The translations under genes were made by a program, and so were the position numbers. Shown one piece after another: positions 1 through 64,000 of a stretch of 64,000 bases of DNA. The DNA lies in NCBI GenBank assembly GCA_021604525.1, contig BQJD01000006.1, positions 1 to 64,000 on the forward strand. Reading direction: 5' to 3'. Within the stretch, counting starts at the first letter, position 1. Each line of letters opens with the position of its first letter. The notes below the pieces were generated by a model. That model made no database searches. It was given only the letters and a program-made list of their open reading frames with translations, and was not told where the DNA came from. This stretch comes from a marine bacterium B5-7 (lineage in GTDB: Bacteria > Pseudomonadota > Gammaproteobacteria > Arenicellales > CAJQKF01).

Positions 1-723
1 AATGTCGAGGTGCTGTTCAAGGCGGTGCCGAAAGTGTCTGGTGGTCGTCATTTCGGTTGTCGAATTGAATTCGATAACGAAGGCTATTTGTATTTGTCGT
101 TGGGTGATCGTGGCCAACGGGACAATGCCCAGAATCCTGCCACCCATCATGGCAGCATCATCCGGTTGAATGCTGACGGTTCGATACCGGCGGATAATCC
201 ATTCATCCGCCAGCAGGGCGCGTTGCCTGAACTATACACACTGGGTAACCGAAACCCCCAGGGCATGGTGAGGCATCCGCAAAGTGGTCGGCTGTACGAA
301 ATAGAACATGGGCCGCGTGGTGGCGACGAATTGAATATTGTCAAACCGGGTGCGAACTATGGTTGGCCAGTGGTCAGTTTTGGCAAAGAGTATGTGAGTG
401 GTATGCCCGTTAGTGAGAGCACTCACATGGAAGGCATGATGGATCCGCTGTATTACTGGGATCCGTCAATTGCGCCATCGGGCATGGCGTTTTACCGTGG
501 TAGCGCTTTCCCAAAGTGGAACAGCAGCCTGTTTGTCGGTTCACTGAAGTTTAATTTGCTGGTGCGTCTTGAAATGGATGGAGACAAGGTTATCTCAGAG
601 GAACGTCTGCTTGAAGATGAAATAGGCCGGATACGCGATGTTCGCGTCGATGCAAACGGATTCGTCTATCTGTTAACCGACGAAGATAAAAGTAAGCTGG
701 TCAGGTTGGTACCGGTGAGGTAA
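1..723 (+). CDS. PQQ-dependent sugar dehydrogenase (3' part)
   Basis: The open frame runs in from the left edge and ends with TAA at 721-723, so about 240 C-terminal residues are visible and the start lies outside the window. The protein resembles the soluble aldose sugar dehydrogenase (YliI/Asd) family, PQQ-dependent six-bladed beta-propellers usually found in the periplasm. Family-like segments are GGRHFGCRIEFDNEGYLYLS, the LGNRNPQGM stretch, the EHGPRGGDELNIVKPGANYG stretch near residue 110, and PSIAPSGMAFY. The Gly-rich HGPRGGDE loop is characteristic of this family. The natural sugar substrate cannot be told from sequence. The next gene is convergent, 15 bases away. Confidence 0.85.
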   Translation, partial: NVEVLFKAVPKVSGGRHFGCRIEFDNEGYLYLSLGDRGQRDNAQNPATHHGSIIRLNADGSIPADNPFIRQQGALPELYTLGNRNPQGMVRHPQSGRLYEIEHGPRGGDELNIVKPGANYGWPVVSFGKEYVSGMPVSESTHMEGMMDPLYYWDPSIAPSGMAFYRGSAFPKWNSSLFVGSLKFNLLVRLEMDGDKVISEERLLEDEIGRIRDVRVDANGFVYLLTDEDKSKLVRLVPVR

Positions 724-737
724 GCGATCTATCCTGA

Positions 738-2420
738 TCACTCAGCTTGTTCGGTGCGTGGCCGGATTGCGGAGTTGTAACTACGGATACAGTTTCGACC
801 GTTGGCTTTGGCGTCATACAATGCGCGATCGGTCATCTCGATCAGGTCGCCGGGTGAAGAATCACGCTCTTCATCCATGGTCGCAACACCGATGCTGACC
901 GTCAGTGAATCAGCGGTGGTAGAGCGTTCGTGAGTAATGCCAAGGGCTTTTATCTCGGAGCAAATATCCCCGGCGATATGTATTGCGTCATCACTGCTGG
1001 TATTCGGTAAAACCATCACGAGCTCTTCGCCGCCATAGCGTGCGGCAATGCCGCGGCAAGTCTTTGCCTTGCGATGCAACAGTCGCGATAACGTCCGTAA
1101 AGCCTGATCCCCCATGGGGTGGCCATAATAATCGTTATAGTTCTTGAAGTGATCGACGTCGATCAGGAGTAGCGAAAGGTCGGAGTGATCGGATTTTGCA
1201 CGGGCAAATTCCACACCGAGTATCTGGTCAAACCGGCCCCTGTTATAAAGTTGCGTCAAGCCGTCCCGACCAGCACCGATGGCGTATTGACGATACTGTC
1301 GCCATACCTGATAGATATAGACTGACAACAGGCCGAGCAGTGCCGGCACAATGGGTAACAGCAGTTTGAAATGCCACAACATGACAAGCCAGGTGCCAAT
1401 GATAAGCACTACTGCCAGTACCAGTCGAAGTATGAGTAATATCGGTAATGGCGCCAGGATCAAGAGACCTGCCAGCATTGCGAGGGAGCCGTTGAAGGCA
1501 ACATTGGCATGCGTGTGCATGGTTCTGATGGCGCGATTGCGTAAAATCGCGTCGAGTGCATTTGCCTGGATTTCGACGCCACTCATGGCGCCGCGATTAC
1601 CTGCCACCGGGATCCCGTAACGTGGTGCCAATCCGCTGGCTGTCACGCCAACTAATACATAACGGTCGCGTAATGCCTCGGCATCCACCCGACCTTCCAT
1701 TACGTCGACAAAGGGCAGTGTCGGGAATGATCCCGGGGGACCGATAAAAGGCACAAGAATAGCTTTTTTGCGAACCCAGTTACCGGCCAGTGGCTTGTTG
1801 ATTTCGCTGTTTAACTCCTTACTGTCGTCTGTCAGTTCGAAGGCATGGTCGAGATAGGCGGTTACAGCCGCCAATGAAGGCCAACGTGAACGACCTTCGC
1901 CTTCTTCAAGATGCACCCGGCGGATCAGGCCATCCTCGTCGATAGTGATATTGCTGTGACCGATCGCGGCGGATGCTTCGGCCAGTTCCGGCAGGGGCAA
2001 TAACTCGAATGCGCCGCCGCGGCGTTCATCGCTGCCCCGAGTCATGGCCAGTATGACATTGCCAGTACTATGCAGGGCGTTGGCAAGGGCTGCATCACCG
2101 CCTTCATCGGTAGCAGGTTCCACAAACAGCACATCATAGATGACAAATCTCGCCTGATACTCGCTGAGGGTTTCGAGAAGCAGGGCATGATCTCTACGAT
2201 TAAAAGGCCAACGGCCCAGCTGATCTATACTGTAGTCATCGACAGCCACAATGACTATGTCCTCTGGCGCCGGACTCTTCCACCAAGGCAGTTGAAAGTC
2301 ATAGAGCAACATGTCCACCCGCTGTGTATCGGCAGCGAAGGTGACGATGATGACAACCAGAGGCGCCAGCAGCAGTGCAGCGATTGCACGCATTATGGAA
2401 ATCGGGGAAAGATTGACCAT
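738..2420 (-). CDS. CHASE2-domain membrane diguanylate cyclase
   Basis: 560 residues. An N-terminal membrane segment (about 10-30) is followed by a large extracytoplasmic CHASE2 sensor domain (about 35-300), three closely packed membrane helices (about 310-385) and a cytoplasmic GGDEF domain (about 395-550). The active-site motif is GGEEL at residues 463-467, a variant found in active diguanylate cyclases. The RxxD inhibitory site expected just upstream is absent (the Asp position is Gly), so product feedback through that site is unlikely. The gene lies 138 bases downstream of a FecR/LysM gene on the same strand, an association common for CHASE2 proteins. It probably makes cyclic di-GMP in response to an envelope signal; the signal is unknown. 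Confidence 0.9.
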   Translation of the reverse strand: MVNLSPISIMRAIAALLLAPLVVIIVTFAADTQRVDMLLYDFQLPWWKSPAPEDIVIVAVDDYSIDQLGRWPFNRRDHALLLETLSEYQARFVIYDVLFVEPATDEGGDAALANALHSTGNVILAMTRGSDERRGGAFELLPLPELAEASAAIGHSNITIDEDGLIRRVHLEEGEGRSRWPSLAAVTAYLDHAFELTDDSKELNSEINKPLAGNWVRKKAILVPFIGPPGSFPTLPFVDVMEGRVDAEALRDRYVLVGVTASGLAPRYGIPVAGNRGAMSGVEIQANALDAILRNRAIRTMHTHANVAFNGSLAMLAGLLILAPLPILLILRLVLAVVLIIGTWLVMLWHFKLLLPIVPALLGLLSVYIYQVWRQYRQYAIGAGRDGLTQLYNRGRFDQILGVEFARAKSDHSDLSLLLIDVDHFKNYNDYYGHPMGDQALRTLSRLLHRKAKTCRGIAARYGGEELVMVLPNTSSDDAIHIAGDICSEIKALGITHERSTTADSLTVSIGVATMDEERDSSPGDLIEMTDRALYDAKANGRNCIRSYNSAIRPRTEQAE

Positions 2421-2558
2421 CGCTAATTGCGCCGTCGGCTGTAAGACGATGACGCGCCGGTTAATTTATCCTTATTACCGCGTGGTCGTAGTGAAGTTGA
2501 ATCCTGATTTACGTGTTCGCTAACATCCTGTGCGATGAGTGAAATGTTCAACAAACGG

Positions 2559-4235
2559 CTACAACACGAGCAGTAACAGCGCCGCGCCGCCGAGTAACAC
2601 TCGCCACGACATGCCTACCGGAACATCAATCGGGAGGGTTGCCCATTTACCCTGGTAGTCATGTTGATCGATACTGGCAACCCGAACGAAGTAGTTGCCT
2701 GGATAAGGTCGGGTTATTACGTAGTCGGTATTGTCAGTGAGAACGCTGTCGATGAGTTCCTTGAATTCACTGTCGCGCGAGAATTCAACACGATAACGCA
2801 TGTTGTCTGGTTGCTTCGCCCAACTGATTGCTAGCCGACGAAAGTCGAGCTTGAACTCAATCGGCGTGGGTGCAGCTGGTATTGATCGGATTTCAACTTC
2901 GTGAATCTCACCCGGCGCGCCCGCTCGGCCGGTGGCGCTCGAAGCGATCAGCCGCCACTGATAACTTCCCGGCGCAAGACCTGAAATTGTGGCCTCGCCG
3001 GTGGCTGCTTCCGTCTCTACCGAATGTGTCGCAATACTGCCCTCACCAAGAAGATCCGTGCCTGCATCGAGACGGACCTTATGGCCTTCGCCAGGTTGCC
3101 AGCGCGCTGTCAGGCTCGATCCATAGATTACCGCCCCATCGGCGGGTTCGACATCTCTTGAAGCCAGTGGATGTGCATCGACTTCAATCTCAGCCATCGC
3201 ATCGAGACCGGCCAGACCTTTATCATCAATGGCACGAACGCGGACTGCATAGCGACCGTTAGGAACGTCGGTATCTATCAGAAGCTGATCGCTTGCGGCG
3301 GAGTCGTAAGCGAGAATAGTAAACAAATTGTTTCGCGCCAGTTGTACACGATAGCCGAGTATGCCTTCGTTTGAAGGTAGGGCAATGGTGTAGGGAAGCG
3401 TGCTGATACGATCCGGGAGGAAGGAAACATCGGGAGGTGGCAGCAACTCTTGCGGCTGTGATGGCGCATTATTCTTGCGGGTAACAACGCCATAGCCCTC
3501 ACCAAGCTTGATGACGCCATTGCGGTTTACTACAAATACCCGGCCTTCAGTGACTTCGGAGAATGTTTGATCGCTTTGTGCATTAATCCGAAAGCGGGTG
3601 CCGCGAACCGAGGTCGTCGCCGATGGTGTATGCACATCGAAGGTATGATTTGCCAAACCTTCCGGGTTAATGTCGGCTTCGCCGCGTCCTTCGATGAGAT
3701 TGACGACTATCTGGCTGTAGCCGGACTTACCGATACGATTGATTTCGATTATCTCGAGATTGGAATTTTCAGCGATTGTCAGCTTTGAGCCATCATCAAA
3801 ACCAATAGTTGCACTGGCTTTTTCATTAGTATTAATCCGATCACCCGCTGCAAGTGCAACACCGGGCTTCAATGGTTTTACATGTCCGGATTCGACGGCT
3901 GACATTTGTGCCTTACCGCTGGATTTGACCACCCGCGCCCGGGCCGGGACAATCGTGAGCCAGTCATGCGGAATGGTGAGCACCTGACCCGGTATGATTG
4001 CGTAGGGTTTGCTGATGCTGTTTATATTGGCAACATCAGCCCAGCTTTTTGAGTCAAGGAGAACATCGCGTCCGATGCTACTGAGCGTATCGTCACTTCG
4101 AACCGTGTAGACGAAATCGTCGGCGTCACTGCGATTCGAGAAGGCCAATGCCATGAAGAAGGCGACGAGCCAGATTATATATACCCTTTCCGTAGGGCTT
4201 CGGCCGTAAAGGCCATGTTCCATATTTGCCTGCAC
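2559..4235 (-). CDS. LysM- and FecR-domain envelope protein
   Basis: 558 residues. A hydrophobic signal or anchor segment (about 18-38) is followed by a LysM peptidoglycan-binding module (about 42-92, DDTLSSIGRDVL through PGQVLTIP) and a FecR-type beta domain (about 120-250) with the typical TPSATTSVRGTRFR segment. Several fibronectin-like repeats follow, and the protein ends in a hydrophobic tail (about 543-558). Proteins of this layout sit in the periplasm bound to cell wall and are typically paired with CHASE2-domain cyclases, as here with the gene immediately downstream. A role as partner of the CHASE2 sensor is inference from this pairing. ATG start at 4235; the first 130 bases upstream are shared with the divergent sulfotransferase-like gene. 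Confidence 0.85.
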   Translation of the reverse strand: MQANMEHGLYGRSPTERVYIIWLVAFFMALAFSNRSDADDFVYTVRSDDTLSSIGRDVLLDSKSWADVANINSISKPYAIIPGQVLTIPHDWLTIVPARARVVKSSGKAQMSAVESGHVKPLKPGVALAAGDRINTNEKASATIGFDDGSKLTIAENSNLEIIEINRIGKSGYSQIVVNLIEGRGEADINPEGLANHTFDVHTPSATTSVRGTRFRINAQSDQTFSEVTEGRVFVVNRNGVIKLGEGYGVVTRKNNAPSQPQELLPPPDVSFLPDRISTLPYTIALPSNEGILGYRVQLARNNLFTILAYDSAASDQLLIDTDVPNGRYAVRVRAIDDKGLAGLDAMAEIEVDAHPLASRDVEPADGAVIYGSSLTARWQPGEGHKVRLDAGTDLLGEGSIATHSVETEAATGEATISGLAPGSYQWRLIASSATGRAGAPGEIHEVEIRSIPAAPTPIEFKLDFRRLAISWAKQPDNMRYRVEFSRDSEFKELIDSVLTDNTDYVITRPYPGNYFVRVASIDQHDYQGKWATLPIDVPVGMSWRVLLGGAALLLLVL

Positions 4236-4364
4236 AAAGTCACCATTTCAGCGATTAAATGAGGTTATAGTAACAAAACAACCTGATAGGCGGTGGATTT
4301 TGATTAATGAATGCGGAGTTTGGTGTGCGATGACCAGTGTGCTGCAACATAACCCTGGGATCCT

Positions 4365-5105
4365 GTGAGATCTACACTAAAAATCGCCATGTGGTCGGGT
4401 CCGCGGAATATATCGACGGCGATGATGCGCGCCTTCGAGAATCGATCCGATTGCGTTGTGTGGGATGAGCCGTTCTACGGGCCTTACTTGCATCTCACCG
4501 GTAAAACGCATCCAGGTGCAGCCGAGGTTATTGCTGACCAGGGGTATAACTGGCGCGAGGTGGTTCGCAGGATCGAAGGGTCGATTCCAGAATCGGCGTC
4601 ATTGTGGTACCAGAAGCACATGACCCACCATATGCTTGACGACATTTCACTCGATTTCATGGACACGCTCGCCAATTGCTTTCTCATTCGCGATCCTGTC
4701 GAGGTTTTGTCATCGTACCGGCAGCGTCGGGAAAGCTTCGATGCCTCGGATCTCGGCTTCAAACGGCAGTTCGAATTATTTGAATATGTCAGGTCACGCA
4801 GTGGCGAAGTGCCGCCTGTGCTTGATAGCGCCGATGTGTTGAAAGATCCGCGCGGCATGCTCAATGCATTGTGCGCGCATCTCGGTATCGAGTTCAGCCC
4901 CGCCATGTTGAACTGGCCGGCGGGCGCCCGGGATTCCGACGGTGTCTGGTCAAAGTACTGGTATGATGCAGTGAAGCGCTCGACCGGATTCATGCCCTAT
5001 AAGCCACACACCATTGATCTCGATGAAGACGCGCGTTTAATTACTGACGCGGGAAGAGATTACTATGACATGCTTTATGCTCATCGGTTGATGCCGCTAC
5101 ATTAA
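4365..5105 (+). CDS. Sulfotransferase-like P-loop protein
   Basis: 246 residues. The N-terminus carries the short P-loop-like motif MWSGPRNIST, which in this family binds the 5'-phosphosulfate of PAPS. LIRDPVEVLSSYRQRRESF near residue 105 matches the 3'-phosphate-binding RDP..S region of sulfotransferases. Related proteins are often annotated as sulfotransferase-like or, wrongly, as HAD hydrolases or branched-chain aminotransferase-like proteins. The acceptor is unknown. The start is GTG at 4365; an in-frame ATG at 4389 would remove only eight residues and still leave the P-loop at the very N-terminus. Stands alone between divergent and convergent neighbours. Confidence 0.75.
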   Translation: MRSTLKIAMWSGPRNISTAMMRAFENRSDCVVWDEPFYGPYLHLTGKTHPGAAEVIADQGYNWREVVRRIEGSIPESASLWYQKHMTHHMLDDISLDFMDTLANCFLIRDPVEVLSSYRQRRESFDASDLGFKRQFELFEYVRSRSGEVPPVLDSADVLKDPRGMLNALCAHLGIEFSPAMLNWPAGARDSDGVWSKYWYDAVKRSTGFMPYKPHTIDLDEDARLITDAGRDYYDMLYAHRLMPLH

Positions 5106-5156
5106 GCTGTCTGGTGATCCACCCTTGATAGCAGTTGATATGTCGTCCTGTATTTA

Positions 5157-6074
5157 TCAGCGGGGTTGTGCAGAACGGATCATCGCCTGTTCAGTGAGTA
5201 ATGCAGTACCCGGGTAGGTGCTTGGTGTCAGGCAATATTTTTCAACGCACGCACTCCAGTCGACTCCCGTTTGCAGGCAAATCTCAAGCCCCTTGAAATC
5301 GACAATGCGACTGCCGCCTATCACGATCACTCCGCGCTTGAATAACGGTTCCGGCATACAGCCGGCTGACGGCCCAATCAGCGTTACGTGGGCATCACCC
5401 GCACAGGCCAGAATGTCATCGACGGTGTCGTTAATCAGCGTAGAAGCGGTGCATAACACCTTGTTGCAGGTCGACAGACGTCGCGGATCGAGAGTCACTT
5501 CAAAGTCCTTGTCCGATTGCACAAAACGCTCGTCAAGCTCAAGTACGGTCAAGCGAACCCCGGCATTGCGCAACTTGTCGACCAGTCCTGGGAAAAAGCC
5601 CACCATACCGAAATGATCACCGGGTTCGGGTTCGAGATTGGCAATTGGATTGATTGCATCAGGCGGTCGGTAGTCGCTTTGTCGGAACAGGGCCTGGGTG
5701 ATGGCGGAGATTGCTCCCAAGCCCATCGCGCGTCGTTCCAGATTGTCAGACCGATACCAGGCGGCGAGTTCCAGCACATCACGCGGTAACAATGTCAGGT
5801 CAAATCTGTCGACTTCGATGTGGGCGAGCGTTGAATCATTTGTTTCTGTACGATTCTGGCTGAGACGGGTAAAAAATAATCCGGTACTGTGGTCTTCAAG
5901 TACCACCAATCCAAATTTGCGGGACTTGCCGTTATCCACCGAACCCGTCCGCGGCAAGAGAACCGTTTCGACCCGCGGCAGGCTGATGGCTGCGGCAATT
6001 TGATCGCAACATGACAGCAGGTCATCGGCGAGCCGACCGACACCCTGGCGTGTGGTATGACTGGATGCTTTCAA
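5157..6074 (-). CDS. DUF364 / DUF4213 Rossmann-like protein
   Basis: 305 residues. The C-terminal two thirds match the DUF364 'putative heavy-metal chelation' domain: VGFFPGLVDKLRNAGVRLTV with a following acidic ELDER, then CTASTLINDTVDDIL and LIGPSAGCMPEPLF. The N-terminal part resembles the DUF4213 enolase-like domain that normally precedes it. Such proteins have been linked to metal or tetrapyrrole handling in some organisms, but no reaction is established. Cys219 (in CTAST) and Cys239 (in SAGCMPE) are possible metal ligands by position only. Its placement 1.2 kb upstream of the heme d1 cluster is suggestive but may be coincidental. Confidence 0.75.
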   Translation of the reverse strand: MKASSHTTRQGVGRLADDLLSCCDQIAAAISLPRVETVLLPRTGSVDNGKSRKFGLVVLEDHSTGLFFTRLSQNRTETNDSTLAHIEVDRFDLTLLPRDVLELAAWYRSDNLERRAMGLGAISAITQALFRQSDYRPPDAINPIANLEPEPGDHFGMVGFFPGLVDKLRNAGVRLTVLELDERFVQSDKDFEVTLDPRRLSTCNKVLCTASTLINDTVDDILACAGDAHVTLIGPSAGCMPEPLFKRGVIVIGGSRIVDFKGLEICLQTGVDWSACVEKYCLTPSTYPGTALLTEQAMIRSAQPR

Positions 6075-6115
6075 TACTCACCTATGGTGTTATGACATTC
6101 AGGTGTTGTGGCACA

Positions 6116-6553
6116 ATGCGCCAGGTGAATTCTACCAAGGCGTCATTTCAGGTCACCATGTCGGGCATCGAAAAATTGATGCCCGATGTGGATCGCTCGC
6201 GTGTCTATGAATCACGCCTGGTTCATCTCCTCAGCCGCGATACAGCCGTTTATTGTACACGCTCAGCCAGACTCTACTTCTGGGAATCCGACAATGGCCA
6301 GGTGCGTACCATCATTGAACGCGCACTATCGTCGATGGGTGTTCCCTACTCCGATGCGCCCGTTATTATGGACAACAAGGGCGTGTTCAATGCACCACGC
6401 AAGGTAGCAATCTGTGCCCAGGCATTTGCCACCGTTGCGGTAGCCCTGCGCCTTGGCGGGGTGCGCTTGCGAATTAGTGATCCAGTTCATATAAAGTCGG
6501 ACACGTTCCCTGCAAAACATCAAACAGATCACATCGATGGAGAAAAAACATGA
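6116..6553 (+). CDS. Hypothetical protein coupled to nnrU
   Basis: About 145 residues from ATG 6116 (MRQVNSTKASF); an open frame extends upstream to 6011 but that part overlaps the divergent DUF364 gene and looks non-coding. An internal ATG at 6158 (MSGIEKLMPDVD) is an alternative start. I do not recognise the family. The protein is soluble, mixed charge, with no signal peptide and no clear motif; a hydrophobic stretch AQAFATVAVALRLGG lies near residue 105. The stop codon overlaps the nnrU start as ATGA, so the two are very likely co-translated. That coupling is the main reason to treat it as real. Confidence 0.55.
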   Translation: MRQVNSTKASFQVTMSGIEKLMPDVDRSRVYESRLVHLLSRDTAVYCTRSARLYFWESDNGQVRTIIERALSSMGVPYSDAPVIMDNKGVFNAPRKVAICAQAFATVAVALRLGGVRLRISDPVHIKSDTFPAKHQTDHIDGEKT

Positions 6554-7104
6554 GCCTTTTGATTGTCGGTCTTGGGATATTTTTTGCAGTGCATTTGGTA
6601 CCGTTCTCGCCAGCCCTGCGTGGCTCGCTAGTATCGCGCTTCAGTGAGAATGGCTACAAGCTGGCCTTCACTGCCATATCACTGGCAGGATTCGTACTGA
6701 TTGTCATGGGTATGTCGCGGGCTCCATTCATCGCCATCTGGCAGCCACCACAAGAAGCACAACATGTAACCCGGTTGCTCGTGTTGATCGGTTTTATCCT
6801 GCTGCCCGCTGCGCACATGAAGACCAACATCAAACGATTCACACGCCACCCGATGTCATGGGGCGTGGTTTTCTGGGGTATCGGCCACTTGCTGGCCAAC
6901 GGCGATGTCGCATCGATTCTGCTGTTCGGCAGTTTCGTGTTGTACAGCCTTGCATCAATGGTCTCGGCTAATCTTCGTGGTGCGAAAAAATCCGATGTGC
7001 GCTACCGATTCAGCAACGATCTCATCGTCATTGCCGCCGGCGCCATCGCTTACCTGTTACTCACCTGGTTGCACGGTTATCTATTCGGTTATGCGTTGAT
7101 CTGA
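6550..7104 (+). CDS. nnrU: NnrU family membrane protein
   Basis: 184 residues, with about five hydrophobic helices: residues 1-15, 40-58, 72-88, 100-128 and 150-180. It matches the NnrU family (isoprenoid-biosynthesis-related methyltransferase-like fold, related to NnuR/MddA-like membrane proteins). The conserved TRHPMSWGVVFWGIGHLLANGD segment (residues about 97-118) contains the HPM and GHLLANGD motifs of the family. NnrU genes occur beside denitrification genes and affect nitrite/NO reduction in Rhodobacter and relatives; the biochemical role is unresolved. It overlaps the preceding hypothetical gene by four bases and lies 228 bases upstream of nirS. Confidence 0.85.
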   Translation: MSLLIVGLGIFFAVHLVPFSPALRGSLVSRFSENGYKLAFTAISLAGFVLIVMGMSRAPFIAIWQPPQEAQHVTRLLVLIGFILLPAAHMKTNIKRFTRHPMSWGVVFWGIGHLLANGDVASILLFGSFVLYSLASMVSANLRGAKKSDVRYRFSNDLIVIAAGAIAYLLLTWLHGYLFGYALI

Positions 7105-7168
7105 ACCCCATGTAACGTTCCTCGGCCGGGATCGCTGTTACTGATGGCGATTTTGGCAACGGCCCCAA

Positions 7169-7196
7169 AGCTCAACAATTAACGGATTGTTGAGCT
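7169..7196. promoter_or_regulatory. 11-bp inverted repeat between nnrU and nirS
   Basis: AGCTCAACAAT, a six-base loop, then ATTGTTGAGCT: a perfect 11-bp inverted repeat. No T-tract follows on either strand, so it is a weak candidate for an intrinsic terminator of nnrU. A protein-binding site in the nirS control region is the other option. Confidence 0.45.
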
Positions 7197-7230
7197 GACG
7201 ATGGATTCGTTCATGGGATCCGGGCAATCG

Positions 7231-9060
<1,830 letters not shown>

Positions 9061-9069
9061 CCGGTGTCA

Positions 9070-9097
9070 GGCGGTCGCGGCGTGAGTCGCGGCCGCC
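9070..9097 (+). promoter_or_regulatory. Stable hairpin between nirS and nirE
   Basis: GGCGGTCGCGGC, loop GTGA, then GTCGCGGCCGCC: a 12-bp stem with two G-U pairs, very GC-rich. No U-tract follows. It lies in the 74-base gap after nirS and could act as a partial terminator or a 3' stabiliser that keeps nirS mRNA more abundant than the heme d1 genes. Confidence 0.6.
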
Positions 9098-9134
9098 GCC
9101 AACGGCGATCGAGTCAAGCGGAGAATATAATAAA

Positions 9135-9923
9135 ATGCAAGGAACCGTTTATATCGTTGGCGCCGGTCCCGGAGATCCGGATCTTCTGACGATACGCGCG
9201 TTGCGGCTTTTAGAAAGCGCCGATGTTGTTGTCCATGATCGTCTGGTCAGCGAGACGGTCATGGCTTTGGTGCCAGCAGGGGTTATCTGCATTCCGGTAG
9301 GCAAGTCATCCGGTCGTCATAGCGTGCCGCAAGCGGAGATTAATCAAATTCTCGCCGAGCTTGCGAGTAACCACCGTCTGATTGTACGACTTAAGGGTGG
9401 CGATCCTTTCGTATTCGGGCGCGGTAGTGAGGAAGCGTTATTCCTTAAGGAACGTGGCATCGCCTTTGAAATTGTTCCAGGAATCACTGCGGCGCTGGCA
9501 TGTACCGCCTATGCCGGCGTGCCTCTGACTCATCGGGGTATCAGTCGCGGATTTCGCGTGGTTACCGGGCATCTTAAAGAGGATGGCGAGCTGGATCTCA
9601 ATTGGCAAAGCCTGGCAGATCCCGAGACCACGCTGGTTATTTACATGGGTCTTGCCAGCGTGGATCGGATGGCGGCTCACCTGATCGCTGCCGGTCTGTC
9701 GGCCAGTACTCCGGCCATGGCGATCCAGGACGGCAGCACGCTCGAGCAGCATGTGGTCAAGGCGACGCTCGCCAGTCTTGCTGCCCGTGTGCGCATGGAG
9801 AATATACAACCTCCCGCAATTCTTGTTATCGGCGAAACCGTCGCGTTGGCGGATGAACTCAACTGGTTTGCACCGCAAACGGAGTATGAAGATGAATCGA
9901 TGGCTGTATGGGCTGGTCGCTAG
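9135..9923 (+). CDS. nirE: Uroporphyrinogen-III C-methyltransferase NirE
   Basis: 262 residues. SAM-dependent methylation of uroporphyrinogen III at C2 and C7 to precorrin-2, the first step towards siroheme and heme d1. Family motifs: VGAGPGDPDLLT at the N-terminus, VGKSSGRHSVPQAEIN, RLKGGDPFVFGRGSEE (about 82-97), PGITAALACTAYAGVPLTHR, and MGLASV. It is a stand-alone methyltransferase of SUMT length, not fused to the CysG dehydrogenase/chelatase. Position inside the nir operon supports the name NirE rather than CobA. Its end overlaps the start of nirC by 32 bases. Confidence 0.95.
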   Translation: MQGTVYIVGAGPGDPDLLTIRALRLLESADVVVHDRLVSETVMALVPAGVICIPVGKSSGRHSVPQAEINQILAELASNHRLIVRLKGGDPFVFGRGSEEALFLKERGIAFEIVPGITAALACTAYAGVPLTHRGISRGFRVVTGHLKEDGELDLNWQSLADPETTLVIYMGLASVDRMAAHLIAAGLSASTPAMAIQDGSTLEQHVVKATLASLAARVRMENIQPPAILVIGETVALADELNWFAPQTEYEDESMAVWAGR

Positions 9924-10203
9924 CGCACTGATGTCGATAGCCTTGGCCAGCGAGTCGTCAGCACCCGGTGATTCTCTTCGCTACCTGCTTACCCATGATT
10001 GTGGATCGTGTCACGGCATGCAGTTGAAGGGCGGTCTTGGGCCACCACTGACCCGCGAAGCGCTCAAGGGTTATCCCGTCGACTATGTGGCACAAGTAAT
10101 CCTTGATGGACGCACCGGTACGGCCATGCCGCCATGGCGCGCATTATTGACCTCTGACGATGCCCGATGGCTCGCCGAACAATTGATCAAGGGAATGGAG
10201 TGA
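9892..10203 (+). CDS. nirC: Cytochrome c55x NirC
   Basis: 103 residues: signal peptide (about 1-20, ending ALAS), then one c-type heme site Cys37-x2-Cys40-His41, and a candidate distal ligand Met in TAMPPW. NirC is a small periplasmic cytochrome that can donate electrons to NirS or take part in final heme d1 maturation. The start ATG at 9892 has GGAG at 9881-9884 at good spacing; ATG 9886 is too close to it. A longer open frame upstream lies within nirE and is not expected to be translated. Confidence 0.9.
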   Translation: MNRWLYGLVASALMSIALASESSAPGDSLRYLLTHDCGSCHGMQLKGGLGPPLTREALKGYPVDYVAQVILDGRTGTAMPPWRALLTSDDARWLAEQLIKGME

Positions 10204-10205
10204 AC

Positions 10206-11399
10206 ATGTCCGCTATCAAAACATCTTTAATACTGTGTGCACTTTTGTTGCTGGTTCAGATTGCAGTAATACATGCGGTATTCGCCGCACCAATCATCGC
10301 CACCGGTGATCTGGGCGTCGTTATTGAGCGGGCGGCAGGGGCGGTCAGTATAGTTAACACCAGCGATAATCGGACATTGACGCGTGCTACCGGTCTTGGT
10401 GATCTGTCACATGCCTCAGTGGTGTATTCACGCAACGAACGCTATGCCTATGTATTCGGTCGTGATGGTGGACTGACCCGAGTGGACATGATTGCCGGCA
10501 AAACCGATTTTCGAACCATACAAGCAGGTAACAGTATCGGCGGCGCGATCTCGCAGGATGGCAGACTGGTCGCGGTGTCCAACTATGAACCCGGCGGTGT
10601 GCGTATTTTTGATAGCGCAACACTTGAGGCGGTTGCCAACATACCAGCCGAATATGAACCGGGCAAATTTTCCAAGGTCGTCGGCCTTGTCGACGCACCT
10701 GGTAACTGCTTTATTTTCAGTCTGTGGGATGCCGGTGAGATTTGGATCGCAGATTTATCCAATAAGGAACAGCCCGAGATTACCCGGTTCACTGATGTCG
10801 GCAAGAATCCTTATGATGCGTTGATTACACCGGATGGGCGTTACTACATTGCCGGCCTGTTCGGAGAAGACGGCTTGGCGATGGTCGACTTGTGGCATCC
10901 CGACAAGGGTGTTCGCAGGGTATTGCCCGGCTATGGTCGTGGTCAGGCCCCATTACCCGTTTACAAGATGCCGCATCTTGAAGGCTGGGCAGTTGCCGGC
11001 CGCTATGCTTATGTGCCTGCGGTCGGTGCTCACGAAGTATTGATCATCGATCTCGATGACTTCAGCGAAGCGGGCCGGATCGCTGTTAAAGGCCAGCCAG
11101 TATTCGTAATGTCCGAACCCGGTGGACGTCACGTGTGGGTTAATTTCGCCCTGCCTGACAACGATACCATCCAGATCATCGACACTGAAACGAGGGGAAT
11201 CCTTCGCACCCTGACGCCAGGCAAAGGGGTTCTGCACATGGAGTTCGAACCGCGCGGCCAGGAGGTCTGGATGTCGGTTCGAGATCTCGATCAGGTACAG
11301 GTCTACGATACCACCACACTTGAGAAAATCGCGACCCTTGATATCGATAAGCCGAGTGGCATTTTTTTTACCGCGCGCGCACACAAAATCGGTCTTTGA
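10206..11399 (+). CDS. nirF: Heme d1 biosynthesis protein NirF
   Basis: 397 residues with an N-terminal signal (hydrophobic about 8-30, likely cut after AVFA) and an eight-bladed propeller resembling the d1 domain of NirS. NirF acts in the periplasm late in heme d1 synthesis. Typical stretches are AISQDGRLVAVSNYEPGG, GKFSKVVGLVDAPG and YGRGQAPLPVYKMPHLEGW. The start ATG 10206 follows GGAG at 10197-10200, two bases after the nirC stop. In Pseudomonas NirF is a lipoprotein; here no lipobox Cys follows the signal peptide, so it is probably soluble or anchored by an uncut signal. Confidence 0.95.
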   Translation: MSAIKTSLILCALLLLVQIAVIHAVFAAPIIATGDLGVVIERAAGAVSIVNTSDNRTLTRATGLGDLSHASVVYSRNERYAYVFGRDGGLTRVDMIAGKTDFRTIQAGNSIGGAISQDGRLVAVSNYEPGGVRIFDSATLEAVANIPAEYEPGKFSKVVGLVDAPGNCFIFSLWDAGEIWIADLSNKEQPEITRFTDVGKNPYDALITPDGRYYIAGLFGEDGLAMVDLWHPDKGVRRVLPGYGRGQAPLPVYKMPHLEGWAVAGRYAYVPAVGAHEVLIIDLDDFSEAGRIAVKGQPVFVMSEPGGRHVWVNFALPDNDTIQIIDTETRGILRTLTPGKGVLHMEFEPRGQEVWMSVRDLDQVQVYDTTTLEKIATLDIDKPSGIFFTARAHKIGL

Positions 11400-11414
11400 C
11401 CGAGCGATATTTCA

Positions 11415-11894
11415 ATGTCTGAAGAACAGTTTCAAGGCACGACAATGGAACGATCGCTTCTTAATGATTTTCAACGCGATCTGCCGCCCGTGCCAAGACC
11501 CTTCGAGCTGATTGCCAGGCAGCTCGGCGTTAGTGAAGCTGAGGTGTTGGACTTTCTTCGCAAGTTGAAGGCAAGCGGTACGGTGAGCCGGGTGGGTCCA
11601 GTGTTTGCACCCAACCGATTGGGAGCGAGCACCCTGGCAGCTATAAGCGTACCGCCTGACGAACTGGCACGGGTTGCGTCATTGGTGAGTCGATATCCCG
11701 AGGTGAATCACAACTACGAGCGCGAGCATCGCTATAACTTGTGGTTCGTCATAACCGCACCAGGTCGTCAACGAATTCTCGAGGTTATCGAAGAAATTGA
11801 ATTGCGTTCAGAGTTAAGCGTACTCGAATTACCCATGCTGAAAGATTATTTCATCGATCTCGGATTTCGCATCGACTTCAGGCAAACATCATGA
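11415..11894 (+). CDS. nirD: Siroheme decarboxylase subunit NirD
   Basis: 159 residues, Lrp/AsnC-like fold with an N-terminal winged-helix region (about 12-55) and a C-terminal RAM-like domain. The NirDLGH proteins are not regulators: they decarboxylate siroheme to 12,18-didecarboxysiroheme. This one is of the NirD/NirG (AhbA) type, shown by EVNHNYEREHRYNLWFV. ATG 11415 is used; ATG 11445 (MERSLLNDF) is an alternative nearer the usual length. Overlaps nirL by four bases (ATGA). Confidence 0.9.
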   Translation: MSEEQFQGTTMERSLLNDFQRDLPPVPRPFELIARQLGVSEAEVLDFLRKLKASGTVSRVGPVFAPNRLGASTLAAISVPPDELARVASLVSRYPEVNHNYEREHRYNLWFVITAPGRQRILEVIEEIELRSELSVLELPMLKDYFIDLGFRIDFRQTS

Positions 11895-12460
11895 CGGTAT
11901 CCACTCATACCCGGGCCGAATCTCGATCAACGCTTAAAGATCGCGTGATACACACAATTGAAGGTGGTCTGCCGTTGGTTGAAAGGCCTTATGCTGCAAT
12001 CGCCGAACAGCTCGGTACCGATGAAGGGATGGTGATCTCTATCGTTCGCGAGCTGCTCGACAGTGGTGTAATCAAACGTATCGGTGTGGTTGTTCGCCAT
12101 CATGAGCTGGGCTATCGCGCCAATGCAATGGTTGTGTGGAATGTTGACGATGACATGATCGATGAATTGGGTGAAAGCTTCGGCCATATGCCGTTCGTTA
12201 CCTTATGCTACCAGCGTCCACGACGTCTTCCCGATTGGCCATACAACTTGTTCACGATGATTCACGGTGGTGATCGTGATCGTGTCCTGGCCATGGTGCG
12301 GATTTTGAACACTGATATCGCACCGACGCCACTGCCCCATGAAATACTCTTTAGCGGGCGTCGCTTCAAGCAGCGTGGCGCCAGGTATCGCGGTGATACG
12401 TCAAGTGATAACAAGGTGGTAAATTTATTAATGCAAACATCGATGGACGATATTCGATGA
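11891..12460 (+). CDS. nirL: Siroheme decarboxylase subunit NirL
   Basis: 189 residues, Lrp/AsnC fold of the NirL/NirH (AhbB) type, recognised by IKRIGVVVRHHELGYRANAM and by CYQRPRRLPDWPYNLFTMIH near residue 110. Works with NirD in removing two propionate-side carboxylates during heme d1 synthesis. Starts by ATGA overlap with nirD and ends by ATGA overlap with the nirGH fusion, implying tightly coupled translation. Confidence 0.9.
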   Translation: MTVSTHTRAESRSTLKDRVIHTIEGGLPLVERPYAAIAEQLGTDEGMVISIVRELLDSGVIKRIGVVVRHHELGYRANAMVVWNVDDDMIDELGESFGHMPFVTLCYQRPRRLPDWPYNLFTMIHGGDRDRVLAMVRILNTDIAPTPLPHEILFSGRRFKQRGARYRGDTSSDNKVVNLLMQTSMDDIR

Positions 12461-13443
12461 GGACGTTAAACAGTTTCGAACGTCGTTTCATCAACCAGTT
12501 TCAGGGCGGCTTCCCTTTGATCAGGCATCCCTTCTGTCGTGTCGCGGCGACGCTTGAAATGGGGGAAGCCACCCTGATCCAGATGGTTGATTCACTTGTT
12601 CAGCAAGGATGGTTGTCGCGCTTCGGTCCGCTTTATGACGCCTCGCGCCTCGGTGGTGCGCAAACCCTGGCTGCATTAACAGCGCCTGTTGAGCGTTTCG
12701 ATGAGATAGCCGAAATAGTCAACGGCTTTGACGAAGTCGCTCACAACTATCGTCGTGAACATGAACTCAATATGTGGTTTGTGCTATCCGTTGAGCACCG
12801 TAGCAAGATCGCTCCGGTACTGTCAGCGATTGAGCGATCATGCGGTGTGCGTGTCTATAATTTTCCAAAGGAGAAGGAATTTTATCTGGGCCTGTATCTT
12901 GAGCTTGGAGATGACGGCAGTGTGAAGACCGTGCCTTCACCCGATGCTGACAGGGGTCGCGGTTATCATCTGGATGCGCGTGATAGACAACTGGTCGTTG
13001 CCACACAAAACGGATTGCCGTTGACAGCCGAGCCCTATGCGCTGGTTGCCGAGCAGGTTGGGTTCGATGAGAAAGAAGTGATCAGCCGGCTTCGACTGAT
13101 GCTTGATAGTGGCGCGATCCGCCGTGTAGGTGCTATCCCCAACCATTATCGTCTTGGCTTAAAGGCGAACGGCATGACGGTTTGGGATGTCGCCGATGAC
13201 GATGTTGAAAGTGCCGGTGCGGATATCGCGCGTCTGCCATTTGTAAGCCACTGTTATCAGCGACCACGCTACCAGGGAATATGGGCCTATAACCTGTTTG
13301 CCATGGTACATGACACGCATCGTCAAGGGGTCATCGATAAGGCAATCCAGATTGAGGAAATACTGGGTTCACGTTGTCAATCCAAAGAAATGCTGGTGTC
13401 CAGTGCGTGTCTTAAAAAAGTCGGACTGCGCCTCGCCGCCTGA
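12457..13443 (+). CDS. nirGH: Fused siroheme decarboxylase NirG-NirH
   Basis: 328 residues in one open frame containing two Lrp/AsnC-like units. Residues about 5-155 are of NirG/AhbA type (VAHNYRREHELNMWFV, then NFPKEKEFYLGL); residues about 170-325 are of NirH/AhbB type (IRRVGAIPNHYRLGLKANGM and CYQRPRYQGIWAYNLF). A linker rich in Asp, Pro and Gly (about 152-168) joins them. In Paracoccus the fused pair is NirD-NirL; here D and L are separate and the second pair is fused. Order and domain types support the names G and H. Confidence 0.9.
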   Translation: MRTLNSFERRFINQFQGGFPLIRHPFCRVAATLEMGEATLIQMVDSLVQQGWLSRFGPLYDASRLGGAQTLAALTAPVERFDEIAEIVNGFDEVAHNYRREHELNMWFVLSVEHRSKIAPVLSAIERSCGVRVYNFPKEKEFYLGLYLELGDDGSVKTVPSPDADRGRGYHLDARDRQLVVATQNGLPLTAEPYALVAEQVGFDEKEVISRLRLMLDSGAIRRVGAIPNHYRLGLKANGMTVWDVADDDVESAGADIARLPFVSHCYQRPRYQGIWAYNLFAMVHDTHRQGVIDKAIQIEEILGSRCQSKEMLVSSACLKKVGLRLAA

Positions 13444-13460
13444 TTAACAAGGGAGTTACC

Positions 13461-14708
13461 ATGTTCCGATTGAGCCGTTACTTAAGAGCGATTGAAGCTG
13501 ACGCCTCATCAAGACCAACTATCGCCGTCAAGCCGGATGTTCCTCGCTATAAGCCGAGCGGACCGGTGGTGATCTGGAACCTTATACGTCGCTGTAATCT
13601 CACCTGCACGCACTGCTATGCCACCTCGGCAGATAGGGACTTTGAAGGCGAGTTGTCGCTCGACGAGATAAACACGGTGATGGATGACCTTAAGGGCTAT
13701 GGCGTGCCGGTATTGATATTGTCGGGCGGCGAGCCGATGATGCATCCACATATTCTTGACATCGCCGCACGCGCCAAGGGCATGGGTTTTTACGTTGGAC
13801 TGTCTTCAAACGGGACGCTGTTCAATAAGGAAAACATTGCTGAGATTGCTGCGCTTGATCTTGACTATGTAGGTATCAGCATCGATGGCATGCGTGAAAT
13901 ACATGATCGTTTCCGTCGCCGCGTGGGTGCCTTCGATGAAGCGTTGCGTGGCGTTCGCCTGTGTCATGATGCCGGTATACGAGTTGGCCTTCGTTTTACC
14001 TTGACGCGTGATAATCATGCCGATCTGCCGTCGCTGCTTAAGCTGATGCGCGACGAAAAGGTAGACAAATTTTATCTCTCCCATCTCAACTATGCCGGTC
14101 GTGGTAACCGTAACAGAGCGCGCGATGCTCAGGTGAAAATGACTCGCGATGCAATCGATTTACTGATCGAGACCTGTCTTGACGATATTCGCAGCGGGCG
14201 TCACAGTGAATTCGTCACTGGCAATAACGATGCCGATGGCGTTTATCTGTTGCATTGGGTTCGACGCAGCATGCCTGATCAGGCTACACGCCTTGAAGAC
14301 ATACTCAGGCGTTGGGGTGGCAATTCATCCGGCGTTAACATTGCCAATATCGACAATCTCGGCATGGTGCATCCTGACACCATGTGGTGGGACTATTCAC
14401 TAGGCGGCGTACGTGAGCGACCATTTTCCGAGATTTGGGAAGACACGCGCGATCCGTTGATGCGTGGTCTGAAGTCAAAATCAAGACCGCTTGAGGGTCG
14501 CTGTGCGGTTTGCACGCATCTTGATATTTGCGGCGGTAACAGCCGCACCCGTGCGTGGCAGTTGACGGGTAATCCATGGGCAGAGGATCCCGGCTGTTAT
14601 CTTCACGACGACGAGATTGGCGTGAGTGAAATGCCGCCTCGAATCGATGTGACGCCTTACTCGAAGTTGCGCAACCGCGCTGTAGTCGGGGTGAGATTTG
14701 GTCGATGA
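13461..14708 (+). CDS. nirJ: Radical SAM heme d1 enzyme NirJ
   Basis: 415 residues. The radical SAM cluster motif is Cys45-x3-Cys49-x2-Cys52 (CNLTCTHCY), followed by a TIM-barrel core with SGGEPMMHP and GISIDGM. A C-terminal SPASM-like region holds further cysteines (CAVCTHLDICGG and a Cys in EDPGCYL) for a second iron-sulfur cluster, as known for NirJ. It replaces two propionates by oxo groups on the didecarboxysiroheme. RBS GGGAG at 13450-13454. Stop overlaps the nirN ATG. Confidence 0.95.
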   Translation: MFRLSRYLRAIEADASSRPTIAVKPDVPRYKPSGPVVIWNLIRRCNLTCTHCYATSADRDFEGELSLDEINTVMDDLKGYGVPVLILSGGEPMMHPHILDIAARAKGMGFYVGLSSNGTLFNKENIAEIAALDLDYVGISIDGMREIHDRFRRRVGAFDEALRGVRLCHDAGIRVGLRFTLTRDNHADLPSLLKLMRDEKVDKFYLSHLNYAGRGNRNRARDAQVKMTRDAIDLLIETCLDDIRSGRHSEFVTGNNDADGVYLLHWVRRSMPDQATRLEDILRRWGGNSSGVNIANIDNLGMVHPDTMWWDYSLGGVRERPFSEIWEDTRDPLMRGLKSKSRPLEGRCAVCTHLDICGGNSRTRAWQLTGNPWAEDPGCYLHDDEIGVSEMPPRIDVTPYSKLRNRAVVGVRFGR

Positions 14709-16273
14709 AGTGGAATCAAATCCTGCTGTTCATCGTCGCAGGAGTAGTTATATGGACGTCTTTATTATCTGGTAATGCACGCGCGACAACAGACACGATA
14801 GAAGAGGACTATACGACACATTGTGCCGAGTGTCATGGTGCTGGCCGGCTCGGTGGCATGGGTCCTGCCTTGTTGCCGGAAAACCTCAAACGGGTATCCA
14901 AAGACGAGGCAGTTGAAGTGATTCTCAATGGCCGTACCGCTACCCAGATGCCGGCATTCGGCAATATCCTCGACAATGAAAAGGCCCGTGCCCTGGTGGA
15001 GATGATTTATACGCCGCTTGCGCACATACCGGTGTGGGATATCGAGGCGATCAGGGCGAGCCATAAAATACTCGCACCAACGCCTGCACTCGACGGTCCG
15101 ATATTCGATGCCGATCCAACCAATCTTTTTATTGTCGTAGAGCTTGGCGATCATCATGCCACGGTACTCGATGGCGACCTGATGGAACCGATTCATCGTT
15201 TCAAGACACACTTCGCACTTCACGGCGGGCCCAAGTATTCTTCTGATGGCAGGTTCGTCTACTTCGCCTCGCGCGACGGCTGGATAAGCAAATACGATTT
15301 ATGGAATCTCACTACAGTGTCGGAGGTGCGTGCAGGAATCAACACACGCAACCTGGCGGTATCCGCCGATGATCGTTTCGTCATGGTGGCCAACTATCTG
15401 CCGCATACGCTGGTGATACTCGATGCCGAGGATCTCTCGCCGATTCGCGTTATCGATATACGTGATGCTGAAGGCAATTCTTCACGCGCAAGTGCTGTTT
15501 ACGTTGCCCCCCCACGCGAAAGTTTTGTTGTTGCCCTGAAGGACATTGCCGAGGTCTGGGAGATTCAGTATCGTGATAATCCCTTACCGGTATACAACGG
15601 CTTGATGCATGACTATCGCCTTGCCGAAGGACTCGCCGAGCAGGGCATGTTTCCGGTACGAAGAATTCAACTTGACGACTATCTCGACGATTTCTTTTTC
15701 AGTCAGGACTACCGCCGGTTATTTGGTACGGCACGCAATTCGAAAAAAGGTCAGGTCGTGCAGATGGACATTGGTCGAAAAATCGCCGAGCTTGACATCG
15801 ACGGCATGCCGCACCTCGGTTCGGGTATCACCTTTGACTACCAGGGTCGAACCGTACTGGCCACACCCAACCTGCGCAAGGGTGAGGTGACTGTAATCGA
15901 TCTTGAAACATACAAAACCATCAGGCGTATCGAAACACTCGGACCGGGATTTTTCATGCGCAGTCATGAGAACAGTCGTTATGCATTCGTCGATGTATTT
16001 TTTGGCAAGGACAGCGACGCGATTCATGTGATCGACAAGGCGACCCTTGAAATAGTCGAAACGTTACGACCTGAGCCCGGCAAGACTGCAGCCCATGTGG
16101 AATTCGATCGCGATGGACGCCATGCACTGGTCAGTATCTGGGACATGGATGGCGCGGTGGTCGTCTATGACACCGCATCGCTCAAAGAGATTAAGCGCCT
16201 GCCAATGGTCAAGCCCTCCGGTAAATACAACGTTCACAACAAGATAACGCGTTCGTCCGGCACCAGTCACTGA
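14705..16273 (+). CDS. nirN: Dihydro-heme d1 dehydrogenase NirN
   Basis: 522 residues: signal peptide (about 1-27), cytochrome c domain with Cys40-x2-Cys43-His44, then a d1-type propeller similar to NirS but with diverged active-site residues. NirN introduces the last double bond into the propionate side chain of dihydro-heme d1 and hands the cofactor to NirS. Starts inside the nirJ stop (ATGA). Last gene of the heme d1 run; a short TGAAAG/CTTTCA hairpin follows at about 16276-16293 without a clear T-tract. Confidence 0.92.
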   Translation: MKWNQILLFIVAGVVIWTSLLSGNARATTDTIEEDYTTHCAECHGAGRLGGMGPALLPENLKRVSKDEAVEVILNGRTATQMPAFGNILDNEKARALVEMIYTPLAHIPVWDIEAIRASHKILAPTPALDGPIFDADPTNLFIVVELGDHHATVLDGDLMEPIHRFKTHFALHGGPKYSSDGRFVYFASRDGWISKYDLWNLTTVSEVRAGINTRNLAVSADDRFVMVANYLPHTLVILDAEDLSPIRVIDIRDAEGNSSRASAVYVAPPRESFVVALKDIAEVWEIQYRDNPLPVYNGLMHDYRLAEGLAEQGMFPVRRIQLDDYLDDFFFSQDYRRLFGTARNSKKGQVVQMDIGRKIAELDIDGMPHLGSGITFDYQGRTVLATPNLRKGEVTVIDLETYKTIRRIETLGPGFFMRSHENSRYAFVDVFFGKDSDAIHVIDKATLEIVETLRPEPGKTAAHVEFDRDGRHALVSIWDMDGAVVVYDTASLKEIKRLPMVKPSGKYNVHNKITRSSGTSH

Positions 16274-16423
16274 ATTGAAAGACGCACTTTCATGGATGAC
16301 AATTCGGATTGATTTTGCTCGCACATAGAACTTTTTCAAGTATTCGAGTGTCACAGGTTTTAAGAGGTCCTGCTGCCATGGCGGGCCTTCATTTGTTCTT
16401 GAACCTGACGAGCGAAGAATCGT

Positions 16424-17191
16424 ATGCAGTTGAACCCAACCCCCTTTGTGCAAACGGATTCTTGTTTGCCTGAGTCTCGCTCATCCGATAACGAGCTCTC
16501 TTTCCCGCCACGCTCGTTAAGCCGTATCATCGATGCTGTCAATCAACACCCGGACCCCGACTCTTCATGCGCCCGGGAGATTGTCGAAGTCGCCAACGTT
16601 AGCGCCGATGATCTTGCAGGATGGACATTATTTAATTATCCGACAACAGATTCCTATGGCCGCTGTCTGATTCACGATGGCGGTTTTTTTGAGTTAATGG
16701 CGATGTGCTGGCGAGCGGGTGATTATTCCGCGATTCACGATCATGGTCACACTCAGTGGGGCGCAGTGCAGATTTTTGGCCCGGCCGAACATGCCGTCTT
16801 CCACGTTGACACGGATGGTATTCGCACCGCGTCCATTGAACGGATAACACCCGGGCAGGTACTACCGGTTAATGGACAACTGGTTCACCAAATGGGTAAC
16901 CCGGAAGAGTCGGTGACTTTCGTTTCGTTACACCTGTATGGAAATGTAGAACGGGCGACCGATATCACCGCAGACGCGCGGGTCTTCAATCTGGCACGCA
17001 ACCGAATAGAGCGAACCGATGGCGGTGTATTCTATGATCTCCCACAAACCGCGATAAAGGATTGCGAACCATCACCGAAACCGGATCAGGCCACCTGGCG
17101 CCGCGATGTCGAGTTACATGCCGATCGTCTGAGACGCGCGAATAAACCGACTGCGTGGATAGATTCGCTACTTGGTAATGAATCTGTTTGA
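16424..17191 (+). CDS. Cysteine dioxygenase-like cupin protein
   Basis: 255 residues. A cupin core carries His105-x-His107 (IHDHGHTQWG) and a later His155 (QLVHQMGNP), the three-histidine iron site of the type I cysteine dioxygenase family; His170 follows in FVSLHLYG. The fit suggests a thiol dioxygenase, but the substrate (cysteine, mercaptopropionate or other) cannot be assigned. Position right after nirN and before the convergent Dnr-type regulator suggests a link to NO or thiol stress. ATG 16424 is preceded by GAAG. Confidence 0.7.
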   Translation: MQLNPTPFVQTDSCLPESRSSDNELSFPPRSLSRIIDAVNQHPDPDSSCAREIVEVANVSADDLAGWTLFNYPTTDSYGRCLIHDGGFFELMAMCWRAGDYSAIHDHGHTQWGAVQIFGPAEHAVFHVDTDGIRTASIERITPGQVLPVNGQLVHQMGNPEESVTFVSLHLYGNVERATDITADARVFNLARNRIERTDGGVFYDLPQTAIKDCEPSPKPDQATWRRDVELHADRLRRANKPTAWIDSLLGNESV

Positions 17192-17291
17192 CCAGGCCGA
17201 GGTAACAATCGGATAACAACAGGCGTATCAAGGTACCGATCTCTAACCCAATCTGCCAGTTAAGATAATCTCCTGTATTACGAATGTCCCG

Positions 17292-18029
17292 TTATCGCGG
17301 ATAATGAAACGTCGACTCGAGTGATGAATCGCTGGCATCACAGCGCTCGGCCAGATGCGACAGACTGGCACGATCGAGTATCCGCACATGATTGCCGCGC
17401 ATGGTGATAAGGCCGGCGTTAACGAGACTTCGAAAAATTCGTGACAGGGTTTCCGGTTTAATTGACAGCCGCGATGCCAAAACCTGTTTGGGTAGGCCGA
17501 GATCAAATTCGTCTGCTTCATCCGTGCTATGCGTGTCGGACAAGTTGAGAAAATAGCTGGCCACGCGGCAAGTACCGGAATTAAGACTCAGGTCATTGAT
17601 CTCGCGCAGCAAGCCATGCAGACGTTGACTCAGGTCCGCCGCCAATAGCAGGCAGGTATCGACGGAATCGCGCAGCATGTCGATAAAGTCCCTGGCATCG
17701 ATGCTCACCAGATCAGATGGCTTAAGGGCCTGTGCGCCAACGGGAAAGGTGGGTTTTTCAAGAAACATCAGCGCTTCGGCGAAAGTCGCGCCGGGGTTGA
17801 TTACCTCAATTACCTTTTCATCGCCTTCTGCCGACAGACGATACAATTTTATCTGTCCGCTCAGCAGCAAATAGAATCGGTCTGCAGGATCCTGTTGTTC
17901 GAACAGGGTTTCGCCTTCATTCAGGTGAACCCGAACAGCCCGTTCTGCGACTCGCTCAAGTTGCGGAACGGCAAGACGGCGAAACAACATTCCCTTGCCG
18001 AGATCTTCGATTGGCTGGCTTACGGACAA
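17292..18029 (-). CDS. dnr: Crp/FNR-family regulator, Dnr type
   Basis: 245 residues: cyclic-nucleotide-binding-like sensor domain (about 15-130), long dimer helix, and HTH_Crp domain (about 160-230). The recognition helix SIKPETLSRIFRSLV has Glu and Ser-Arg at the positions that read TTGA half-sites. The cysteine cluster of true FNR is missing at the N-terminus, so it is more likely a heme/NO-sensing Dnr or NnrR-type protein than an oxygen sensor. It lies beside the nir cluster and is the likely activator at the boxes at 7231 and 29747. Confidence 0.85.
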   Translation of the reverse strand: MSVSQPIEDLGKGMLFRRLAVPQLERVAERAVRVHLNEGETLFEQQDPADRFYLLLSGQIKLYRLSAEGDEKVIEVINPGATFAEALMFLEKPTFPVGAQALKPSDLVSIDARDFIDMLRDSVDTCLLLAADLSQRLHGLLREINDLSLNSGTCRVASYFLNLSDTHSTDEADEFDLGLPKQVLASRLSIKPETLSRIFRSLVNAGLITMRGNHVRILDRASLSHLAERCDASDSSLESTFHYPR

Positions 18030-18099
18030 CTGCGATGATTCTCTGGAAAATGACCGCTGGATATTATCAGAACAGAGGCGTCGCCATCATGCTATCCGG

Positions 18100-18399
18100 T
18101 CAGACTGCGGTATCCGCCGCCATGCGAAGCTGGCGATACGGCCGCACCCGGCGGACCGCTTCGCTGTAGATCGGGTGTTGCTTGAATTCGTGAAGTGCTG
18201 CCTCGCTGGCAAACTCTGCATAAACGACCACATCGACTTCGCTGGACAAGGCGTCGATTTTGAGACTCTTGCGCACTTCAAAATGATCCGCATGGGGGAT
18301 GTTTGCCAGGGCAGACAGGTCTGTAACGATTGGGTCGATATACTCAGTGGCAGCGCTGAAGAAGACAATATGGCGTATCACGGCGAATCCTTGCCTCAA
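18100..18399 (-). CDS. Dabb-domain (stress-responsive barrel) protein
   Basis: 99 residues in the track frame. It matches the dimeric alpha/beta barrel Dabb family: VIRHIVFFSA at the N-terminus, and the ADHFEVRKSL and DVVVYAEFASEAALHEFKQH segments. A GTG at 18381 would give a start directly at VIRHIVFF and fits the family better than the upstream ATG. The catalytic role of the family is varied and nothing here narrows it. It follows the same direction as the Dnr-type gene and lies 70 bases upstream of it, so they may share a transcript. Confidence 0.75.
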   Translation of the reverse strand: MRQGFAVIRHIVFFSAATEYIDPIVTDLSALANIPHADHFEVRKSLKIDALSSEVDVVVYAEFASEAALHEFKQHPIYSEAVRRVRPYRQLRMAADTAV

Positions 18400-18530
18400 A
18401 CGAAGCGTTCAGTGAAAAGTATGAAGGAGAAGTGCCCATGGCAATGCAGCGCATTATTGTATCCAAAAGCCAGCTTCAAATGCCAACGGGTAACGACATG
18501 ATTTCGTCGCGTCCCTCTGGCTGACATTGT

Positions 18531-19169
18531 TCAATAATCGGTTGCTGTTAATTCACTGGCTGGGGTGTATGCCGGCCGAGTCGTAGCATGGCGCATTTCG
18601 TTCAGTACTTTTTCAAGGGTGCTGGCAAACCACGGTGTATAGGCGCCGGGCGATTGCTGCATGTCAAGCCTCAATTCCGGAAGCGGTAGCCAACGGTATG
18701 CCTCGACCTCCATGGGGTCAGGATAAATCTTGTCATCCTGAAACCAACCGGCGAACAAATGGTCGATTTCATGTTCGACCAATCCGTTGTCGAGTTCGGC
18801 GCGATAGGTATGTCGAGCCAACCAGCCAAGGTCGACACTAAAGCCCATTTCTTCTTGAAGGCGTTGCATGGCTGAATCCCGGATTGTCCAGCCAGGTCCT
18901 GGGTGAGAACAACATGTGTTACTCCATAGCCCGGCGCAGTGGTATTTGACCAATGCGCGTTTTTGCACCAGCAGTTCGAGGATACATTTCCGGCGGCGGA
19001 AAACGAATATTGAAAATGCGCTATGAAGGATGCCCTTGCGGTGTGCGTAAAGCTTCTCACACTGACCGATCACTTTATCCATTTCATCGACCAGGAGAAC
19101 CGTATCCCTGTTCATGGAACGTGGTGGTGTGGTCACGTTGTCCGCTACCCCGTGATCGTGGGAAACCAT
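18531..19169 (-). CDS. idi: Isopentenyl-diphosphate delta-isomerase, type I
   Basis: 212 residues, Nudix fold. Interconverts IPP and DMAPP in isoprenoid synthesis. Active-site Cys86 lies in the signature SNTCCSHP (about 84-90), with the metal ligands His43 and His49 (AHRKGILHSAF) and His89, and the acidic pair Glu154-x-Glu156 in MEVEAYRWL. An internal Met (about residue 19, MNRDTVLLVDEMD) would give a length nearer the bacterial norm; the extra N-terminus may be non-coding. Confidence 0.93.
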   Translation of the reverse strand: MVSHDHGVADNVTTPPRSMNRDTVLLVDEMDKVIGQCEKLYAHRKGILHSAFSIFVFRRRKCILELLVQKRALVKYHCAGLWSNTCCSHPGPGWTIRDSAMQRLQEEMGFSVDLGWLARHTYRAELDNGLVEHEIDHLFAGWFQDDKIYPDPMEVEAYRWLPLPELRLDMQQSPGAYTPWFASTLEKVLNEMRHATTRPAYTPASELTATDY

Positions 19170-19193
19170 CTCATCAAATACCGGATGCGATAA

Positions 19194-19748
19194 TCACGTC
19201 AGCCCCTTGTCGCGGAAGAACTGACGATACTTGTAATCTTCCTCATTGATATGGTGAATCAACCAATCCCATAACATGGTTCCAAATTTCTTCTTGAATG
19301 CGACTTTGCGGTTATTTATCTGCGATTGCACCTTGACCAGATCTTCAATAAATCTGTCATGCAGCCGTTTATGTGAATCGAATCCGGGATAACCGTGTTC
19401 GCGCATGAGTTCTTCCTCTTCCCTGAAGTGTGTCTCGACATAGCGCATGACACGACTGAACACTGCATCCATCTTTCGCCAGTCCTGATTGGTTGGCTCC
19501 CTGCCGATCAACTCGTCGGCAATCTGGTTGAACTCGATTGCATAGGTCGCCAGACGTAGATGCTGACGATTAATTGCATTGACTCCAACGTCTTTGAGCA
19601 GGCAGTGCGCGCCCGGCGTCGTGAGTTCTGATTTTTTCTTAAACACTATCGGCCACCTCCGAAGGTCGTGATTGAAATTGCACGTATGAATGTGAGCTCC
19701 ATCCGCCGCAGGACTGAATAACAGCCCAAAATCCGCCCAGAAACGCAT
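19194..19748 (-). CDS. Bacteriohemerythrin-like protein
   Basis: 184 residues; the last 130 form a four-helix hemerythrin domain. The di-iron ligand pattern is visible: His in NRQHLRLA, His-x3-Glu in THFREEEELM, His in DSHKRLHDRF, and His-x4-Asp in HHINEEDYKY. Hemerythrins bind O2 or NO at a non-heme di-iron site; in denitrifiers they are often linked to NO or O2 delivery, which fits the location beside the NO-reduction operons. The first 50 residues do not fit the family and the true start may be internal. Confidence 0.85.
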   Translation of the reverse strand: MRFWADFGLLFSPAADGAHIHTCNFNHDLRRWPIVFKKKSELTTPGAHCLLKDVGVNAINRQHLRLATYAIEFNQIADELIGREPTNQDWRKMDAVFSRVMRYVETHFREEEELMREHGYPGFDSHKRLHDRFIEDLVKVQSQINNRKVAFKKKFGTMLWDWLIHHINEEDYKYRQFFRDKGLT

Positions 19749-20093
19749 GTAATACCGACTGGTTTGATGGCATCAGCAATTGCATTGAACATGGAACCGA
19801 TGGGAAAGCATGGCGTGGCCTGATCCTGCTCAAGTTTTGTAAAATACCTTTCGTTTTTCCAACTGTATTCATGTAAGTTCCAATGTGCATATCAACAGCC
19901 CGAACATTATTTTTTTAAGTCGCATTGACCGCCAGGCCAGAACTCATTCGAACCTGTTTCAAAATGAGAGAAGGTCGCCAAGAGTAGGCAAATGGGAGAG
20001 AAAAGCGAAGTTTGCCTGGATAAATAAGCATTTGAGCGAGCATTTGACACCGTATTGGGGGATTGCAGCCATTTTGAGACAGGTTCCAGTCTA
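19749..20093. other. Gene-free stretch with a MITE-like inverted repeat
   Basis: No convincing gene is seen in these 345 bases. The right part holds the 137-bp inverted-repeat segment listed separately; the left part is the upstream region of the hemerythrin gene. No FNR/Dnr box was found here. Confidence 0.6.
19950..20086. repeat. 137-bp segment with 16-bp terminal inverted repeats
   Basis: GAACCTGTTTCAAAAT at 19950-19965 is matched in inverted orientation by ATTTTGAGACAGGTTC at 20071-20086 with one mismatch. A nested repeat AGGCAAA (19986-19992) / TTTGCCT (20011-20017) lies inside. The arrangement resembles a miniature inverted-repeat element; no flanking target duplication is visible and no coding frame lies inside. 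It ends eight bases before a small gene, so it would form part of that gene's leader. Confidence 0.45.
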
Positions 20094-20219
20094 ATGTCCG
20101 GATTCTTTATCATCGGCATTGCCATCAATGTAATCGTGCTGGTGTTATTCGCCGTATGGTTCATACGGCAATGGCGTCAGAGTGCCGGGAAACATTCAGG
20201 GAAAAGCCCGCCTCGATGA
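20094..20219 (+). CDS. 41-aa membrane peptide upstream of SCO gene
   Basis: ATG 20094 to TGA 20217-20219, 41 residues: one hydrophobic helix (about 3-24, FFIIGIAINVIVLVLFAVWF) followed by a basic tail RQWRQSAGKHSGKS. The stop overlaps the next start as ATGA, strong evidence that it is translated. I do not recognise it; by size and place it could be a small accessory subunit or assembly factor of the heme-copper enzymes encoded nearby. Confidence 0.65.
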   Translation: MSGFFIIGIAINVIVLVLFAVWFIRQWRQSAGKHSGKSPPR

Positions 20220-20845
20220 AGCTCCTGCCGAAAGGAACTGCCGTTTTGCTGGTTGCATGGATCGTTATCATGGCGTTCGTGGCCGCGTTATTCTGGTTCA
20301 ATGAGGACACTGTTGACATGGATCTGGCGAGTATCCTGCGTCCAGTCGCAACGCCACTGAAGTCGTTCGAGCTGACTGATCAGTTTGGCGATCCGTTCGT
20401 ACTTGATAATCTTGACGGAAAATGGAGCTTTGTATTTTTCGGTTACACCTATTGCCCGGATATCTGCCCGGCAACTCTGACGATATTGTCATCACTTGCT
20501 CGCGACCTCGAATCGCGAGGACTTGGCAAAGACAATTTCCAGATGGTGTTCGTATCCGTTGATCCCGAACGTGACAGTGTGGAACAGATTCGCAAGTATC
20601 TGGCATTTTTCGGTGATCGTTACATCGGTGTAACAGCGGAGCCTGATGAATTGCTCGCGTTTGCGAAACAATTCGGCGCGATGTTCGAAAAGCAGGGCGA
20701 CAGCTCATCGGATGCCTACTACATGGCACATACCAGTTCTATCTTCCTCGTCAGCCCGAAGACCGAACTGGTGGCGGCGTTCTCGCCGCCGCATGACTAT
20801 AAAACCATCTCTTCCCTGTTCCTGAAATACATCGAATGGCGATAG
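20216..20845 (+). CDS. SCO1/SenC-family copper chaperone (plus-strand operon)
   Basis: 209 residues from ATG 20216; the frame is open further upstream but that part overlaps the 41-aa gene. A membrane anchor (about 9-28) precedes a thioredoxin-fold domain with the copper site CPDIC (C-x3-C, in GYTYCPDICPATL) and a distal His in YMAHTSSIF. SCO proteins deliver copper to the CuA centre or reduce its cysteines. It is one of two SCO genes in this region, the other being at 25233-26051. Confidence 0.92.
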   Translation: MKLLPKGTAVLLVAWIVIMAFVAALFWFNEDTVDMDLASILRPVATPLKSFELTDQFGDPFVLDNLDGKWSFVFFGYTYCPDICPATLTILSSLARDLESRGLGKDNFQMVFVSVDPERDSVEQIRKYLAFFGDRYIGVTAEPDELLAFAKQFGAMFEKQGDSSSDAYYMAHTSSIFLVSPKTELVAAFSPPHDYKTISSLFLKYIEWR

Positions 20846-20890
20846 CCACCCGGACCATCGAACCATCGCTATCATGACAACTGAACCCGT

Positions 20891-21316
20891 ATGAACTTTG
20901 TCACCGTCGCACCACCCGTTCTGGCCGCCCTTAATGTAACTGCCGCCACGTTGATCACTACGGGGTTTGTGCTCATTCGCAATAACCGTCGCCGAGCTCA
21001 TCGCTATTGCATGATTAGCGCCCTCATGGTCTCCACGATTTTCATGGTTATATACCTTTACTATCATTCCATAGTCGGCAACATCCCATTCGCGGGTAGC
21101 GGTGTCATTCGTCCTGTTTATTTCTCCCTGCTTGCCAGCCACGTGATACTGGCAGCGGTACTTTTTCCGCTTGCACTGTTCACCGCGGGACTCGCCCTCA
21201 CCGGCAGAACGATTCGCCACAGACGGGTCGCGGTGTGGACGTATCCGGTCTGGCTTTACGTATCCGTCAGCGGTGTCATTATTTATTTGATGGCGTTTCA
21301 TATCTATACCGGCTAG
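20891..21316 (+). CDS. DUF420 membrane protein
   Basis: 141 residues with four membrane helices (about 7-28, 39-60, 79-102, 115-137) and conserved histidines, including RRAHRYCMISA and YHSIVGN. The DUF420 family (CtaM-like) is required for maturation of some heme-copper oxidases. It sits directly after a SCO gene, as in many oxidase and NO reductase clusters. ATG 20891. Confidence 0.85.
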   Translation: MNFVTVAPPVLAALNVTAATLITTGFVLIRNNRRRAHRYCMISALMVSTIFMVIYLYYHSIVGNIPFAGSGVIRPVYFSLLASHVILAAVLFPLALFTAGLALTGRTIRHRRVAVWTYPVWLYVSVSGVIIYLMAFHIYTG

Positions 21317-21401
21317 TTCACGTACGCATGTATCCTGGTTTTTATGTGAAGTAGTTTTGTTCGATGAAAATCAATCTGACATTCCCCAAGGGTTAATTCA
21401 C

Positions 21402-21641
21402 ATGGAAATGGTTGTCTATACTGTTGTTGCGTTGGTTCTGTATTGGGTTTCGGACTGGATTGTGAATCGCATTGAAATCCGCCGCGGCCAACGCCTCGAA
21501 CATCGCTCCTTGTTGTTCTTCGTCATCATCATGGTTTTGGCGGTTGTCTCATTTCAGGCAATTCAAATGTGGCGCGGTCCGATCGAGGCAGGCGGTTCGA
21601 CCGATGACGCCACCTCGGCCACATCGAGCGAAACACAATAA
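21402..21641 (+). CDS. Small two-helix membrane protein
   Basis: 79 residues from ATG 21402; an open frame reaches 21357 but the sequence before MEMVVYTVVALVL looks like leader. Two hydrophobic helices (about 3-18 and 34-50) flank a basic loop NRIEIRRGQRLEHR; the tail is rich in Ser and Thr. Family not recognised. The last 113 bases overlap, on the opposite strand, the 3' end of the second heme-copper subunit gene. It probably belongs to the SCO-DUF420 operon. Confidence 0.55.
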   Translation: MEMVVYTVVALVLYWVSDWIVNRIEIRRGQRLEHRSLLFFVIIMVLAVVSFQAIQMWRGPIEAGGSTDDATSATSSETQ

Positions 21642-22989
21642 CCAGGAAGACAAGACCACCGATCACGGAGATCAGGCCGCCTAGTCCCATAAGTCCCATG
21701 CCGGCAATTTTCTCGATGCCATCTAAAACCTGTGCATCGCCCGCGGTTTTTCGCTGCACGCCGTAGCCGCCTGACCAGGCCAGCCCAATGACGTGTAAAA
21801 GTTGACCGCCGCCATACAACCAGGGTTGTGCAACAACCAGTCGACCCACTGGTCGCTTGAATCCGAGCAGCGGTAATATGTGATATGTCACACCCATATA
21901 GGCGAGCGTGATGGCGACAATCGAACCATGATAATGAGCGGGGACAGTGACATTACTGCCATTGATCATGAAGCCGATGAGACCACCGGCACCAAACAGG
22001 ATCATCGAAGAAAACAACGCCGAACGCTCCGCACCAAAGCCGCCGGTATGGCCTATAGAGCGGACCATGTTGAACAGGATGACCAGTGAGATGGGTACCG
22101 CTGCCAGCCCGCCGCCGTATTGCATCAACCAGGTCATGGTTTGCAGATGATCGGGTGAATCGACCGTGAAGTTGAGATAGGCGAGCGGTATCATGAGTAC
22201 CGGAAACAGACCGATGGCGAAAAGAAACAGAATGATGCGGGGGGTCAATCGCGAGTTGATACCGGATACGGTTGCCAGCCATAACCACGACACCAGCATG
22301 AGCTGAATGTGCAGGAACTGTAGCGCGTGTCCACCGCCCCAGAAGAGTAACTCGTAGTATCGTTGTCCCGTAATCGTTTCAGGCAACCCAACGTACGACG
22401 CGGCAAAAGCGCCGATGGCCACCAGTGACGCGATCAACGATGAGAAAAGCCCAAATCTCAATGCACCCTGACCACTGATGATTCGTCCTATCGGTCTGAA
22501 GGAGATCAGGCTGTGTACTACCAGGATGGTAAAACCCAATGCAAATATGACAAGGCCGCTGAAGAAAATGGGATCGTCAAGAATCGGGATATAGTTGGTC
22601 ATCATGGGACTGCCGGCGCCGAGGAAGGGCGATAGCGCCATGATCACCGCTCCCGTTGCCGCCAGTACCAGTGCAAGCCAATGAAGCTGTTCCCGATTCG
22701 CAGTGCTGTTGATGCTCCAGAACACACCGGCCATGGCCAGAAACCAGACCAGCACAGTCAGATCCACATGTACTACCAGGGCGGTATGAAAGATATTGAT
22801 CCAGGGGAAGATGTCCTGAATGTAGGGTGTACGCGAGAGAACGATAACGAGCGTTAGCAGCCCGCCGCCGACGAGTGCACCGAGTGCGAGCAGCATCCAT
22901 CCTGTGCTGACAGCCAGCATCTTGTGTTCCGGCATATCGAGGGTGAAGCCATTCAGGTCTTCGCTTTCGCGACTTGATTCAATGTTCAC
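21529..22989 (-). CDS. Heme-copper-superfamily subunit lacking the CuB His pair
   Basis: 486 residues, about 12 membrane helices, COX1-like. Helix II has His68 and His74 (FHTALVVHVDLTVLVWF), helix VI has His221 in LFWGGGHALQFLHIQLM, and helix X has the His352-x-His354 pair of the two hemes (VPAHYHGSIV). The adjacent His-His that binds CuB in helix VII of oxygen reductases is absent: the aligned stretch is AYLNFTVDSPDH. The position four after His221 is Phe, so the cross-linked Tyr is missing too. It cannot be a standard oxidase. It resembles proteins annotated as cbb3-like subunit I in nirS bacteria and may be one of the proposed non-canonical NO reductases (gNOR-like); that name is from memory. 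Last gene of the minus-strand operon. Confidence 0.8.
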   Translation of the reverse strand: MNIESSRESEDLNGFTLDMPEHKMLAVSTGWMLLALGALVGGGLLTLVIVLSRTPYIQDIFPWINIFHTALVVHVDLTVLVWFLAMAGVFWSINSTANREQLHWLALVLAATGAVIMALSPFLGAGSPMMTNYIPILDDPIFFSGLVIFALGFTILVVHSLISFRPIGRIISGQGALRFGLFSSLIASLVAIGAFAASYVGLPETITGQRYYELLFWGGGHALQFLHIQLMLVSWLWLATVSGINSRLTPRIILFLFAIGLFPVLMIPLAYLNFTVDSPDHLQTMTWLMQYGGGLAAVPISLVILFNMVRSIGHTGGFGAERSALFSSMILFGAGGLIGFMINGSNVTVPAHYHGSIVAITLAYMGVTYHILPLLGFKRPVGRLVVAQPWLYGGGQLLHVIGLAWSGGYGVQRKTAGDAQVLDGIEKIAGMGLMGLGGLISVIGGLVFLVIVFRSMWPRWRHRSNRLPRSDRATFELPEMRQPPKP

Positions 22990-23083
22990 AACGAACTGAC
23001 TCCGGAAATGAAACTGACTAATATTGTTGCGATAGTGAAGCGGGCCATCTCGCGCATCATTCGTGTTTTGAGGTTATAGCGCA

Positions 23084-23590
23084 TCATTGCAGCGAAAACC
23101 CTCCACTATTGGCATCGAATGACACAACCAGGCGCTGCATCGGTTCGATATTCACCGTTTTATCGAAACGATACGTGGGACCTTCGATATTGATATCGTC
23201 GTTCATCCATATAGACAGGTGATGTCTTCCGGCTTCGGTGATGATGTCGCGATATACGTCGACTCCCTGGTCCTGATACAGACCCGGTGCGTCGATGGTC
23301 AAACGTGTCACGGGTTCGTCGTCCAATGATATTTCCAGCTCCAGTGGCGATCGCTCGCGCGGGCAGTCTATGGCCATGCGCATATTCGGTGCCAATTCAG
23401 CAAGCTCATCCGCTGAACGTGTAGCGCATTCGGCTATGCGTTTTGCTGCATGTCCGAACGCCAGTGTCAGCACCGCCTGATTGTCATCGAGATGCCGATA
23501 GGTGGGATAAAGCGAGAAGTACCAGATGAGCGCCATGAAGACGGAGTAGTTCACTGCCTGAAGCAACAGCCTGAATATCTTGCTACCCAT
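23084..23590 (-). CDS. FixH-like membrane-anchored protein
   Basis: 168 residues. One N-terminal membrane helix (about 9-28, VNYSVFMALIWYFSLYP) is followed by a soluble, probably periplasmic, beta-rich domain. A cysteine pair Cys55/Cys75 (AECATRS and AIDCPRE) could form a disulfide. The layout recalls FixH/CcoH-like accessory proteins, but similarity is weak and I do not recognise the family with confidence. It overlaps the end of the cytochrome b fusion gene by eight bases, so the two are co-translated. Confidence 0.6.
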   Translation of the reverse strand: MGSKIFRLLLQAVNYSVFMALIWYFSLYPTYRHLDDNQAVLTLAFGHAAKRIAECATRSADELAELAPNMRMAIDCPRERSPLELEISLDDEPVTRLTIDAPGLYQDQGVDVYRDIITEAGRHHLSIWMNDDINIEGPTYRFDKTVNIEPMQRLVVSFDANSGGFSLQ

Positions 23591-25193
23591 CCTGACTCAC
23601 CCGGGCATCGTCAGCGGCGACCTCATTTGACGCCGGTATGTCATCAAGCTCGGCAATCTCTTTTTGAAACGCGGCCAGCGCTTGCGTGATTTTCTTGCCG
23701 TCTGTTTCGGCGCCACGAAATATCCTGATTCGTCGTCGCTCTGCGCCACCACGTAATCTTGGCTTACGATGACCTTCAAAGCGCTGGTCGAGCCAGACAT
23801 TGCCATATCGAAAATAGCAATCACCGGTGCGGCAACCGGTAACGAACACACCGTCGGCGCCTTTTTTAAGCGCATACTCTATTAATGTTGCCGGTAGCAT
23901 GCCGGTGCAGAACACGCTGACTGCAGCGATACCCTCGGACTCGAGCCGACTGACCTCATAGGCATTGTCGCAACCGAAGACCACGATGCCGGTATCCTTG
24001 TCGATGAGCGTCGCGAGTGCGGCATCGGTTTGCGTACGCATGCCATTAGCCGAGTAATTCGGCATGTCTATTCCGGTTACCAGATCCTGATTGCGTTGTC
24101 TGAATGGGTTAGATGATGGACAGGAGCCGACGCAGATACCACACGACGCACACAAGTCTGGATCGACCACAGCCTCATGACTCCATCTGGCATCGTCAGT
24201 ACGTGGCAGTATGTCTATCGCATCGAAAGGGCAGTCATCCGCGCATTGTCCGCAGCCGTTACACGCTTCAAGATAGACCTGTGCTGCCGGCCCCCTTTTT
24301 TTCGGTGGCAGCCACGGCAAAATCATCAACAGGAAGGTGACACCCAGGGTAAGCATCCATGTCTGACCGGCTGTCCACTGGTCCACCAGCGGATAAACAT
24401 TGAGATAAAACCAGTCGAGATTCAGAACGAGCGGCACACTCGACAGATCAGCGGGTCCGTGGCTTTCGGCGGGCTTGATGATCGATAACACCAGCAAGGC
24501 CAGCAAGCTTCCCACTGCAAGTCCCCGTGGCGCGCTGATCTTTACATGGGAAAGGCGTTTGACGTGAATCCATATGGCAACAACCAGGATGATTGGTTGA
24601 CCGAGCAAATGCAGGAATGCCATCAGGGTAAAGAACCGGTCGGTCAGATGACCGACAAGAAAATCACGGGTCATCGAGCCCGCCACGATCGGCAGGGTGT
24701 CCATAAGCTGTGAGGATAATATGGCGACGTACAGCGCAAGTTCGTCCCACACCAGCCAGTAGCCGGTAATACCCAAAGTGATCACGAACCATAGAGCCGG
24801 CACTCCTGTGAACCATGAGAACCATCTGAAACTGCGATAGCGATCGAGCGAGAACTCGCGCAGCATATGTAGCAAAATGGTGACCACTGCTGCATCCGAT
24901 GCATAACGATGCAGGCTGCGCATCACCCCACCCATGTACCATTGCTCATGGGTCATGTACTCCACCGACGCATAGGCGCCGGCGATGCTGGTGTCGAAGA
25001 AAATGAACAGGTATAGCCCACTGACCAGCACCACCCAGAAGAAAAAGAATGCCAGAGTGCCGAGGTTATAAAGCGGGTTCCAGGCCGGACCAAACGACAA
25101 ATTGAACCACGCTTCGAGTGCTCGATAGCTTCTCTTGACCGGGTTAATCACATCAGTTTCCAGACAGAATTCGATGGATTGGCAAGCTGGCAT
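23583..25193 (-). CDS. Cytochrome b / 2x[4Fe-4S] / MvhD tripartite fusion
   Basis: 536 residues. Part 1 (about 25-295) is a cytochrome b domain with heme ligands His95/His109 (13 between) and His195/His210 (14 between, as in cytochrome b6), plus LNLDWFYLNVYP, which recalls the quinol-site PEWYFL motif. Part 2 is a double ferredoxin: Cys311, 314, 317, 321 and Cys348, 351, 354, 358. Part 3 (about 400-480) matches MvhD/FlpD, the [2Fe-2S] subunit that links hydrogenases to heterodisulfide reductase, with Cys408, 429, 454 and 459 (VTGCRTGDCYFRYGN). The fusion could pass electrons between the quinone pool and a cytoplasmic donor or the NO-reducing subunit. The ATG at 25193 lacks a clear RBS; a GTG at about residue 15 has GGAAA before it. 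Confidence 0.85.
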   Translation of the reverse strand: MPACQSIEFCLETDVINPVKRSYRALEAWFNLSFGPAWNPLYNLGTLAFFFFWVVLVSGLYLFIFFDTSIAGAYASVEYMTHEQWYMGGVMRSLHRYASDAAVVTILLHMLREFSLDRYRSFRWFSWFTGVPALWFVITLGITGYWLVWDELALYVAILSSQLMDTLPIVAGSMTRDFLVGHLTDRFFTLMAFLHLLGQPIILVVAIWIHVKRLSHVKISAPRGLAVGSLLALLVLSIIKPAESHGPADLSSVPLVLNLDWFYLNVYPLVDQWTAGQTWMLTLGVTFLLMILPWLPPKKRGPAAQVYLEACNGCGQCADDCPFDAIDILPRTDDARWSHEAVVDPDLCASCGICVGSCPSSNPFRQRNQDLVTGIDMPNYSANGMRTQTDAALATLIDKDTGIVVFGCDNAYEVSRLESEGIAAVSVFCTGMLPATLIEYALKKGADGVFVTGCRTGDCYFRYGNVWLDQRFEGHRKPRLRGGAERRRIRIFRGAETDGKKITQALAAFQKEIAELDDIPASNEVAADDARVSQDG

Positions 25194-25232
25194 GTGCAGG
25201 ACAAGGAGATGGCGCGCGCTGTGTCGGGAATC

Positions 25233-26051
25233 TCATGCATTTCCAAGCCGCCGGCCGGCCACCAGTTCGCGAATCAGGAATGCGATGATTCCGAGAATGA
25301 CAACGGCACCGATGACCAGTTCCAGGAACAGTGAGTAATCGAAGAAGTATCCGTCCCGTGCAGGATCGTAGGCAGTACAAAAGAATTTGATCTTGTCGAC
25401 CACACTATCTAGGAACGATTGCTGCGGTTGTGGACGGTTCAATACCAGTTCCATTAACGGATCTATCAGTAACGGTGTTGAAAAAACTTCGCCGTAGACC
25501 TGTCGATATATCCGTCCGTTCGCATCGATTACCGTGGCCTGGACAACATGATCGAAGCCGCTCGGCGAGCCGAAAAATTCAAAACCGAGTTCATCGGTCA
25601 GACCTTTAATGGTTTTTGCATCGGCACTCAGCACATGCCAGCCGTCCTCATCGATACCTTGCTGTTGGGCGAATTGCTTCATCGCAAGAGGTGAATCGTT
25701 GGCGGCATCGAAGCCGAGTACGGCTACATTAAAAGTGTCAGGACCGAGCGCTTCACGGGCTTTTTCGATAACGCCGGCGAGGTAACGCGTTGTGGTTGGG
25801 CAAATTGAATGGCAGCTCGTAAACACCAGGCTCAGGATAAGGGGTTTGCCGCGAAATCCGGCAAAGGAACGCGCCATCCCGTCAGCGTCGGTCAGCGGCC
25901 ATGTCGAGACCTGTCGGCCTATGGCATCCTGACTTGCTTGAAGTGCTGATTTATATTGAAAGTCTTTTACCGCATTACCAGCATCGTCGGCATGCAGCAT
26001 GGCAGGCGACAAGGCGAGCAACAGGGCAAACAGGGTGGGGCGTTTTTTCAT
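25233..26051 (-). CDS. SCO1/SenC-family protein with C-terminal helix
   Basis: 272 residues from ATG 26051. A signal peptide (about 1-21) precedes a thioredoxin-fold SCO domain with CHSIC (C-x3-C in FTSCHSICPTT) and a distal His in FDHVVQATV. Unlike most SCO proteins a membrane helix lies at the C-terminus (about 245-265) rather than the N-terminus. It should serve copper insertion into the CuA subunit encoded upstream in the same operon. It follows the heme O synthase gene by 37 bases. Confidence 0.88.
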   Translation of the reverse strand: MKKRPTLFALLLALSPAMLHADDAGNAVKDFQYKSALQASQDAIGRQVSTWPLTDADGMARSFAGFRGKPLILSLVFTSCHSICPTTTRYLAGVIEKAREALGPDTFNVAVLGFDAANDSPLAMKQFAQQQGIDEDGWHVLSADAKTIKGLTDELGFEFFGSPSGFDHVVQATVIDANGRIYRQVYGEVFSTPLLIDPLMELVLNRPQPQQSFLDSVVDKIKFFCTAYDPARDGYFFDYSLFLELVIGAVVILGIIAFLIRELVAGRRLGNA

Positions 26052-26088
26052 CAAGCATCAGGTCGGTTTTATGGCCGGAAAATCGCGA

Positions 26089-26937
26089 CTACAGGATATC
26101 CAGCACAGCGAACGTCAACAATACGATTAGTTGCACGAGTGAGGCGAAGAAGCTTTTCATTGCCGTTTTTCGCGAAGGCGCGTGCGCTAGTTGGGCGCTG
26201 CGATAGATAAAGTATCCACCACCCGTTAGGGCTCCCAACAAATAGAACCATCCCAGACCGAAAAAGAATGGCAGAATTGACACGATCACCAGGGCAATGG
26301 CATTCCATAGCACCGCATTGGCTGCGCTTTGATCACCCACCACAACCGGAAGCATGGGAATGCCGGCGGCTGCATAATCCTTGCGACCGGCAATCGCGAG
26401 ACTCCAGAAGTGCGGTGGTGTCCAAAGAAACAATACGACTGCCAATATTACCGGTATGGGTCCGAGTTGCGGATCGACCACAGCCGCGCCGGCGAGTACC
26501 GCGAAGCTGCCGGATGCGCCACCAATGACAATATTCATCCAGGTGCGGCGTTTCAGCCAGACGGTATAGACGATCGCGTAGAAAAACGCACCGAGGAATA
26601 CGAACAGCGCTGCGGTAATATTAAGAACGATTGCTGCAGCGCCCACGCTGACAATCAATAGCGCCGCGATGATCAGCAACCATGGTGTTCCATGCTTGAA
26701 ATCACCGGTAACAAATGGCCGGTTACGGGTCCTCGGCATTAGCGCGTCAAGATCCCGTTCATAATACTGATTGAATGCACCGGCGCTGGCTGAAGCCAGC
26801 AGAACCGCGAGGGTGAGAACCATGGCTTGCACCAATGACACCGAATCACCCGGCGTCACCAGCAGCGCTACGAGCGCGGTAATGGCCATCACCACGCCAA
26901 TGCGGATTTTGAAAACGTTAACCAGTTGAGCGATCAT
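26089..26937 (-). CDS. ctaB: Protoheme IX farnesyltransferase (heme O synthase)
   Basis: About 282 residues from ATG 26937, which has GGAGGAG eight bases upstream; the longer frame to 26979 lacks such a site. UbiA-type prenyltransferase with about eight helices, first Asp-rich motif NQYYERDLDALMPRTRNRP and the second region GRKDYAAAGIPMLP. Converts heme B to heme O with farnesyl diphosphate. Inclusion in the operon suggests that one of the heme-copper subunits carries heme O or A; no heme A synthase gene is in the window. Confidence 0.92.
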   Translation of the reverse strand: MIAQLVNVFKIRIGVVMAITALVALLVTPGDSVSLVQAMVLTLAVLLASASAGAFNQYYERDLDALMPRTRNRPFVTGDFKHGTPWLLIIAALLIVSVGAAAIVLNITAALFVFLGAFFYAIVYTVWLKRRTWMNIVIGGASGSFAVLAGAAVVDPQLGPIPVILAVVLFLWTPPHFWSLAIAGRKDYAAAGIPMLPVVVGDQSAANAVLWNAIALVIVSILPFFFGLGWFYLLGALTGGGYFIYRSAQLAHAPSRKTAMKSFFASLVQLIVLLTFAVLDIL

Positions 26938-27017
26938 TCTGGTAACTCCTCCGGGTTCAATTTGCCATAGCGTAACCACATAAAAGTGGAAATGCCCGTG
27001 CCTGTCGGTGTGCTTGT

Positions 27018-27090
27018 GTCCGTATCCGGATACGGACTAATCCAACGATGATAACCGTCGGGCAGGCAAGCGATATCATTTGCCTGCCCG
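27018..27090. promoter_or_regulatory. Palindrome and hairpin between subunit I and ctaB
   Basis: 27018-27037 is a perfect 20-bp palindrome, GTCCGTATCCGGATACGGAC. 27059-27069 (CGGGCAGGCAA) pairs with 27080-27090 (TTGCCTGCCCG) over a ten-base loop. Both lie in the 160-base gap between the heme-copper subunit and heme O synthase genes. No T-tract follows, so transcript processing or stabilisation is more likely than full termination. Confidence 0.55.
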
Positions 27091-27099
27091 AACACAGTG

Positions 27100-28836
27100 T
27101 TAACCCATCGGCCAGACGGATGCCAGGTATTTCCAGTTGATGAAGTAATACACAACAAAAGATACCAGCAGCAATATTGCGAGTGCGAAGGTGCCTGGTG
27201 CCTCGAACCCGGCAGAACCATGTTCTTCCACCGTAAGTCGCGGTGCACGAGCAAGTAACTCCGGACGATCGACGTTATAGACGCCAGGGGCCAGTGCCTT
27301 GCCGAGAAAGCTTTGCAAAAATCCTGCAGACGGCTCGAGTTTCTGACCGAACAGTAGTGATCCCACGGTGATCAACAGATAAGCCGCACCGCCGACAATC
27401 GCAGCCAGACCGCCGATAGCGGCAATTGCCATGAGCGTGTAGGCCATTCCCGGATATTCGAATGTCATCGCAGCCCCGGTGAAATCCATGTCCCAGTGAC
27501 GTCGTGAAACGCCCAGAGTACCTGCGCCCAGCATGAACAGGATCAGGATCGTCATGCCACCGCCGAACAGGTAGGGTTGCCACCTGGCGAGCGTCGGCAG
27601 GATGATTTTTCGTCTGAACAGAACCGGGATCAACAGGTAGGTCAGCGCCATGAATGTCAGTGTTGTACCAACCGCTACCGTTGCATGGAAGTGCGCTGGG
27701 ACATAAATCGTGTTGTGGATGATCAGATTGATCTGCTCAGTGCCCATTACCACACCGGTGATACCGCCAATGAATCCGAAGACGACCAGCGCAATGAACA
27801 TGCCGGAGAACACGGGATTACCCCACGGCGCTTTACGTAACCACTCGAAGTAACCGCGTGTAAAACCTTTTTGACGCTGCGCGACCTCGATTGAACCGGG
27901 TACGGTGAGCCCGTGAACCATGCTGGCAAGTACCGCCAGGTACATTGCATAGCTGGTGTTGAATATCTTCCACTCGGTTCCAACACCCGGGTCCACGAGA
28001 ATATGGTGGGCGGAGGCAAGCTGAAGAAACAGGATATACAAGAGAAACGCGGTACGGCTGACCTTTTCCGACATCGGCCGTGCGCCGAACAGGACGCCGG
28101 CAATCAGATACCAAACCGATACATGTGCCGCCACGTTGATCTGTTGTGATGAATGCCCAAGTCCCCACCAGATGATGCGATAGGTTTCGGCATCGATATG
28201 GCTGATATAGCCGATGGCCCACAGGAATGTCGGTACCAGGATGATGGCGCCCGATGCGATGGTGAAAACTGCAATGATGGCGGCAGTAATCGCACCGAAT
28301 GTCACCAGCGGGACAGACCCCTCGTAGGTTTTTTCCTGGTAGGCGACCACCAGCGTACCGAAGAACACCAGCACTTGTACGAGCGCGCCGACTGCAAACA
28401 GGATCAGGCCCAGGTAGAAATGTGGCTCGGCCTGCATCGGTACATATGACGTCATCATGACGCTGGACCTGCCCTGGAATACTGCGACATTATTCATCAC
28501 CGCGCCAATCACCATCAGTGCGAAGCCGAACCATGCCCAAGCGGGGGTTGCCAACCGTGATCGCAATAAGGTGGACGAGGCAAAATGCAGGATCGCCATC
28601 TCGAAGAAGATAATCCAGAAGATCAGCGCATTGATGCCATGCGCCGTGAGAACCATGTAAAAGTCCTGCGGCGGAAGCAGGTGAACCTGCTGCCATCTTG
28701 TCAGTACGACACCGAGGGCAAGCACGCCGGCGAGCAGCAACGCTACCACACCCGCAACAGCATTCACTTTGATCAGGCTTTCGGCCGATTTGTGAAAGTA
28801 GAATCCCGAATCGGGACAGACTCTGAAGTTAGCCAT
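27100..28836 (-). CDS. B-family-like heme-copper subunit I, Tyr-to-Gln active site
   Basis: 578 residues from ATG 28836, with AGGAG at 28846-28850; the frame's earlier TTG is unlikely. About 13-14 membrane helices. Ligands: His66 (AHGINALIFW, low-spin heme), His228 (WGLGHSSQQIN), His277-His278 (ASAHHILVDPG, CuB), and His382-x-His384 (VPAHFHATVAVG, the two hemes). Numbering is close to the Thermus ba3 oxidase. The residue four after His228, a cross-linked Tyr in oxygen reductases, is Gln232. That loss is a mark of NO-reducing members of the superfamily (sNOR/eNOR types in the literature), so an NO reductase is the best guess; an oxidase is less likely. CuA subunit gene directly upstream. Confidence 0.85.
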   Translation of the reverse strand: MANFRVCPDSGFYFHKSAESLIKVNAVAGVVALLLAGVLALGVVLTRWQQVHLLPPQDFYMVLTAHGINALIFWIIFFEMAILHFASSTLLRSRLATPAWAWFGFALMVIGAVMNNVAVFQGRSSVMMTSYVPMQAEPHFYLGLILFAVGALVQVLVFFGTLVVAYQEKTYEGSVPLVTFGAITAAIIAVFTIASGAIILVPTFLWAIGYISHIDAETYRIIWWGLGHSSQQINVAAHVSVWYLIAGVLFGARPMSEKVSRTAFLLYILFLQLASAHHILVDPGVGTEWKIFNTSYAMYLAVLASMVHGLTVPGSIEVAQRQKGFTRGYFEWLRKAPWGNPVFSGMFIALVVFGFIGGITGVVMGTEQINLIIHNTIYVPAHFHATVAVGTTLTFMALTYLLIPVLFRRKIILPTLARWQPYLFGGGMTILILFMLGAGTLGVSRRHWDMDFTGAAMTFEYPGMAYTLMAIAAIGGLAAIVGGAAYLLITVGSLLFGQKLEPSAGFLQSFLGKALAPGVYNVDRPELLARAPRLTVEEHGSAGFEAPGTFALAILLLVSFVVYYFINWKYLASVWPMG

Positions 28837-28842
28837 GATCAA

Positions 28843-29379
28843 TTACTCCTTCACGTATATTTTGCCGACCATGGTGTGATGGCCGATACCGCAGTATTCG
28901 TTGCATATCACGCCATACTCGCCTGCCTTGTCTGGCGTGATCTCGATGACCATCTCGTACCCTGGAACAACCTGCAGGTTGATATTGGTTGGTTGCAATG
29001 AAAAGCCGTGCTGCCAATCCATGGAAGAGAGATGAAGCCGATAGCTTTTGTCTTTCTCCAGTTCGAGAATGGGCCACCATTGCCACAATCGACCCAGCAT
29101 ATAAATATCGCTGCCGGCAGGTGGTGCCACCACGGGCAAGTTGGCTTCGTCGCGTACCTTGTACTGCTCGACCATTGCCTGAACTTTCGCACCGTACGCT
29201 GCGGGAGTAGTCTGGTATGCCTCGGTGGAAAGATTTTGTTTTCCGTATATATGCCAGTACGGCATCATCAGGAACATGATCACGCACCAGACCAATGCAA
29301 GCGCGATCCAGACGAGTTCTACGCGTCCGACGGGAACCTTCCACCAGATTCTGTCGGCAGGGGGCATATAGGAAGTCAT
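28843..29379 (-). CDS. CuA-containing subunit II (NorY-like)
   Basis: 178 residues: one membrane helix (about 22-40) and a cupredoxin domain. The CuA ligands are all present: His124 (DWQHGFSLQP), Cys159, Glu161 (backbone), Cys163, His167 and Met170 in CNEYCGIGHHTM. The short length and single N-terminal helix fit B-family (ba3-like) subunit II. It accepts electrons from cytochrome c or cupredoxin and passes them to subunit I. Stop codon lies six bases before the subunit I ATG. Confidence 0.92.
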   Translation of the reverse strand: MTSYMPPADRIWWKVPVGRVELVWIALALVWCVIMFLMMPYWHIYGKQNLSTEAYQTTPAAYGAKVQAMVEQYKVRDEANLPVVAPPAGSDIYMLGRLWQWWPILELEKDKSYRLHLSSMDWQHGFSLQPTNINLQVVPGYEMVIEITPDKAGEYGVICNEYCGIGHHTMVGKIYVKE

Positions 29380-29406
29380 AACGGTCTCCCGATCTTAAAT
29401 ATGAAT

Positions 29407-29577
29407 TTATGGCGCAACAGGCAGGGTGACGACTTCCATGATTCCCCATATGATGTAGAACACTGTGGGCATGGTGACACCGATAAATAGCAACAGGAAC
29501 GGGTTATCCAGTAACGACTGCATCGCAGGGATGCGTTCTTCTGGTTCTTGGGTGGTATTGTCGGTAGGGTCGCTCAT
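29407..29577 (-). CDS. 56-aa membrane subunit of the heme-copper operon
   Basis: ATG at 29577, TAA at 29407-29409, 56 residues. The first 22 are polar and acidic (TTQEPEERIPAMQ), then one membrane helix NPFLLLFIGVTMPTVFYIIW. It is the first gene of the operon, 27 bases before subunit II. Size, single helix and place match the small subunit IIa of ba3-type oxidases or the equivalent peptide of related NO reductases; sequence identity to either cannot be judged here. Confidence 0.7.
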   Translation of the reverse strand: MSDPTDNTTQEPEERIPAMQSLLDNPFLLLFIGVTMPTVFYIIWGIMEVVTLPVAP

Positions 29578-29869
29578 TTATTCTCCCCCGAGATAGCCGG
29601 TTTAAACAGAATCAGTTTTGGTTTAAAACGCAGAGCCCGGACATCGCGTATTCCATTTGCGACGTCCGGCGAAACAAACTCCGACCGAAGGAGCCGTTGC
29701 CTCTTCTACGTGTTACAAAAAGTACACTTCCGTATGTATAAAATCCTTGATTAAAGTCAATAATTTGGATTATTAAGGTCCGTATTGCCGACTTGGTGCG
29801 ATGGCGGGGGAGTTAATTCTAAGGAGCGCTTACAGAGCTGAGTGGTTTGAGAGACGTAAGACTACGGGT
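29578..29869. other. Control region between heme-copper operon and periplasmic protein
   Basis: 292 bases without a gene. It holds the Dnr/FNR box and AT-rich promoter sequence for the minus-strand operon; the part right of 29770 shows no feature I can support. Confidence 0.5.
29747..29760 (-). promoter_or_regulatory. Dnr/FNR box upstream of the heme-copper operon
   Basis: TTGATTAAAGTCAA matches the consensus TTGA-N6-TCAA and reads as TTGACTTTAATCAA on the minus strand, almost the same as the nirS box. It lies about 170 bases upstream of the 56-aa gene; a weak -10 (TGTACT, minus strand, 29726-29721) sits 20 bases downstream. This links the heme-copper operon to the same regulator as nirS. 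Confidence 0.75.
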
Positions 29870-30364
29870 TCAATCGGGTACGAGTCGATAATGGACTTCC
29901 AGCTTTTTGACTATGCCCGGGTTCATGATAATCATCTCGTTGTCAGAGAATATGATTTCGCATGGAGCCGAAAGAGAGCAGTCGAACATAACCCGGCCAT
30001 CGATTGTTTTGACCTTATCGATATGAGCAACTATCGCTTCATCGAGGATGCCGAAATCGCCCCGAATGTAAGCACTTTTTGTGGTTTGTGCGCTGACTGA
30101 CTCGAACACCTTGCGTATCGCGTCCGCTGAAACTTCTGCGGAGTACGGGTAGGGAATATAAAGCCGTACGATGCGGTTTTTGGAAAAGAAACGGATATAT
30201 TGGTTGGCCCCGGACAGTTCGGCCAGGTCGCTGTCGTTTCCTTCGCGGACAAAGTATCCTGAAGTGATTAAAGCATTGTTGTCGTCTTGCGCGTGCGTGT
30301 CTTGAGCAAATACTGATCCCGTGAAAACAATTACAAACAACAATAATGTGTGCATCTTGACCAT
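29870..30364 (-). CDS. Secreted hypothetical protein
   Basis: 164 residues with a good signal peptide (about 1-20, cut after VFA-QD). The mature part is mixed alpha/beta with Cys pair in FDCSLSAPCEI (about 129-136), a likely disulfide. No recognised domain. It is read towards the heme-copper operon but is 290 bases upstream of it with a control region between, so it is probably a separate unit. Divergent from sthA. Confidence 0.6.
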   Translation of the reverse strand: MVKMHTLLLFVIVFTGSVFAQDTHAQDDNNALITSGYFVREGNDSDLAELSGANQYIRFFSKNRIVRLYIPYPYSAEVSADAIRKVFESVSAQTTKSAYIRGDFGILDEAIVAHIDKVKTIDGRVMFDCSLSAPCEIIFSDNEMIIMNPGIVKKLEVHYRLVPD

Positions 30365-30499
30365 GGATAAATTCCTTAACGTTAAAGCGATCGTTTCCTG
30401 TACAAACGACGTAATTGGTCATTCATTTCAAACATCGCCATAGTGGCCGCATTATAATTCGCCAAAGAACCCGAACTCCAAGGATACGCAAACTTAAGT

Positions 30500-31927
30500 A
30501 TGCAGGACGATCATTACGACCTCATTGTCATTGGCTCCGGCCCGGCCGGCGAGCGTGCTGCTGCCCAGGCAGCCTATTTTGGCTATCGTGTAGCGCTGGT
30601 CGAAAAAGAAGCCGATCCCGGTGGCGCAGGGATCAACACCGGGACGATACCTTCGAAGACCCTGCGCGAATCGGCTCTGTATCTTTCTGGCACACAAAGC
30701 CGTGGTTTACACGGCGTTAATGCAACCATCAAGCGTGACATCGATGCCGATGACTTCATGTACCGCGAACGCTATGTCGTAGCCCGTCAGCGGGAGCGGT
30801 TCCAGTGGAATATGGATCGTCATCGGGTCGACGTCATCAAGGGGCGTGCCGAACTGGCAGGTGCATCGGAAGTAATCGTGCGTGGCGCTGGCAATGTTCG
30901 CAAGATCAAGACAGCGAAAATCATTATTGCCACTGGCAGTACGCCCCGACATCCGCCGTTTCTGCCCTTCGAAGATCCGTCGGTCTACGATAGCGACAGC
31001 ATACTTCAGATGCACGAGTTGCCGAAATCCATGGCGGTGATCGGCGCCGGTGTCATCGGTTGCGAGTACGCCACTTTCCTGGGAGCCATGGGTATCCGGG
31101 TAGTATTGATAAACAGTGGCGAGCTGTTGCTGCCGTTTCTGGACAATGAGCTTTCCGAGCGGTTGTTCGAGGAAATGGCTGGCGGCGGTATAGAAATGCT
31201 GACCGAGGAACGAGTGGTTTCGGTGACGCGAATCGCTGATACCACCTTGAAAGTAATTCTTGAATCCGGCGCCGATTTCGAAGTGCAAAGCATTCTGTTT
31301 GCCGCCGGCAGACGTCCGGCCACCGGTAGGATGGGACTGGAAGAAACGGGTATCGAACTCGATGGCAAGGGATATATCGTCGTCGACGACAATTTTCAAA
31401 CCGCGCTACCTGGCGTATACGCCATAGGCGACGCAATCGGTTTCCCGGCACTTGCCAGTACCTCCATGGATCAGGGACGCACTGCGGCGTGCCATGCATT
31501 CGGTTTTGAATTCCGTAACAAGGCAAACAAGCAATTACCTTTTGGTATCTACACCGTACCGTCGATTTCCATGGTGGGTGAGACCGAGCAAACCTGTATC
31601 GACAAGGGCATTGACTATGCGGTCGGTCGGGCGAGCTATTCAAACAATCCACGCAGTCAGATCATCGGCGACGAGCACGGTTTCATGAAGCTTGTTTTCC
31701 GGCCAAAGGATTTCCGCCTGCTTGGGGTGCACATCATCGGTGAGCGGTCTACAGAACTCATCCATCTCGGTGCTTGCGTGATCCAGTTCGGCGGCGCGAT
31801 CGACTACTTTATCCAATCGGTATTCAACCATCCAACCTTATCGGAAATTTATAAATATGCCGCCTATGACGGGCTGCGTAGTTTGCCGAAGTCAGTTCAG
31901 AAGAAGGTCTGGAAGAAGGCATCCTGA
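30500..31927 (+). CDS. sthA: Soluble pyridine nucleotide transhydrogenase
   Basis: 475 residues, flavoprotein disulfide reductase fold: FAD-binding VIGSGPAGERAAAQAA at the N-terminus, NAD(P)-binding VIGAGVIGCEYATFLG (about 180), and VYAIGDAIGFPALAS for the second FAD contact. The redox-active CxxxxC of lipoamide dehydrogenase is absent; the aligned stretch is GINTGTIPSKTLRE, as in SthA, which lacks that disulfide. Interconverts NADPH + NAD+ and NADH + NADP+. Typical of gammaproteobacteria. Confidence 0.93.
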   Translation: MQDDHYDLIVIGSGPAGERAAAQAAYFGYRVALVEKEADPGGAGINTGTIPSKTLRESALYLSGTQSRGLHGVNATIKRDIDADDFMYRERYVVARQRERFQWNMDRHRVDVIKGRAELAGASEVIVRGAGNVRKIKTAKIIIATGSTPRHPPFLPFEDPSVYDSDSILQMHELPKSMAVIGAGVIGCEYATFLGAMGIRVVLINSGELLLPFLDNELSERLFEEMAGGGIEMLTEERVVSVTRIADTTLKVILESGADFEVQSILFAAGRRPATGRMGLEETGIELDGKGYIVVDDNFQTALPGVYAIGDAIGFPALASTSMDQGRTAACHAFGFEFRNKANKQLPFGIYTVPSISMVGETEQTCIDKGIDYAVGRASYSNNPRSQIIGDEHGFMKLVFRPKDFRLLGVHIIGERSTELIHLGACVIQFGGAIDYFIQSVFNHPTLSEIYKYAAYDGLRSLPKSVQKKVWKKAS

Positions 31928-31979
31928 GATAATCAGGCAGGGATTAATCCGGGTTTCAGATCCGCTGCAAACTCATTGA

Positions 31980-32723
31980 CTACCTGCGATTGATCTCACG
32001 GATGATATCGAGATAGTGGCGCAAGGTGTTCTCGAAACCGCTATCAAATGACTCCACCACGATGGCGTGACCAATAGAGACTTCCTCAACGCCGGGCACG
32101 GCATTGAGGAAGTTGCCCAGGTTGAGCAGGTTCAGGTCATGGCCCGCGTTGATACCGAGACCAAGGCTTGCAGCATATTCAGCAGCGCTGACATACTGAT
32201 CGAGAACGGTGTTCTCATCAGCCGTATTGAATGCACGCGCATAGGCTTCCGTATACAACTCGATACGCTGGGCACCGGTCGATGGAACATGCTCGATCTG
32301 TGTGGGTTCGGGATCCATGAACAGGCTTACCCGAATACCATTATCAACAAGCTCGGCGACGGCGCGTTGTAGCGCGCTGTTATCACGACCCAAGTCGAAG
32401 CCGTGGTCTGAGGTAAGTTGATTTGGATCGTCCGGTACCAGCGTGCACTGGTCCGGCTTTGTTTCCCGAACAAGTGCGATGAATGAAGCTGTGGGATTGC
32501 CTTCAATATTAAACTCAACATCCTCGTACTTTGCACACAGTTCGGCCAGTACCGGAACGTCGGCGAAACGGATGTGCCGCTGATCGGGTCGGGGATGAAC
32601 CGTGATGCCGTTAACGCCCACCGCCAGCGCCCGCCGCGCCATGTTAAGCACGCTTGGATAATCCCGGCCGCGGGCGTTGCGAAGCAGTGCAAACTTGTTG
32701 AGGTTAATGCTGAATTGGGTCAT
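31980..32723 (-). CDS. pdxJ: Pyridoxine 5'-phosphate synthase PdxJ
   Basis: 247 residues, TIM barrel of normal length. Condenses deoxyxylulose 5-phosphate with 3-amino-2-oxopropyl phosphate in vitamin B6 synthesis. Family segments: LNKFALLRNARGRDYPS, GVNGITVHPRPDQRHI, the VEFNIEGNP strand, VSLFMDPEP, and LGINAGHDLNLLNL near the C-terminus. Convergent with sthA. Confidence 0.95.
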   Translation of the reverse strand: MTQFSINLNKFALLRNARGRDYPSVLNMARRALAVGVNGITVHPRPDQRHIRFADVPVLAELCAKYEDVEFNIEGNPTASFIALVRETKPDQCTLVPDDPNQLTSDHGFDLGRDNSALQRAVAELVDNGIRVSLFMDPEPTQIEHVPSTGAQRIELYTEAYARAFNTADENTVLDQYVSAAEYAASLGLGINAGHDLNLLNLGNFLNAVPGVEEVSIGHAIVVESFDSGFENTLRHYLDIIREINRR

Positions 32724-32866
32724 GGTGTATTTATTCGTAACGGCGCGACGAATTGAACGGTATGTTGGTGTGGTTCGATTGTCGCAGAAAAGAATCCGGT
32801 TTCACAATTTGCAAATGATTGTGGAGGTGCCACTCATGAATACACCGGATCTTTTTAAATTCACAG

Positions 32867-33526
32867 TCAATAGCTTGGCGGAGTTATGGCCCAAATGACG
32901 ATGGTTTCTTCGTCGGAGGGATTGTCATAGCGATGCGGCTTGTCACTCTCAAAAGCAAAACTGTCTCCTGCTTTTAAAAGTACTTCACGCTCATCTATCC
33001 ACAAACGCAACTCGCCGGCGACGACGATACCGGCTTCTTCACCTTGATGCGAATAGGGTTCAGGACCGCTTGCCGACTTCGGTGGAAAAATACATCGCAA
33101 CAGTTCAATTTCACGCCGCAGATTCGGCGAGAGGAGCTGGTCGGTAATGCCGGTGTTGAATGTGAGATGACGTCGCTGATGTTCCCTGACAACAACATCC
33201 TGTAAACCATTATCACCGTCTGAAACGGGTGAGAAAAACCAACTGATGGTTACACCAAGCGCCCGGCTGACAGAATGCAGCGCCTTTACGGAAGGTTTCG
33301 ATAACCCTCGCTCTATTTGACTCAGATAACCTTGTGACAATCCCGTCTGCTTGCTGAGTTGGGCAAGCGTCATATCGTGCGCTTTTCGCAGATCTCGTAC
33401 TTCATCTCCAATCCGCTCGTCGCCTTCAAGAAGCTTGGAAACATTAATTTTCTGGTCATCCAGGTTTGCAAGTCCTGACTTATTGGAAGGTCTGATGAAT
33501 TTTGGGAGCTTATTAGGTTTCGACAT
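32867..33526 (-). CDS. XRE-cupin transcriptional regulator
   Basis: About 219 residues from ATG 33526 (MSKPNKLPKF); a TTG at 33541 in frame is less likely. HTH_3 domain at about 40-95 (LRKAHDMTLAQLSKQTGLSQ, with SQIERGLSKPSV) and a C-terminal cupin (about 140-215, SHQGEEAGIVVAGELRLWID and GDSFAFESDKPHRYDN). Proteins of this shape (PuuR, SutR types) control polyamine, amino acid or sulfur catabolism and bind a small ligand in the cupin. It is divergent from the catabolic operon at 33692 and most likely controls it. Confidence 0.88.
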   Translation of the reverse strand: MSKPNKLPKFIRPSNKSGLANLDDQKINVSKLLEGDERIGDEVRDLRKAHDMTLAQLSKQTGLSQGYLSQIERGLSKPSVKALHSVSRALGVTISWFFSPVSDGDNGLQDVVVREHQRRHLTFNTGITDQLLSPNLRREIELLRCIFPPKSASGPEPYSHQGEEAGIVVAGELRLWIDEREVLLKAGDSFAFESDKPHRYDNPSDEETIVIWAITPPSY

Positions 33527-33598
33527 CGCACTAAACAACAAAGAGGGGGTTTAAATTTCTGGCCGTTTCTCGCCACAGCATAACCATGTGTGCAAGTA

Positions 33599-33632
33599 AT
33601 ATTCAATAAAATATTCAAAAAAGTGAATATTT
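33599..33632. promoter_or_regulatory. Putative operator: ATATTCAA half-sites and inverted repeat
   Basis: ATATTCAA occurs at 33599-33606 and again 12 bp later at 33611-33618; the second copy forms a perfect 9-bp inverted repeat, AAATATTCA (33609-33617) with TGAATATTT (33624-33632). The site lies in the AT-rich divergent promoter region between the XRE-cupin gene and the flavoprotein gene, a natural operator position. Confidence 0.55.
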
Positions 33633-33691
33633 CTGTTGTAATTTTTACATATATGATTATTATTTCAAAAAAATTTACTTGAAATATTATC

Positions 33692-36142
33692 TTGTCAGTT
33701 CCCGGTCACACAGATGTATTGATTGTTGGAGGCGGAGTCGCCGGTTGTGCCATTGCCTATCATCTGGCAAAGATCGGAATTACTGATGTGGTCTTGTGCG
33801 AGCGTAAATTATTGACATGCGGAACGACCTGGCATGCAGCCGGGTTGGTGACGCAGCTACGCGCTACCCGTAACATGACAGAGCTTGCCAAGTATACGGG
33901 GGAACTGTTTTCCGATCTCGAAGCAGAAACGGGGCAGGCAACAGGATACAAGAAAAATGGCTCACTCCGTCTGGCTAAAACCGAAGCACGCCTGGAGGAA
34001 CTCAAGCGTGGTGTCTCAATGGCTCGTCTTTTCGGGCTTGATGCTGACGTCATCTCACCTGACGAGGTTAAAGAGCGTTGGCCGCTCGCTGAAACGAATG
34101 ACCTGACAGGTGCCATATGGATGCCAAACGATGGTCAGGTCAATCCGTCAGATGTAACCATGGCGATGGCGAAGGGCGCGCGCGCGTCAGGTGTAAATAT
34201 ATTCGAAAACACTCGTGTTGAACGTATTCTTGTAGAAGGCGGACGTGCGGTTGGCGCAATAACACAAGCAGGTGATATTCGTGCATCGAAGGTCGTAATT
34301 GCCGGAGGCATGTGGTCTCGCGAGCTTGCCGCAGAAATTGGCGTTAGCCTTCCATTACATGCGGCGGAGCACTTCTATGTTGTTACAGAACCTATCAGGG
34401 ACTTGCCCGCTAATTTGCCGGTGATGTTTCTCGGCGACGAATGCTCTTACTACAAGGAAGATGCTGGCAAGCTCCTTCTGGGTTGCTTTGAACCCCATGC
34501 CAAGCCTTGGGGGCATAAAGGAATTCCAGAGGATTTTTGCTTCGACTCATTGCCTGAAGATTTCGAGCATTTTGAGCCGATATTGGAAATGGCCATTAAA
34601 CGGGTGCCGACACTGTCGAAAACCGGTATTCAGCTTTTTTTCAACGGTCCGGAAAGTTTTACACCCGATGACAGATACCTTCTTGGTGAAACTCCCGAGA
34701 TAAAAGATCTCTACTGTGCGTGCGGCTTTAATTCTGTGGGAATACTTTCCTCAGGTGGGGTTGGCAAAGCTCTGGCCGCGTGGATTCGCGATGGCTACCC
34801 TCCATTTGAGCTGGCCGATGTTGATATTCGCAGGATGCAACCTTTCCAAGCCAATAAACGCTATTTATATGACAGAACCAAAGAGACCTTGGGACTTTTA
34901 TTTCAGATGCATTGGCCGTATCGCCAGTACGAGACTGCCCGGGGTGTTCGACGAAGTCCGTTTCATGATCGTCTGCTTAAAACGGGCGCCTTTATGACGG
35001 AGGCGGCGGGCTTTGAAAGACCCGGTTTTTTTATTCTCGATGGAGGCGACAACGAGATTAAATATTCGTACGGCAAGCAGAGCTGGTTCGATGTCTGTGC
35101 CCGCGAATGTCTGCATACAACACACGCGGTTTCGTTGTTCGATCAAAGCGGTTTTTCAAAATTTCGCGTAGAAGGTCGTGACGCCTGCAAAATATTGAAC
35201 ACTATCTGTGCCAATGACATCGATGTGGAATCCGGCCGGCTGGTTTACAGCCAGTGTCTTAATGAGAACGGAGGAATCGAGGCAGATCTGACCGTGACGC
35301 GATTGCAGGAGAATGCATTTCTCATTGTATCTATCGGGACATCCCAGACCCGCGACCTTGGCTGGTTTCGAAGACACATTCCCGATACTGCCCACGCAGT
35401 CATCACCGATATGACTTCGGGTTTGCCGATGCTTGCCCTGATGGGACCAGATTCAAGAGCATTGCTTGAGAAGGTATCTGGTGAAAGTCTATCCAACGAA
35501 GTTTTTCCCTTTGGCTCTTCTCGTGAGCTTGAGATTGGTTACGCCCGGGTTCGAGCTACCCGGGTGACTTATGTCGGAGAACTTGGCTGGGAGATCTATA
35601 TACCTGCTGAATTTTCTCAGTACGTATTCGATGAACTCATTGAAGCGGGTAGTGAATATCAACTCGGCCACGCTGGGTATTTCGCCATCAACTCACTTCG
35701 AATGGAAAAGGGATATCGTCATTGGGGACACGATATTGGTGAGGAAGATACACCCATAGAAGCAGGTCTTGAATTTGCGGTTGCATACGATAAGCCTGAG
35801 GGCTTCATCGGTCAAAAAGCGCTCATTGCAAAACGTGCTCAAAAACCGTCCACCAAAAGACTTGTACAGGTTCGTCTCGCTTGTGATGAACCACAGCCGT
35901 TTCTCTACCACGATGAGCCGATCTTGCGTGAAGGAAAGATTGTCGGATCGATTACATCCGGCGCCTACGGCCATCGACTGAATGCATCTCTTGGCATGGG
36001 CTACATTCAATCGAAGGATGGCATTAACAAGTCTTATGTCGACAGCGGCAATTTTGAGGTCGAAGTGGCTTGTGAGCGATATCCTGTTGATGTGCAGTTC
36101 GCGCCATTTTTCGATCCAGCCAATACACGAATCAAACACTAA
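33692..36142 (+). CDS. Dimethylglycine/sarcosine dehydrogenase-like flavoprotein
   Basis: 816 residues. N-terminal FAD-dependent amine oxidase domain (about 5-370, VLIVGGGVAGCAIAYHLAKIG; GTTWHAAGLVTQLR is the usual flavin-site stretch), a linker domain, then a GcvT-type folate-binding domain (about 430-710) and GcvT C-terminal barrel (about 715-805). Such enzymes oxidatively demethylate N-methylated amino acids and load the methylene group on tetrahydrofolate. The exact substrate (dimethylglycine, sarcosine or another) is open. The only fitting start is TTG at 33692, with no clear RBS. Confidence 0.85.
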   Translation: MSVPGHTDVLIVGGGVAGCAIAYHLAKIGITDVVLCERKLLTCGTTWHAAGLVTQLRATRNMTELAKYTGELFSDLEAETGQATGYKKNGSLRLAKTEARLEELKRGVSMARLFGLDADVISPDEVKERWPLAETNDLTGAIWMPNDGQVNPSDVTMAMAKGARASGVNIFENTRVERILVEGGRAVGAITQAGDIRASKVVIAGGMWSRELAAEIGVSLPLHAAEHFYVVTEPIRDLPANLPVMFLGDECSYYKEDAGKLLLGCFEPHAKPWGHKGIPEDFCFDSLPEDFEHFEPILEMAIKRVPTLSKTGIQLFFNGPESFTPDDRYLLGETPEIKDLYCACGFNSVGILSSGGVGKALAAWIRDGYPPFELADVDIRRMQPFQANKRYLYDRTKETLGLLFQMHWPYRQYETARGVRRSPFHDRLLKTGAFMTEAAGFERPGFFILDGGDNEIKYSYGKQSWFDVCARECLHTTHAVSLFDQSGFSKFRVEGRDACKILNTICANDIDVESGRLVYSQCLNENGGIEADLTVTRLQENAFLIVSIGTSQTRDLGWFRRHIPDTAHAVITDMTSGLPMLALMGPDSRALLEKVSGESLSNEVFPFGSSRELEIGYARVRATRVTYVGELGWEIYIPAEFSQYVFDELIEAGSEYQLGHAGYFAINSLRMEKGYRHWGHDIGEEDTPIEAGLEFAVAYDKPEGFIGQKALIAKRAQKPSTKRLVQVRLACDEPQPFLYHDEPILREGKIVGSITSGAYGHRLNASLGMGYIQSKDGINKSYVDSGNFEVEVACERYPVDVQFAPFFDPANTRIKH

Positions 36143-36159
36143 GTGAGCAGGAGTTAGTC

Positions 36160-37671
36160 ATGTCTGAAGTTCTGGAAAGATTTAGGAATTTAAGCGGCAA
36201 AGTATTTGTCGGTGGCGAGTTTAGATCGAGCAAGGCATCTAACAGGTTCGATGTAATCAATCCGGCCACAGAGGAACAGTTAGGAGAGATTGCCGATACC
36301 ACGATGACAGAAGTTGATGATGCCGTGGATCAGGCCAATACCGTTAAGAAATCGTGGGCCCGCAAATCTGCACTTGAGCGCGCGCAGATGCTTCATGATG
36401 TCGCAGATAAAATGAAACGGTTAAAGCCATTGCTAGCTGAGGCGCTTACCCGTGAAATGGGTAAGACCTATAAAGAGTCAGTGGACGAGGTCGACTGGTC
36501 AGTACACTCCATTCGTTATAGCGCTGAGATTGGTCGCAGTGATGCCGGGCGTGTGATGGGGAACGCGACGCAGGGACAATTTCATTACACGCTCAAGCAG
36601 CCCTATGGGGTAGCGGCTCTGATATTGCCTTTTAATTATCCGTTGGTGTTATTGGCATGGGAGGCAGGAGCGGCACTTGCTGCAGGTAATGCTGTCATTG
36701 TTAAACCGTCCGAGTACACCACACTCAGTACACTGCTGTTTGCTGAGGCATTTAATATCCTTCCCGATGGGCTTTTCCAGGTGGTCAGTGGTGGCGGTGA
36801 TGTCGGCCGTGCCATGGTAGAGCATAAAGGCACACATGTTGTCGCCTTCACGGGTAGTGTTCCTGTCGGGCAATTGGTCTCTGAAACCTGTGGTCGGTTG
36901 ATGAAACCTTCCTTGATTGAAACATCCGGTAATGATCCGTTCATCGTCATGCCATCAGCTCCGGTTGAATTGACGGCTCGTGCTGCTGCATTTTCGGCTT
37001 ACATGAACTGTGGACAGATATGCGTATCGGCCGAACGGTTCTTTGTTCACCAGGATATTCATGACGAGTTTATAGAACAGCTTGCAGTAGAAGCTAAAAA
37101 GATTCGCATTGGTAATGGGCTTGGCAAAGTGGACATGGGTCCGATGGTTGCTGCCAAAGAGCGCGCTCGATATGAAAACACACTTAACAGGGCTATTGAG
37201 CAGGGAGCAAAGGTGCTAACGGGCGGCGGGCGACCCGGCGGACTGAATACCGGCTGGTTCGTCGAACCGACTGTCCTTGTTAATTGCAGCGCAGATATGG
37301 AAATTTTTAATCATGAGAGCTTCGGCCCGGTTGCACCAATAACCTGTGTCAGTAGTTTTGATGAAGCCATAACACTGGCTAACCGTTCAAACTACGGTCT
37401 CGGCGCCAATATCTATACAAAAGACTTAAAAGAGGCGATACGCGCAACAGAAGAGATTGAAGCCGGAATGGTATGGGTTAATGCACCGCTTCTGGACAAT
37501 GACGCAGGTCCGTTCGGCGGCACCAAGTTAAGTGGCATGGGTCGCCAACTTGGTCCGGAAGGAATAGAAACATTCCGCCAGACCAAAACCGTAATGATCG
37601 ATCCCGAATGTGAACCACAGGATTTCTGGTGGTTCCCATATGCAGATTCCGAGATGTATCCCGACAAATAA
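36160..37671 (+). CDS. Aldehyde dehydrogenase (succinate-semialdehyde type)
   Basis: 503 residues, NAD(P)-dependent aldehyde dehydrogenase. Cofactor-binding FTGSVPVGQLVSETCG, catalytic Glu in LIETSGNDPFIVM, catalytic Cys in AYMNCGQICVSAERF (about residue 289), and C-terminal FGGTKLSGMGRQLGPEG. Closest in look to succinate-semialdehyde and related dehydrogenases. Lies 17 bases after the flavoprotein gene and likely oxidises the aldehyde from the same pathway. Confidence 0.88.
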   Translation: MSEVLERFRNLSGKVFVGGEFRSSKASNRFDVINPATEEQLGEIADTTMTEVDDAVDQANTVKKSWARKSALERAQMLHDVADKMKRLKPLLAEALTREMGKTYKESVDEVDWSVHSIRYSAEIGRSDAGRVMGNATQGQFHYTLKQPYGVAALILPFNYPLVLLAWEAGAALAAGNAVIVKPSEYTTLSTLLFAEAFNILPDGLFQVVSGGGDVGRAMVEHKGTHVVAFTGSVPVGQLVSETCGRLMKPSLIETSGNDPFIVMPSAPVELTARAAAFSAYMNCGQICVSAERFFVHQDIHDEFIEQLAVEAKKIRIGNGLGKVDMGPMVAAKERARYENTLNRAIEQGAKVLTGGGRPGGLNTGWFVEPTVLVNCSADMEIFNHESFGPVAPITCVSSFDEAITLANRSNYGLGANIYTKDLKEAIRATEEIEAGMVWVNAPLLDNDAGPFGGTKLSGMGRQLGPEGIETFRQTKTVMIDPECEPQDFWWFPYADSEMYPDK

Positions 37672-37694
37672 GTTATTAAGAGGAGGAGGATGTT

Positions 37695-37853
37695 ATGAAT
37701 GAAGCAAATTCACATGGTGATCTTGAGAGCCGAATATCGAATCTTGAAAAACCCGAGAATCAGGGAGCCGGTTTCACCGGCCGGGATTGGCTGCTTCTTA
37801 TACTCACCGGGGTGGTATTTCCGGTCCTGTTATTGATCTGGGGGTGGAACTGA
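37695..37853 (+). CDS. 52-aa membrane peptide coupled to NCS1 permease
   Basis: ATG 37695 (after AGGAGGAGGA at 37681-37690) to TGA 37851-37853, 52 residues. A polar N-terminal half with a short heptad-like stretch (DLESRISNLEKPE) leads to one helix, DWLLLILTGVVFPVLLLIW. The stop overlaps the permease ATG as TGATG-type junction (ATG at 37853). A very strong ribosome binding site and this overlap make it a real gene. Probably a small subunit or regulator of the permease; family not recognised. Confidence 0.7.
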   Translation: MNEANSHGDLESRISNLEKPENQGAGFTGRDWLLLILTGVVFPVLLLIWGWN

Positions 37854-39250
37854 TGACTCAAGCTACACATGAAAGGGCTGATGAAGGCAATTGGCCACTA
37901 TTAAAGAGCGAACGTACCTGGGGAAGAATCGAGTTGGGTGTTGTACTGCTCGTCGCGGCCTCGGCAACCTGGTGTTACATAATTGGTGAGTATGTCGGCT
38001 ATTACCTGAATCTCAAGCAGGGTTTCGCGACCATGACTGCGGGATCAATGATAGGCATGCTTCTCGTTACATTGGCTGTCGTGCCTGCTGCAACCCGATA
38101 CGGAATCGACTCAATCGTCTCGGCACGTCCCCAGTTCGGGAGCCGTGGTTGGGTAATAACCGTTTTCCTCTTGTACGTCTCAATTATCGGTTGGAACTCG
38201 CTGCTTTTGATTTTCTTCGGTAAATCGATATTACAGCTTCTAGTTACAATCGGTGCCATCAATGAGGGCGCTGGCAGCATCATTTTGCCGATTGCAACCT
38301 TGTTGGCCTGTGCCGTTGTCTACGGGGTTTTGATGCGTGGTGCCAGTGGCATTGCCAGGGTATCCAATATCCTGTTCTTCTTCATTGTCGGTGTCGGTTT
38401 GTGGATGGTATATCTGCTACTCACGAGTGATGGAATCGATCTTGTCAATGCCAAGCCAGCATATGCATCTGGCAATCTGCAGTGGGACTATATAACGGGT
38501 CTGGAAATCGGTATCGTCAGTTTGCTGTCATGGTGGCCATACATCGGCGCAATGGTTCGCGTCGCACCGAATGCAAGTACCGCCGCCATGCCTGCGATGC
38601 TGGGAATGGGTCTGCCGGTACCCATCCTGAGTGTTATAGGTCTGGCCGCAATCCTCGCACTTGAAACATCCGATCCATCTGCCTGGATGGTGCAATTGGG
38701 TGGTACGTTCTATGGCACGATCGCCTTGTTGTTCGTTATCGCTGCTAATCTGGGTACGGCAATCATCGGTGTCTATGCAACCGCAGTGGGCCTGAAAAGC
38801 GTGCCGGCTCTTGCAAGGATGTCATGGGGGAAAACGCTGTTATTGGCACTGGTACCGGTTGCATTTATCAGCATCATTGTACCGGATTTATTCTTTAATA
38901 ACTTTGGTACGTTTCTCGCATTTATCGGCGTCTTCTTTGCGCCATTATGTGCGATACAAATTGTGGACTACTTCATACTCCGGAAGCAAAGACTGAACGT
39001 TCGGGCGTTGTATGACGGATCTGTAGATTCGCCCTACTATTATTGGGGTGGTTTTAATCCGGCTGCATTGATCGGCATGGCAGCAGGTTTTGTCACATAT
39101 GTTTATCTTCTGAATCCGCTTACGTATGTCAGTAAATCTCCTTATGAAATACTGACAGCATCATTGCCGGCAGCCGTGGTGGGTGGTGTTACCTATCTCC
39201 TGTTGACGCTGATTATCATTAAGCCTGCTGGCAAAGGTGACTACGTCTAA
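37853..39250 (+). CDS. NCS1-family permease (purine/cytosine/hydantoin type)
   Basis: 465 residues from ATG 37853, with twelve helices. NCS1 features: residues WGRIELGVVLLVAASATWCY in helix 1, SMIGMLLVTLAVVPA in helix 2 and the substrate-site region SWWPYIGAMVRVAP in helix 6. NCS1 carriers import nucleobases, hydantoins, allantoin or related compounds with H+ or Na+. In this operon the cargo may be an N-methylated compound whose breakdown feeds the upstream flavoprotein, but that is inference. A hairpin follows at 39269. Confidence 0.85.
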   Translation: MTQATHERADEGNWPLLKSERTWGRIELGVVLLVAASATWCYIIGEYVGYYLNLKQGFATMTAGSMIGMLLVTLAVVPAATRYGIDSIVSARPQFGSRGWVITVFLLYVSIIGWNSLLLIFFGKSILQLLVTIGAINEGAGSIILPIATLLACAVVYGVLMRGASGIARVSNILFFFIVGVGLWMVYLLLTSDGIDLVNAKPAYASGNLQWDYITGLEIGIVSLLSWWPYIGAMVRVAPNASTAAMPAMLGMGLPVPILSVIGLAAILALETSDPSAWMVQLGGTFYGTIALLFVIAANLGTAIIGVYATAVGLKSVPALARMSWGKTLLLALVPVAFISIIVPDLFFNNFGTFLAFIGVFFAPLCAIQIVDYFILRKQRLNVRALYDGSVDSPYYYWGGFNPAALIGMAAGFVTYVYLLNPLTYVSKSPYEILTASLPAAVVGGVTYLLLTLIIIKPAGKGDYV

Positions 39251-39268
39251 TGATCCAGGAAAATCCGG

Positions 39269-39305
39269 TTCCGTCGTCATGGGCATTCGTGTCATGACGG
39301 CGGAA
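39269..39305 (+). terminator. Hairpin after the NCS1 permease operon
   Basis: TTCCGTCGTCATG (39269-39281) pairs with CATGACGGCGGAA (39293-39305) with one G-U pair over an 11-base loop; ACCTTTT follows at about 39309. A plausible intrinsic terminator for the operon, with a weak T-tract. Confidence 0.6.
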
Positions 39306-39339
39306 TCTACCTTTTGAGATAGGTTCAAGTCAGTCAGGA

Positions 39340-40488
39340 TTATTCGGTGCTGATACCCAGAACTTTTAGCAATTTGTCATAAGGTTGATAGCCTGGAATC
39401 ATTCGGCCGTCCGCTAACACCAGGGCAGGAGTTCCGGTTACCCCTACTGCAACGCCCAGACGGTAACCCGCATCCACCGCATCGGCAGCTTCGCAGTCGC
39501 CTGCGTCAGCCGTGTATCCGCCGGACTTGGCGGCCGTCAACGCCCCCTGGCGATCATCAGCGCACCATACTGATCTCATTTCGGCATAGCCGGCACCGCG
39601 TGTGCCACTGCGGGGGAATGGGATGTAGCTGACCGTGACTCCCGCCTTCTGCAGAATCGGCACTTCTTTATGGAGACGGCGGCAGTATGGACAGGTGGTG
39701 TCTGTGAATACCGTAATACGGGCCTTTTCATCACCAACCGCGGGGTAGTTTATTCGGTCCTTTACGGCAAAGCCGGCAAGGCGATCGAGCCGAAAGTCAC
39801 TTGACCGGGCCTGGGTGAGATTTTCACCGGTCTCAAGGTCGATCAGATCGCCGGTGATCAGGTAACGGCCGCTGGCATCGAGGTAGAAATAACGATTTCC
39901 TGCTTGAACACCGTAAAGGTTATCCACAGGAGTCTGTTCAGGCTGGCCGATAGCAGTACTTGCTGACAACGCCCTGGCGAGTCGCGCTGTGATGGTACTT
40001 GTTTGCGTGTTACCAGCTTGTGCTAATTTACCTGTCGGCAGACCGGCGGCAGCATCCTCGGGATAAGACTTTGCCCAGGCCGCGAAAATTTCATTGGACC
40101 ACAGGGATTGTACATAGGCGATTATCTCGGCAATCTCCGTGTCGGAGAGTTTCTCGGCAAAAGCGGGCATGGTGCCGCCCAACTTGGCGCCGCCATCGCG
40201 AATCGTACGTGACAGCACACCAAGATCGTGGTGCCAGGTATGTGCCGTGCCGTTCAAAGGGGGCGGTGTCAGTTTGCCGTTGGCGTCACGGGTCTGCCAG
40301 TTGTCTGTGCCACGGCCTTCCTTAAGGTGACATGTTTGACAGTTAGCTTCAAAGAGATCCTTACCGGATTCCACCTGCGCGCTGTTGTACCAGCGAGATG
40401 AATCGTCGGATGATGTTTGCGCCGCTACCATCGATGAGAAGGCTGCCCCGATGGAAAAAAGAAGTGTGAGATGAATACGTTTTTTCAT
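39340..40488 (-). CDS. Cytochrome c - DsbC-like thiol isomerase fusion
   Basis: 382 residues from ATG 40488 (MKKRIHL), with a signal peptide of about 23 residues. A c-type cytochrome (about 35-135) has Cys50-x2-Cys53-His54 and probable ligand Met107 (GTMPAF). A Ser/Thr-rich linker leads to a DsbC/DsbG-like part: dimerisation strands (about 190-230, YGVQAGNRYFYLD) and thioredoxin domain with Cys266-Pro-Tyr-Cys269 and cis-Pro loop VTGTPALVL. DsbC and a c-type cytochrome in one chain is unusual; the heme could deliver or accept electrons for the thiol site. ATG choice is supported by the signal peptide. Confidence 0.87.
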   Translation of the reverse strand: MKKRIHLTLLFSIGAAFSSMVAAQTSSDDSSRWYNSAQVESGKDLFEANCQTCHLKEGRGTDNWQTRDANGKLTPPPLNGTAHTWHHDLGVLSRTIRDGGAKLGGTMPAFAEKLSDTEIAEIIAYVQSLWSNEIFAAWAKSYPEDAAAGLPTGKLAQAGNTQTSTITARLARALSASTAIGQPEQTPVDNLYGVQAGNRYFYLDASGRYLITGDLIDLETGENLTQARSSDFRLDRLAGFAVKDRINYPAVGDEKARITVFTDTTCPYCRRLHKEVPILQKAGVTVSYIPFPRSGTRGAGYAEMRSVWCADDRQGALTAAKSGGYTADAGDCEAADAVDAGYRLGVAVGVTGTPALVLADGRMIPGYQPYDKLLKVLGISTE

Positions 40489-40602
40489 GGGATTGAATAG
40501 TTCCTGATGTATTGTCAGCGGCGACACTGGGAGAAGTTTTTGGTGATTTGTTTGATGTCGCCGGAGTCGATAGAGTTAACCGTATGTGGCCAGACAGTGA
40601 GT

Positions 40603-41022
40603 TCAGGAGCGTCGCGGAGGTGGCGTGGATGGGGCGTCATTCAACGTATTTTGTACATCGTCAAATTGACTATGACGAGTGAAGAAGTGGATACCTATAG
40701 ATGGTGTTTTCAGTGGCCTGGTATTCGAATCAGAGACACAAATCAGGCAATGGTCATTATCACAATCGTCCTGTTGATCGCAGTTTTCATAGGTTTGAAT
40801 AGATGCACTTTGTGAACCAACAGGATAGATACGGTCTGTAAGTTGATTTGATAAATCGGGGAAGGAGTGGTTTACGGTTACCGAAATAAAATTCGATGTG
40901 GAAGGTGCGTCCATGTTGACTGGAGAAGGTGGAATATTGGATGAGGCGGTTGCCACAGTCGATTGGCTGAGTATCAGTATGACGCTGAATAGCGCAAAAA
41001 ATAGTTTGCGAATTACATTCAT
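40603..41022 (-). CDS. Secreted Cys-rich hypothetical protein
   Basis: About 139 residues from ATG 41022 (MNVIRKLFFAL). Signal peptide (about 1-26, ending TATAS region). The mature chain is Ser/Pro-rich and contains a Cys/Asp/His cluster NCDQQDDCDNDHCLICV that could bind a metal. It recalls small periplasmic proteins near copper-handling genes, but no family is recognised. The gene follows the DUF411 gene on the same strand. Confidence 0.5.
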   Translation of the reverse strand: MNVIRKLFFALFSVILILSQSTVATASSNIPPSPVNMDAPSTSNFISVTVNHSFPDLSNQLTDRIYPVGSQSASIQTYENCDQQDDCDNDHCLICVSDSNTRPLKTPSIGIHFFTRHSQFDDVQNTLNDAPSTPPPRRS

Positions 41023-41107
41023 GGACGCAGGCAATGGTACAACGAATTGAACCGTTTATCGGTCGGACGATTGCAAGGGATTTCCATCTGCTGTGTAGCG
41101 CCAGGTT

Positions 41108-41602
41108 CTAGTACGTATTATAGGTTCGTGTGACACCTTGCTCATTGAAACTCATGACCGAATAGCGGTCGAGACGGCCGGTTTCCATGCCCGGCGACCC
41201 TTGAGGCATACCGGCGACGGCAAGGCCTCGTATCGACGGCTTGTCGTTGAGCAGACGGATAATATCGGTCGCTGGCACATGACCTTCAATCACGTAATCT
41301 CCAACAGTTGCTGTATGACAGGCACGTAATGGTTCCGGGACGGCCAACTGACGCTTCATCGGTGACACGTCGTATTGATTCTTGACGATGACGTTGAAGC
41401 CGTTGTCTTCAAGATGATCCACCCACTTCGAACAGCAGCCACAGGTGGGACTCTTGTACACGGTCACATTGGCGATTGCCTCCCCGCTTCGGCTGAAGGG
41501 ACCGGTATACAGTACTAAAACAGCGATGATGGCAGTTAAGGCCAGGACGCTAATCGCGATCAAATGCGATCGGCTCTTTATTTGTTTGAACTTATGCTTC
41601 AT
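41108..41602 (-). CDS. DUF411 metal-binding protein
   Basis: 164 residues: N-terminal membrane anchor (about 15-33) and DUF411 domain. Conserved Cys cluster in YKSPTCGCCSKWVDHL (about 49-64) and later Cys-His in RACHTATVGDYVIEGHVPA; the C-terminal VAGMPQGSPGME is typical. DUF411 proteins are periplasmic, linked to copper handling. Neighbours (cytochrome c-DsbC fusion, Cys-rich protein) fit a periplasmic redox/metal role. Confidence 0.88.
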   Translation of the reverse strand: MKHKFKQIKSRSHLIAISVLALTAIIAVLVLYTGPFSRSGEAIANVTVYKSPTCGCCSKWVDHLEDNGFNVIVKNQYDVSPMKRQLAVPEPLRACHTATVGDYVIEGHVPATDIIRLLNDKPSIRGLAVAGMPQGSPGMETGRLDRYSVMSFNEQGVTRTYNTY

Positions 41603-41763
41603 TCTTTAAATATACGATCTGGTGAAATCGTGGAACTGTCGGTAGATTAAACACGAAAGGCTGCTTGCCGATCCACTATCTAACCAAAATGACATAATCG
41701 AAAACGGATAACTGACAACAAAGTCATACACCGAATGTCGTTACCAAAACGTGAGTGCAAGGC

Positions 41764-42174
41764 ATGATTCATCAACGTATTCGACCCTTCAATACCCGTG
41801 ATACTTATCCTGAGCAGTGTCTTGATAATGATCTTTGTCAGGCAGTGGTTGCCAGCGGCAGGGTCGTTTTCCTGCGTGGACAATGCCCTCAGGATCTCGA
41901 TTCCTTCGAGAATATCGGTATTGGTGATCCCATCGCCCAGGCTCATCAGGTGATGCGTAACATACAAACACTTGTCAGCGAATGTGGCGGCGCCATGGAA
42001 CATATTGCCAAGCTGGTGGTGTACCTCACCGATGTGCGTCATCGTGAGCCGGTTTATCAGGTTATGGGTGAGTACATTCGTGGCGTGCATCCGGTATGCA
42101 CGGGTCTGGTAGTGGTCGCCCTGGCGCGTCCGGAATGGTTGGTGGAAATCGATGCCACCGCGGTGATTCCATGA
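41764..42174 (+). CDS. RidA/YjgF-family protein
   Basis: About 136 residues from ATG 41764 (MIHQRIRPFN); ATG 41755 adds three residues. RidA fold: VVFLRGQCPQDLDS, DPIAQAHQVMRNIQTLV, IAKLVVYLTDVRHR, and the C-terminal EIDATAVIP. RidA hydrolyses reactive enamine/imine intermediates. The usual Arg that binds the carboxylate lies in a diverged stretch (GLVVVALARPEWLVEID), so the substrate may differ from 2-aminoacrylate. Stop overlaps the next ATG (ATGA). Confidence 0.85.
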   Translation: MIHQRIRPFNTRDTYPEQCLDNDLCQAVVASGRVVFLRGQCPQDLDSFENIGIGDPIAQAHQVMRNIQTLVSECGGAMEHIAKLVVYLTDVRHREPVYQVMGEYIRGVHPVCTGLVVVALARPEWLVEIDATAVIP

Positions 42175-42845
42175 CTTTCTCCATCGTTGCCCGTTGCAAG
42201 CAAACCGGCCAGTTCGGTGTTGCAGTCTCGTCATCTTCCCCGGCAGTCGCGGCGCGTTGTGCATTCGCGCGTGCTGGTGTCGGCGCAGTATCAAGCCAGA
42301 ATATCACCGATCCGTCTTTAGGTCCGCAGTGCCTTGACCTGATGGAACTCGGTGCCGATGCGCAAACCGCACTTGAAGTTGTCACGAATTCCAATGATGA
42401 CATCGAGTATCGCCAGCTAGGCGCGGTGGATGCTAATGGTATCAGCGCAATATTCAGCGGTGAAAATACACTTGGAACATACGCTACTGCGTCCGCTGCC
42501 GATGTCGCCTGCGCCGGTAATTTATTGGCTAATGCCCGTGTGCCCACTGAGATGGTGAACGCATTTAACGCGACATCAGGACATCTTGGGGATCGATTGC
42601 TCAAAGCCCTTAAAGCCGGGCTCGACGCTGGCGGCGAAGCTGGCGATATTCATTCAGCCGGCCTCATGGTAGTGGACCGCATGTCATGGCCAGTTGTCGA
42701 CTTAAGGGTCGACTTTGACGATGCGCCGATTGAGCGCCTTCATGAACTCTGGCAAATATACAAACCGCAAATCGATGACTACATTATTCGCGCCATCGAT
42801 CCGGCGGCATCTCCCGGCTATAACGTAGCCGGTGACGATCGCTAG
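42171..42845 (+). CDS. DUF1028 Ntn-hydrolase-like protein
   Basis: 224 residues from ATG 42171. Matches DUF1028: TFSIVARCKQTGQFGVAVSS at the N-terminus, AVAARCAFARAGVGAVSSQN, and the HSAGLMVVDR segment near residue 165. The family has an Ntn-hydrolase-like fold; no reaction is proven. Commonly found with RidA, as here with a four-base overlap, suggesting a shared amine or amide degradation path. Confidence 0.85.
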   Translation: MTFSIVARCKQTGQFGVAVSSSSPAVAARCAFARAGVGAVSSQNITDPSLGPQCLDLMELGADAQTALEVVTNSNDDIEYRQLGAVDANGISAIFSGENTLGTYATASAADVACAGNLLANARVPTEMVNAFNATSGHLGDRLLKALKAGLDAGGEAGDIHSAGLMVVDRMSWPVVDLRVDFDDAPIERLHELWQIYKPQIDDYIIRAIDPAASPGYNVAGDDR

Positions 42846-42938
42846 CTGCAACATGCCGGTGGGTTATCCGGTTTTGTGTTTTGAATATGCGTCCGGGATT
42901 TTGAGAATTATCAGGCGTGTCGCGCCGGGTAGGGGTTG

Positions 42939-44189
42939 ATGAACTTTGATTGGCATGTAGAAAGCGGTGAACTGCCGCCATTGATGACACTAGAACCCGA
43001 TCCCGCGGCTGACAGTATCGATCATGCTGCGGTACGCGCCTGCCGTTTGATGAGACTGCGTGAGGAGATGGCGTCGCATCAGATTGCGGCCTGTCTGTTA
43101 TTCGATCCGGTCAACATTCGCTATGCGAGTGGCGCTCGCAACATGCAAGTCTTCTCGTCACGTAACCCTGCCCGCTATCTGGTCGTCACTCAATACAGAA
43201 CCATCCTGTTTGAGTTTACCGGCTGCATGCATCTGGCCTCAGATCTTGAGACGATCGATGAAGTCCGCCCGGCCATGACCGTGAGCTTTGTCGCAGCAGG
43301 TAATACCATTACCGATACCGAGAAGCGCTTTGCTGTTGAGATGGCGACACTGCTGCGCGAACTTGTCGGCGATGGACAGATTATCGGTATTGAACGAATC
43401 AACGCCGGTGCGGTGCAGGCATTGGTTGCACAAGGCTTTATGTTGGTCGATGCGCAAATTCCGGTGGAACGTGCCCGGGCGATTAAGTCAAGTGAGGAAC
43501 TCAAGTGTGTACGTGCGTCGCTTCGAGCAACCGAACATGCCGTTGCCCGGCTTCGCGCCGCGCTTCGTCCCGGTATTACTGAAAATGCCTTGTGGTCGGT
43601 ACTGCATCAGGCAGTGATCGAGCAGAACGGCGACTACTGTGAGACCCGGTTGTTATCAAGCGGCAAACGCTCTAACCCGTGGTTCCAGGAGTGTAGTCCG
43701 CGAGTCATCGGTAATAACGAACTGGTGGCGCTGGATACCGATGTGGTCGGCTGCTATGGCTATTATTCCGACTTCTCGCGAACCTTTCATTCAGGTCCCG
43801 GCAAACCGTCCGCGATACAGAAACGTCTGTATCAAACAGCCCACGAACAGGTCCACCATAATATCGACATCATCAAAGCAGGAATGAGCTTCAAGGAATA
43901 CTCTGAAAAAGCCTGGAGCATCCCTTCGAAGTATCATGGCAACCGTTATTATCTGTCCGCTCATGGCGTCGGCATGACCGGTGAATATCCATACCTCTAT
44001 CATCATGCCGACTACAAGGATGCCGGCTATGACGGCATAATCGAGCCGGGCATGACCCTGTGTGTGGAAAGCTATATTGGCGAGAAGGATGGCACGGAGG
44101 GGGTGAAGCTCGAGCAGCAGATTCTGGTGACCGATGACGGTATCGAGTTACTGTCGGAATTTCCCTTCGAGGAGGCGCTACTGGGCTGA
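42939..44189 (+). CDS. DddP-like M24-family metalloenzyme
   Basis: 416 residues from ATG 42939. M24 (pita-bread) fold with six metal ligands at Asp266, Asp268, Asp278, His342, Glu377 and Glu392. Strong likeness to the DMSP lyase DddP in IRYASGARNMQ, ETRLLSSGKRSNPWFQECSP and MTLCVESYIGE; all six ligands sit 29 residues before the DddP positions I recall (295, 297, 307, 371, 406, 421), and Tyr337 fits Tyr366. The residue matching the proposed catalytic Asp377 is Gly348. It is therefore a DddP relative, perhaps a C-N or peptide hydrolase rather than a DMSP lyase. Confidence 0.8.
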   Translation: MNFDWHVESGELPPLMTLEPDPAADSIDHAAVRACRLMRLREEMASHQIAACLLFDPVNIRYASGARNMQVFSSRNPARYLVVTQYRTILFEFTGCMHLASDLETIDEVRPAMTVSFVAAGNTITDTEKRFAVEMATLLRELVGDGQIIGIERINAGAVQALVAQGFMLVDAQIPVERARAIKSSEELKCVRASLRATEHAVARLRAALRPGITENALWSVLHQAVIEQNGDYCETRLLSSGKRSNPWFQECSPRVIGNNELVALDTDVVGCYGYYSDFSRTFHSGPGKPSAIQKRLYQTAHEQVHHNIDIIKAGMSFKEYSEKAWSIPSKYHGNRYYLSAHGVGMTGEYPYLYHHADYKDAGYDGIIEPGMTLCVESYIGEKDGTEGVKLEQQILVTDDGIELLSEFPFEEALLG

Positions 44190-44209
44190 TGCGCCATGCC
44201 GTATGACGG

Positions 44210-45049
44210 CTAGCTTACTTCCACAAACGGCATGTCAGCGACCATTTCGTACTGTCGTTCTTCGCTGAGTTTCTTATATCGCGTGCGACTGCGATGGGAC
44301 CTGAATACCTTCTCCGCCGACTGCCGCTTGATGTCCTTGTCGACAAAATCGTCACGCACAAAAAACGCATTAACGCCGGTATTGTCGACCGCCACCAGGC
44401 TATAGCCCTTGCGCATTCCAAGCCGTTCAAATGCCCTCAGGGATGCACTGTGATACAGCCCGCTCGGATGCATCCGATAACGATCAAAATCGGCTGAATA
44501 GGGCACGCTGATACTGCGTTCAATACCGAAGCTGGCGTTGTATTCCACCACCACGATTTTGGCATCGGTTTCAATTGCTTCGAAGATCCAGAAGTCATTG
44601 CCATCGATGTCGATCGACAGCACATCGATGTTGCGGCTGAAGTGCAGGTCACTAAGCAGCGGATTGATGTTGTCGATATCGACGAGGCATTCGGCAATCA
44701 CTGCGCGATCGGCAGCAAGCCGCCTCAGCAAGGTTCGCGCAGTTGCGCACTTTTGCGGATTAGCGTCGATAAAAACACCGCGATAATTCCGGTTGATGAG
44801 CATGTTCAGACAATTACATTGATCAGCAGCAAAGCCGATTTCAACAAATCGTCGATTGAGCGATGGTAAGTGATCCAGCAGATAATCAATAATTCCGTCT
44901 TCGCGGTGTTGCGAGAATACCCGGTACCCATGACGGTTGATGTCCCATGGCGGGAAATGCACGCCGCGGTGACGGTTTTTGAAGTGAGCACGTAGTCGCA
45001 TCGACGCTACTTTGAATGTTGTCGATAGCGAGTCGCTGGATGAGTCCAA
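44210..45049 (-). CDS. FkbM-like SAM methyltransferase
   Basis: 279 residues. Class I methyltransferase-like core with RRFVEIGFAADQCNCLNML as the SAM-site strand, then GVFIDANPQKCATARTLL and DVLSIDIDGNDFWIFEAI, the FkbM pattern. The N-terminal FSQHREDGIIDYLL is typical of this group. Target (often a sugar or polysaccharide hydroxyl) is unknown. Convergent with the DddP-like gene. Confidence 0.7.
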   Translation of the reverse strand: MDSSSDSLSTTFKVASMRLRAHFKNRHRGVHFPPWDINRHGYRVFSQHREDGIIDYLLDHLPSLNRRFVEIGFAADQCNCLNMLINRNYRGVFIDANPQKCATARTLLRRLAADRAVIAECLVDIDNINPLLSDLHFSRNIDVLSIDIDGNDFWIFEAIETDAKIVVVEYNASFGIERSISVPYSADFDRYRMHPSGLYHSASLRAFERLGMRKGYSLVAVDNTGVNAFFVRDDFVDKDIKRQSAEKVFRSHRSRTRYKKLSEERQYEMVADMPFVEVS

Positions 45050-45194
45050 GTTAGAGAATCCTGTGGCGAAACTGCAAGACGAAAATTGTAAACCATCGGT
45101 GGTTTTGTCTTATGATCGATTGCGCAGTGGACGATCCTTGCTATCATGATCTTTAACTCAATTATCATAAATTCAATAACAGACCGAGGTTACC

Positions 45195-45962
45195 GTGGCA
45201 GATATTTTTAACCTGTCTGGACGACATGCGCTGGTGACCGGCGCTTCCAGCGGACTCGGCGCCGGCTTCGCCCAAATGTTGGCAGATCGAGGCGCCAGCG
45301 TGACCCTGGCGGCGCGACGTCTCGACCGGGTTGAAGAAAATGTTGCGGCGATCCGCGAACGTGGCGGAAACGCCTTCGGGGTCGCTGTCGATGTTACCGA
45401 TGAAGCCAGCGTAGGCGAGGCATTCGCTGCCGCTCGTGCACACGCCGGCGCGGTAACCATCGTCATAAACAATGCAGGGATTGCAACGACCCAATCGGCA
45501 CTGGATCTTGAAACCCGGGATTTTGATTCGGTACTCGATACCAATCTGCGCGGTGCCTGGCTGGTGGCGCGACAAGCGGCGACGGATCTTCGCGCCGGGG
45601 AGCTTCCAGGCTGCATCGTTAACATCGCCTCGATATTGGGTGTACGTGTTTCCGGCGCGGTCATGCCCTACGCAGTATCCAAAGCGGCCATCATCCAGAT
45701 GACCCGGGCATTGGCGCTTGAGTGGTCACGTTATAAGATTCGTGTCAATGCGCTCGCGCCCGGCTATGTTGAGACACCACTGAATCGTGATTTTCTGACC
45801 TCCTCTGCCGGCGACGCCATTCGCAAACGCATCCCCGAACGCCGCTTCGGTAACCTTGCCGATCTTGAAGGTCCGTTGTTGTTGCTCTGCAGCGACGCCG
45901 GATCGTATATGACAGGCAGCGTGCTGGTAGTGGATGGCGGTCATCTGGTCAGTTCGCTTTAA
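45195..45962 (+). CDS. Short-chain dehydrogenase/reductase
   Basis: 255 residues, classical SDR. NAD(P) site TGASSGLGAGFAQML near residue 15, NNAGIA (about 93-98), catalytic Ser in NIASILGVRVSG with Tyr-x3-Lys in MPYAVSKAAI (about 160), and APGYVETP. GTG start at 45195 with GAGGT five bases upstream. It heads a cassette with acyl-CoA dehydrogenase and a kinase-like gene, so probably acts on a hydroxyacyl or related substrate. Confidence 0.88.
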   Translation: MADIFNLSGRHALVTGASSGLGAGFAQMLADRGASVTLAARRLDRVEENVAAIRERGGNAFGVAVDVTDEASVGEAFAAARAHAGAVTIVINNAGIATTQSALDLETRDFDSVLDTNLRGAWLVARQAATDLRAGELPGCIVNIASILGVRVSGAVMPYAVSKAAIIQMTRALALEWSRYKIRVNALAPGYVETPLNRDFLTSSAGDAIRKRIPERRFGNLADLEGPLLLLCSDAGSYMTGSVLVVDGGHLVSSL

Positions 45963-46017
45963 CCCAACCTCATTGGCCTAACAATTAATGGCTCAATATC
46001 AATTGAGATAAGCACTC

Positions 46018-47223
46018 ATGGATTTCAATCTATCACCTGAACTCGTTAACCTTAAACAGCGTGTGACTGACTTTGTCGAGTCGGAAATACTGCCGCTTGA
46101 AGATGACCCCGACAACCACGATGACCATGAAAACATATCTTACCCGGCGCTCGAAGCGGTACGAGGCAAGGTAAAAGCAGCCGGGTTGTGGTCGCCACAG
46201 GTACCAATCGAACACGGTGGCCTGGGTCTTGATACCGTCTCCATGGCGGTACTGTACGAGGAGATGGGACGATCGATCTTTGGCCCCGTCTGTTTCAATT
46301 GCGCCGCGCCCGACGATGGCAACATGTATTTGTTACGCCGTGTTGCCACCGATGCACAGAAGGCGCGTTGGCTCAATCCCATTGCTGACGGCCGGGTGCG
46401 TTCAGCATTCGTCATGACTGAGCCGATGCCGGGCGGTGGCTCTGATCCATCAGCCATGTTGACTCGCGCGGAACGAGTTGGCGATCGCTGGAAAATTTAC
46501 GGCCATAAGTGGTTTATCACCGGTGCCGGGGTCGCTGAGCACTTCATTTTGATTGCACGAACCTCAAACGATGTCCGCAAAGGATTGACGGCCTTTTTAT
46601 TTCATCGCGATCAGCCTGGTTTCGAGATCGTCAGACGCATTCCAATCATGGGGCCGGAGGAACATGGCGGTCACTGCGAGATGCGTTTCGATGGCCTCGA
46701 GATCGAAGACGACAATGTCCTGATGAACGTCGGTGATGGATTGAAGGCGACCCAGATACGTCTTGGTACCGCTCGTCTGACACACTGCATGCGCTGGCTC
46801 GGCATGGCTAAGCGGGCGCTTGAGATCGCCGCTGCATATATTGTCGAACGGCAGAATTTCGGCAGTACGTTGGCCGAACATGAGGGCGTGCAGTGGATGC
46901 TGGGTGAGGCAGCCATGCAGATCGAAGTCGGTCGCCTCTTGACCATGAAGGCGGCCTGTTTGCTGGACACTGGAGATTTTGCCAAACGGGAAGTGTCGAT
47001 GGCGAAAATCCAGGTTGCCGATAGCCTGCATACCGCCATCGATACCGCTATCCAGTTGTGCGGCGCGCGAGGTTATTCCAAGGATACCGTGCTTGAGTGG
47101 ATGTATCGTTATGCCCGCCAGGCACGTCTTGTCGATGGTGCCTCGGAAGTCCACAAGATGGTGCTGGCGAAAACGTATCTCGATGAAGGCAATAACTTCT
47201 GGAGGTGGACGAATGACGCCTGA
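46018..47223 (+). CDS. Acyl-CoA dehydrogenase
   Basis: 401 residues: N-terminal helical domain (about 5-120), middle beta domain with AFVMTEPMPGGGSDPSAM and the WFITGA region (about 135-165), and C-terminal helical domain with RQNFGSTLAEHEGVQWML and QLCGARGYSKD. FAD-dependent alpha,beta-dehydrogenation of an acyl-CoA; closest to the ACAD10/11-like group found with APH-type kinases. The downstream kinase gene overlaps its end by 11 bases. Confidence 0.9.
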   Translation: MDFNLSPELVNLKQRVTDFVESEILPLEDDPDNHDDHENISYPALEAVRGKVKAAGLWSPQVPIEHGGLGLDTVSMAVLYEEMGRSIFGPVCFNCAAPDDGNMYLLRRVATDAQKARWLNPIADGRVRSAFVMTEPMPGGGSDPSAMLTRAERVGDRWKIYGHKWFITGAGVAEHFILIARTSNDVRKGLTAFLFHRDQPGFEIVRRIPIMGPEEHGGHCEMRFDGLEIEDDNVLMNVGDGLKATQIRLGTARLTHCMRWLGMAKRALEIAAAYIVERQNFGSTLAEHEGVQWMLGEAAMQIEVGRLLTMKAACLLDTGDFAKREVSMAKIQVADSLHTAIDTAIQLCGARGYSKDTVLEWMYRYARQARLVDGASEVHKMVLAKTYLDEGNNFWRWTNDA

Positions 47224-48241
47224 TGATGCGGTTCGAATTGCTGACTGGCTAAAGTTCCGCAGCGCTGCATCGAGTGTCACCATCACCGACAGCAGATCGT
47301 TAAGCGGTGGTGCGATCCAGGATAATCGTGCCATGCAGGTTCACTTCGATGGTGGTGAGCTCGATGGCGACCACGCGCTGGTATTACGCATGTCGAACCC
47401 CGGCATGCTCTCGGCGAGTCATTCCAAGGCCGAGGAATTTGCCTTGTTGAAGGCGGCATTCGCCGCCGGCGTCAGTGTGCCGCAGCCCCTGTATCTGTGC
47501 GAAGACACGACGGTTCTGGGCCAACCGTTTTTCGTCATGCAAAAGATCGACGGCATTGCCATTGGCGCGAAAATCGTTCGTGATGCGTCAATTGGCGGCG
47601 GCCATGCGAGCCTGCTGCGCCGTCTGGCTCTTGAGTTGGTACGCATACATCACATCGGTACGGATCAAACCGATTCGGACGATGGACTCGACCTCAAATT
47701 TCTTGGTCCGCGTCCGCTCGAACCGGCGACGGAGCTGATCGAGCAATATCAAAGCTGGCTCGATCAACTTGCCGAACCGCATCCGGTTCTGGAGTGGGGG
47801 CTGCGCTGGCTGAGGCTCAATGTCCCCACGGCGCCGGCCACCGTTTTATGTCATCGTGACTTCAGGACTGGTAATTATCTGGTCGATGCAAAAACAGTCA
47901 CTGGAATCCTCGATTGGGAATTCGCCGGCTGGGGCGATCCGGCCGAGGATGTCGGCTGGTTGTGTTGTCGTTCGTGGCGCTTTGGCGCTGATCAAAAAGA
48001 AGCAGGCGGCATCGGTTCGCGGAAAGATTTTGTCACTGCCTACCTTGAGGCGGGAGGCTACCCGATGGACGATGCAAGAATTAATTATTACGAGGTGATG
48101 GCGAACATTCGCTGGGCCATTATCGCTCTGAAGCAAACCGGGAGGGTGACCTCGGGTGCCGAGTCATCCCTGGAGCTTGCCTTGATCGGCCGGCGCGTGC
48201 CGGAGATGGAGTTTGAAATTTTACGGCTTACGGGGGGTTAA
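47213..48241 (+). CDS. APH-family kinase (ACAD10/11-associated type)
   Basis: 342 residues from ATG 47213 with GGAGG at 47201-47205; the frame is open far upstream but that part lies inside the acyl-CoA dehydrogenase gene. Kinase-like fold: LCHRDFRTGNYLV (catalytic loop HxDxxxxN) and ILDWEFAGWGDPAED (metal-binding DWE). In human ACAD10/11 a kinase of this sort is fused to the dehydrogenase and acts on 4-hydroxyacyl-CoA; the same pairing here suggests a similar hydroxy-acid route. Confidence 0.85.
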   Translation: MTPDDAVRIADWLKFRSAASSVTITDSRSLSGGAIQDNRAMQVHFDGGELDGDHALVLRMSNPGMLSASHSKAEEFALLKAAFAAGVSVPQPLYLCEDTTVLGQPFFVMQKIDGIAIGAKIVRDASIGGGHASLLRRLALELVRIHHIGTDQTDSDDGLDLKFLGPRPLEPATELIEQYQSWLDQLAEPHPVLEWGLRWLRLNVPTAPATVLCHRDFRTGNYLVDAKTVTGILDWEFAGWGDPAEDVGWLCCRSWRFGADQKEAGGIGSRKDFVTAYLEAGGYPMDDARINYYEVMANIRWAIIALKQTGRVTSGAESSLELALIGRRVPEMEFEILRLTGG

Positions 48242-48244
48242 CCG

Positions 48245-48661
48245 ATGAATCACGATGGACTCGGACCGGATGCTCTCGAGCTGCTGACCCTGGCGCGGCG
48301 GACATTGCTCGATGAGGTGGCTATAAAGCTCGATGGCGCCGCCCGCTACCAGTTACTGTTGGTTGCTCACGCGTTGGCTGTGGCTGGTCGCGAACTTGAG
48401 GGTCGGCAAAACACCGATAACACAGGCGCAGATGAATCACTTTCCATGAGTATCAACAAACTGCTTGATGACCCATTGACTGCCGCGAAGGCACGCGATG
48501 ATAAGACCGGGGCGACACCCCTTAAGTGGCTGTGTTCGGAGATCCGCAACGGTCGATTCGACAACCTGAAATCACAACATGGACTGCTTGCCTTGCTGCG
48601 ATCAATTAATCGAAGCACACTTGAATTAACCAATCCCCGATTTCTCGAAGGCGGCAGCTGA
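48245..48661 (+). CDS. DUF6285 helical protein
   Basis: 138 residues, mostly alpha-helical and soluble. Matches DUF6285, a family seen almost only beside APH-type kinases and acyl-CoA dehydrogenases; LARRTLLDEVAIKLDG and RYQLLLVAHALAVAGREL are typical. Three bases after the kinase gene. Possibly a small partner or stabiliser of the kinase; function unproven. Confidence 0.78.
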   Translation: MNHDGLGPDALELLTLARRTLLDEVAIKLDGAARYQLLLVAHALAVAGRELEGRQNTDNTGADESLSMSINKLLDDPLTAAKARDDKTGATPLKWLCSEIRNGRFDNLKSQHGLLALLRSINRSTLELTNPRFLEGGS

Positions 48662-48662
48662 C

Positions 48663-49706
48663 ATGCAATACCGACCATTGGGACGAAGTGGAATCAATGT
48701 CAGCGCGCTGGCACTAGGCACCATGACCTTCGGCTCGCAGAATAGCGAAAGCGAGTCCCATGCGCTGATTGATCGCGCCGTTGATGCCGGCGTTACCTTG
48801 ATCGATACTGCCGAGATGTATCCCACCACACCGCGCGCGTTGGAGACCACTGGCAGAACGGAAGAGTTTATCGGTAGCTGGATTTTAAATAGCGGACGAC
48901 GCGACGATATCATCCTTGCCAGCAAGGTCACGGGTGCCGGTTACAGTCTGGTTCGCGATGGCGCGCCCATCTCACCGGACACTATCCGCACGGCCCTTAA
49001 TGGCAGCCTCAAGCGTTTGCGAACCGATGTCATTGATCTCTACCAGATACATTGGCCGAATCGCGGTTCGTATCACTTTCGCCAGTCTTTTATATACAAC
49101 CCCTCGAAACAGCAGCGCGAGGAAACCTTGAACCACATCGGTGAGGTGCTTGAAACCCTCGATGAACTCGTGCGTGCTGGCAAGATCTGTTATGTGGGTC
49201 TTTCCAACGAGACCTGCTGGGGCGTATCGCAGTATCTCGATATCGCCGCGCGTCATAACCAGGTCAAGGTGGTGTCGATCCAGAATGAATACAGCCTGCT
49301 ATGTCGACTGTTCGATCTCGATATGGCGGAGTTATCCCATCACGAAGACATCGGCCTGCTCGCCTATTCACCATTGGCTGCCGGATTGCTGTCGGGCAAG
49401 TACCAGGGCGATGCGAGACCGCAGGGATCGCGTCGGGCGGTCAATCCCGATCTCGGCGGTCGTCTGAACGACCATTCCATCGCAGCGGTTGACGCCTATC
49501 TTGCCGTGGCGCGCAAACATGGACTTGATCCGTGTCAGATGGCCCTGGCGTTTTGCCTGTCACGACCATTCATGGCGGCGGTTATATTTGGCGCTACCAC
49601 AATGACGCAACTTGACAACGCGCTGGCAGCGGCCGATCTTGAGCTCGACGATGACACGCTGGTTGATATCGAAGACGTGCATCGTCTTTACCCCATACCA
49701 ATGTAA
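48663..49706 (+). CDS. Aldo/keto reductase
   Basis: 347 residues, TIM barrel of the Tas/YajO-like AKR group. N-terminal LGRSGINVSALALGTMTFG, catalytic Asp in TLIDTAEMYP with the following Tyr, Lys in IILASKVTG, His in IDLYQIHWPN, and C-terminal VIFGATTMTQLDNAL for NADPH binding. ATG lies two bases after the DUF6285 stop, so it belongs to the same operon. Confidence 0.9.
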   Translation: MQYRPLGRSGINVSALALGTMTFGSQNSESESHALIDRAVDAGVTLIDTAEMYPTTPRALETTGRTEEFIGSWILNSGRRDDIILASKVTGAGYSLVRDGAPISPDTIRTALNGSLKRLRTDVIDLYQIHWPNRGSYHFRQSFIYNPSKQQREETLNHIGEVLETLDELVRAGKICYVGLSNETCWGVSQYLDIAARHNQVKVVSIQNEYSLLCRLFDLDMAELSHHEDIGLLAYSPLAAGLLSGKYQGDARPQGSRRAVNPDLGGRLNDHSIAAVDAYLAVARKHGLDPCQMALAFCLSRPFMAAVIFGATTMTQLDNALAAADLELDDDTLVDIEDVHRLYPIPM

Positions 49707-49909
49707 ACAGTGAGTTTATTCCGTAACGAGATCGTAACGAGATGGAGTTGGAACGCGGTAAGCTCGTACCCATACTGATATCACCAGTCTGTTCGTTGGC
49801 CGATGGATGGGTAAGCTGACATTCCGCCAGCCACCCGGCAGCATGTCCAGACCTAAGCCTTAAAACATCAGCCGGTACCGAATTAATAACTGATCTGAGG
49901 AGTTAAAAC

Positions 49910-50155
49910 ATGTTAGGAGAGTCACACGACTTGTTGCACGATTTTCCCGAATACGCTGATCACATTGCCGAGATGCGTGAGCACAACGGCGAGTTTCGTG
50001 CGTCGATGGAGGAATATAATTGGCTCGATGCCCAGGTTCGGAATCTCGAGGAGCACGATCAGCCGGTATCGGATACGCATATGGAGGAGCTCAAGCGTCG
50101 TCGCGTTTATCTGAAGGATCGTCTGTACCAGATGTTGTCGAGCCAGCAGCAATAA
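49910..50155 (+). CDS. YdcH/DUF465 family protein
   Basis: 81 residues, charged and helical; coiled-coil prone. Matches the YdcH (DUF465) family: SHDLLHDFPEYADHIAEMRE near the N-terminus and the C-terminal LKRRRVYLKDRLYQML. Small cytoplasmic protein of unknown role, common in proteobacteria. RBS GAGGAG at about 49896. Confidence 0.9.
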   Translation: MLGESHDLLHDFPEYADHIAEMREHNGEFRASMEEYNWLDAQVRNLEEHDQPVSDTHMEELKRRRVYLKDRLYQMLSSQQQ

Positions 50156-50278
50156 CACAACACATCTCATCAGGGCCGATTAGCGGCTCGCAACGTTTCT
50201 TAAAGGTTCAGGGGTACATCCGTATTGCGCGTGGTGTTGGTATGATGTCGCCGAAGTTCACCGTGACAGATTGACCAC

Positions 50279-51361
50279 ATGACCGACAACGACCGACGAT
50301 CCCAAACTCCCAGGCCCCTGGAGGAACTTACCCTGACCGTTGCCGATGACTGGCATCTGCATGTCCGTGATGGCGCGGCCCTGGCCACGGTCGTTCCGCA
50401 CAGTGCGCGGCAGTTTGCTCGTGCCATCATCATGCCTAACCTGTCGCCGCCTGTGGTCAGCGTCGCTGCGGCACTGGCCTATCGCCAGCGTATCCTTGCC
50501 GCGTTACCTGAAGGCGTTTCTTTCGATCCGCTGATGACGCTGTACCTCACTGACTCCATGTCGCCGGATGAGATCCGCCGTGCCGGTGATTGCGAGCATG
50601 TGGTTGCCTGCAAACTGTATCCGGCCGGTGCCACTACCGGTTCGGATAGCGGCGTGACCGATGTTGCTCGCATTAGCGGAGTGCTTGCCGAGATGGAGCG
50701 CCAGGGTCTGGTGCTTTGTGTACATGGTGAAGTAACTGATCCCGACGTCGATATGTTTGATCGCGAGGCAATATTTATCGAGCGCGTGCTTGAATCGACC
50801 GTTCGCGATTTTCCGAATCTTAAAATTGTATTCGAACACATTACCACCACCGAGGCCGTTGACTTTGTTGCCGCCGCATCACCGACCGTAGCCGCCACGC
50901 TTACCCCGCAGCATCTAATGTTCAATCGCAATGCGCTGTTCGTCGGCGGGATTCGACCGCATTATTATTGTTTGCCAATTTTAAAACGCGAGTCTCATCG
51001 CAAGGCGCTGGTGCGCGCCGCCGTCAGCGGCAATCCGAAATATTTTCTTGGCACCGATAGCGCGCCTCATGCACGAAATACCAAGGAAGCGGCCTGTGGT
51101 TGTGCCGGTTGTTACAGTGCCTGGCACGCCCTGGAGCTGTATGCCGAGGTGTTCGATGATGCCAACGCGCTGGGGCAACTGGAGGCCTTTGCAAGTTTTT
51201 ATGGCGCTGATTTCTATGGGCTCGAGCGTAACAGCGGAACCCTCTCGCTTATCCGCGAATCACACACTGTACCTGAGTCTTTTCGCTATGCCGATTCCGA
51301 GATCACGCCATTGGCCAGTGGTCGGGCTCTGAGGTTCAGATTAAAAAATCCGCGTCAGTGA
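50279..51361 (+). CDS. pyrC: Dihydroorotase PyrC, class II
   Basis: 360 residues. Amidohydrolase with [10 protein letters not shown] (first His-x-His metal pair), [13 protein letters not shown] (the modified Lys), LCVHGEVT (His), FEHITT (His) and LGTDSAPH (Asp). All zinc ligands are visible. Cyclises carbamoyl-aspartate to dihydroorotate in pyrimidine synthesis. Convergent with the PAS-GGDEF-EAL gene. Confidence 0.95.
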
Positions 51362-51368
51362 CACGCGG

Positions 51369-53111
51369 TCACATATTGGCGGCGTCATCCGATTTGGGAT
51401 TATTGTCTATGAGTCGCGGCATTTTCAGGAAGTAGCCCTGACCGAGGCGGCAACCATGGGCAATCAGCCAGTCGACCTGCTGGCGATCTTCCACCCCTTC
51501 GGCGATTACATCAAAACCGGCTTCGCGACCCATCGAAATAACATGACGAATGAGCAGTTCGTCCTGACTGCGATGACCGATGCCGTGAATCAGCGACGCG
51601 TCGATCTTGAGAATGTCGTAGGGCATAAGTCGCATTGCTGCAAACGAGGTATTACCTGATCCCCAATCATCAAGGGCAATTTTAAGACCGGCCTGACGGA
51701 GCAGGCGGGCATTGTTCAACGCATTGTCAATGCCGACCAGTTCCGCTGATTCGGTCAACTCAAGAATGAGCGAAGTCGCCGGCAGGCCGGTACGCTCAAG
51801 GAGATCGAGTACCATTTTTGCATATTGAGGCTCGCCCAGACTGATCGCCGAGACGTTGAATGCTATGGGTGATTCGATTACGCCAGACAGCACGTTTCGA
51901 ACCAGCAGATTGAGAACCTGCTCGTCGAAATGGCTGATCGTGCCGGATAATTCCGCAACGGGAATAAACCATTCAGGCGACAGCAGGCTGTCGTTCCACT
52001 GAACGCGAACCAGTGCTTCACGCCAATACTCAATGCCGTCTTCGATGTCGATCACCGGCTGTACTTCGAAACGAATCGGGGTGTCGAGCGGCGGCTCCGA
52101 GAACTGGCTGATGGCGTGCCAGGCTTCGGTAATCACATCGAGTTCGGGTGTAAAGCTGAATACCGCTGAATGATTCGACTTGCTGCGTAGCAGGGCGAGA
52201 TCGGCGCGTCGTATCAGATCCGATAAGTTGTCGGCATCTTCGGGAACACAGGCAAGACCGAGGCTCGCACTGGAATTAACCGAGTATTGATCGATCTGAA
52301 ACGGCATGGCAATTTGTTCAGCAATGGTTTGGGCGAGTTTTACCGCCTGTGTGCGATTGGTGTTGTTGACAATGATGGCGAACTCATCACCCGACATGCG
52401 CGTCAGCAGGGCCTGTGAATCGAGTACCTGACGTATCCTGCTGGCACAGTGAATCAGGAGTTTGTCACCGATCACATGGCCTAACGTATCGTTGACCGAT
52501 TTGAAGCGATCGATGTCCAGCATGATCAGGGCGAGCGGGGCGTTGTTGGTGATCGCCTGGGCAATTTGCAAGTCGAGTGCGGCAATCAGTTCGCGTCTGT
52601 TGGGCAGACCCGTCAGCGCATCAGTGTGGGCCTGAACAACAGCCGCGTCGCGGGCGATATAGATCGGATCGAGATCAACCACCTGGGTGATCATGCGTTC
52701 GATCTGGCCACTGCGGTCGCGCTGGGCGGTAACATGCATCTCGGCGCGAACCACGCTGCCGTCTTTGCGGACGTAACGCTTCTCCACTGAAATCGCCCCA
52801 ACCGCAGGATCCTTGAGCAGCTCACGGGCTTCAAAATTGATGACTTTATCATCCTCGTGGGAGACGATGACGTTTTCCGACATGATCTCCTCGCGGCTGT
52901 AGCCAAGCCAATCACAGAAGGCCTGGTTGACACGCAGGAAACGACCACTTGGTGTGGATACCACCATGCCGATCGAGGACAGTTCGAATATGCATTCAAA
53001 CCAGTCCTTCTCATCCACCGCCAGCGGGTCATAGCGCAATGATTCCGGGTCGGGTGTGCGATATGCCGGGTAGATACGAGGTTGCGGTGTGATACGGGCT
53101 TTTTTCTCCAT
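51369..53111 (-). CDS. PAS-GGDEF-EAL signalling protein
   Basis: 580 residues: PAS domain (about 35-150), GGDEF (about 165-320) with SGDEF in place of GGDEF, and EAL (about 335-570). The EAL domain keeps its motif set: EALVR, FNVSA, LELTES, ALDDWGSG, ILKID, AEGVE and QGY, so c-di-GMP hydrolysis looks intact. SGDEF is often still active. No membrane helix, so the protein is cytoplasmic and senses through its PAS domain, perhaps redox or heme. Confidence 0.9.
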   Translation of the reverse strand: MEKKARITPQPRIYPAYRTPDPESLRYDPLAVDEKDWFECIFELSSIGMVVSTPSGRFLRVNQAFCDWLGYSREEIMSENVIVSHEDDKVINFEARELLKDPAVGAISVEKRYVRKDGSVVRAEMHVTAQRDRSGQIERMITQVVDLDPIYIARDAAVVQAHTDALTGLPNRRELIAALDLQIAQAITNNAPLALIMLDIDRFKSVNDTLGHVIGDKLLIHCASRIRQVLDSQALLTRMSGDEFAIIVNNTNRTQAVKLAQTIAEQIAMPFQIDQYSVNSSASLGLACVPEDADNLSDLIRRADLALLRSKSNHSAVFSFTPELDVITEAWHAISQFSEPPLDTPIRFEVQPVIDIEDGIEYWREALVRVQWNDSLLSPEWFIPVAELSGTISHFDEQVLNLLVRNVLSGVIESPIAFNVSAISLGEPQYAKMVLDLLERTGLPATSLILELTESAELVGIDNALNNARLLRQAGLKIALDDWGSGNTSFAAMRLMPYDILKIDASLIHGIGHRSQDELLIRHVISMGREAGFDVIAEGVEDRQQVDWLIAHGCRLGQGYFLKMPRLIDNNPKSDDAANM

Positions 53112-53315
53112 GAGATTGCGTGTTCGCGGTATGTAATGTCACCTGCTGTCGCGTTGTTAACCACGCGTTTAACGCACGATTATAGCGGCACAACCCACGT
53201 AAGGTGCACGATACATCAATGTCGCCAGTTATCTTAGGATTGGATACACTGCTAACGCTTCACGCTGGCTGCGCATTATTCACTCCAACACTATGGCCAT
53301 CCCTATGGTTTTTCC

Positions 53316-54212
53316 ATGCCATTTGAACTAGCTGCCCTCGGTTCTGCACTGTGCTGGTCAGTGACCGGTATCATCTCAACCGGTCCCGCCCGTCATCTCG
53401 GTGGCATTGCCTATACCCGCATTCGCATGTTGATCGTGTTTGTCCTGATGATGGCCTGGGTGATACCCAGTGGCGCCCTGACAACCATCACCACGGGTCA
53501 ATGGCCGACCATTATCCTGTCCGGTCTGGTGGGTATCTTTATTGGCGATACGGCGATGTTCACCAGCATGGCCCGGCTCGGCCCGCGTCGTACCGGCGTC
53601 ATTTTCGCTACCAACGCACCCATGACGGTCATCATCACCTGGGTGTGGTTTGGCGAATCGCTGAACATGATAGAGATTGCCGGATGTCTGATGGTGGTGG
53701 CAGGTGTATCGGTCGCCATTTTCTACGGGCGCCGCAGTGAAAACAGTCATGCGCTTGAATCGATTCAAGGACCGGTACTGGTCGGTGTTGGCCTCGGACT
53801 TCTGGCTGCATTTTGCCAGGCGGTGGGCGCATTGATGGCCAAACCGGCACTTATGGCTGGTGCGGATCCGGTGGCAGTGACGGCGGTGCGTGTCGGCGTC
53901 TCGGCACTGGCATTGAACGCTTCACTGCTGTTGCCACTATCGGTGACGCGGGCGCGCAATCCAATGAACACCAAGGTATTTTTACAGTTAACTGCCGCCG
54001 GCATCATTGGCATGGCGTTTGGAATGAGTCTGTTGCTGTATGCCTATGCCCACGGCAATGCGGGTATCGCTGCGATTTTGTCGACCACCACGCCGGTCAT
54101 GGTACTGCCGTTGCTATGGGTGATCACCCGCATCCGGCCTACAGCCGGTGCCTGGCTCGGGGCAATCATCTGCGTATTAGGTACCGCACTGATTTTATCC
54201 AACACGATTTAA
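53316..54212 (+). CDS. DMT-superfamily (EamA) transporter
   Basis: 298 residues with ten helices and two EamA repeats. First repeat includes LGSALCWSVTGIIS and GDTAMFTSMARLGPRRTGVI; second includes LGLLAAFCQAVGALMAKPAL and GMAFGMSLLLYAYAHGNAGIAAI. Exports or imports small metabolites; cargo unknown. ATG 53316. Convergent with the kinase gene seven bases away. Confidence 0.88.
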   Translation: MPFELAALGSALCWSVTGIISTGPARHLGGIAYTRIRMLIVFVLMMAWVIPSGALTTITTGQWPTIILSGLVGIFIGDTAMFTSMARLGPRRTGVIFATNAPMTVIITWVWFGESLNMIEIAGCLMVVAGVSVAIFYGRRSENSHALESIQGPVLVGVGLGLLAAFCQAVGALMAKPALMAGADPVAVTAVRVGVSALALNASLLLPLSVTRARNPMNTKVFLQLTAAGIIGMAFGMSLLLYAYAHGNAGIAAILSTTTPVMVLPLLWVITRIRPTAGAWLGAIICVLGTALILSNTI

Positions 54213-54218
54213 CCTCCG

Positions 54219-55103
54219 TTAAATCAGTCGTTGCTCGGCAGTCTCGATCAGGCGCTCCACATCGCCTGGACAGGCGTTGTGATTGATGGCGAAGGCCGCT
54301 GATATCAATGCGGTGACTGCTCGCAATCGGCTGACGTCATTAATCGACACGCCTTGGCCACCACAGGTTTTGACCTGACGGTTGTAATCGGATACAAACT
54401 GATGACGGCTTGATTTATCGGCACCGATGTCTTCAAGGACAATGGCGAGGTCGATGGCCGGATGACTTATATGGGAATATTCCCAGTCAATCAGGCGGCA
54501 ATCGATCATGCCGTTCATCGCAGACGTGGTATCAATCAGGATATTTCCGCACACCGGATCGCCATGACAATTGACCGGCTGAAGGGGATCTATATCTTCA
54601 AGTCGTTCGATTGCCATGCCAATGAGAGGCTTGATTCTTGAATCGTCGGTGGCCGGTTTGATCAGATTCCATTCAAGTGCTTGGGCAGGATCGATGTGGT
54701 TGGCAAATGGCGGGGTTTGATGATGGAGCGTGGCCAGGGTGACGGCTAACCGTTTCCTGATTCGATCGTCCTGCACATCCATCGGTGTCATGGAGCGATA
54801 GCCCTTAAGCCATTCACAAACGATGACGCCATAGCTAGCGCCGTAACCGATAACTCCTGGTGCAAGATGAATTTTCGCCGCATGATTCTGATTGGCGTAT
54901 TCTGCCGCCGGCTTGATGAATCGTCGTCGGGCAGGTATGCGTACTACCCGCCAGCAGTCGCCAAGATCAACCTGGTACACCCGGTTTCCTGTTGCCGATA
55001 GAGAATGAATCGAGCGAATGGAGGATGATGCCTGCCTGTCGAAACCCGCATCGACGAGCCATGCTGTCATTGATGCGGTTATTGCTGCGTTGCCGTCATT
55101 CAC
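54219..55103 (-). CDS. Kinase-like protein in the thiamine operon
   Basis: 294 residues, choline-kinase/APH fold. Catalytic loop NCHGDPVCGNILID (HGDxxxxN) and metal-site LIDWEYSHISHPAIDL. Overlaps thiQ by eight bases and is the last gene of the TPP-riboswitch operon, so thiamine kinase is the most economical role (converting imported thiamine to TMP). Sequence alone cannot exclude choline or another alcohol substrate. Confidence 0.75.
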   Translation of the reverse strand: MNDGNAAITASMTAWLVDAGFDRQASSSIRSIHSLSATGNRVYQVDLGDCWRVVRIPARRRFIKPAAEYANQNHAAKIHLAPGVIGYGASYGVIVCEWLKGYRSMTPMDVQDDRIRKRLAVTLATLHHQTPPFANHIDPAQALEWNLIKPATDDSRIKPLIGMAIERLEDIDPLQPVNCHGDPVCGNILIDTTSAMNGMIDCRLIDWEYSHISHPAIDLAIVLEDIGADKSSRHQFVSDYNRQVKTCGGQGVSINDVSRLRAVTALISAAFAINHNACPGDVERLIETAEQRLI

Positions 55104-55806
55104 GTCCCAGATACTCGCGAATCAGCGGATCTTCGAGATCCTCTAGCAGTACATGGGTATCGGCAATGGCGTGAATGCGTCCGCCAGTCAAAAAAGCGGT
55201 ACGGGTCGATGCGACCCGTGTATCTTCAGGATGATGGCTGACCAGCAATGCAGCCATGAACTCGCGTTCCACCAACTCGCGCAACAGGGTCAGCAGTTCG
55301 TGTCTGAGGGCCGGTCCGAGCCCGCTCAACGGTTCGTCCAGCAACAGCACCGGACGTTCCCTGACCAGTGCGCGGGCAATACTGACCCGCTGCCGCTGGC
55401 CACTCGATAATGCGCCGGGTTTGCGTTCGTTGAATCCGTGCAGGTGTACCCTTGCCAGCGCATCGTTCACCTGCTCATGTTGATATTTATCGAGCTTAAG
55501 GCCCGGATGGATACCGAGCGCCACGTTGTCGGCGACCGACAAGTGGGGAAACAGGTTGTGTTCCTGGAAGACCGTACTCACCGGCCGATCGCCGGGCGGC
55601 AGTGTTTGAATCTGGATGTTGTCCACCAGAATCGTGCCGTGATCCGGTACAAGAAAACCACCCACCAGATTTAGCAGCGTCGATTTACCGGAACCGCTCG
55701 GCCCGATAATGCTCACGATCTCGCCGCGCTCGACGCGAAGATCAAATTCAAAGGTCAGCTCGCCTTCATTGCCGAGGACGCACGACAGGCCGTTAATGTC
55801 CAGCAT
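55096..55806 (-). CDS. thiQ: Thiamine ABC transporter ATPase ThiQ
   Basis: 236 residues from ATG 55806 (MLDINGLSCVLG); an upstream in-frame start at 55827 is less likely. Walker A GPSGSGKST, Q-loop TVFQEHNLFPHLS, signature LSSGQRQRVSIARAL, Walker B VLLLDEPLSGLGP, H-loop SHHPED. Powers thiamine import with ThiP and ThiB. Start overlaps the end of thiP by 14 bases. Confidence 0.92.
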   Translation of the reverse strand: MLDINGLSCVLGNEGELTFEFDLRVERGEIVSIIGPSGSGKSTLLNLVGGFLVPDHGTILVDNIQIQTLPPGDRPVSTVFQEHNLFPHLSVADNVALGIHPGLKLDKYQHEQVNDALARVHLHGFNERKPGALSSGQRQRVSIARALVRERPVLLLDEPLSGLGPALRHELLTLLRELVEREFMAALLVSHHPEDTRVASTRTAFLTGGRIHAIADTHVLLEDLEDPLIREYLGRE

Positions 55807-57430
55807 GGCGCGGCCCTCCAAGGACACGTTCGACCAACACGAAAAGCATCAGGCAACTGCCGAGAAGCAATAGTCCAACCACCGCCGCCTCATTGACCCG
55901 GTAAGCCGACAGGTAGCGGTATAACAACAAGGGCAGGGTCGATTGCTCGTTGCTAGCGAACAGTGCGACGACACCAAGATCGCCGAACGACAACGCCGCC
56001 GCCAGCGCCGCCGCCAGTCCCAGAGGTCGGCGCAGCAGGGGAAAGTCAACCAGAACGAAGCGTTGCCAGCCGCAGATCTTGAGGCTGGTGCAAAGGCGGC
56101 CATACTCGGCGGCTCGCTGCCGCATGGGTGCTGCCAGGGAGCGAATCACGAACGGCAGACCCATCAGTGCGTTCACAGCGATGACCACGGGTACAGTCAA
56201 CCGATCGAGATCGACCAGCCGATGCAGCATGAGAAAATATCCGGTTCCGATCACCAGCGGCGGCACCACGTAGACAATCGTTGCGATACCTTCGAGGGTA
56301 TTGCCGAGCCATTCCCGTCCGCCGGCGGCAAATCGTGTTGATGATGTCAGGATCAACCAACCACAAAGCGTCGCCATTGCAGCGGCAATGAGTGCAATAA
56401 AAAGACTTGTAAACAGACTGTCCAGAACCTCGGGCCGATTTAATACGCTGATCATCGTGGTGTTGGCGCCATCGACGACGATGGCTGTGAGTACGCCGGC
56501 GACCAATGCAAGGGCCGTCCCGATAGCCGTGCCATCGGCGAGTCGCGCCCAGCCGGTGTTCGACCCCAGGGTTCGGTCGAAATGGCGTGCACCGCCACTG
56601 TCGCCCTCGACCTCGCGGTGCCGGGTCAGGCGAACTGACAACATTGCCAGCATTGCACACAGGCCAAGCTGCATCAGGGCAAGAGACACTGCTCGTGGTG
56701 GATTGAAATCGAATCGCAGCGATTGGTAAATGGCGACTTCAAGCGTCGTGCTGCGCGGTCCGCCGCCAAGGGTCAGTACCACCGCGAAGCTGGTCAGGCA
56801 TAACATGAAAATCAGCAGGGCCGTGCCTGGCAGCGCGCCGCGCAAGGCCGGCCATTCGATATGACGCCAGTATTGCCAACTGTTGAATCCGAGTTGGTGC
56901 GCCAATCGGCGCTGGGCAGACGGAATCTGTTCAAGAGAAGGTAGCAACAAGCGTGCGGCCAGCGGTAAATTGAAAAACACATGGGCGATCAATATGCCGG
57001 TCAATCCGTACAGTCGGCGGCCGAGCGGCAGCCAGCCGTCAGCGCCGAATACCGATACCACGCCCAGCACCACCACGATCGAAGGCACCACCAACGGTAC
57101 GCCGAGCAGCCCGAGGACCAGGCGTCGCGCCGGTAAATTGGGTCGTCGCGCGAGGGCCCGCGCCACCAGTATCGCCGGCAGCACCGATAGCAGCGTTGAC
57201 AGGCTGGCCTGCAACAGGCTGAATCGCAATACCCGTGCGAGGTAGGGGTCTGCAAAAATACCGGTATCGGGGAATGTCCCGCCGTAACCTGTCAAGGCAA
57301 CCAGCGGTGCCAGCGCCAGGATCACCACCACACAGGCCAGAACGACGCCGATGCCGCCCGAGGGCGACATTGACCGGGGCTCGGTTACCGGGTTGCGATT
57401 ATTATCGGCTGAGCGCTTCAAGCCATTCAT
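55793..57430 (-). CDS. thiP: Thiamine ABC transporter permease ThiP
   Basis: About 545 residues from ATG 57430 (MNGLKRSADN). Double-length permease with about 12 helices and two inner-membrane EAA-type loops (LAHQLGFNSWQYWRHIEWP and LCTSLKICGWQRFVLVDFP), typical of the ThiP/FbpB group. ATG 57370 is a second option. The start overlaps thiB by 29 bases. Confidence 0.9.
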   Translation of the reverse strand: MNGLKRSADNNRNPVTEPRSMSPSGGIGVVLACVVVILALAPLVALTGYGGTFPDTGIFADPYLARVLRFSLLQASLSTLLSVLPAILVARALARRPNLPARRLVLGLLGVPLVVPSIVVVLGVVSVFGADGWLPLGRRLYGLTGILIAHVFFNLPLAARLLLPSLEQIPSAQRRLAHQLGFNSWQYWRHIEWPALRGALPGTALLIFMLCLTSFAVVLTLGGGPRSTTLEVAIYQSLRFDFNPPRAVSLALMQLGLCAMLAMLSVRLTRHREVEGDSGGARHFDRTLGSNTGWARLADGTAIGTALALVAGVLTAIVVDGANTTMISVLNRPEVLDSLFTSLFIALIAAAMATLCGWLILTSSTRFAAGGREWLGNTLEGIATIVYVVPPLVIGTGYFLMLHRLVDLDRLTVPVVIAVNALMGLPFVIRSLAAPMRQRAAEYGRLCTSLKICGWQRFVLVDFPLLRRPLGLAAALAAALSFGDLGVVALFASNEQSTLPLLLYRYLSAYRVNEAAVVGLLLLGSCLMLFVLVERVLGGPRHAGH

Positions 57431-58394
57431 CGATCCACGCCCGACGATTTGCGGCCACCGTCTCGTCATCGAAAAATTGCACCGGCTGCGGATCAATCAA
57501 GGCATTGAATTCTTGCGGCAGTTTTGATTCTGGCAATGCCGCGGGATACATCCAGTTACTGGTGGGGATGATTTCCTGGAAGGTCTCATCCAGCATGAAT
57601 CTGAGAAACTCGCGGGCAAGTGTCGGATTGTTGCTGGATTCAAGCATACCCGCGACCTCCACCTGCAGATAATGACCTTCGTCGAATCTCGCCGCGGCGA
57701 AACGCGAATTCTGTTCTGCAATCTGGTGGTAGGCGGGTGAGGTCGTATAACTCAAAACCATCGGCGCCTCGTTTTTAAGGAACATGCCGTAGGCTTCGCT
57801 CCAGCCCTTGGTGACGGTTACGATACGTGGCGCAAGCTGGCCCCAGGCAGTAGCGGCATCGTCTCCGAATACATGCCGAAACCACAGCAGCAGACCGAGT
57901 CCTGGCGTACTGGTGCGGGGGTCCTGGATTATCACGGTTGGACCATCAGTGTCCTCGACCAGCGCTTTCAGGCTCTTTGGTGGCGAGCTGAGTTTTTCTG
58001 TGTTGTAAACGAAGGCAAAGTAGCCGAAGTCATAAGGCAGGAATTTGGAATCGGTCCAATCGATCGGCAGCGTCAGAGAATCGGTATCAATGCCATGATC
58101 GCGGAACAAGCCTGTTGCCCGCGCTTCGGCGGTCAGGTTGGTATCGAGACCCAATACGATATCCGCGTCGCTGCCCGAGCCTTCAATCTTCAGACGATTC
58201 AGTAGCGCAACACCATCGGCAAGGCCTACCAGTTCGATATCACAGCCGCAGCGCGACTCGAACGCCGCCTCGACCCTGGGACCCGGACCCCACTCGCTGG
58301 CGAAGGAGTCGTAGGTATAGATCGTGAGATCGGCAGCAGAGGCAATTGCCGGCGAAACGGCAAGGGTAAGCAGTATTGAAAGCAGGGTCTTCAT
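57402..58394 (-). CDS. thiB: Thiamine-binding periplasmic protein ThiB
   Basis: 330 residues from ATG 58394 (MKTLLSILLTLAV), with signal peptide ending ASA; the longer frame to 58457 runs into the riboswitch and is not used. Type 2 binding-protein fold, with LTIYTYDSFASEWGPGP at the N-terminus, CGCDIELVGLADGVALLNRL and PMVLSYTTSPAYH. Captures thiamine or its phosphates for ThiPQ. First gene after the TPP riboswitch. Confidence 0.93.
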   Translation of the reverse strand: MKTLLSILLTLAVSPAIASAADLTIYTYDSFASEWGPGPRVEAAFESRCGCDIELVGLADGVALLNRLKIEGSGSDADIVLGLDTNLTAEARATGLFRDHGIDTDSLTLPIDWTDSKFLPYDFGYFAFVYNTEKLSSPPKSLKALVEDTDGPTVIIQDPRTSTPGLGLLLWFRHVFGDDAATAWGQLAPRIVTVTKGWSEAYGMFLKNEAPMVLSYTTSPAYHQIAEQNSRFAAARFDEGHYLQVEVAGMLESSNNPTLAREFLRFMLDETFQEIIPTSNWMYPAALPESKLPQEFNALIDPQPVQFFDDETVAANRRAWIDEWLEALSR

Positions 58395-58400
58395 TTGCAA

Positions 58401-58455
58401 GGTTTCTCCGTGGGCCGGGATTGCGCGGGATTTGGGAGAAACCGTGTGCGGTTTC
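58401..58455 (-). promoter_or_regulatory. Possible expression platform of the TPP riboswitch
   Basis: On the minus strand, GGTTTCTCC (58443-58435) is exactly complementary to the thiB ribosome-binding segment GGAGAAACC (58409-58401). The same GGTTTC can instead pair with GAAACCG at 58455-58449 in a hairpin with loop CACA. The two pairings exclude each other, which suggests control of thiB translation. Confidence 0.6.
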
Positions 58456-58461
58456 ACTCAT

Positions 58462-58553
58462 ATCCCTACGCAGGTTCTAGCCTGTTCAGGTTCAGCGGGT
58501 TAGGTCGAATCTTCTCAGCCATCGCTGTGGACGATGGCACCCCGTTGAGTGCC
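58462..58553 (-). promoter_or_regulatory. TPP riboswitch (THI element)
   Basis: Minus-strand core: GGGGTGCC, GGCTGAGA, the ACCTAACCC region, GAACCTGAACAGG and GCGTAGGGA, the conserved thi-box segments. Closing P1 pairs CACTCA with TGAGTG. It lies just upstream of thiB, so the thi transport operon is repressed when TPP is plentiful. Confidence 0.92.
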
Positions 58554-58671
58554 GGGTGACTATAGTCAAGGGAGAGTGACCCTGCAAGGGTGTTGTCGGC
58601 AGGATTGATAAGTCTTGCAAAGATCCGCACGGTTGCGGATGATCCAGTAATTAAATCATCGGGATAGCGTC

Positions 58672-59541
58672 ATGAACGAGCGCGTTGGCTTGATTGGAAC
58701 CGGTTTGATGGGTACCCCCATGGCGCACCGCTTGATTGAGGCGGGTATTGAGTTATGCATATTCAACCGTACCCGTGAGAAAGCCGAAGCGGTGACGGGC
58801 GATTCAGCGCTGGTCGCCGAAACACCCGCCGCGCTCGCTGCCCGGGTCGATATCATTATTTTGATGTTGGCAGACACCCAGGCGGTCGACTCGACCTTGC
58901 GCGGGCCTGGCGGCGTGCTTGAAACACTCGCTCCCGGCACCCTGGTGATCGATATGGGAACCACGGCGGTGGCAGATACGCGGGTTTTTGCTGAGGATAT
59001 CAACGACGCTGGTGGCAGTTTTCTTGATGCGCCGGTATCAGGCGGCGTGGTAGGCGCTGAACAGGGTTCGCTGAGTATCATGGTCGGTGGTGATCAGGCA
59101 TCGATTGACCGCGCCATGGATCTATTCAATGCGCTCGGCTCAAAGGTTACCCGGGTCGGTGAAGTCGGAGCAGGACAGGTTGCCAAGGCGGTCAACCAGG
59201 TAATCGTCGGTCTGACAATCTCGGCCGTCGCTGAGGGTCTGGCCCTGGCGGAACGTGCCGGTGCGGATATCGATCAGGTTCGGGAAGCGCTGTCGGGCGG
59301 ATTCGCCTCTTCGCGGGTACTCGAATTGCATGGCGCGCGGATGGCGAAGCGCGACTATAAACCGGGCGGGCGTTGCAGCACCCAGCGCAAGGATCTTGAT
59401 CAGGCCCTGGAGCTTGCCGGGATGGTTGGCATCGAGCTGCCATCCACCGAACTGTGCCGTTCACGTTATGACGCCCTGATCAAGGCGCAGGGCGGCGATC
59501 TCGATCACTCAGCCCTGATCGAACTATATCGTCAGGTGTGA
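58672..59541 (+). CDS. Beta-hydroxyacid dehydrogenase family protein
   Basis: 289 residues, 3-hydroxyisobutyrate dehydrogenase-like. Rossmann motif VGLIGTGLMGTPMAHRLIEAG, substrate loop DAPVSGGVVGAEQGSLSIMVGG (about 118-139) and catalytic Lys in GQVAKAVNQVIVG (about residue 171). Members include tartronate semialdehyde, 3-hydroxyisobutyrate and glyoxylate reductases; which one is open. ATG 58672, convergent with a VOC gene. Confidence 0.9.
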   Translation: MNERVGLIGTGLMGTPMAHRLIEAGIELCIFNRTREKAEAVTGDSALVAETPAALAARVDIIILMLADTQAVDSTLRGPGGVLETLAPGTLVIDMGTTAVADTRVFAEDINDAGGSFLDAPVSGGVVGAEQGSLSIMVGGDQASIDRAMDLFNALGSKVTRVGEVGAGQVAKAVNQVIVGLTISAVAEGLALAERAGADIDQVREALSGGFASSRVLELHGARMAKRDYKPGGRCSTQRKDLDQALELAGMVGIELPSTELCRSRYDALIKAQGGDLDHSALIELYRQV

Positions 59542-59567
59542 AGGTTCATCCGGCATGATGCATCGGA

Positions 59568-59975
59568 CTAATCAGCGAGGTTAAGCTGCCACGAGACACC
59601 ATATCGGTCGTCAACCCAGCCAAGCCGCTTGCTGAAACCATTATTGTCGATTGGCATAAGGGATTTACCCCTATCAACCCGTGCGTCGTGGGCTGATTGA
59701 ATTTCTTCGGCGGATTCGCATTCCACAAACAGAGAAATTGCCGGCGTAAAGGTAAACCCGTGGTCGATGGTATTCTCCGGAGCCATGTATTCGACACCGT
59801 TGAGAATAAATTTCGCTATTTTGATGCCACCCTCTGGTTCGTTACTGCCGGCCTGCCAGCGTTCGATATTTGCTATAGCTGAGTCTTTGAAAGATGACGT
59901 GTAGAAGGTGATTGCCTCTTCGGCTTTGCCATGTTGATCTCCAACGAGCATCAGAAAAGTTGCGATCGACTTCAT
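59568..59975 (-). CDS. PhnB-like VOC-family protein
   Basis: 135 residues. Match to the PhnB / 3-demethylubiquinone-methyltransferase-like VOC group: ATFLMLVGDQHGKAEEAITFY, FLNGVEYMAPENT, LFVECESAEEI and the C-terminal RYGVSWQLN. These small alpha/beta proteins bind a ligand or metal; no enzyme activity is known. Upstream region abuts the TetR control region, so it may respond to the same regulator. Confidence 0.85.
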   Translation of the reverse strand: MKSIATFLMLVGDQHGKAEEAITFYTSSFKDSAIANIERWQAGSNEPEGGIKIAKFILNGVEYMAPENTIDHGFTFTPAISLFVECESAEEIQSAHDARVDRGKSLMPIDNNGFSKRLGWVDDRYGVSWQLNLAD

Positions 59976-60053
59976 AATTCAAAACCTCCTGAACAGTTTT
60001 GCATACCAGGCTTCGCTCACTCGTAGATATTTGCAGTTGCAACCAGCCAGATA

Positions 60054-60082
60054 TTGACAACATACCAACTAGTCGGTATGGT
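60054..60082 (+). promoter_or_regulatory. Promoter with embedded TetR operator
   Basis: -35 TTGACA at 60054-60059 and -10 TATGGT at 60077-60082, 17 bases apart. The spacer and -10 hold CATACCAACTAGTCGGTATG (60061-60080), a near-perfect palindrome. This is the expected place for an operator through which the TetR protein represses its own gene. Confidence 0.82.
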
Positions 60083-60111
60083 ACTTAAAACCAATGAGGA
60101 AACACGTAACG

Positions 60112-60744
60112 ATGCCTGACGCCATGCATAGCTCGAAAACCAGGTTGCTCGATGCCGCGCTGACTATTATTCGCGCGCGCGGTTACAGCGCGACTCGCAT
60201 CGAAGACGTTTGCGAGACCGCCGGCGTAACGAAAGGCAGCTTCTTTCACCATTTCAAGGGCAAGGAAGATCTGGCCGTGGCCGCTGCGAAATACTGGTCC
60301 GACACAACCGGGGCGTTCTTCGATTCGGCGCCTTATCACCGACACGAAGATCCTCTTGAACGCGTCCTTGGCTATGTCGAATTTCGTAAGGCCATCCTCA
60401 CCGGCAAGGTACAGGAATTTACTTGTCTGGTCGGTACCATGGTGCAGGAAACCTACGACACACACCCGGCCATTCGGGATGCGTGTGATGCCAGTATCAG
60501 CGGCCACGCGGCAAAGGTCGAAGCCGATATCGCTGCGGCCATGAAGCAGCGCAAGATGCAGCCTAGATGGACGGCTAAAAGTCTCGCTCTACACACCCAG
60601 GCAGTGTTGCAGGGCGCATTCATTCTTGCCAAAGCGAAAAAGGATGCCGCGATCGCCGCCGACAGCGTCGATCACTTGCGCTGCTATATCGAATTGCTGT
60701 TTGCAGAATATTCGGAGAAACGGAATTTACCCGACCATCGTTAA
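60112..60744 (+). CDS. TetR/AcrR-family regulator
   Basis: 210 residues from ATG 60112, with GAGGA at 60096-60100; ATG 60094 would leave almost no leader after the predicted promoter. HTH at about 8-52 (LLDAALTIIRARGYSATRIE, then AGVTKGSFFHHFKGKEDL). The C-terminal domain resembles the AefR/YxaF-type regulators. Autoregulation follows from the operator just upstream. It heads a run of SRPBCC and VOC genes. Confidence 0.9.
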   Translation: MPDAMHSSKTRLLDAALTIIRARGYSATRIEDVCETAGVTKGSFFHHFKGKEDLAVAAAKYWSDTTGAFFDSAPYHRHEDPLERVLGYVEFRKAILTGKVQEFTCLVGTMVQETYDTHPAIRDACDASISGHAAKVEADIAAAMKQRKMQPRWTAKSLALHTQAVLQGAFILAKAKKDAAIAADSVDHLRCYIELLFAEYSEKRNLPDHR

Positions 60745-60787
60745 AGGAAACATCCAGGCAATACGCGCACTCAAAGGAGAAATAATC

Positions 60788-61240
60788 ATGACCAGTACAA
60801 ACACTGTTCGACTGCACCGCGTGCTGGCAACCAAACCTGAAAAAGTGTACCGCGCTTTTCTGGAACCCGATGCCATGGCGCGATGGCTAGCGCCCAATGG
60901 GTTCACCGGCAAAGTGCATGAACACGACGTCAGGGTTGGCGGTACCTGCAAAATGTCGTTCACCAATTTCACCACGGGTACCATGCACGGCTTCGGGAAC
61001 AAGTATCACGAGCTCGTACCCAACGAGCGACTCGTCTACACGAGTGTCTTTGACGACCCGAACCTGCCCGGCGAGATTCGTGTCACCGTAACTCTCAAAG
61101 CAGTGTTTTGCGGTACGGAAATAAATATCATCCAGGAGAACCTGCCTGATGCGATCCCGGTGGCAGCCTGCTATCTCGGTTGGCAGGAATCGCTACAGAA
61201 CCTGACCAGGCTCGTGGAGCCTGAGATTCCCGATCAGTAA
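60788..61240 (+). CDS. SRPBCC (AHSA1-like) protein 1
   Basis: 150 residues from ATG 60788, AAGGAGA upstream; the frame is open to 60626 but that overlaps the TetR gene. START/AHSA1 fold with HRVLATKPEKVYRAFLEPDAM, RWLAPNGFTGKVHEHDVRVG and the C-terminal CYLGWQESLQNLTRLVEPE. Binds a hydrophobic ligand or acts as a stress protein; unproven. 43 bases after the TetR gene. Confidence 0.85.
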   Translation: MTSTNTVRLHRVLATKPEKVYRAFLEPDAMARWLAPNGFTGKVHEHDVRVGGTCKMSFTNFTTGTMHGFGNKYHELVPNERLVYTSVFDDPNLPGEIRVTVTLKAVFCGTEINIIQENLPDAIPVAACYLGWQESLQNLTRLVEPEIPDQ

Positions 61241-61261
61241 CCTTAAACTAAGGAAATCGTA

Positions 61262-61669
61262 ATGAAAATCACCATAGATACGCAAGTCAATGCCCCTGTC
61301 GCAGAGGTCTGGCGAGCTTACACAACACCGGAAGACATCAAGCAATGGAACACGGCTTCCGACGATTGGCATACAACGGAGTCGTCCGTGGACCTGCGCG
61401 TTGGCGGCGATTTTAGCTCTCGCATGGAAGCCAAGGACGGCAGCTTCGGCTTCGACTTTGCCGGCACCTATACCAACGTCGTGCTACACGAACTGATCGA
61501 GTATTCCTTCGGTGACCGGGTCGGCGCAGTTGAGTTTCTGCAAGGTGCTGAAGGCGTTACCGTGCGCGTCACCTTCGATGCGGAATCCGACAATCCCATT
61601 GAGCAACAGCGTCAAGGTTGGCAAGCGATTCTGGATAACTTTGCCAGGCACGTTGAAGCGAAGGTTTGA
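61262..61669 (+). CDS. SRPBCC (AHSA1-like) protein 2
   Basis: 135 residues. Same fold as the previous gene: TQVNAPVAEVWRAYTTPEDI, WNTASDDWHTTE, and RQGWQAILDNFARHVEA at the end. Likely a tandem relative with diverged ligand pocket. RBS AAGGAA about 7 bases upstream. Part of the TetR-led operon. Confidence 0.85.
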   Translation: MKITIDTQVNAPVAEVWRAYTTPEDIKQWNTASDDWHTTESSVDLRVGGDFSSRMEAKDGSFGFDFAGTYTNVVLHELIEYSFGDRVGAVEFLQGAEGVTVRVTFDAESDNPIEQQRQGWQAILDNFARHVEAKV

Positions 61670-61717
61670 TCCTGCAACTCAAACAGTATCTGATAAAACC
61701 AACGAAGGCGTAATACG

Positions 61718-61858
61718 ATGGTTTACATGGATGGTTTTGTTGCAGCAGTACCGACCGCTAACAAAGGTGAGTACAAACAATATACAGATGTTTTACTGCG
61801 CCACCTCCGAGTCCCGTTCAACCGTTTCCGGCTATGTCATGGATGCACGAATGGTTAA
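61718..61858 (+). pseudogene. Decayed DUF1428 gene
   Basis: MVYMDGFVAAVPTANKGEY is a clear start of a DUF1428 protein (about 115 residues when whole). Only about 24 residues fit; the frame then changes to unrelated sequence and stops after 46. The sequence to about 61886 in another frame may be scrambled remains. A deletion or frameshift has disabled it. Confidence 0.7.
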
Positions 61859-61954
61859 GCGGAAGATAATTTTGCCACGATCATAGCGACGCATCAGCAA
61901 TCAGCATAGCAAAGCACGTTGAATGGTTTGTCATCGATACATCAGGAGAACGAT

Positions 61955-62125
61955 ATGAAACACATCACGTGTAAAGCGCGGCCCGCCTACAAGCGTGCAT
62001 TCGACGCTCAGTTGGTGGTTTTCACTGGCAAGCCATGGTCCGGCCGGTCCGCTCCCGAAGATGAAGATGTCATTAACAACCGGAAACATCGTTGGAAGCG
62101 GAACTGGTACGACGAAGGTGCGTGA
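61955..62125 (+). CDS. Possible 56-aa basic protein
   Basis: ATG 61955 with AGGAGAA about 6 bases upstream, TGA at 62123-62125. The product is basic and hydrophilic (KHITCKARPAYKRAFDAQLV, then NRKHRWKRNWYDE). No known family is recognised. It lies in a partly decayed stretch, so it may itself be a remnant; the good RBS is its only support. Confidence 0.35.
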   Translation: MKHITCKARPAYKRAFDAQLVVFTGKPWSGRSAPEDEDVINNRKHRWKRNWYDEGA

Positions 62126-62192
62126 AGCAACACAAAAACTAGAGTAGCCCGAAACGGGTGCCCTGGACCGAATGCATAAAAGGAGATTTCCG

Positions 62193-62672
62193 ATGACCGA
62201 CCAACCCAAAGTTCGCACCTGCCTTTGGTATGACAACCAGGCGCTGCCAGCAGTGGAGTTCTACTGTTCACTGCTGCCTGATAGCCGGATCGATCGCGTT
62301 GGCTACTATCCGCAGGGGCAGGAGATTTACGAACCCGGCACAGTGCTCCTTGTCGAGTTTACGCTTGCCGGTACACCCTATCAGGCGCTTAACGGTGGGC
62401 CGTACTTCACGCTCGATGAGGCAGCATCGATCTCGATCAGCACACAGGATCAAGTCGAGACGGACCGGTTGTGGAATGCGCTTATCGCCGATGGTGGCGC
62501 CGAAAGCCAATGTGGTTGGCTGAAGGATAAGTTCGGTCTGTCCTGGCAAATCATCCCCAGGCGGGTGGTTGAACTGATTACGGGACCGAATGCCGCGATT
62601 GTTTGGCCCGTCCTGATGCAGATGAAGAAGATTGACATTGCATCACTTGAAGCCGCGGCAGCCAATGGTTGA
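62193..62672 (+). CDS. PhnB-like VOC-family protein
   Basis: 159 residues from ATG 62193, preceded by AAGGAGA; ATG 62172 is further upstream of that site. VOC fold with RTCLWYDNQALPAVEFYCSL, GTPYQALNGGPYFTLDEAAS and the C-terminal FGLSWQIIPRRVVEL. The same subfamily as the protein at 59568-59975, but longer. Part of the TetR-led group by position. Confidence 0.87.
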   Translation: MTDQPKVRTCLWYDNQALPAVEFYCSLLPDSRIDRVGYYPQGQEIYEPGTVLLVEFTLAGTPYQALNGGPYFTLDEAASISISTQDQVETDRLWNALIADGGAESQCGWLKDKFGLSWQIIPRRVVELITGPNAAIVWPVLMQMKKIDIASLEAAAANG

Positions 62673-62786
62673 AAGAGCCGATTCGGTTGGGCAACGATCA
62701 TGCGGCTCGTAGTCAAAATCGAGTGCTATTCTTGCGCGGCGACCGTGTGTGACAAATGATATTTAGCAAGATTTGGAGGGAGTCAA

Positions 62787-63206
62787 ATGACAGTTTCGCT
62801 CAATCACACCATTGTTGTCGCCCGGGACAATTCCGAAACGGCGAAGTTTTACACTGACGTTCTCGGCCTTGCGCCGCACAAAACGATGGGGCATTTTGCC
62901 GTTGTGCAGGTCGATGACACGTCCCTGGACATTGTCGGAACCGATGAAGCCATAACGCAGCGACATTTTGCGTTCCTGGTCAGCGAACCAGAGTTTGATG
63001 CCATCTTCGAGCGCATCAAAAAACGTGAACTCACCTATTGGGCCGATCCTTCCCGAAAAGAACCTGGGCAAATCAATCAGTGGGATGATGGTCTCGGATT
63101 GTATTTCGATGATCCAAACGGTCACCTGTTAGAAATTATCACCCGTCCCTATGGCAGCGGCGACGCTGACGCCAAATACCCGAACCCACTCTTGCCAACA
63201 CAATGA
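62787..63206 (+). CDS. Glyoxalase/bleomycin-resistance (VOC) protein
   Basis: 139 residues. Two beta-alpha-beta-beta-beta repeats: LNHTIVVARDNSETAKFYTD (first metal-side His) and the C-terminal GLYFDDPNGHLLEIITRPYG with conserved His and Glu. The metal-binding set His...Glu fits a dioxygenase or glyoxalase-like enzyme. Substrate unknown. RBS GGAGGG at about 62776. Confidence 0.87.
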   Translation: MTVSLNHTIVVARDNSETAKFYTDVLGLAPHKTMGHFAVVQVDDTSLDIVGTDEAITQRHFAFLVSEPEFDAIFERIKKRELTYWADPSRKEPGQINQWDDGLGLYFDDPNGHLLEIITRPYGSGDADAKYPNPLLPTQ

Positions 63207-63413
63207 GCAGCGTGCAGGTGCGGTCCGCTCTGGAATATGAAATCCCGAAGCTTACGTCGATTTGATATGACGTCTGGCAAGATATTCACGCCGACATTCT
63301 ACCAATCGCATTGAAGCAGAATCGCACCTTAAGTTTGCCGATGACGACGTTGTTACGTAAGCCATCGATTCGATGTTGTCAGGAGCAGATTCGAATCGCC
63401 GCCACACGGATAG

Positions 63414-64000
63414 TCAGACTGCAGGGCCGATAGCCGGTTCGTCCACCTGGCCGGCGGCTTCCTCAAGCAACCAGTTTCGAAACGCGGCAATGAACGGCTC
63501 ATCGGCACGGCTTTCGAGACACACCGCGTAAAATGAAAACTCCGCCTTGATTTTCAGATCGAATGGCGCCACCAGGCGACCGGCATCAATGTCACTCTGG
63601 GCCAGTGCGGTGCGCCCCAGAACGACTCCGGCACCGGCCACGGCCACATTCAAGGCATCGTCGGCAATATTGAAATGCAGCCCCTCGCGCGTGCCATCGG
63701 GATTATCGACCCCGGCAGCTTTCAACCAGGTTGGCCAATCGGCGAGATCAAACAAACCGATGTGGGTATCGTCATGTATCAACGTATAGCTGGCAAGGTC
63801 GGATGGGTGTTGCAGCCCTGGAGATTTATCCAGTAACGCCGGCGCACATAATGGCGTTACGTATTCGTCGAACAATTTTACCGAGCGGCAGGCGTCATAT
63901 TGCCCGCGTCCGAACCTGAAGGCGATATCGACATCGTCGTGGACGAGATCTGCCAGTTGCATTGTCGCCGAGATACGCGCATCGATTTCCGGATGCCGGG
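63414..64000 (-). CDS. LysR-family regulator, C-terminal part
   Basis: The frame enters from the right edge; the visible 195 residues are the ligand-binding domain of a LysR regulator of GcvA/AmpR type. Typical stretches are HPEIDARISATMQLADL at the edge, DDVDIAFRFGRGQY, LCAPALLDKSPGLQHP and GAGVVLGRTALAQSDIDAGRL. The HTH lies outside the window. The true N-terminus is not visible; Met 63962 is internal. Confidence 0.88.
   Translation of the reverse strand, partial: RHPEIDARISATMQLADLVHDDVDIAFRFGRGQYDACRSVKLFDEYVTPLCAPALLDKSPGLQHPSDLASYTLIHDDTHIGLFDLADWPTWLKAAGVDNPDGTREGLHFNIADDALNVAVAGAGVVLGRTALAQSDIDAGRLVAPFDLKIKAEFSFYAVCLESRADEPFIAAFRNWLLEEAAGQVDEPAIGPAV

Follow-up and report, generated by a model that had tools for sequence, protein, structure and literature searches.

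A cytochrome b - ferredoxin - MvhD protein is a near-obligate companion of eNOR in Pseudomonadota and probably its dedicated electron-input or maturation part

Results

An eNOR-type operon in the marine bacterium B5-7

We analyzed a stretch of 64,000 nucleotides from the marine bacterium B5-7 (contig BQJD01000006.1, positions 1 to 64,000; hereafter the window). Its minus strand carries an operon encoding, in this order, a small transmembrane (TM) ORF, eNOR subunit II, eNOR subunit I, ctaB, a SCO protein, a cytochrome b - ferredoxin - MvhD protein that we call CBFM, the orphan protein P168 and HCO2, a second heme-copper-type membrane protein. From subunit II to HCO2 the genes are spaced by 0, 120, 34, 39, -8 and 94 bp. 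Subunit I (27100-28842, minus strand; Pfam and alignment) carries H68, H230-SSQ-Q234, H279-H280, H384 and H386. Gln replaces the active-site Tyr (HxxxQ), the three CuB His are kept, and H230-SSQ-Q234 and H279-H280 were invariant in 16 aligned subunit I sequences including those of Thermus and Thermomicrobium. Subunit II (28843-29379, minus strand; COX2/CoxB matches) is a CuA-type cupredoxin with CNEYCGIGHHTM and lies upstream of subunit I, as in eNOR. An active-site Gln, here within H230-SSQ-Q234, is the signature that defines eNOR (PMC8756737). The earlier note on this DNA had placed CBFM in an NO-reduction operon, and the signature bears this out: the operon is of the eNOR type, with an NO-reducing function predicted from that signature.

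ctaB/cyoE (26089-26979, minus strand) matched heme O synthase above cut-off (TIGR01473), and the SCO/SenC protein (25233-26054, minus strand; Pfam) belongs by family to copper delivery to CuA. On the plus strand, a DUF420 protein (20891-21316) and a second SCO/SenC protein (20156-20845) were identified by Pfam; both recur as neighbors in the neighborhoods read. A nirS gene cluster occupies 7249-16273, its genes assigned from relatives and sequence. Upstream of the operon we noted an FNR/DNR-like box, TTGACTTTAATCAA, with one mismatch (29747-29760, minus strand; motif scan). As such near-matches are common by chance (5 seen in the window versus 3 expected), only the position of this box ahead of the eNOR operon counts, and it is suggestive.

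The small ORF at the head of the operon encodes 56 residues with a single TM helix (29407-29577, minus strand) and was recognized by sequence comparison. In 37 of 41 loci (for instance L176 11181-11363, L177 9238-9393 and L178 9307-9432), an ORF of 41-60 residues with a single TM helix and the motif LLDNPFLLLF..PT.FY..WG.ME directly precedes the gene for eNOR subunit II; one was found in Thermus and Thermomicrobium too. We regard the product of this ORF as a probable third, small subunit of eNOR that has gone unannotated. A separate recurrent neighbor is a secreted-looking protein of 164 residues without a Pfam family (29870-30364, minus strand), which repeatedly adjoins the eNOR cassette or HCO2/SCO genes (29 ORFs in 80 loci).

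CBFM joins a bc1-type cytochrome b to cytosolic Fe-S modules

CBFM is encoded by one 536-residue frame at 23583-25193 on the minus strand. All His and Cys residues previously listed for this frame were found in place, namely His 95, 109, 195 and 210 and, among the Cys at positions 4, 10, 311, 314, 317, 321, 348, 351, 354, 358, 408, 429, 454 and 459, those assigned to two [4Fe-4S] clusters and to the MvhD domain. Pfam recognized Cytochrome_B at residues 39-213 (E 4e-18), two 4Fe-4S motifs at 306-360 and FlpD/MvhD (PF02662) at 414-516 (E 5e-18; 65.8 bits against a cut-off of 22.3). Combining these matches with alignments, we delimited a six-helix cytochrome b part at residues 17-300 (24294-25145; also profile and model), two ferredoxin motifs at residues 304-365 (24099-24284; C311, C314, C317, C321 and C348, C351, C354, C358) and an MvhD/FlpD domain at residues 402-518 (23640-23990; C408, C429, C454, C459; also NCBIfam), all on the minus strand. 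Since conservation begins at about residue 15 and codon 15 is GTG, the start may lie later than the ATG at 25193, possibly at that GTG.

H95, H109, H195, H210, D260, W261 and 12 Cys were invariant among 126 non-redundant full-length CBFM relatives, with C311R in one MAG as the sole exception; the architecture is therefore not a product of chance. Relatives were sought within Pseudomonadota genomes, on plasmids and in viral contigs, and the viral contigs contained none.

The profile of CBFM matched bc1 cytochrome b through the Qo region, and b6 was matched too, so that the membrane part is a six-helix cytochrome b and not merely a four-helix b6. In an AlphaFold model (mean pLDDT 83), residues ~24-300 aligned with bc1 cytochrome b at a Z-score of ~20. 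The four heme His lie on helices B and D with a spacing of 14/14-15, as in cytochrome b of the bc1/b6f type. His 95/109 and 195/210 had been named as heme pairs in the earlier note. The residues are present, but each of these pairs comprises the two His on one helix; as ligand pairs, cytochrome b homology predicts H95/H195 for an outer-face heme and H109/H210 for an inner-face heme, across the helices. The proposed joining of membrane hemes to cytosolic Fe-S clusters is supported.

D260-W261 falls at the place of Glu-Trp in the PEWY motif of bc1 (aligned by eye on the Trp). Its invariance suggests a quinone pocket, although its role could be merely structural. The Cys that holds the extra heme of b6f is absent from CBFM. 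For all the likeness to bc1/b6f in fold, in the four His and in the helices through the Qo region, CBFM differs in that its Fe-S domains are fused on the cytosolic side and in that the eNOR/CBFM cassette contains no Rieske or cytochrome c1/f partner genes. A complete bc1 is encoded elsewhere in the B5-7 genome; the Qo motif of its cytochrome b is PLWY rather than PEWY (L002 1411-2664, genome contig C4).

The NCBIfam matches of CBFM, each under cut-off, were to ExtP (cytochrome b), to ExtQ (helices) and to the C-terminal part of HdrA2. With ExtP (NF040969) and ExtQ it shares the cytochrome b fold, the four His and the succession of ExtP-like then ExtQ-like segments, but it scored far under their cut-offs (102 versus 290 and 25 versus 150 bits). 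The HdrA2 match was limited to residues 303-518 (E 3e-26; 92 versus 1100 bits). This corresponds to the ferredoxin-MvhD part of HdrA2 and includes the four MvhD Cys; unlike HdrA2 and the MvhD/FlpD proteins, CBFM lacks the HdrA flavin domain and hydrogenase or HdrBC partners and is joined to a cytochrome b. The analogy with MvhD as a link to hydrogenase, drawn in the earlier note, is weak. We found no second FlpD/MvhD-domain protein in the B5-7 genome. As CBFM is the only one found, there is no hydrogenase/Hdr system with an MvhD of its own, and such a partner was rejected.

P168 is a probable partner of CBFM, and HCO2 a usual companion

P168 (23084-23590, minus strand; model and alignment) is an orphan protein with no Pfam family and no recognizable redox cofactor motif. 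Its model (pLDDT 96) comprises one N-terminal TM helix and a periplasmic beta-sandwich, and H47, C55, C76, R78 and R80 are invariant. Sequence comparison with solved structures gave matches at chance level only. The best structural matches were lumenal or extracellular beta domains, the top one being the lumenal domain of HGSNAT (Z 9.6); to judge from the model, they say only that the fold is common. Because the P168 and CBFM genes share 8 bp in the window and an in-frame CBFM-P168 fusion occurs in genome G017 (TM domain - two [4Fe-4S] - TM - periplasmic beta domain), the two proteins probably act together. A long P168-bearing frame at L224 was considered as a second fusion and rejected, as no CBFM match lay in the same frame; G017 alone was counted.

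HCO2 (21529-22989, minus strand; Pfam and alignment) is a distant heme-copper homologue (COX1, E 1e-10) without a match among solved structures by sequence search. It keeps five of the six canonical His, H74, H352 and H354 for low- and high-spin heme and H221 and H281 for CuB. The three CuB His of a catalytic heme-copper reductase are thus not complete, and Phe225 stands at the Tyr/Gln position. HCO2 is present even when unlinked; its gene frequently abuts or overlaps that of P168.

CBFM travels with eNOR

In a sample of 109 genomes of the order, eNOR was found in 11 and CBFM in all 11 of those. One further genome had CBFM without eNOR; its contig breaks at the expected eNOR site. Across 398 genomes spread over Pseudomonadota, 30 had eNOR, 34 had CBFM and 29 had both, in 12 families. 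The sole eNOR genome without CBFM in this phylum sample (G177) has an eNOR contig that stops after SCO, before the CBFM slot, and completeness is 69-82% for four of the five genomes with CBFM only. With kinship ignored, Fisher p values for the eNOR-CBFM association were 3e-14 (order) and 8e-38 (phylum). Among 22 genomes in which eNOR was not beside CBFM in the stretch read, or which were chosen as edge checks, 19 encoded eNOR. In a Magnetococcales genome CBFM adjoins nirS, yet eNOR is also encoded in the genome. Linkage of the genes alone therefore does not explain the tie.

We then compared other candidates for the partner in 46 eNOR/CBFM genomes. P168 was present in 44, HCO2 with a strong score in 40 and NirS in 35. 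CBFM thus travels with eNOR and not with HCO2 or NirS. Linkage to NirS as the cause of the distribution of CBFM was rejected on the count of 35/46. The expected co-occurrence with a second heme-copper subunit is real, but the strong HCO2 score is missing in six of the 46 genomes, among them G032, which is 98% complete, and the related G042, and HCO2 as an obligate partner was rejected: it is a usual, not an obligatory, companion of CBFM.

The order eNOR2-eNOR1-ctaB-SCO-CBFM-P168 did not vary across dozens of Gammaproteobacteria and a few further MAGs. A Defluviimonas plasmid carries the whole cassette; its annotation reads 'cytochrome b N-terminal domain-containing protein' and 'hypothetical protein'. 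Neither CBFM nor P168 was found alongside the eNOR loci of Thermus and Thermomicrobium, and the chemistry of eNOR therefore does not need CBFM.

Four Sedimenticola-like genomes contain a CBFM paralogue with neither P168 nor eNOR beside it, adjoining a gene for a cyclic-nucleotide-binding-type regulator (L096, L100, L101 and L102, ~9866-11527). A normal cassette with CBFM was seen elsewhere in three of the four.

An NAD(P)H reductase replaces the ferredoxin-MvhD part in a sister protein

In the 100% complete genome G474, a second gene of the cluster encodes the same cytochrome b fused to a 2Fe-2S ferredoxin of the plant type and to FAD and NAD domains. Its cytochrome b is 46% identical to residues 19-301 of CBFM. 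Full-length copies of this cytb-Fer2-FAD-NAD protein occur in ~25 of 251 genomes of the family of G474 (Gammaproteobacteria), they keep the heme ligands and D260-W261, and in each of the 17 neighborhoods read (G474 and 16 further genomes of the family) they are accompanied by a normal CBFM and by eNOR. In a tree built on the cytochrome part and rooted at the midpoint only, the NAD(P)H-reductase form makes up one clade (SH-aLRT 99). Reductase modules with 2Fe-2S, FAD and NAD(P)H-binding domains normally accept electrons from NAD(P)H and pass them to a partner. Because the sister protein carries such a module, normally a donor, the C-terminal half of CBFM appears to be a module for electron input on the cytosolic side that can be exchanged.

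Discussion

Our data lead us to propose that CBFM, with P168, is a transmembrane redox module dedicated to eNOR, to which we assign a probability of roughly 0.85, and that it probably serves as an electron-input or maturation part of the enzyme. Leaving the acceptor aside, we lean towards a flow of electrons from the cytosol to the outer face. On the cytosolic side, electrons would be taken up by the MvhD cluster and the pair of [4Fe-4S] clusters. From there they would move to the inner-face b heme (H109/H210), then to the outer-face b heme (H95/H195), and exit next to P168 through a pocket on the outer face to which D260-W261 contributes. We infer the direction because the NAD(P)H reductase variant exists, and a functional outer pocket because D260-W261 is invariant. 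The final acceptor may be a quinone or the eNOR side, supplying extra reducing power for NO reduction parallel to bc1. Findings against this proposal are the complete bc1 in the genome, the solitary CBFM paralogue without P168 and the CBFM-less eNOR of Thermus and Thermomicrobium. Since bc1 is complete, the CuA site of eNOR can be fed without CBFM.

An acceptor on the quinone or eNOR side is slightly preferred over a close rival, in which the electrons serve copper or thiol reduction during eNOR maturation. Cytosolic electrons would then travel via the CBFM hemes to reduce Cu(II), SCO or a disulfide or copper site of P168, thereby allowing the CuA and CuB sites of eNOR to be filled, with P168 as the outer acceptor. 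We consider this possible, if the less probable of the two. The position of CBFM between SCO/ctaB and P168 speaks for it, as do the frequent neighborhood of the DUF420 protein and the second SCO, the invariant H47, C55 and C76 of P168, and the presence of a bc1 to feed eNOR. CcoG is the cupric reductase of cbb3 oxidase assembly, and the layout of the G017 fusion is much the same (PMC7558416). CBFM resembles CcoG in having two [4Fe-4S] clusters on a membrane protein near heme-copper oxidase genes and a periplasmic beta-rich domain, here the separate P168; CcoG, however, shows no homology to cytochrome b and lacks an MvhD domain, and the CcoG/FixG-type family is absent from the Pfam matches of CBFM and from the 25 NCBIfam matches listed. 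A path from NAD(P)H and FAD through two b hemes to an outer metal is also a known layout of metal reductases. The sister protein is like those of the Fre/STEAP type in that a cytosolic NAD(P)H-FAD module feeds two stacked membrane b hemes, whereas CBFM itself has a ferredoxin-MvhD part and a bc1-type cytochrome b. For the PepSY_TM protein CrpH, a metal-reducing role of this kind in support of heme-copper enzymes has been proposed (PMC13038864). Against maturation stand the quinone pocket suggested by the invariant D260-W261 and the Magnetococcales, whose CBFM-P168 genes often lie away from eNOR and SCO and adjoin nirS. No CcoG or FixH relative of P168 appeared among the Foldseek/VIA matches listed, an absence that is no proof.

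As an extension of the proposed electron input, eNOR, CBFM and P168 (with HCO2 where present) might form one complex in which NO reduction draws its electrons directly across the membrane, with cytosolic ferredoxin or NAD(P)H as the source and neither the quinone pool nor bc1 in between. We think this improbable; if true, the complex would act as a ferredoxin/NAD(P)H:NO oxidoreductase whose input modules can be swapped.

The earlier note had instead suggested that CBFM may work with the second heme-copper subunit in a quinol- or ferredoxin-linked NO reductase. In such an enzyme CBFM, P168 and HCO2 would act apart from eNOR, with P168 in place of subunit II. The overlapping or touching P168 and HCO2 genes, the strong HCO2 score in 40/46 genomes and the retained heme His H74, H352 and H354 would fit. 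Because HCO2 has lost one CuB His, an NO reductase made of CBFM and HCO2 is nonetheless unsupported. Two of three CuB His with Phe at the Tyr/Gln position, the CBFM genomes without strong HCO2 and the lack of a recognizable redox cofactor motif in P168 all argue against it. The strict partners of CBFM are eNOR I/II (29/30) and P168 (44/46), the genome's bc1 can feed eNOR CuA, and there is no sign of CBFM donating to a heme-copper subunit. We hold this enzyme to be doubtful, even more so than the complex with eNOR.

Reverse flow, with quinol oxidized at the outer pocket and electrons passing over both hemes to the Fe-S/MvhD part and a cytosolic acceptor, is more doubtful again. The bc1 quinone-pocket position is kept in CBFM, and MvhD/HdrA modules pass electrons either way (HdrA-Mvh complexes; PMC9012536). 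Transfer from outer to inner face would, however, run uphill, against the membrane potential and towards low-potential clusters; the cassette offers no Rieske or other high-potential partner for bifurcation, and the reductase of the sister protein normally delivers electrons to its partner. Least likely by far is a redox or NO sensor for the denitrification regulon in place of an electron-transfer enzyme, for although the lone paralogue of Sedimenticola-like genomes has a regulator-like gene as its neighbor, the four heme ligands, 12 Cys and D-W are retained as a full set across copies (with the one residue exception), and the NAD(P)H reductase variant fits catalysis, not sensing.

eNOR, one of the recently recognized NO reductases that produce the greenhouse gas N2O, usually appears in annotations as an ordinary cytochrome c oxidase. 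It is said to have been described as a heme-copper NO reductase with an active-site Gln by Hemp and Gennis in 2008 and by Murali et al. in PNAS in 2024. The enzyme served by the cassette is like it in the diagnostic Q234 of subunit I and the CuA-type cupredoxin of subunit II; the described enzyme, however, is a two-subunit core, and CBFM, P168 and the 56-residue ORF are not in the descriptions found. The literature searched, whose scope did not extend to the main 2024 eNOR paper, held no description of the CBFM architecture and nothing that brings MvhD, cytochrome b and NO reductase together, and an earlier description of the neighborhood is possible. All domains of CBFM are known; their combination and the near-obligate tie to eNOR appear to be the new part, as neither was found in the literature searched. 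Assembly and electron supply of proteobacterial eNOR were not worked out in that literature, and the near-obligate pair of CBFM and P168 offers a genetic handle on both. With its very stable cassette order, the pair is also a marker that separates eNOR from oxidases in metagenomes, and the natural swap of ferredoxin-MvhD against NAD(P)H reductase hints at the direction of electron flow.

In Sedimenticola-like genomes (L179-L182) the eNOR cassette adjoins a nos-like cluster (NosL family match, ABC transporter parts), whose genes beside the cassette put NO and N2O reduction together.
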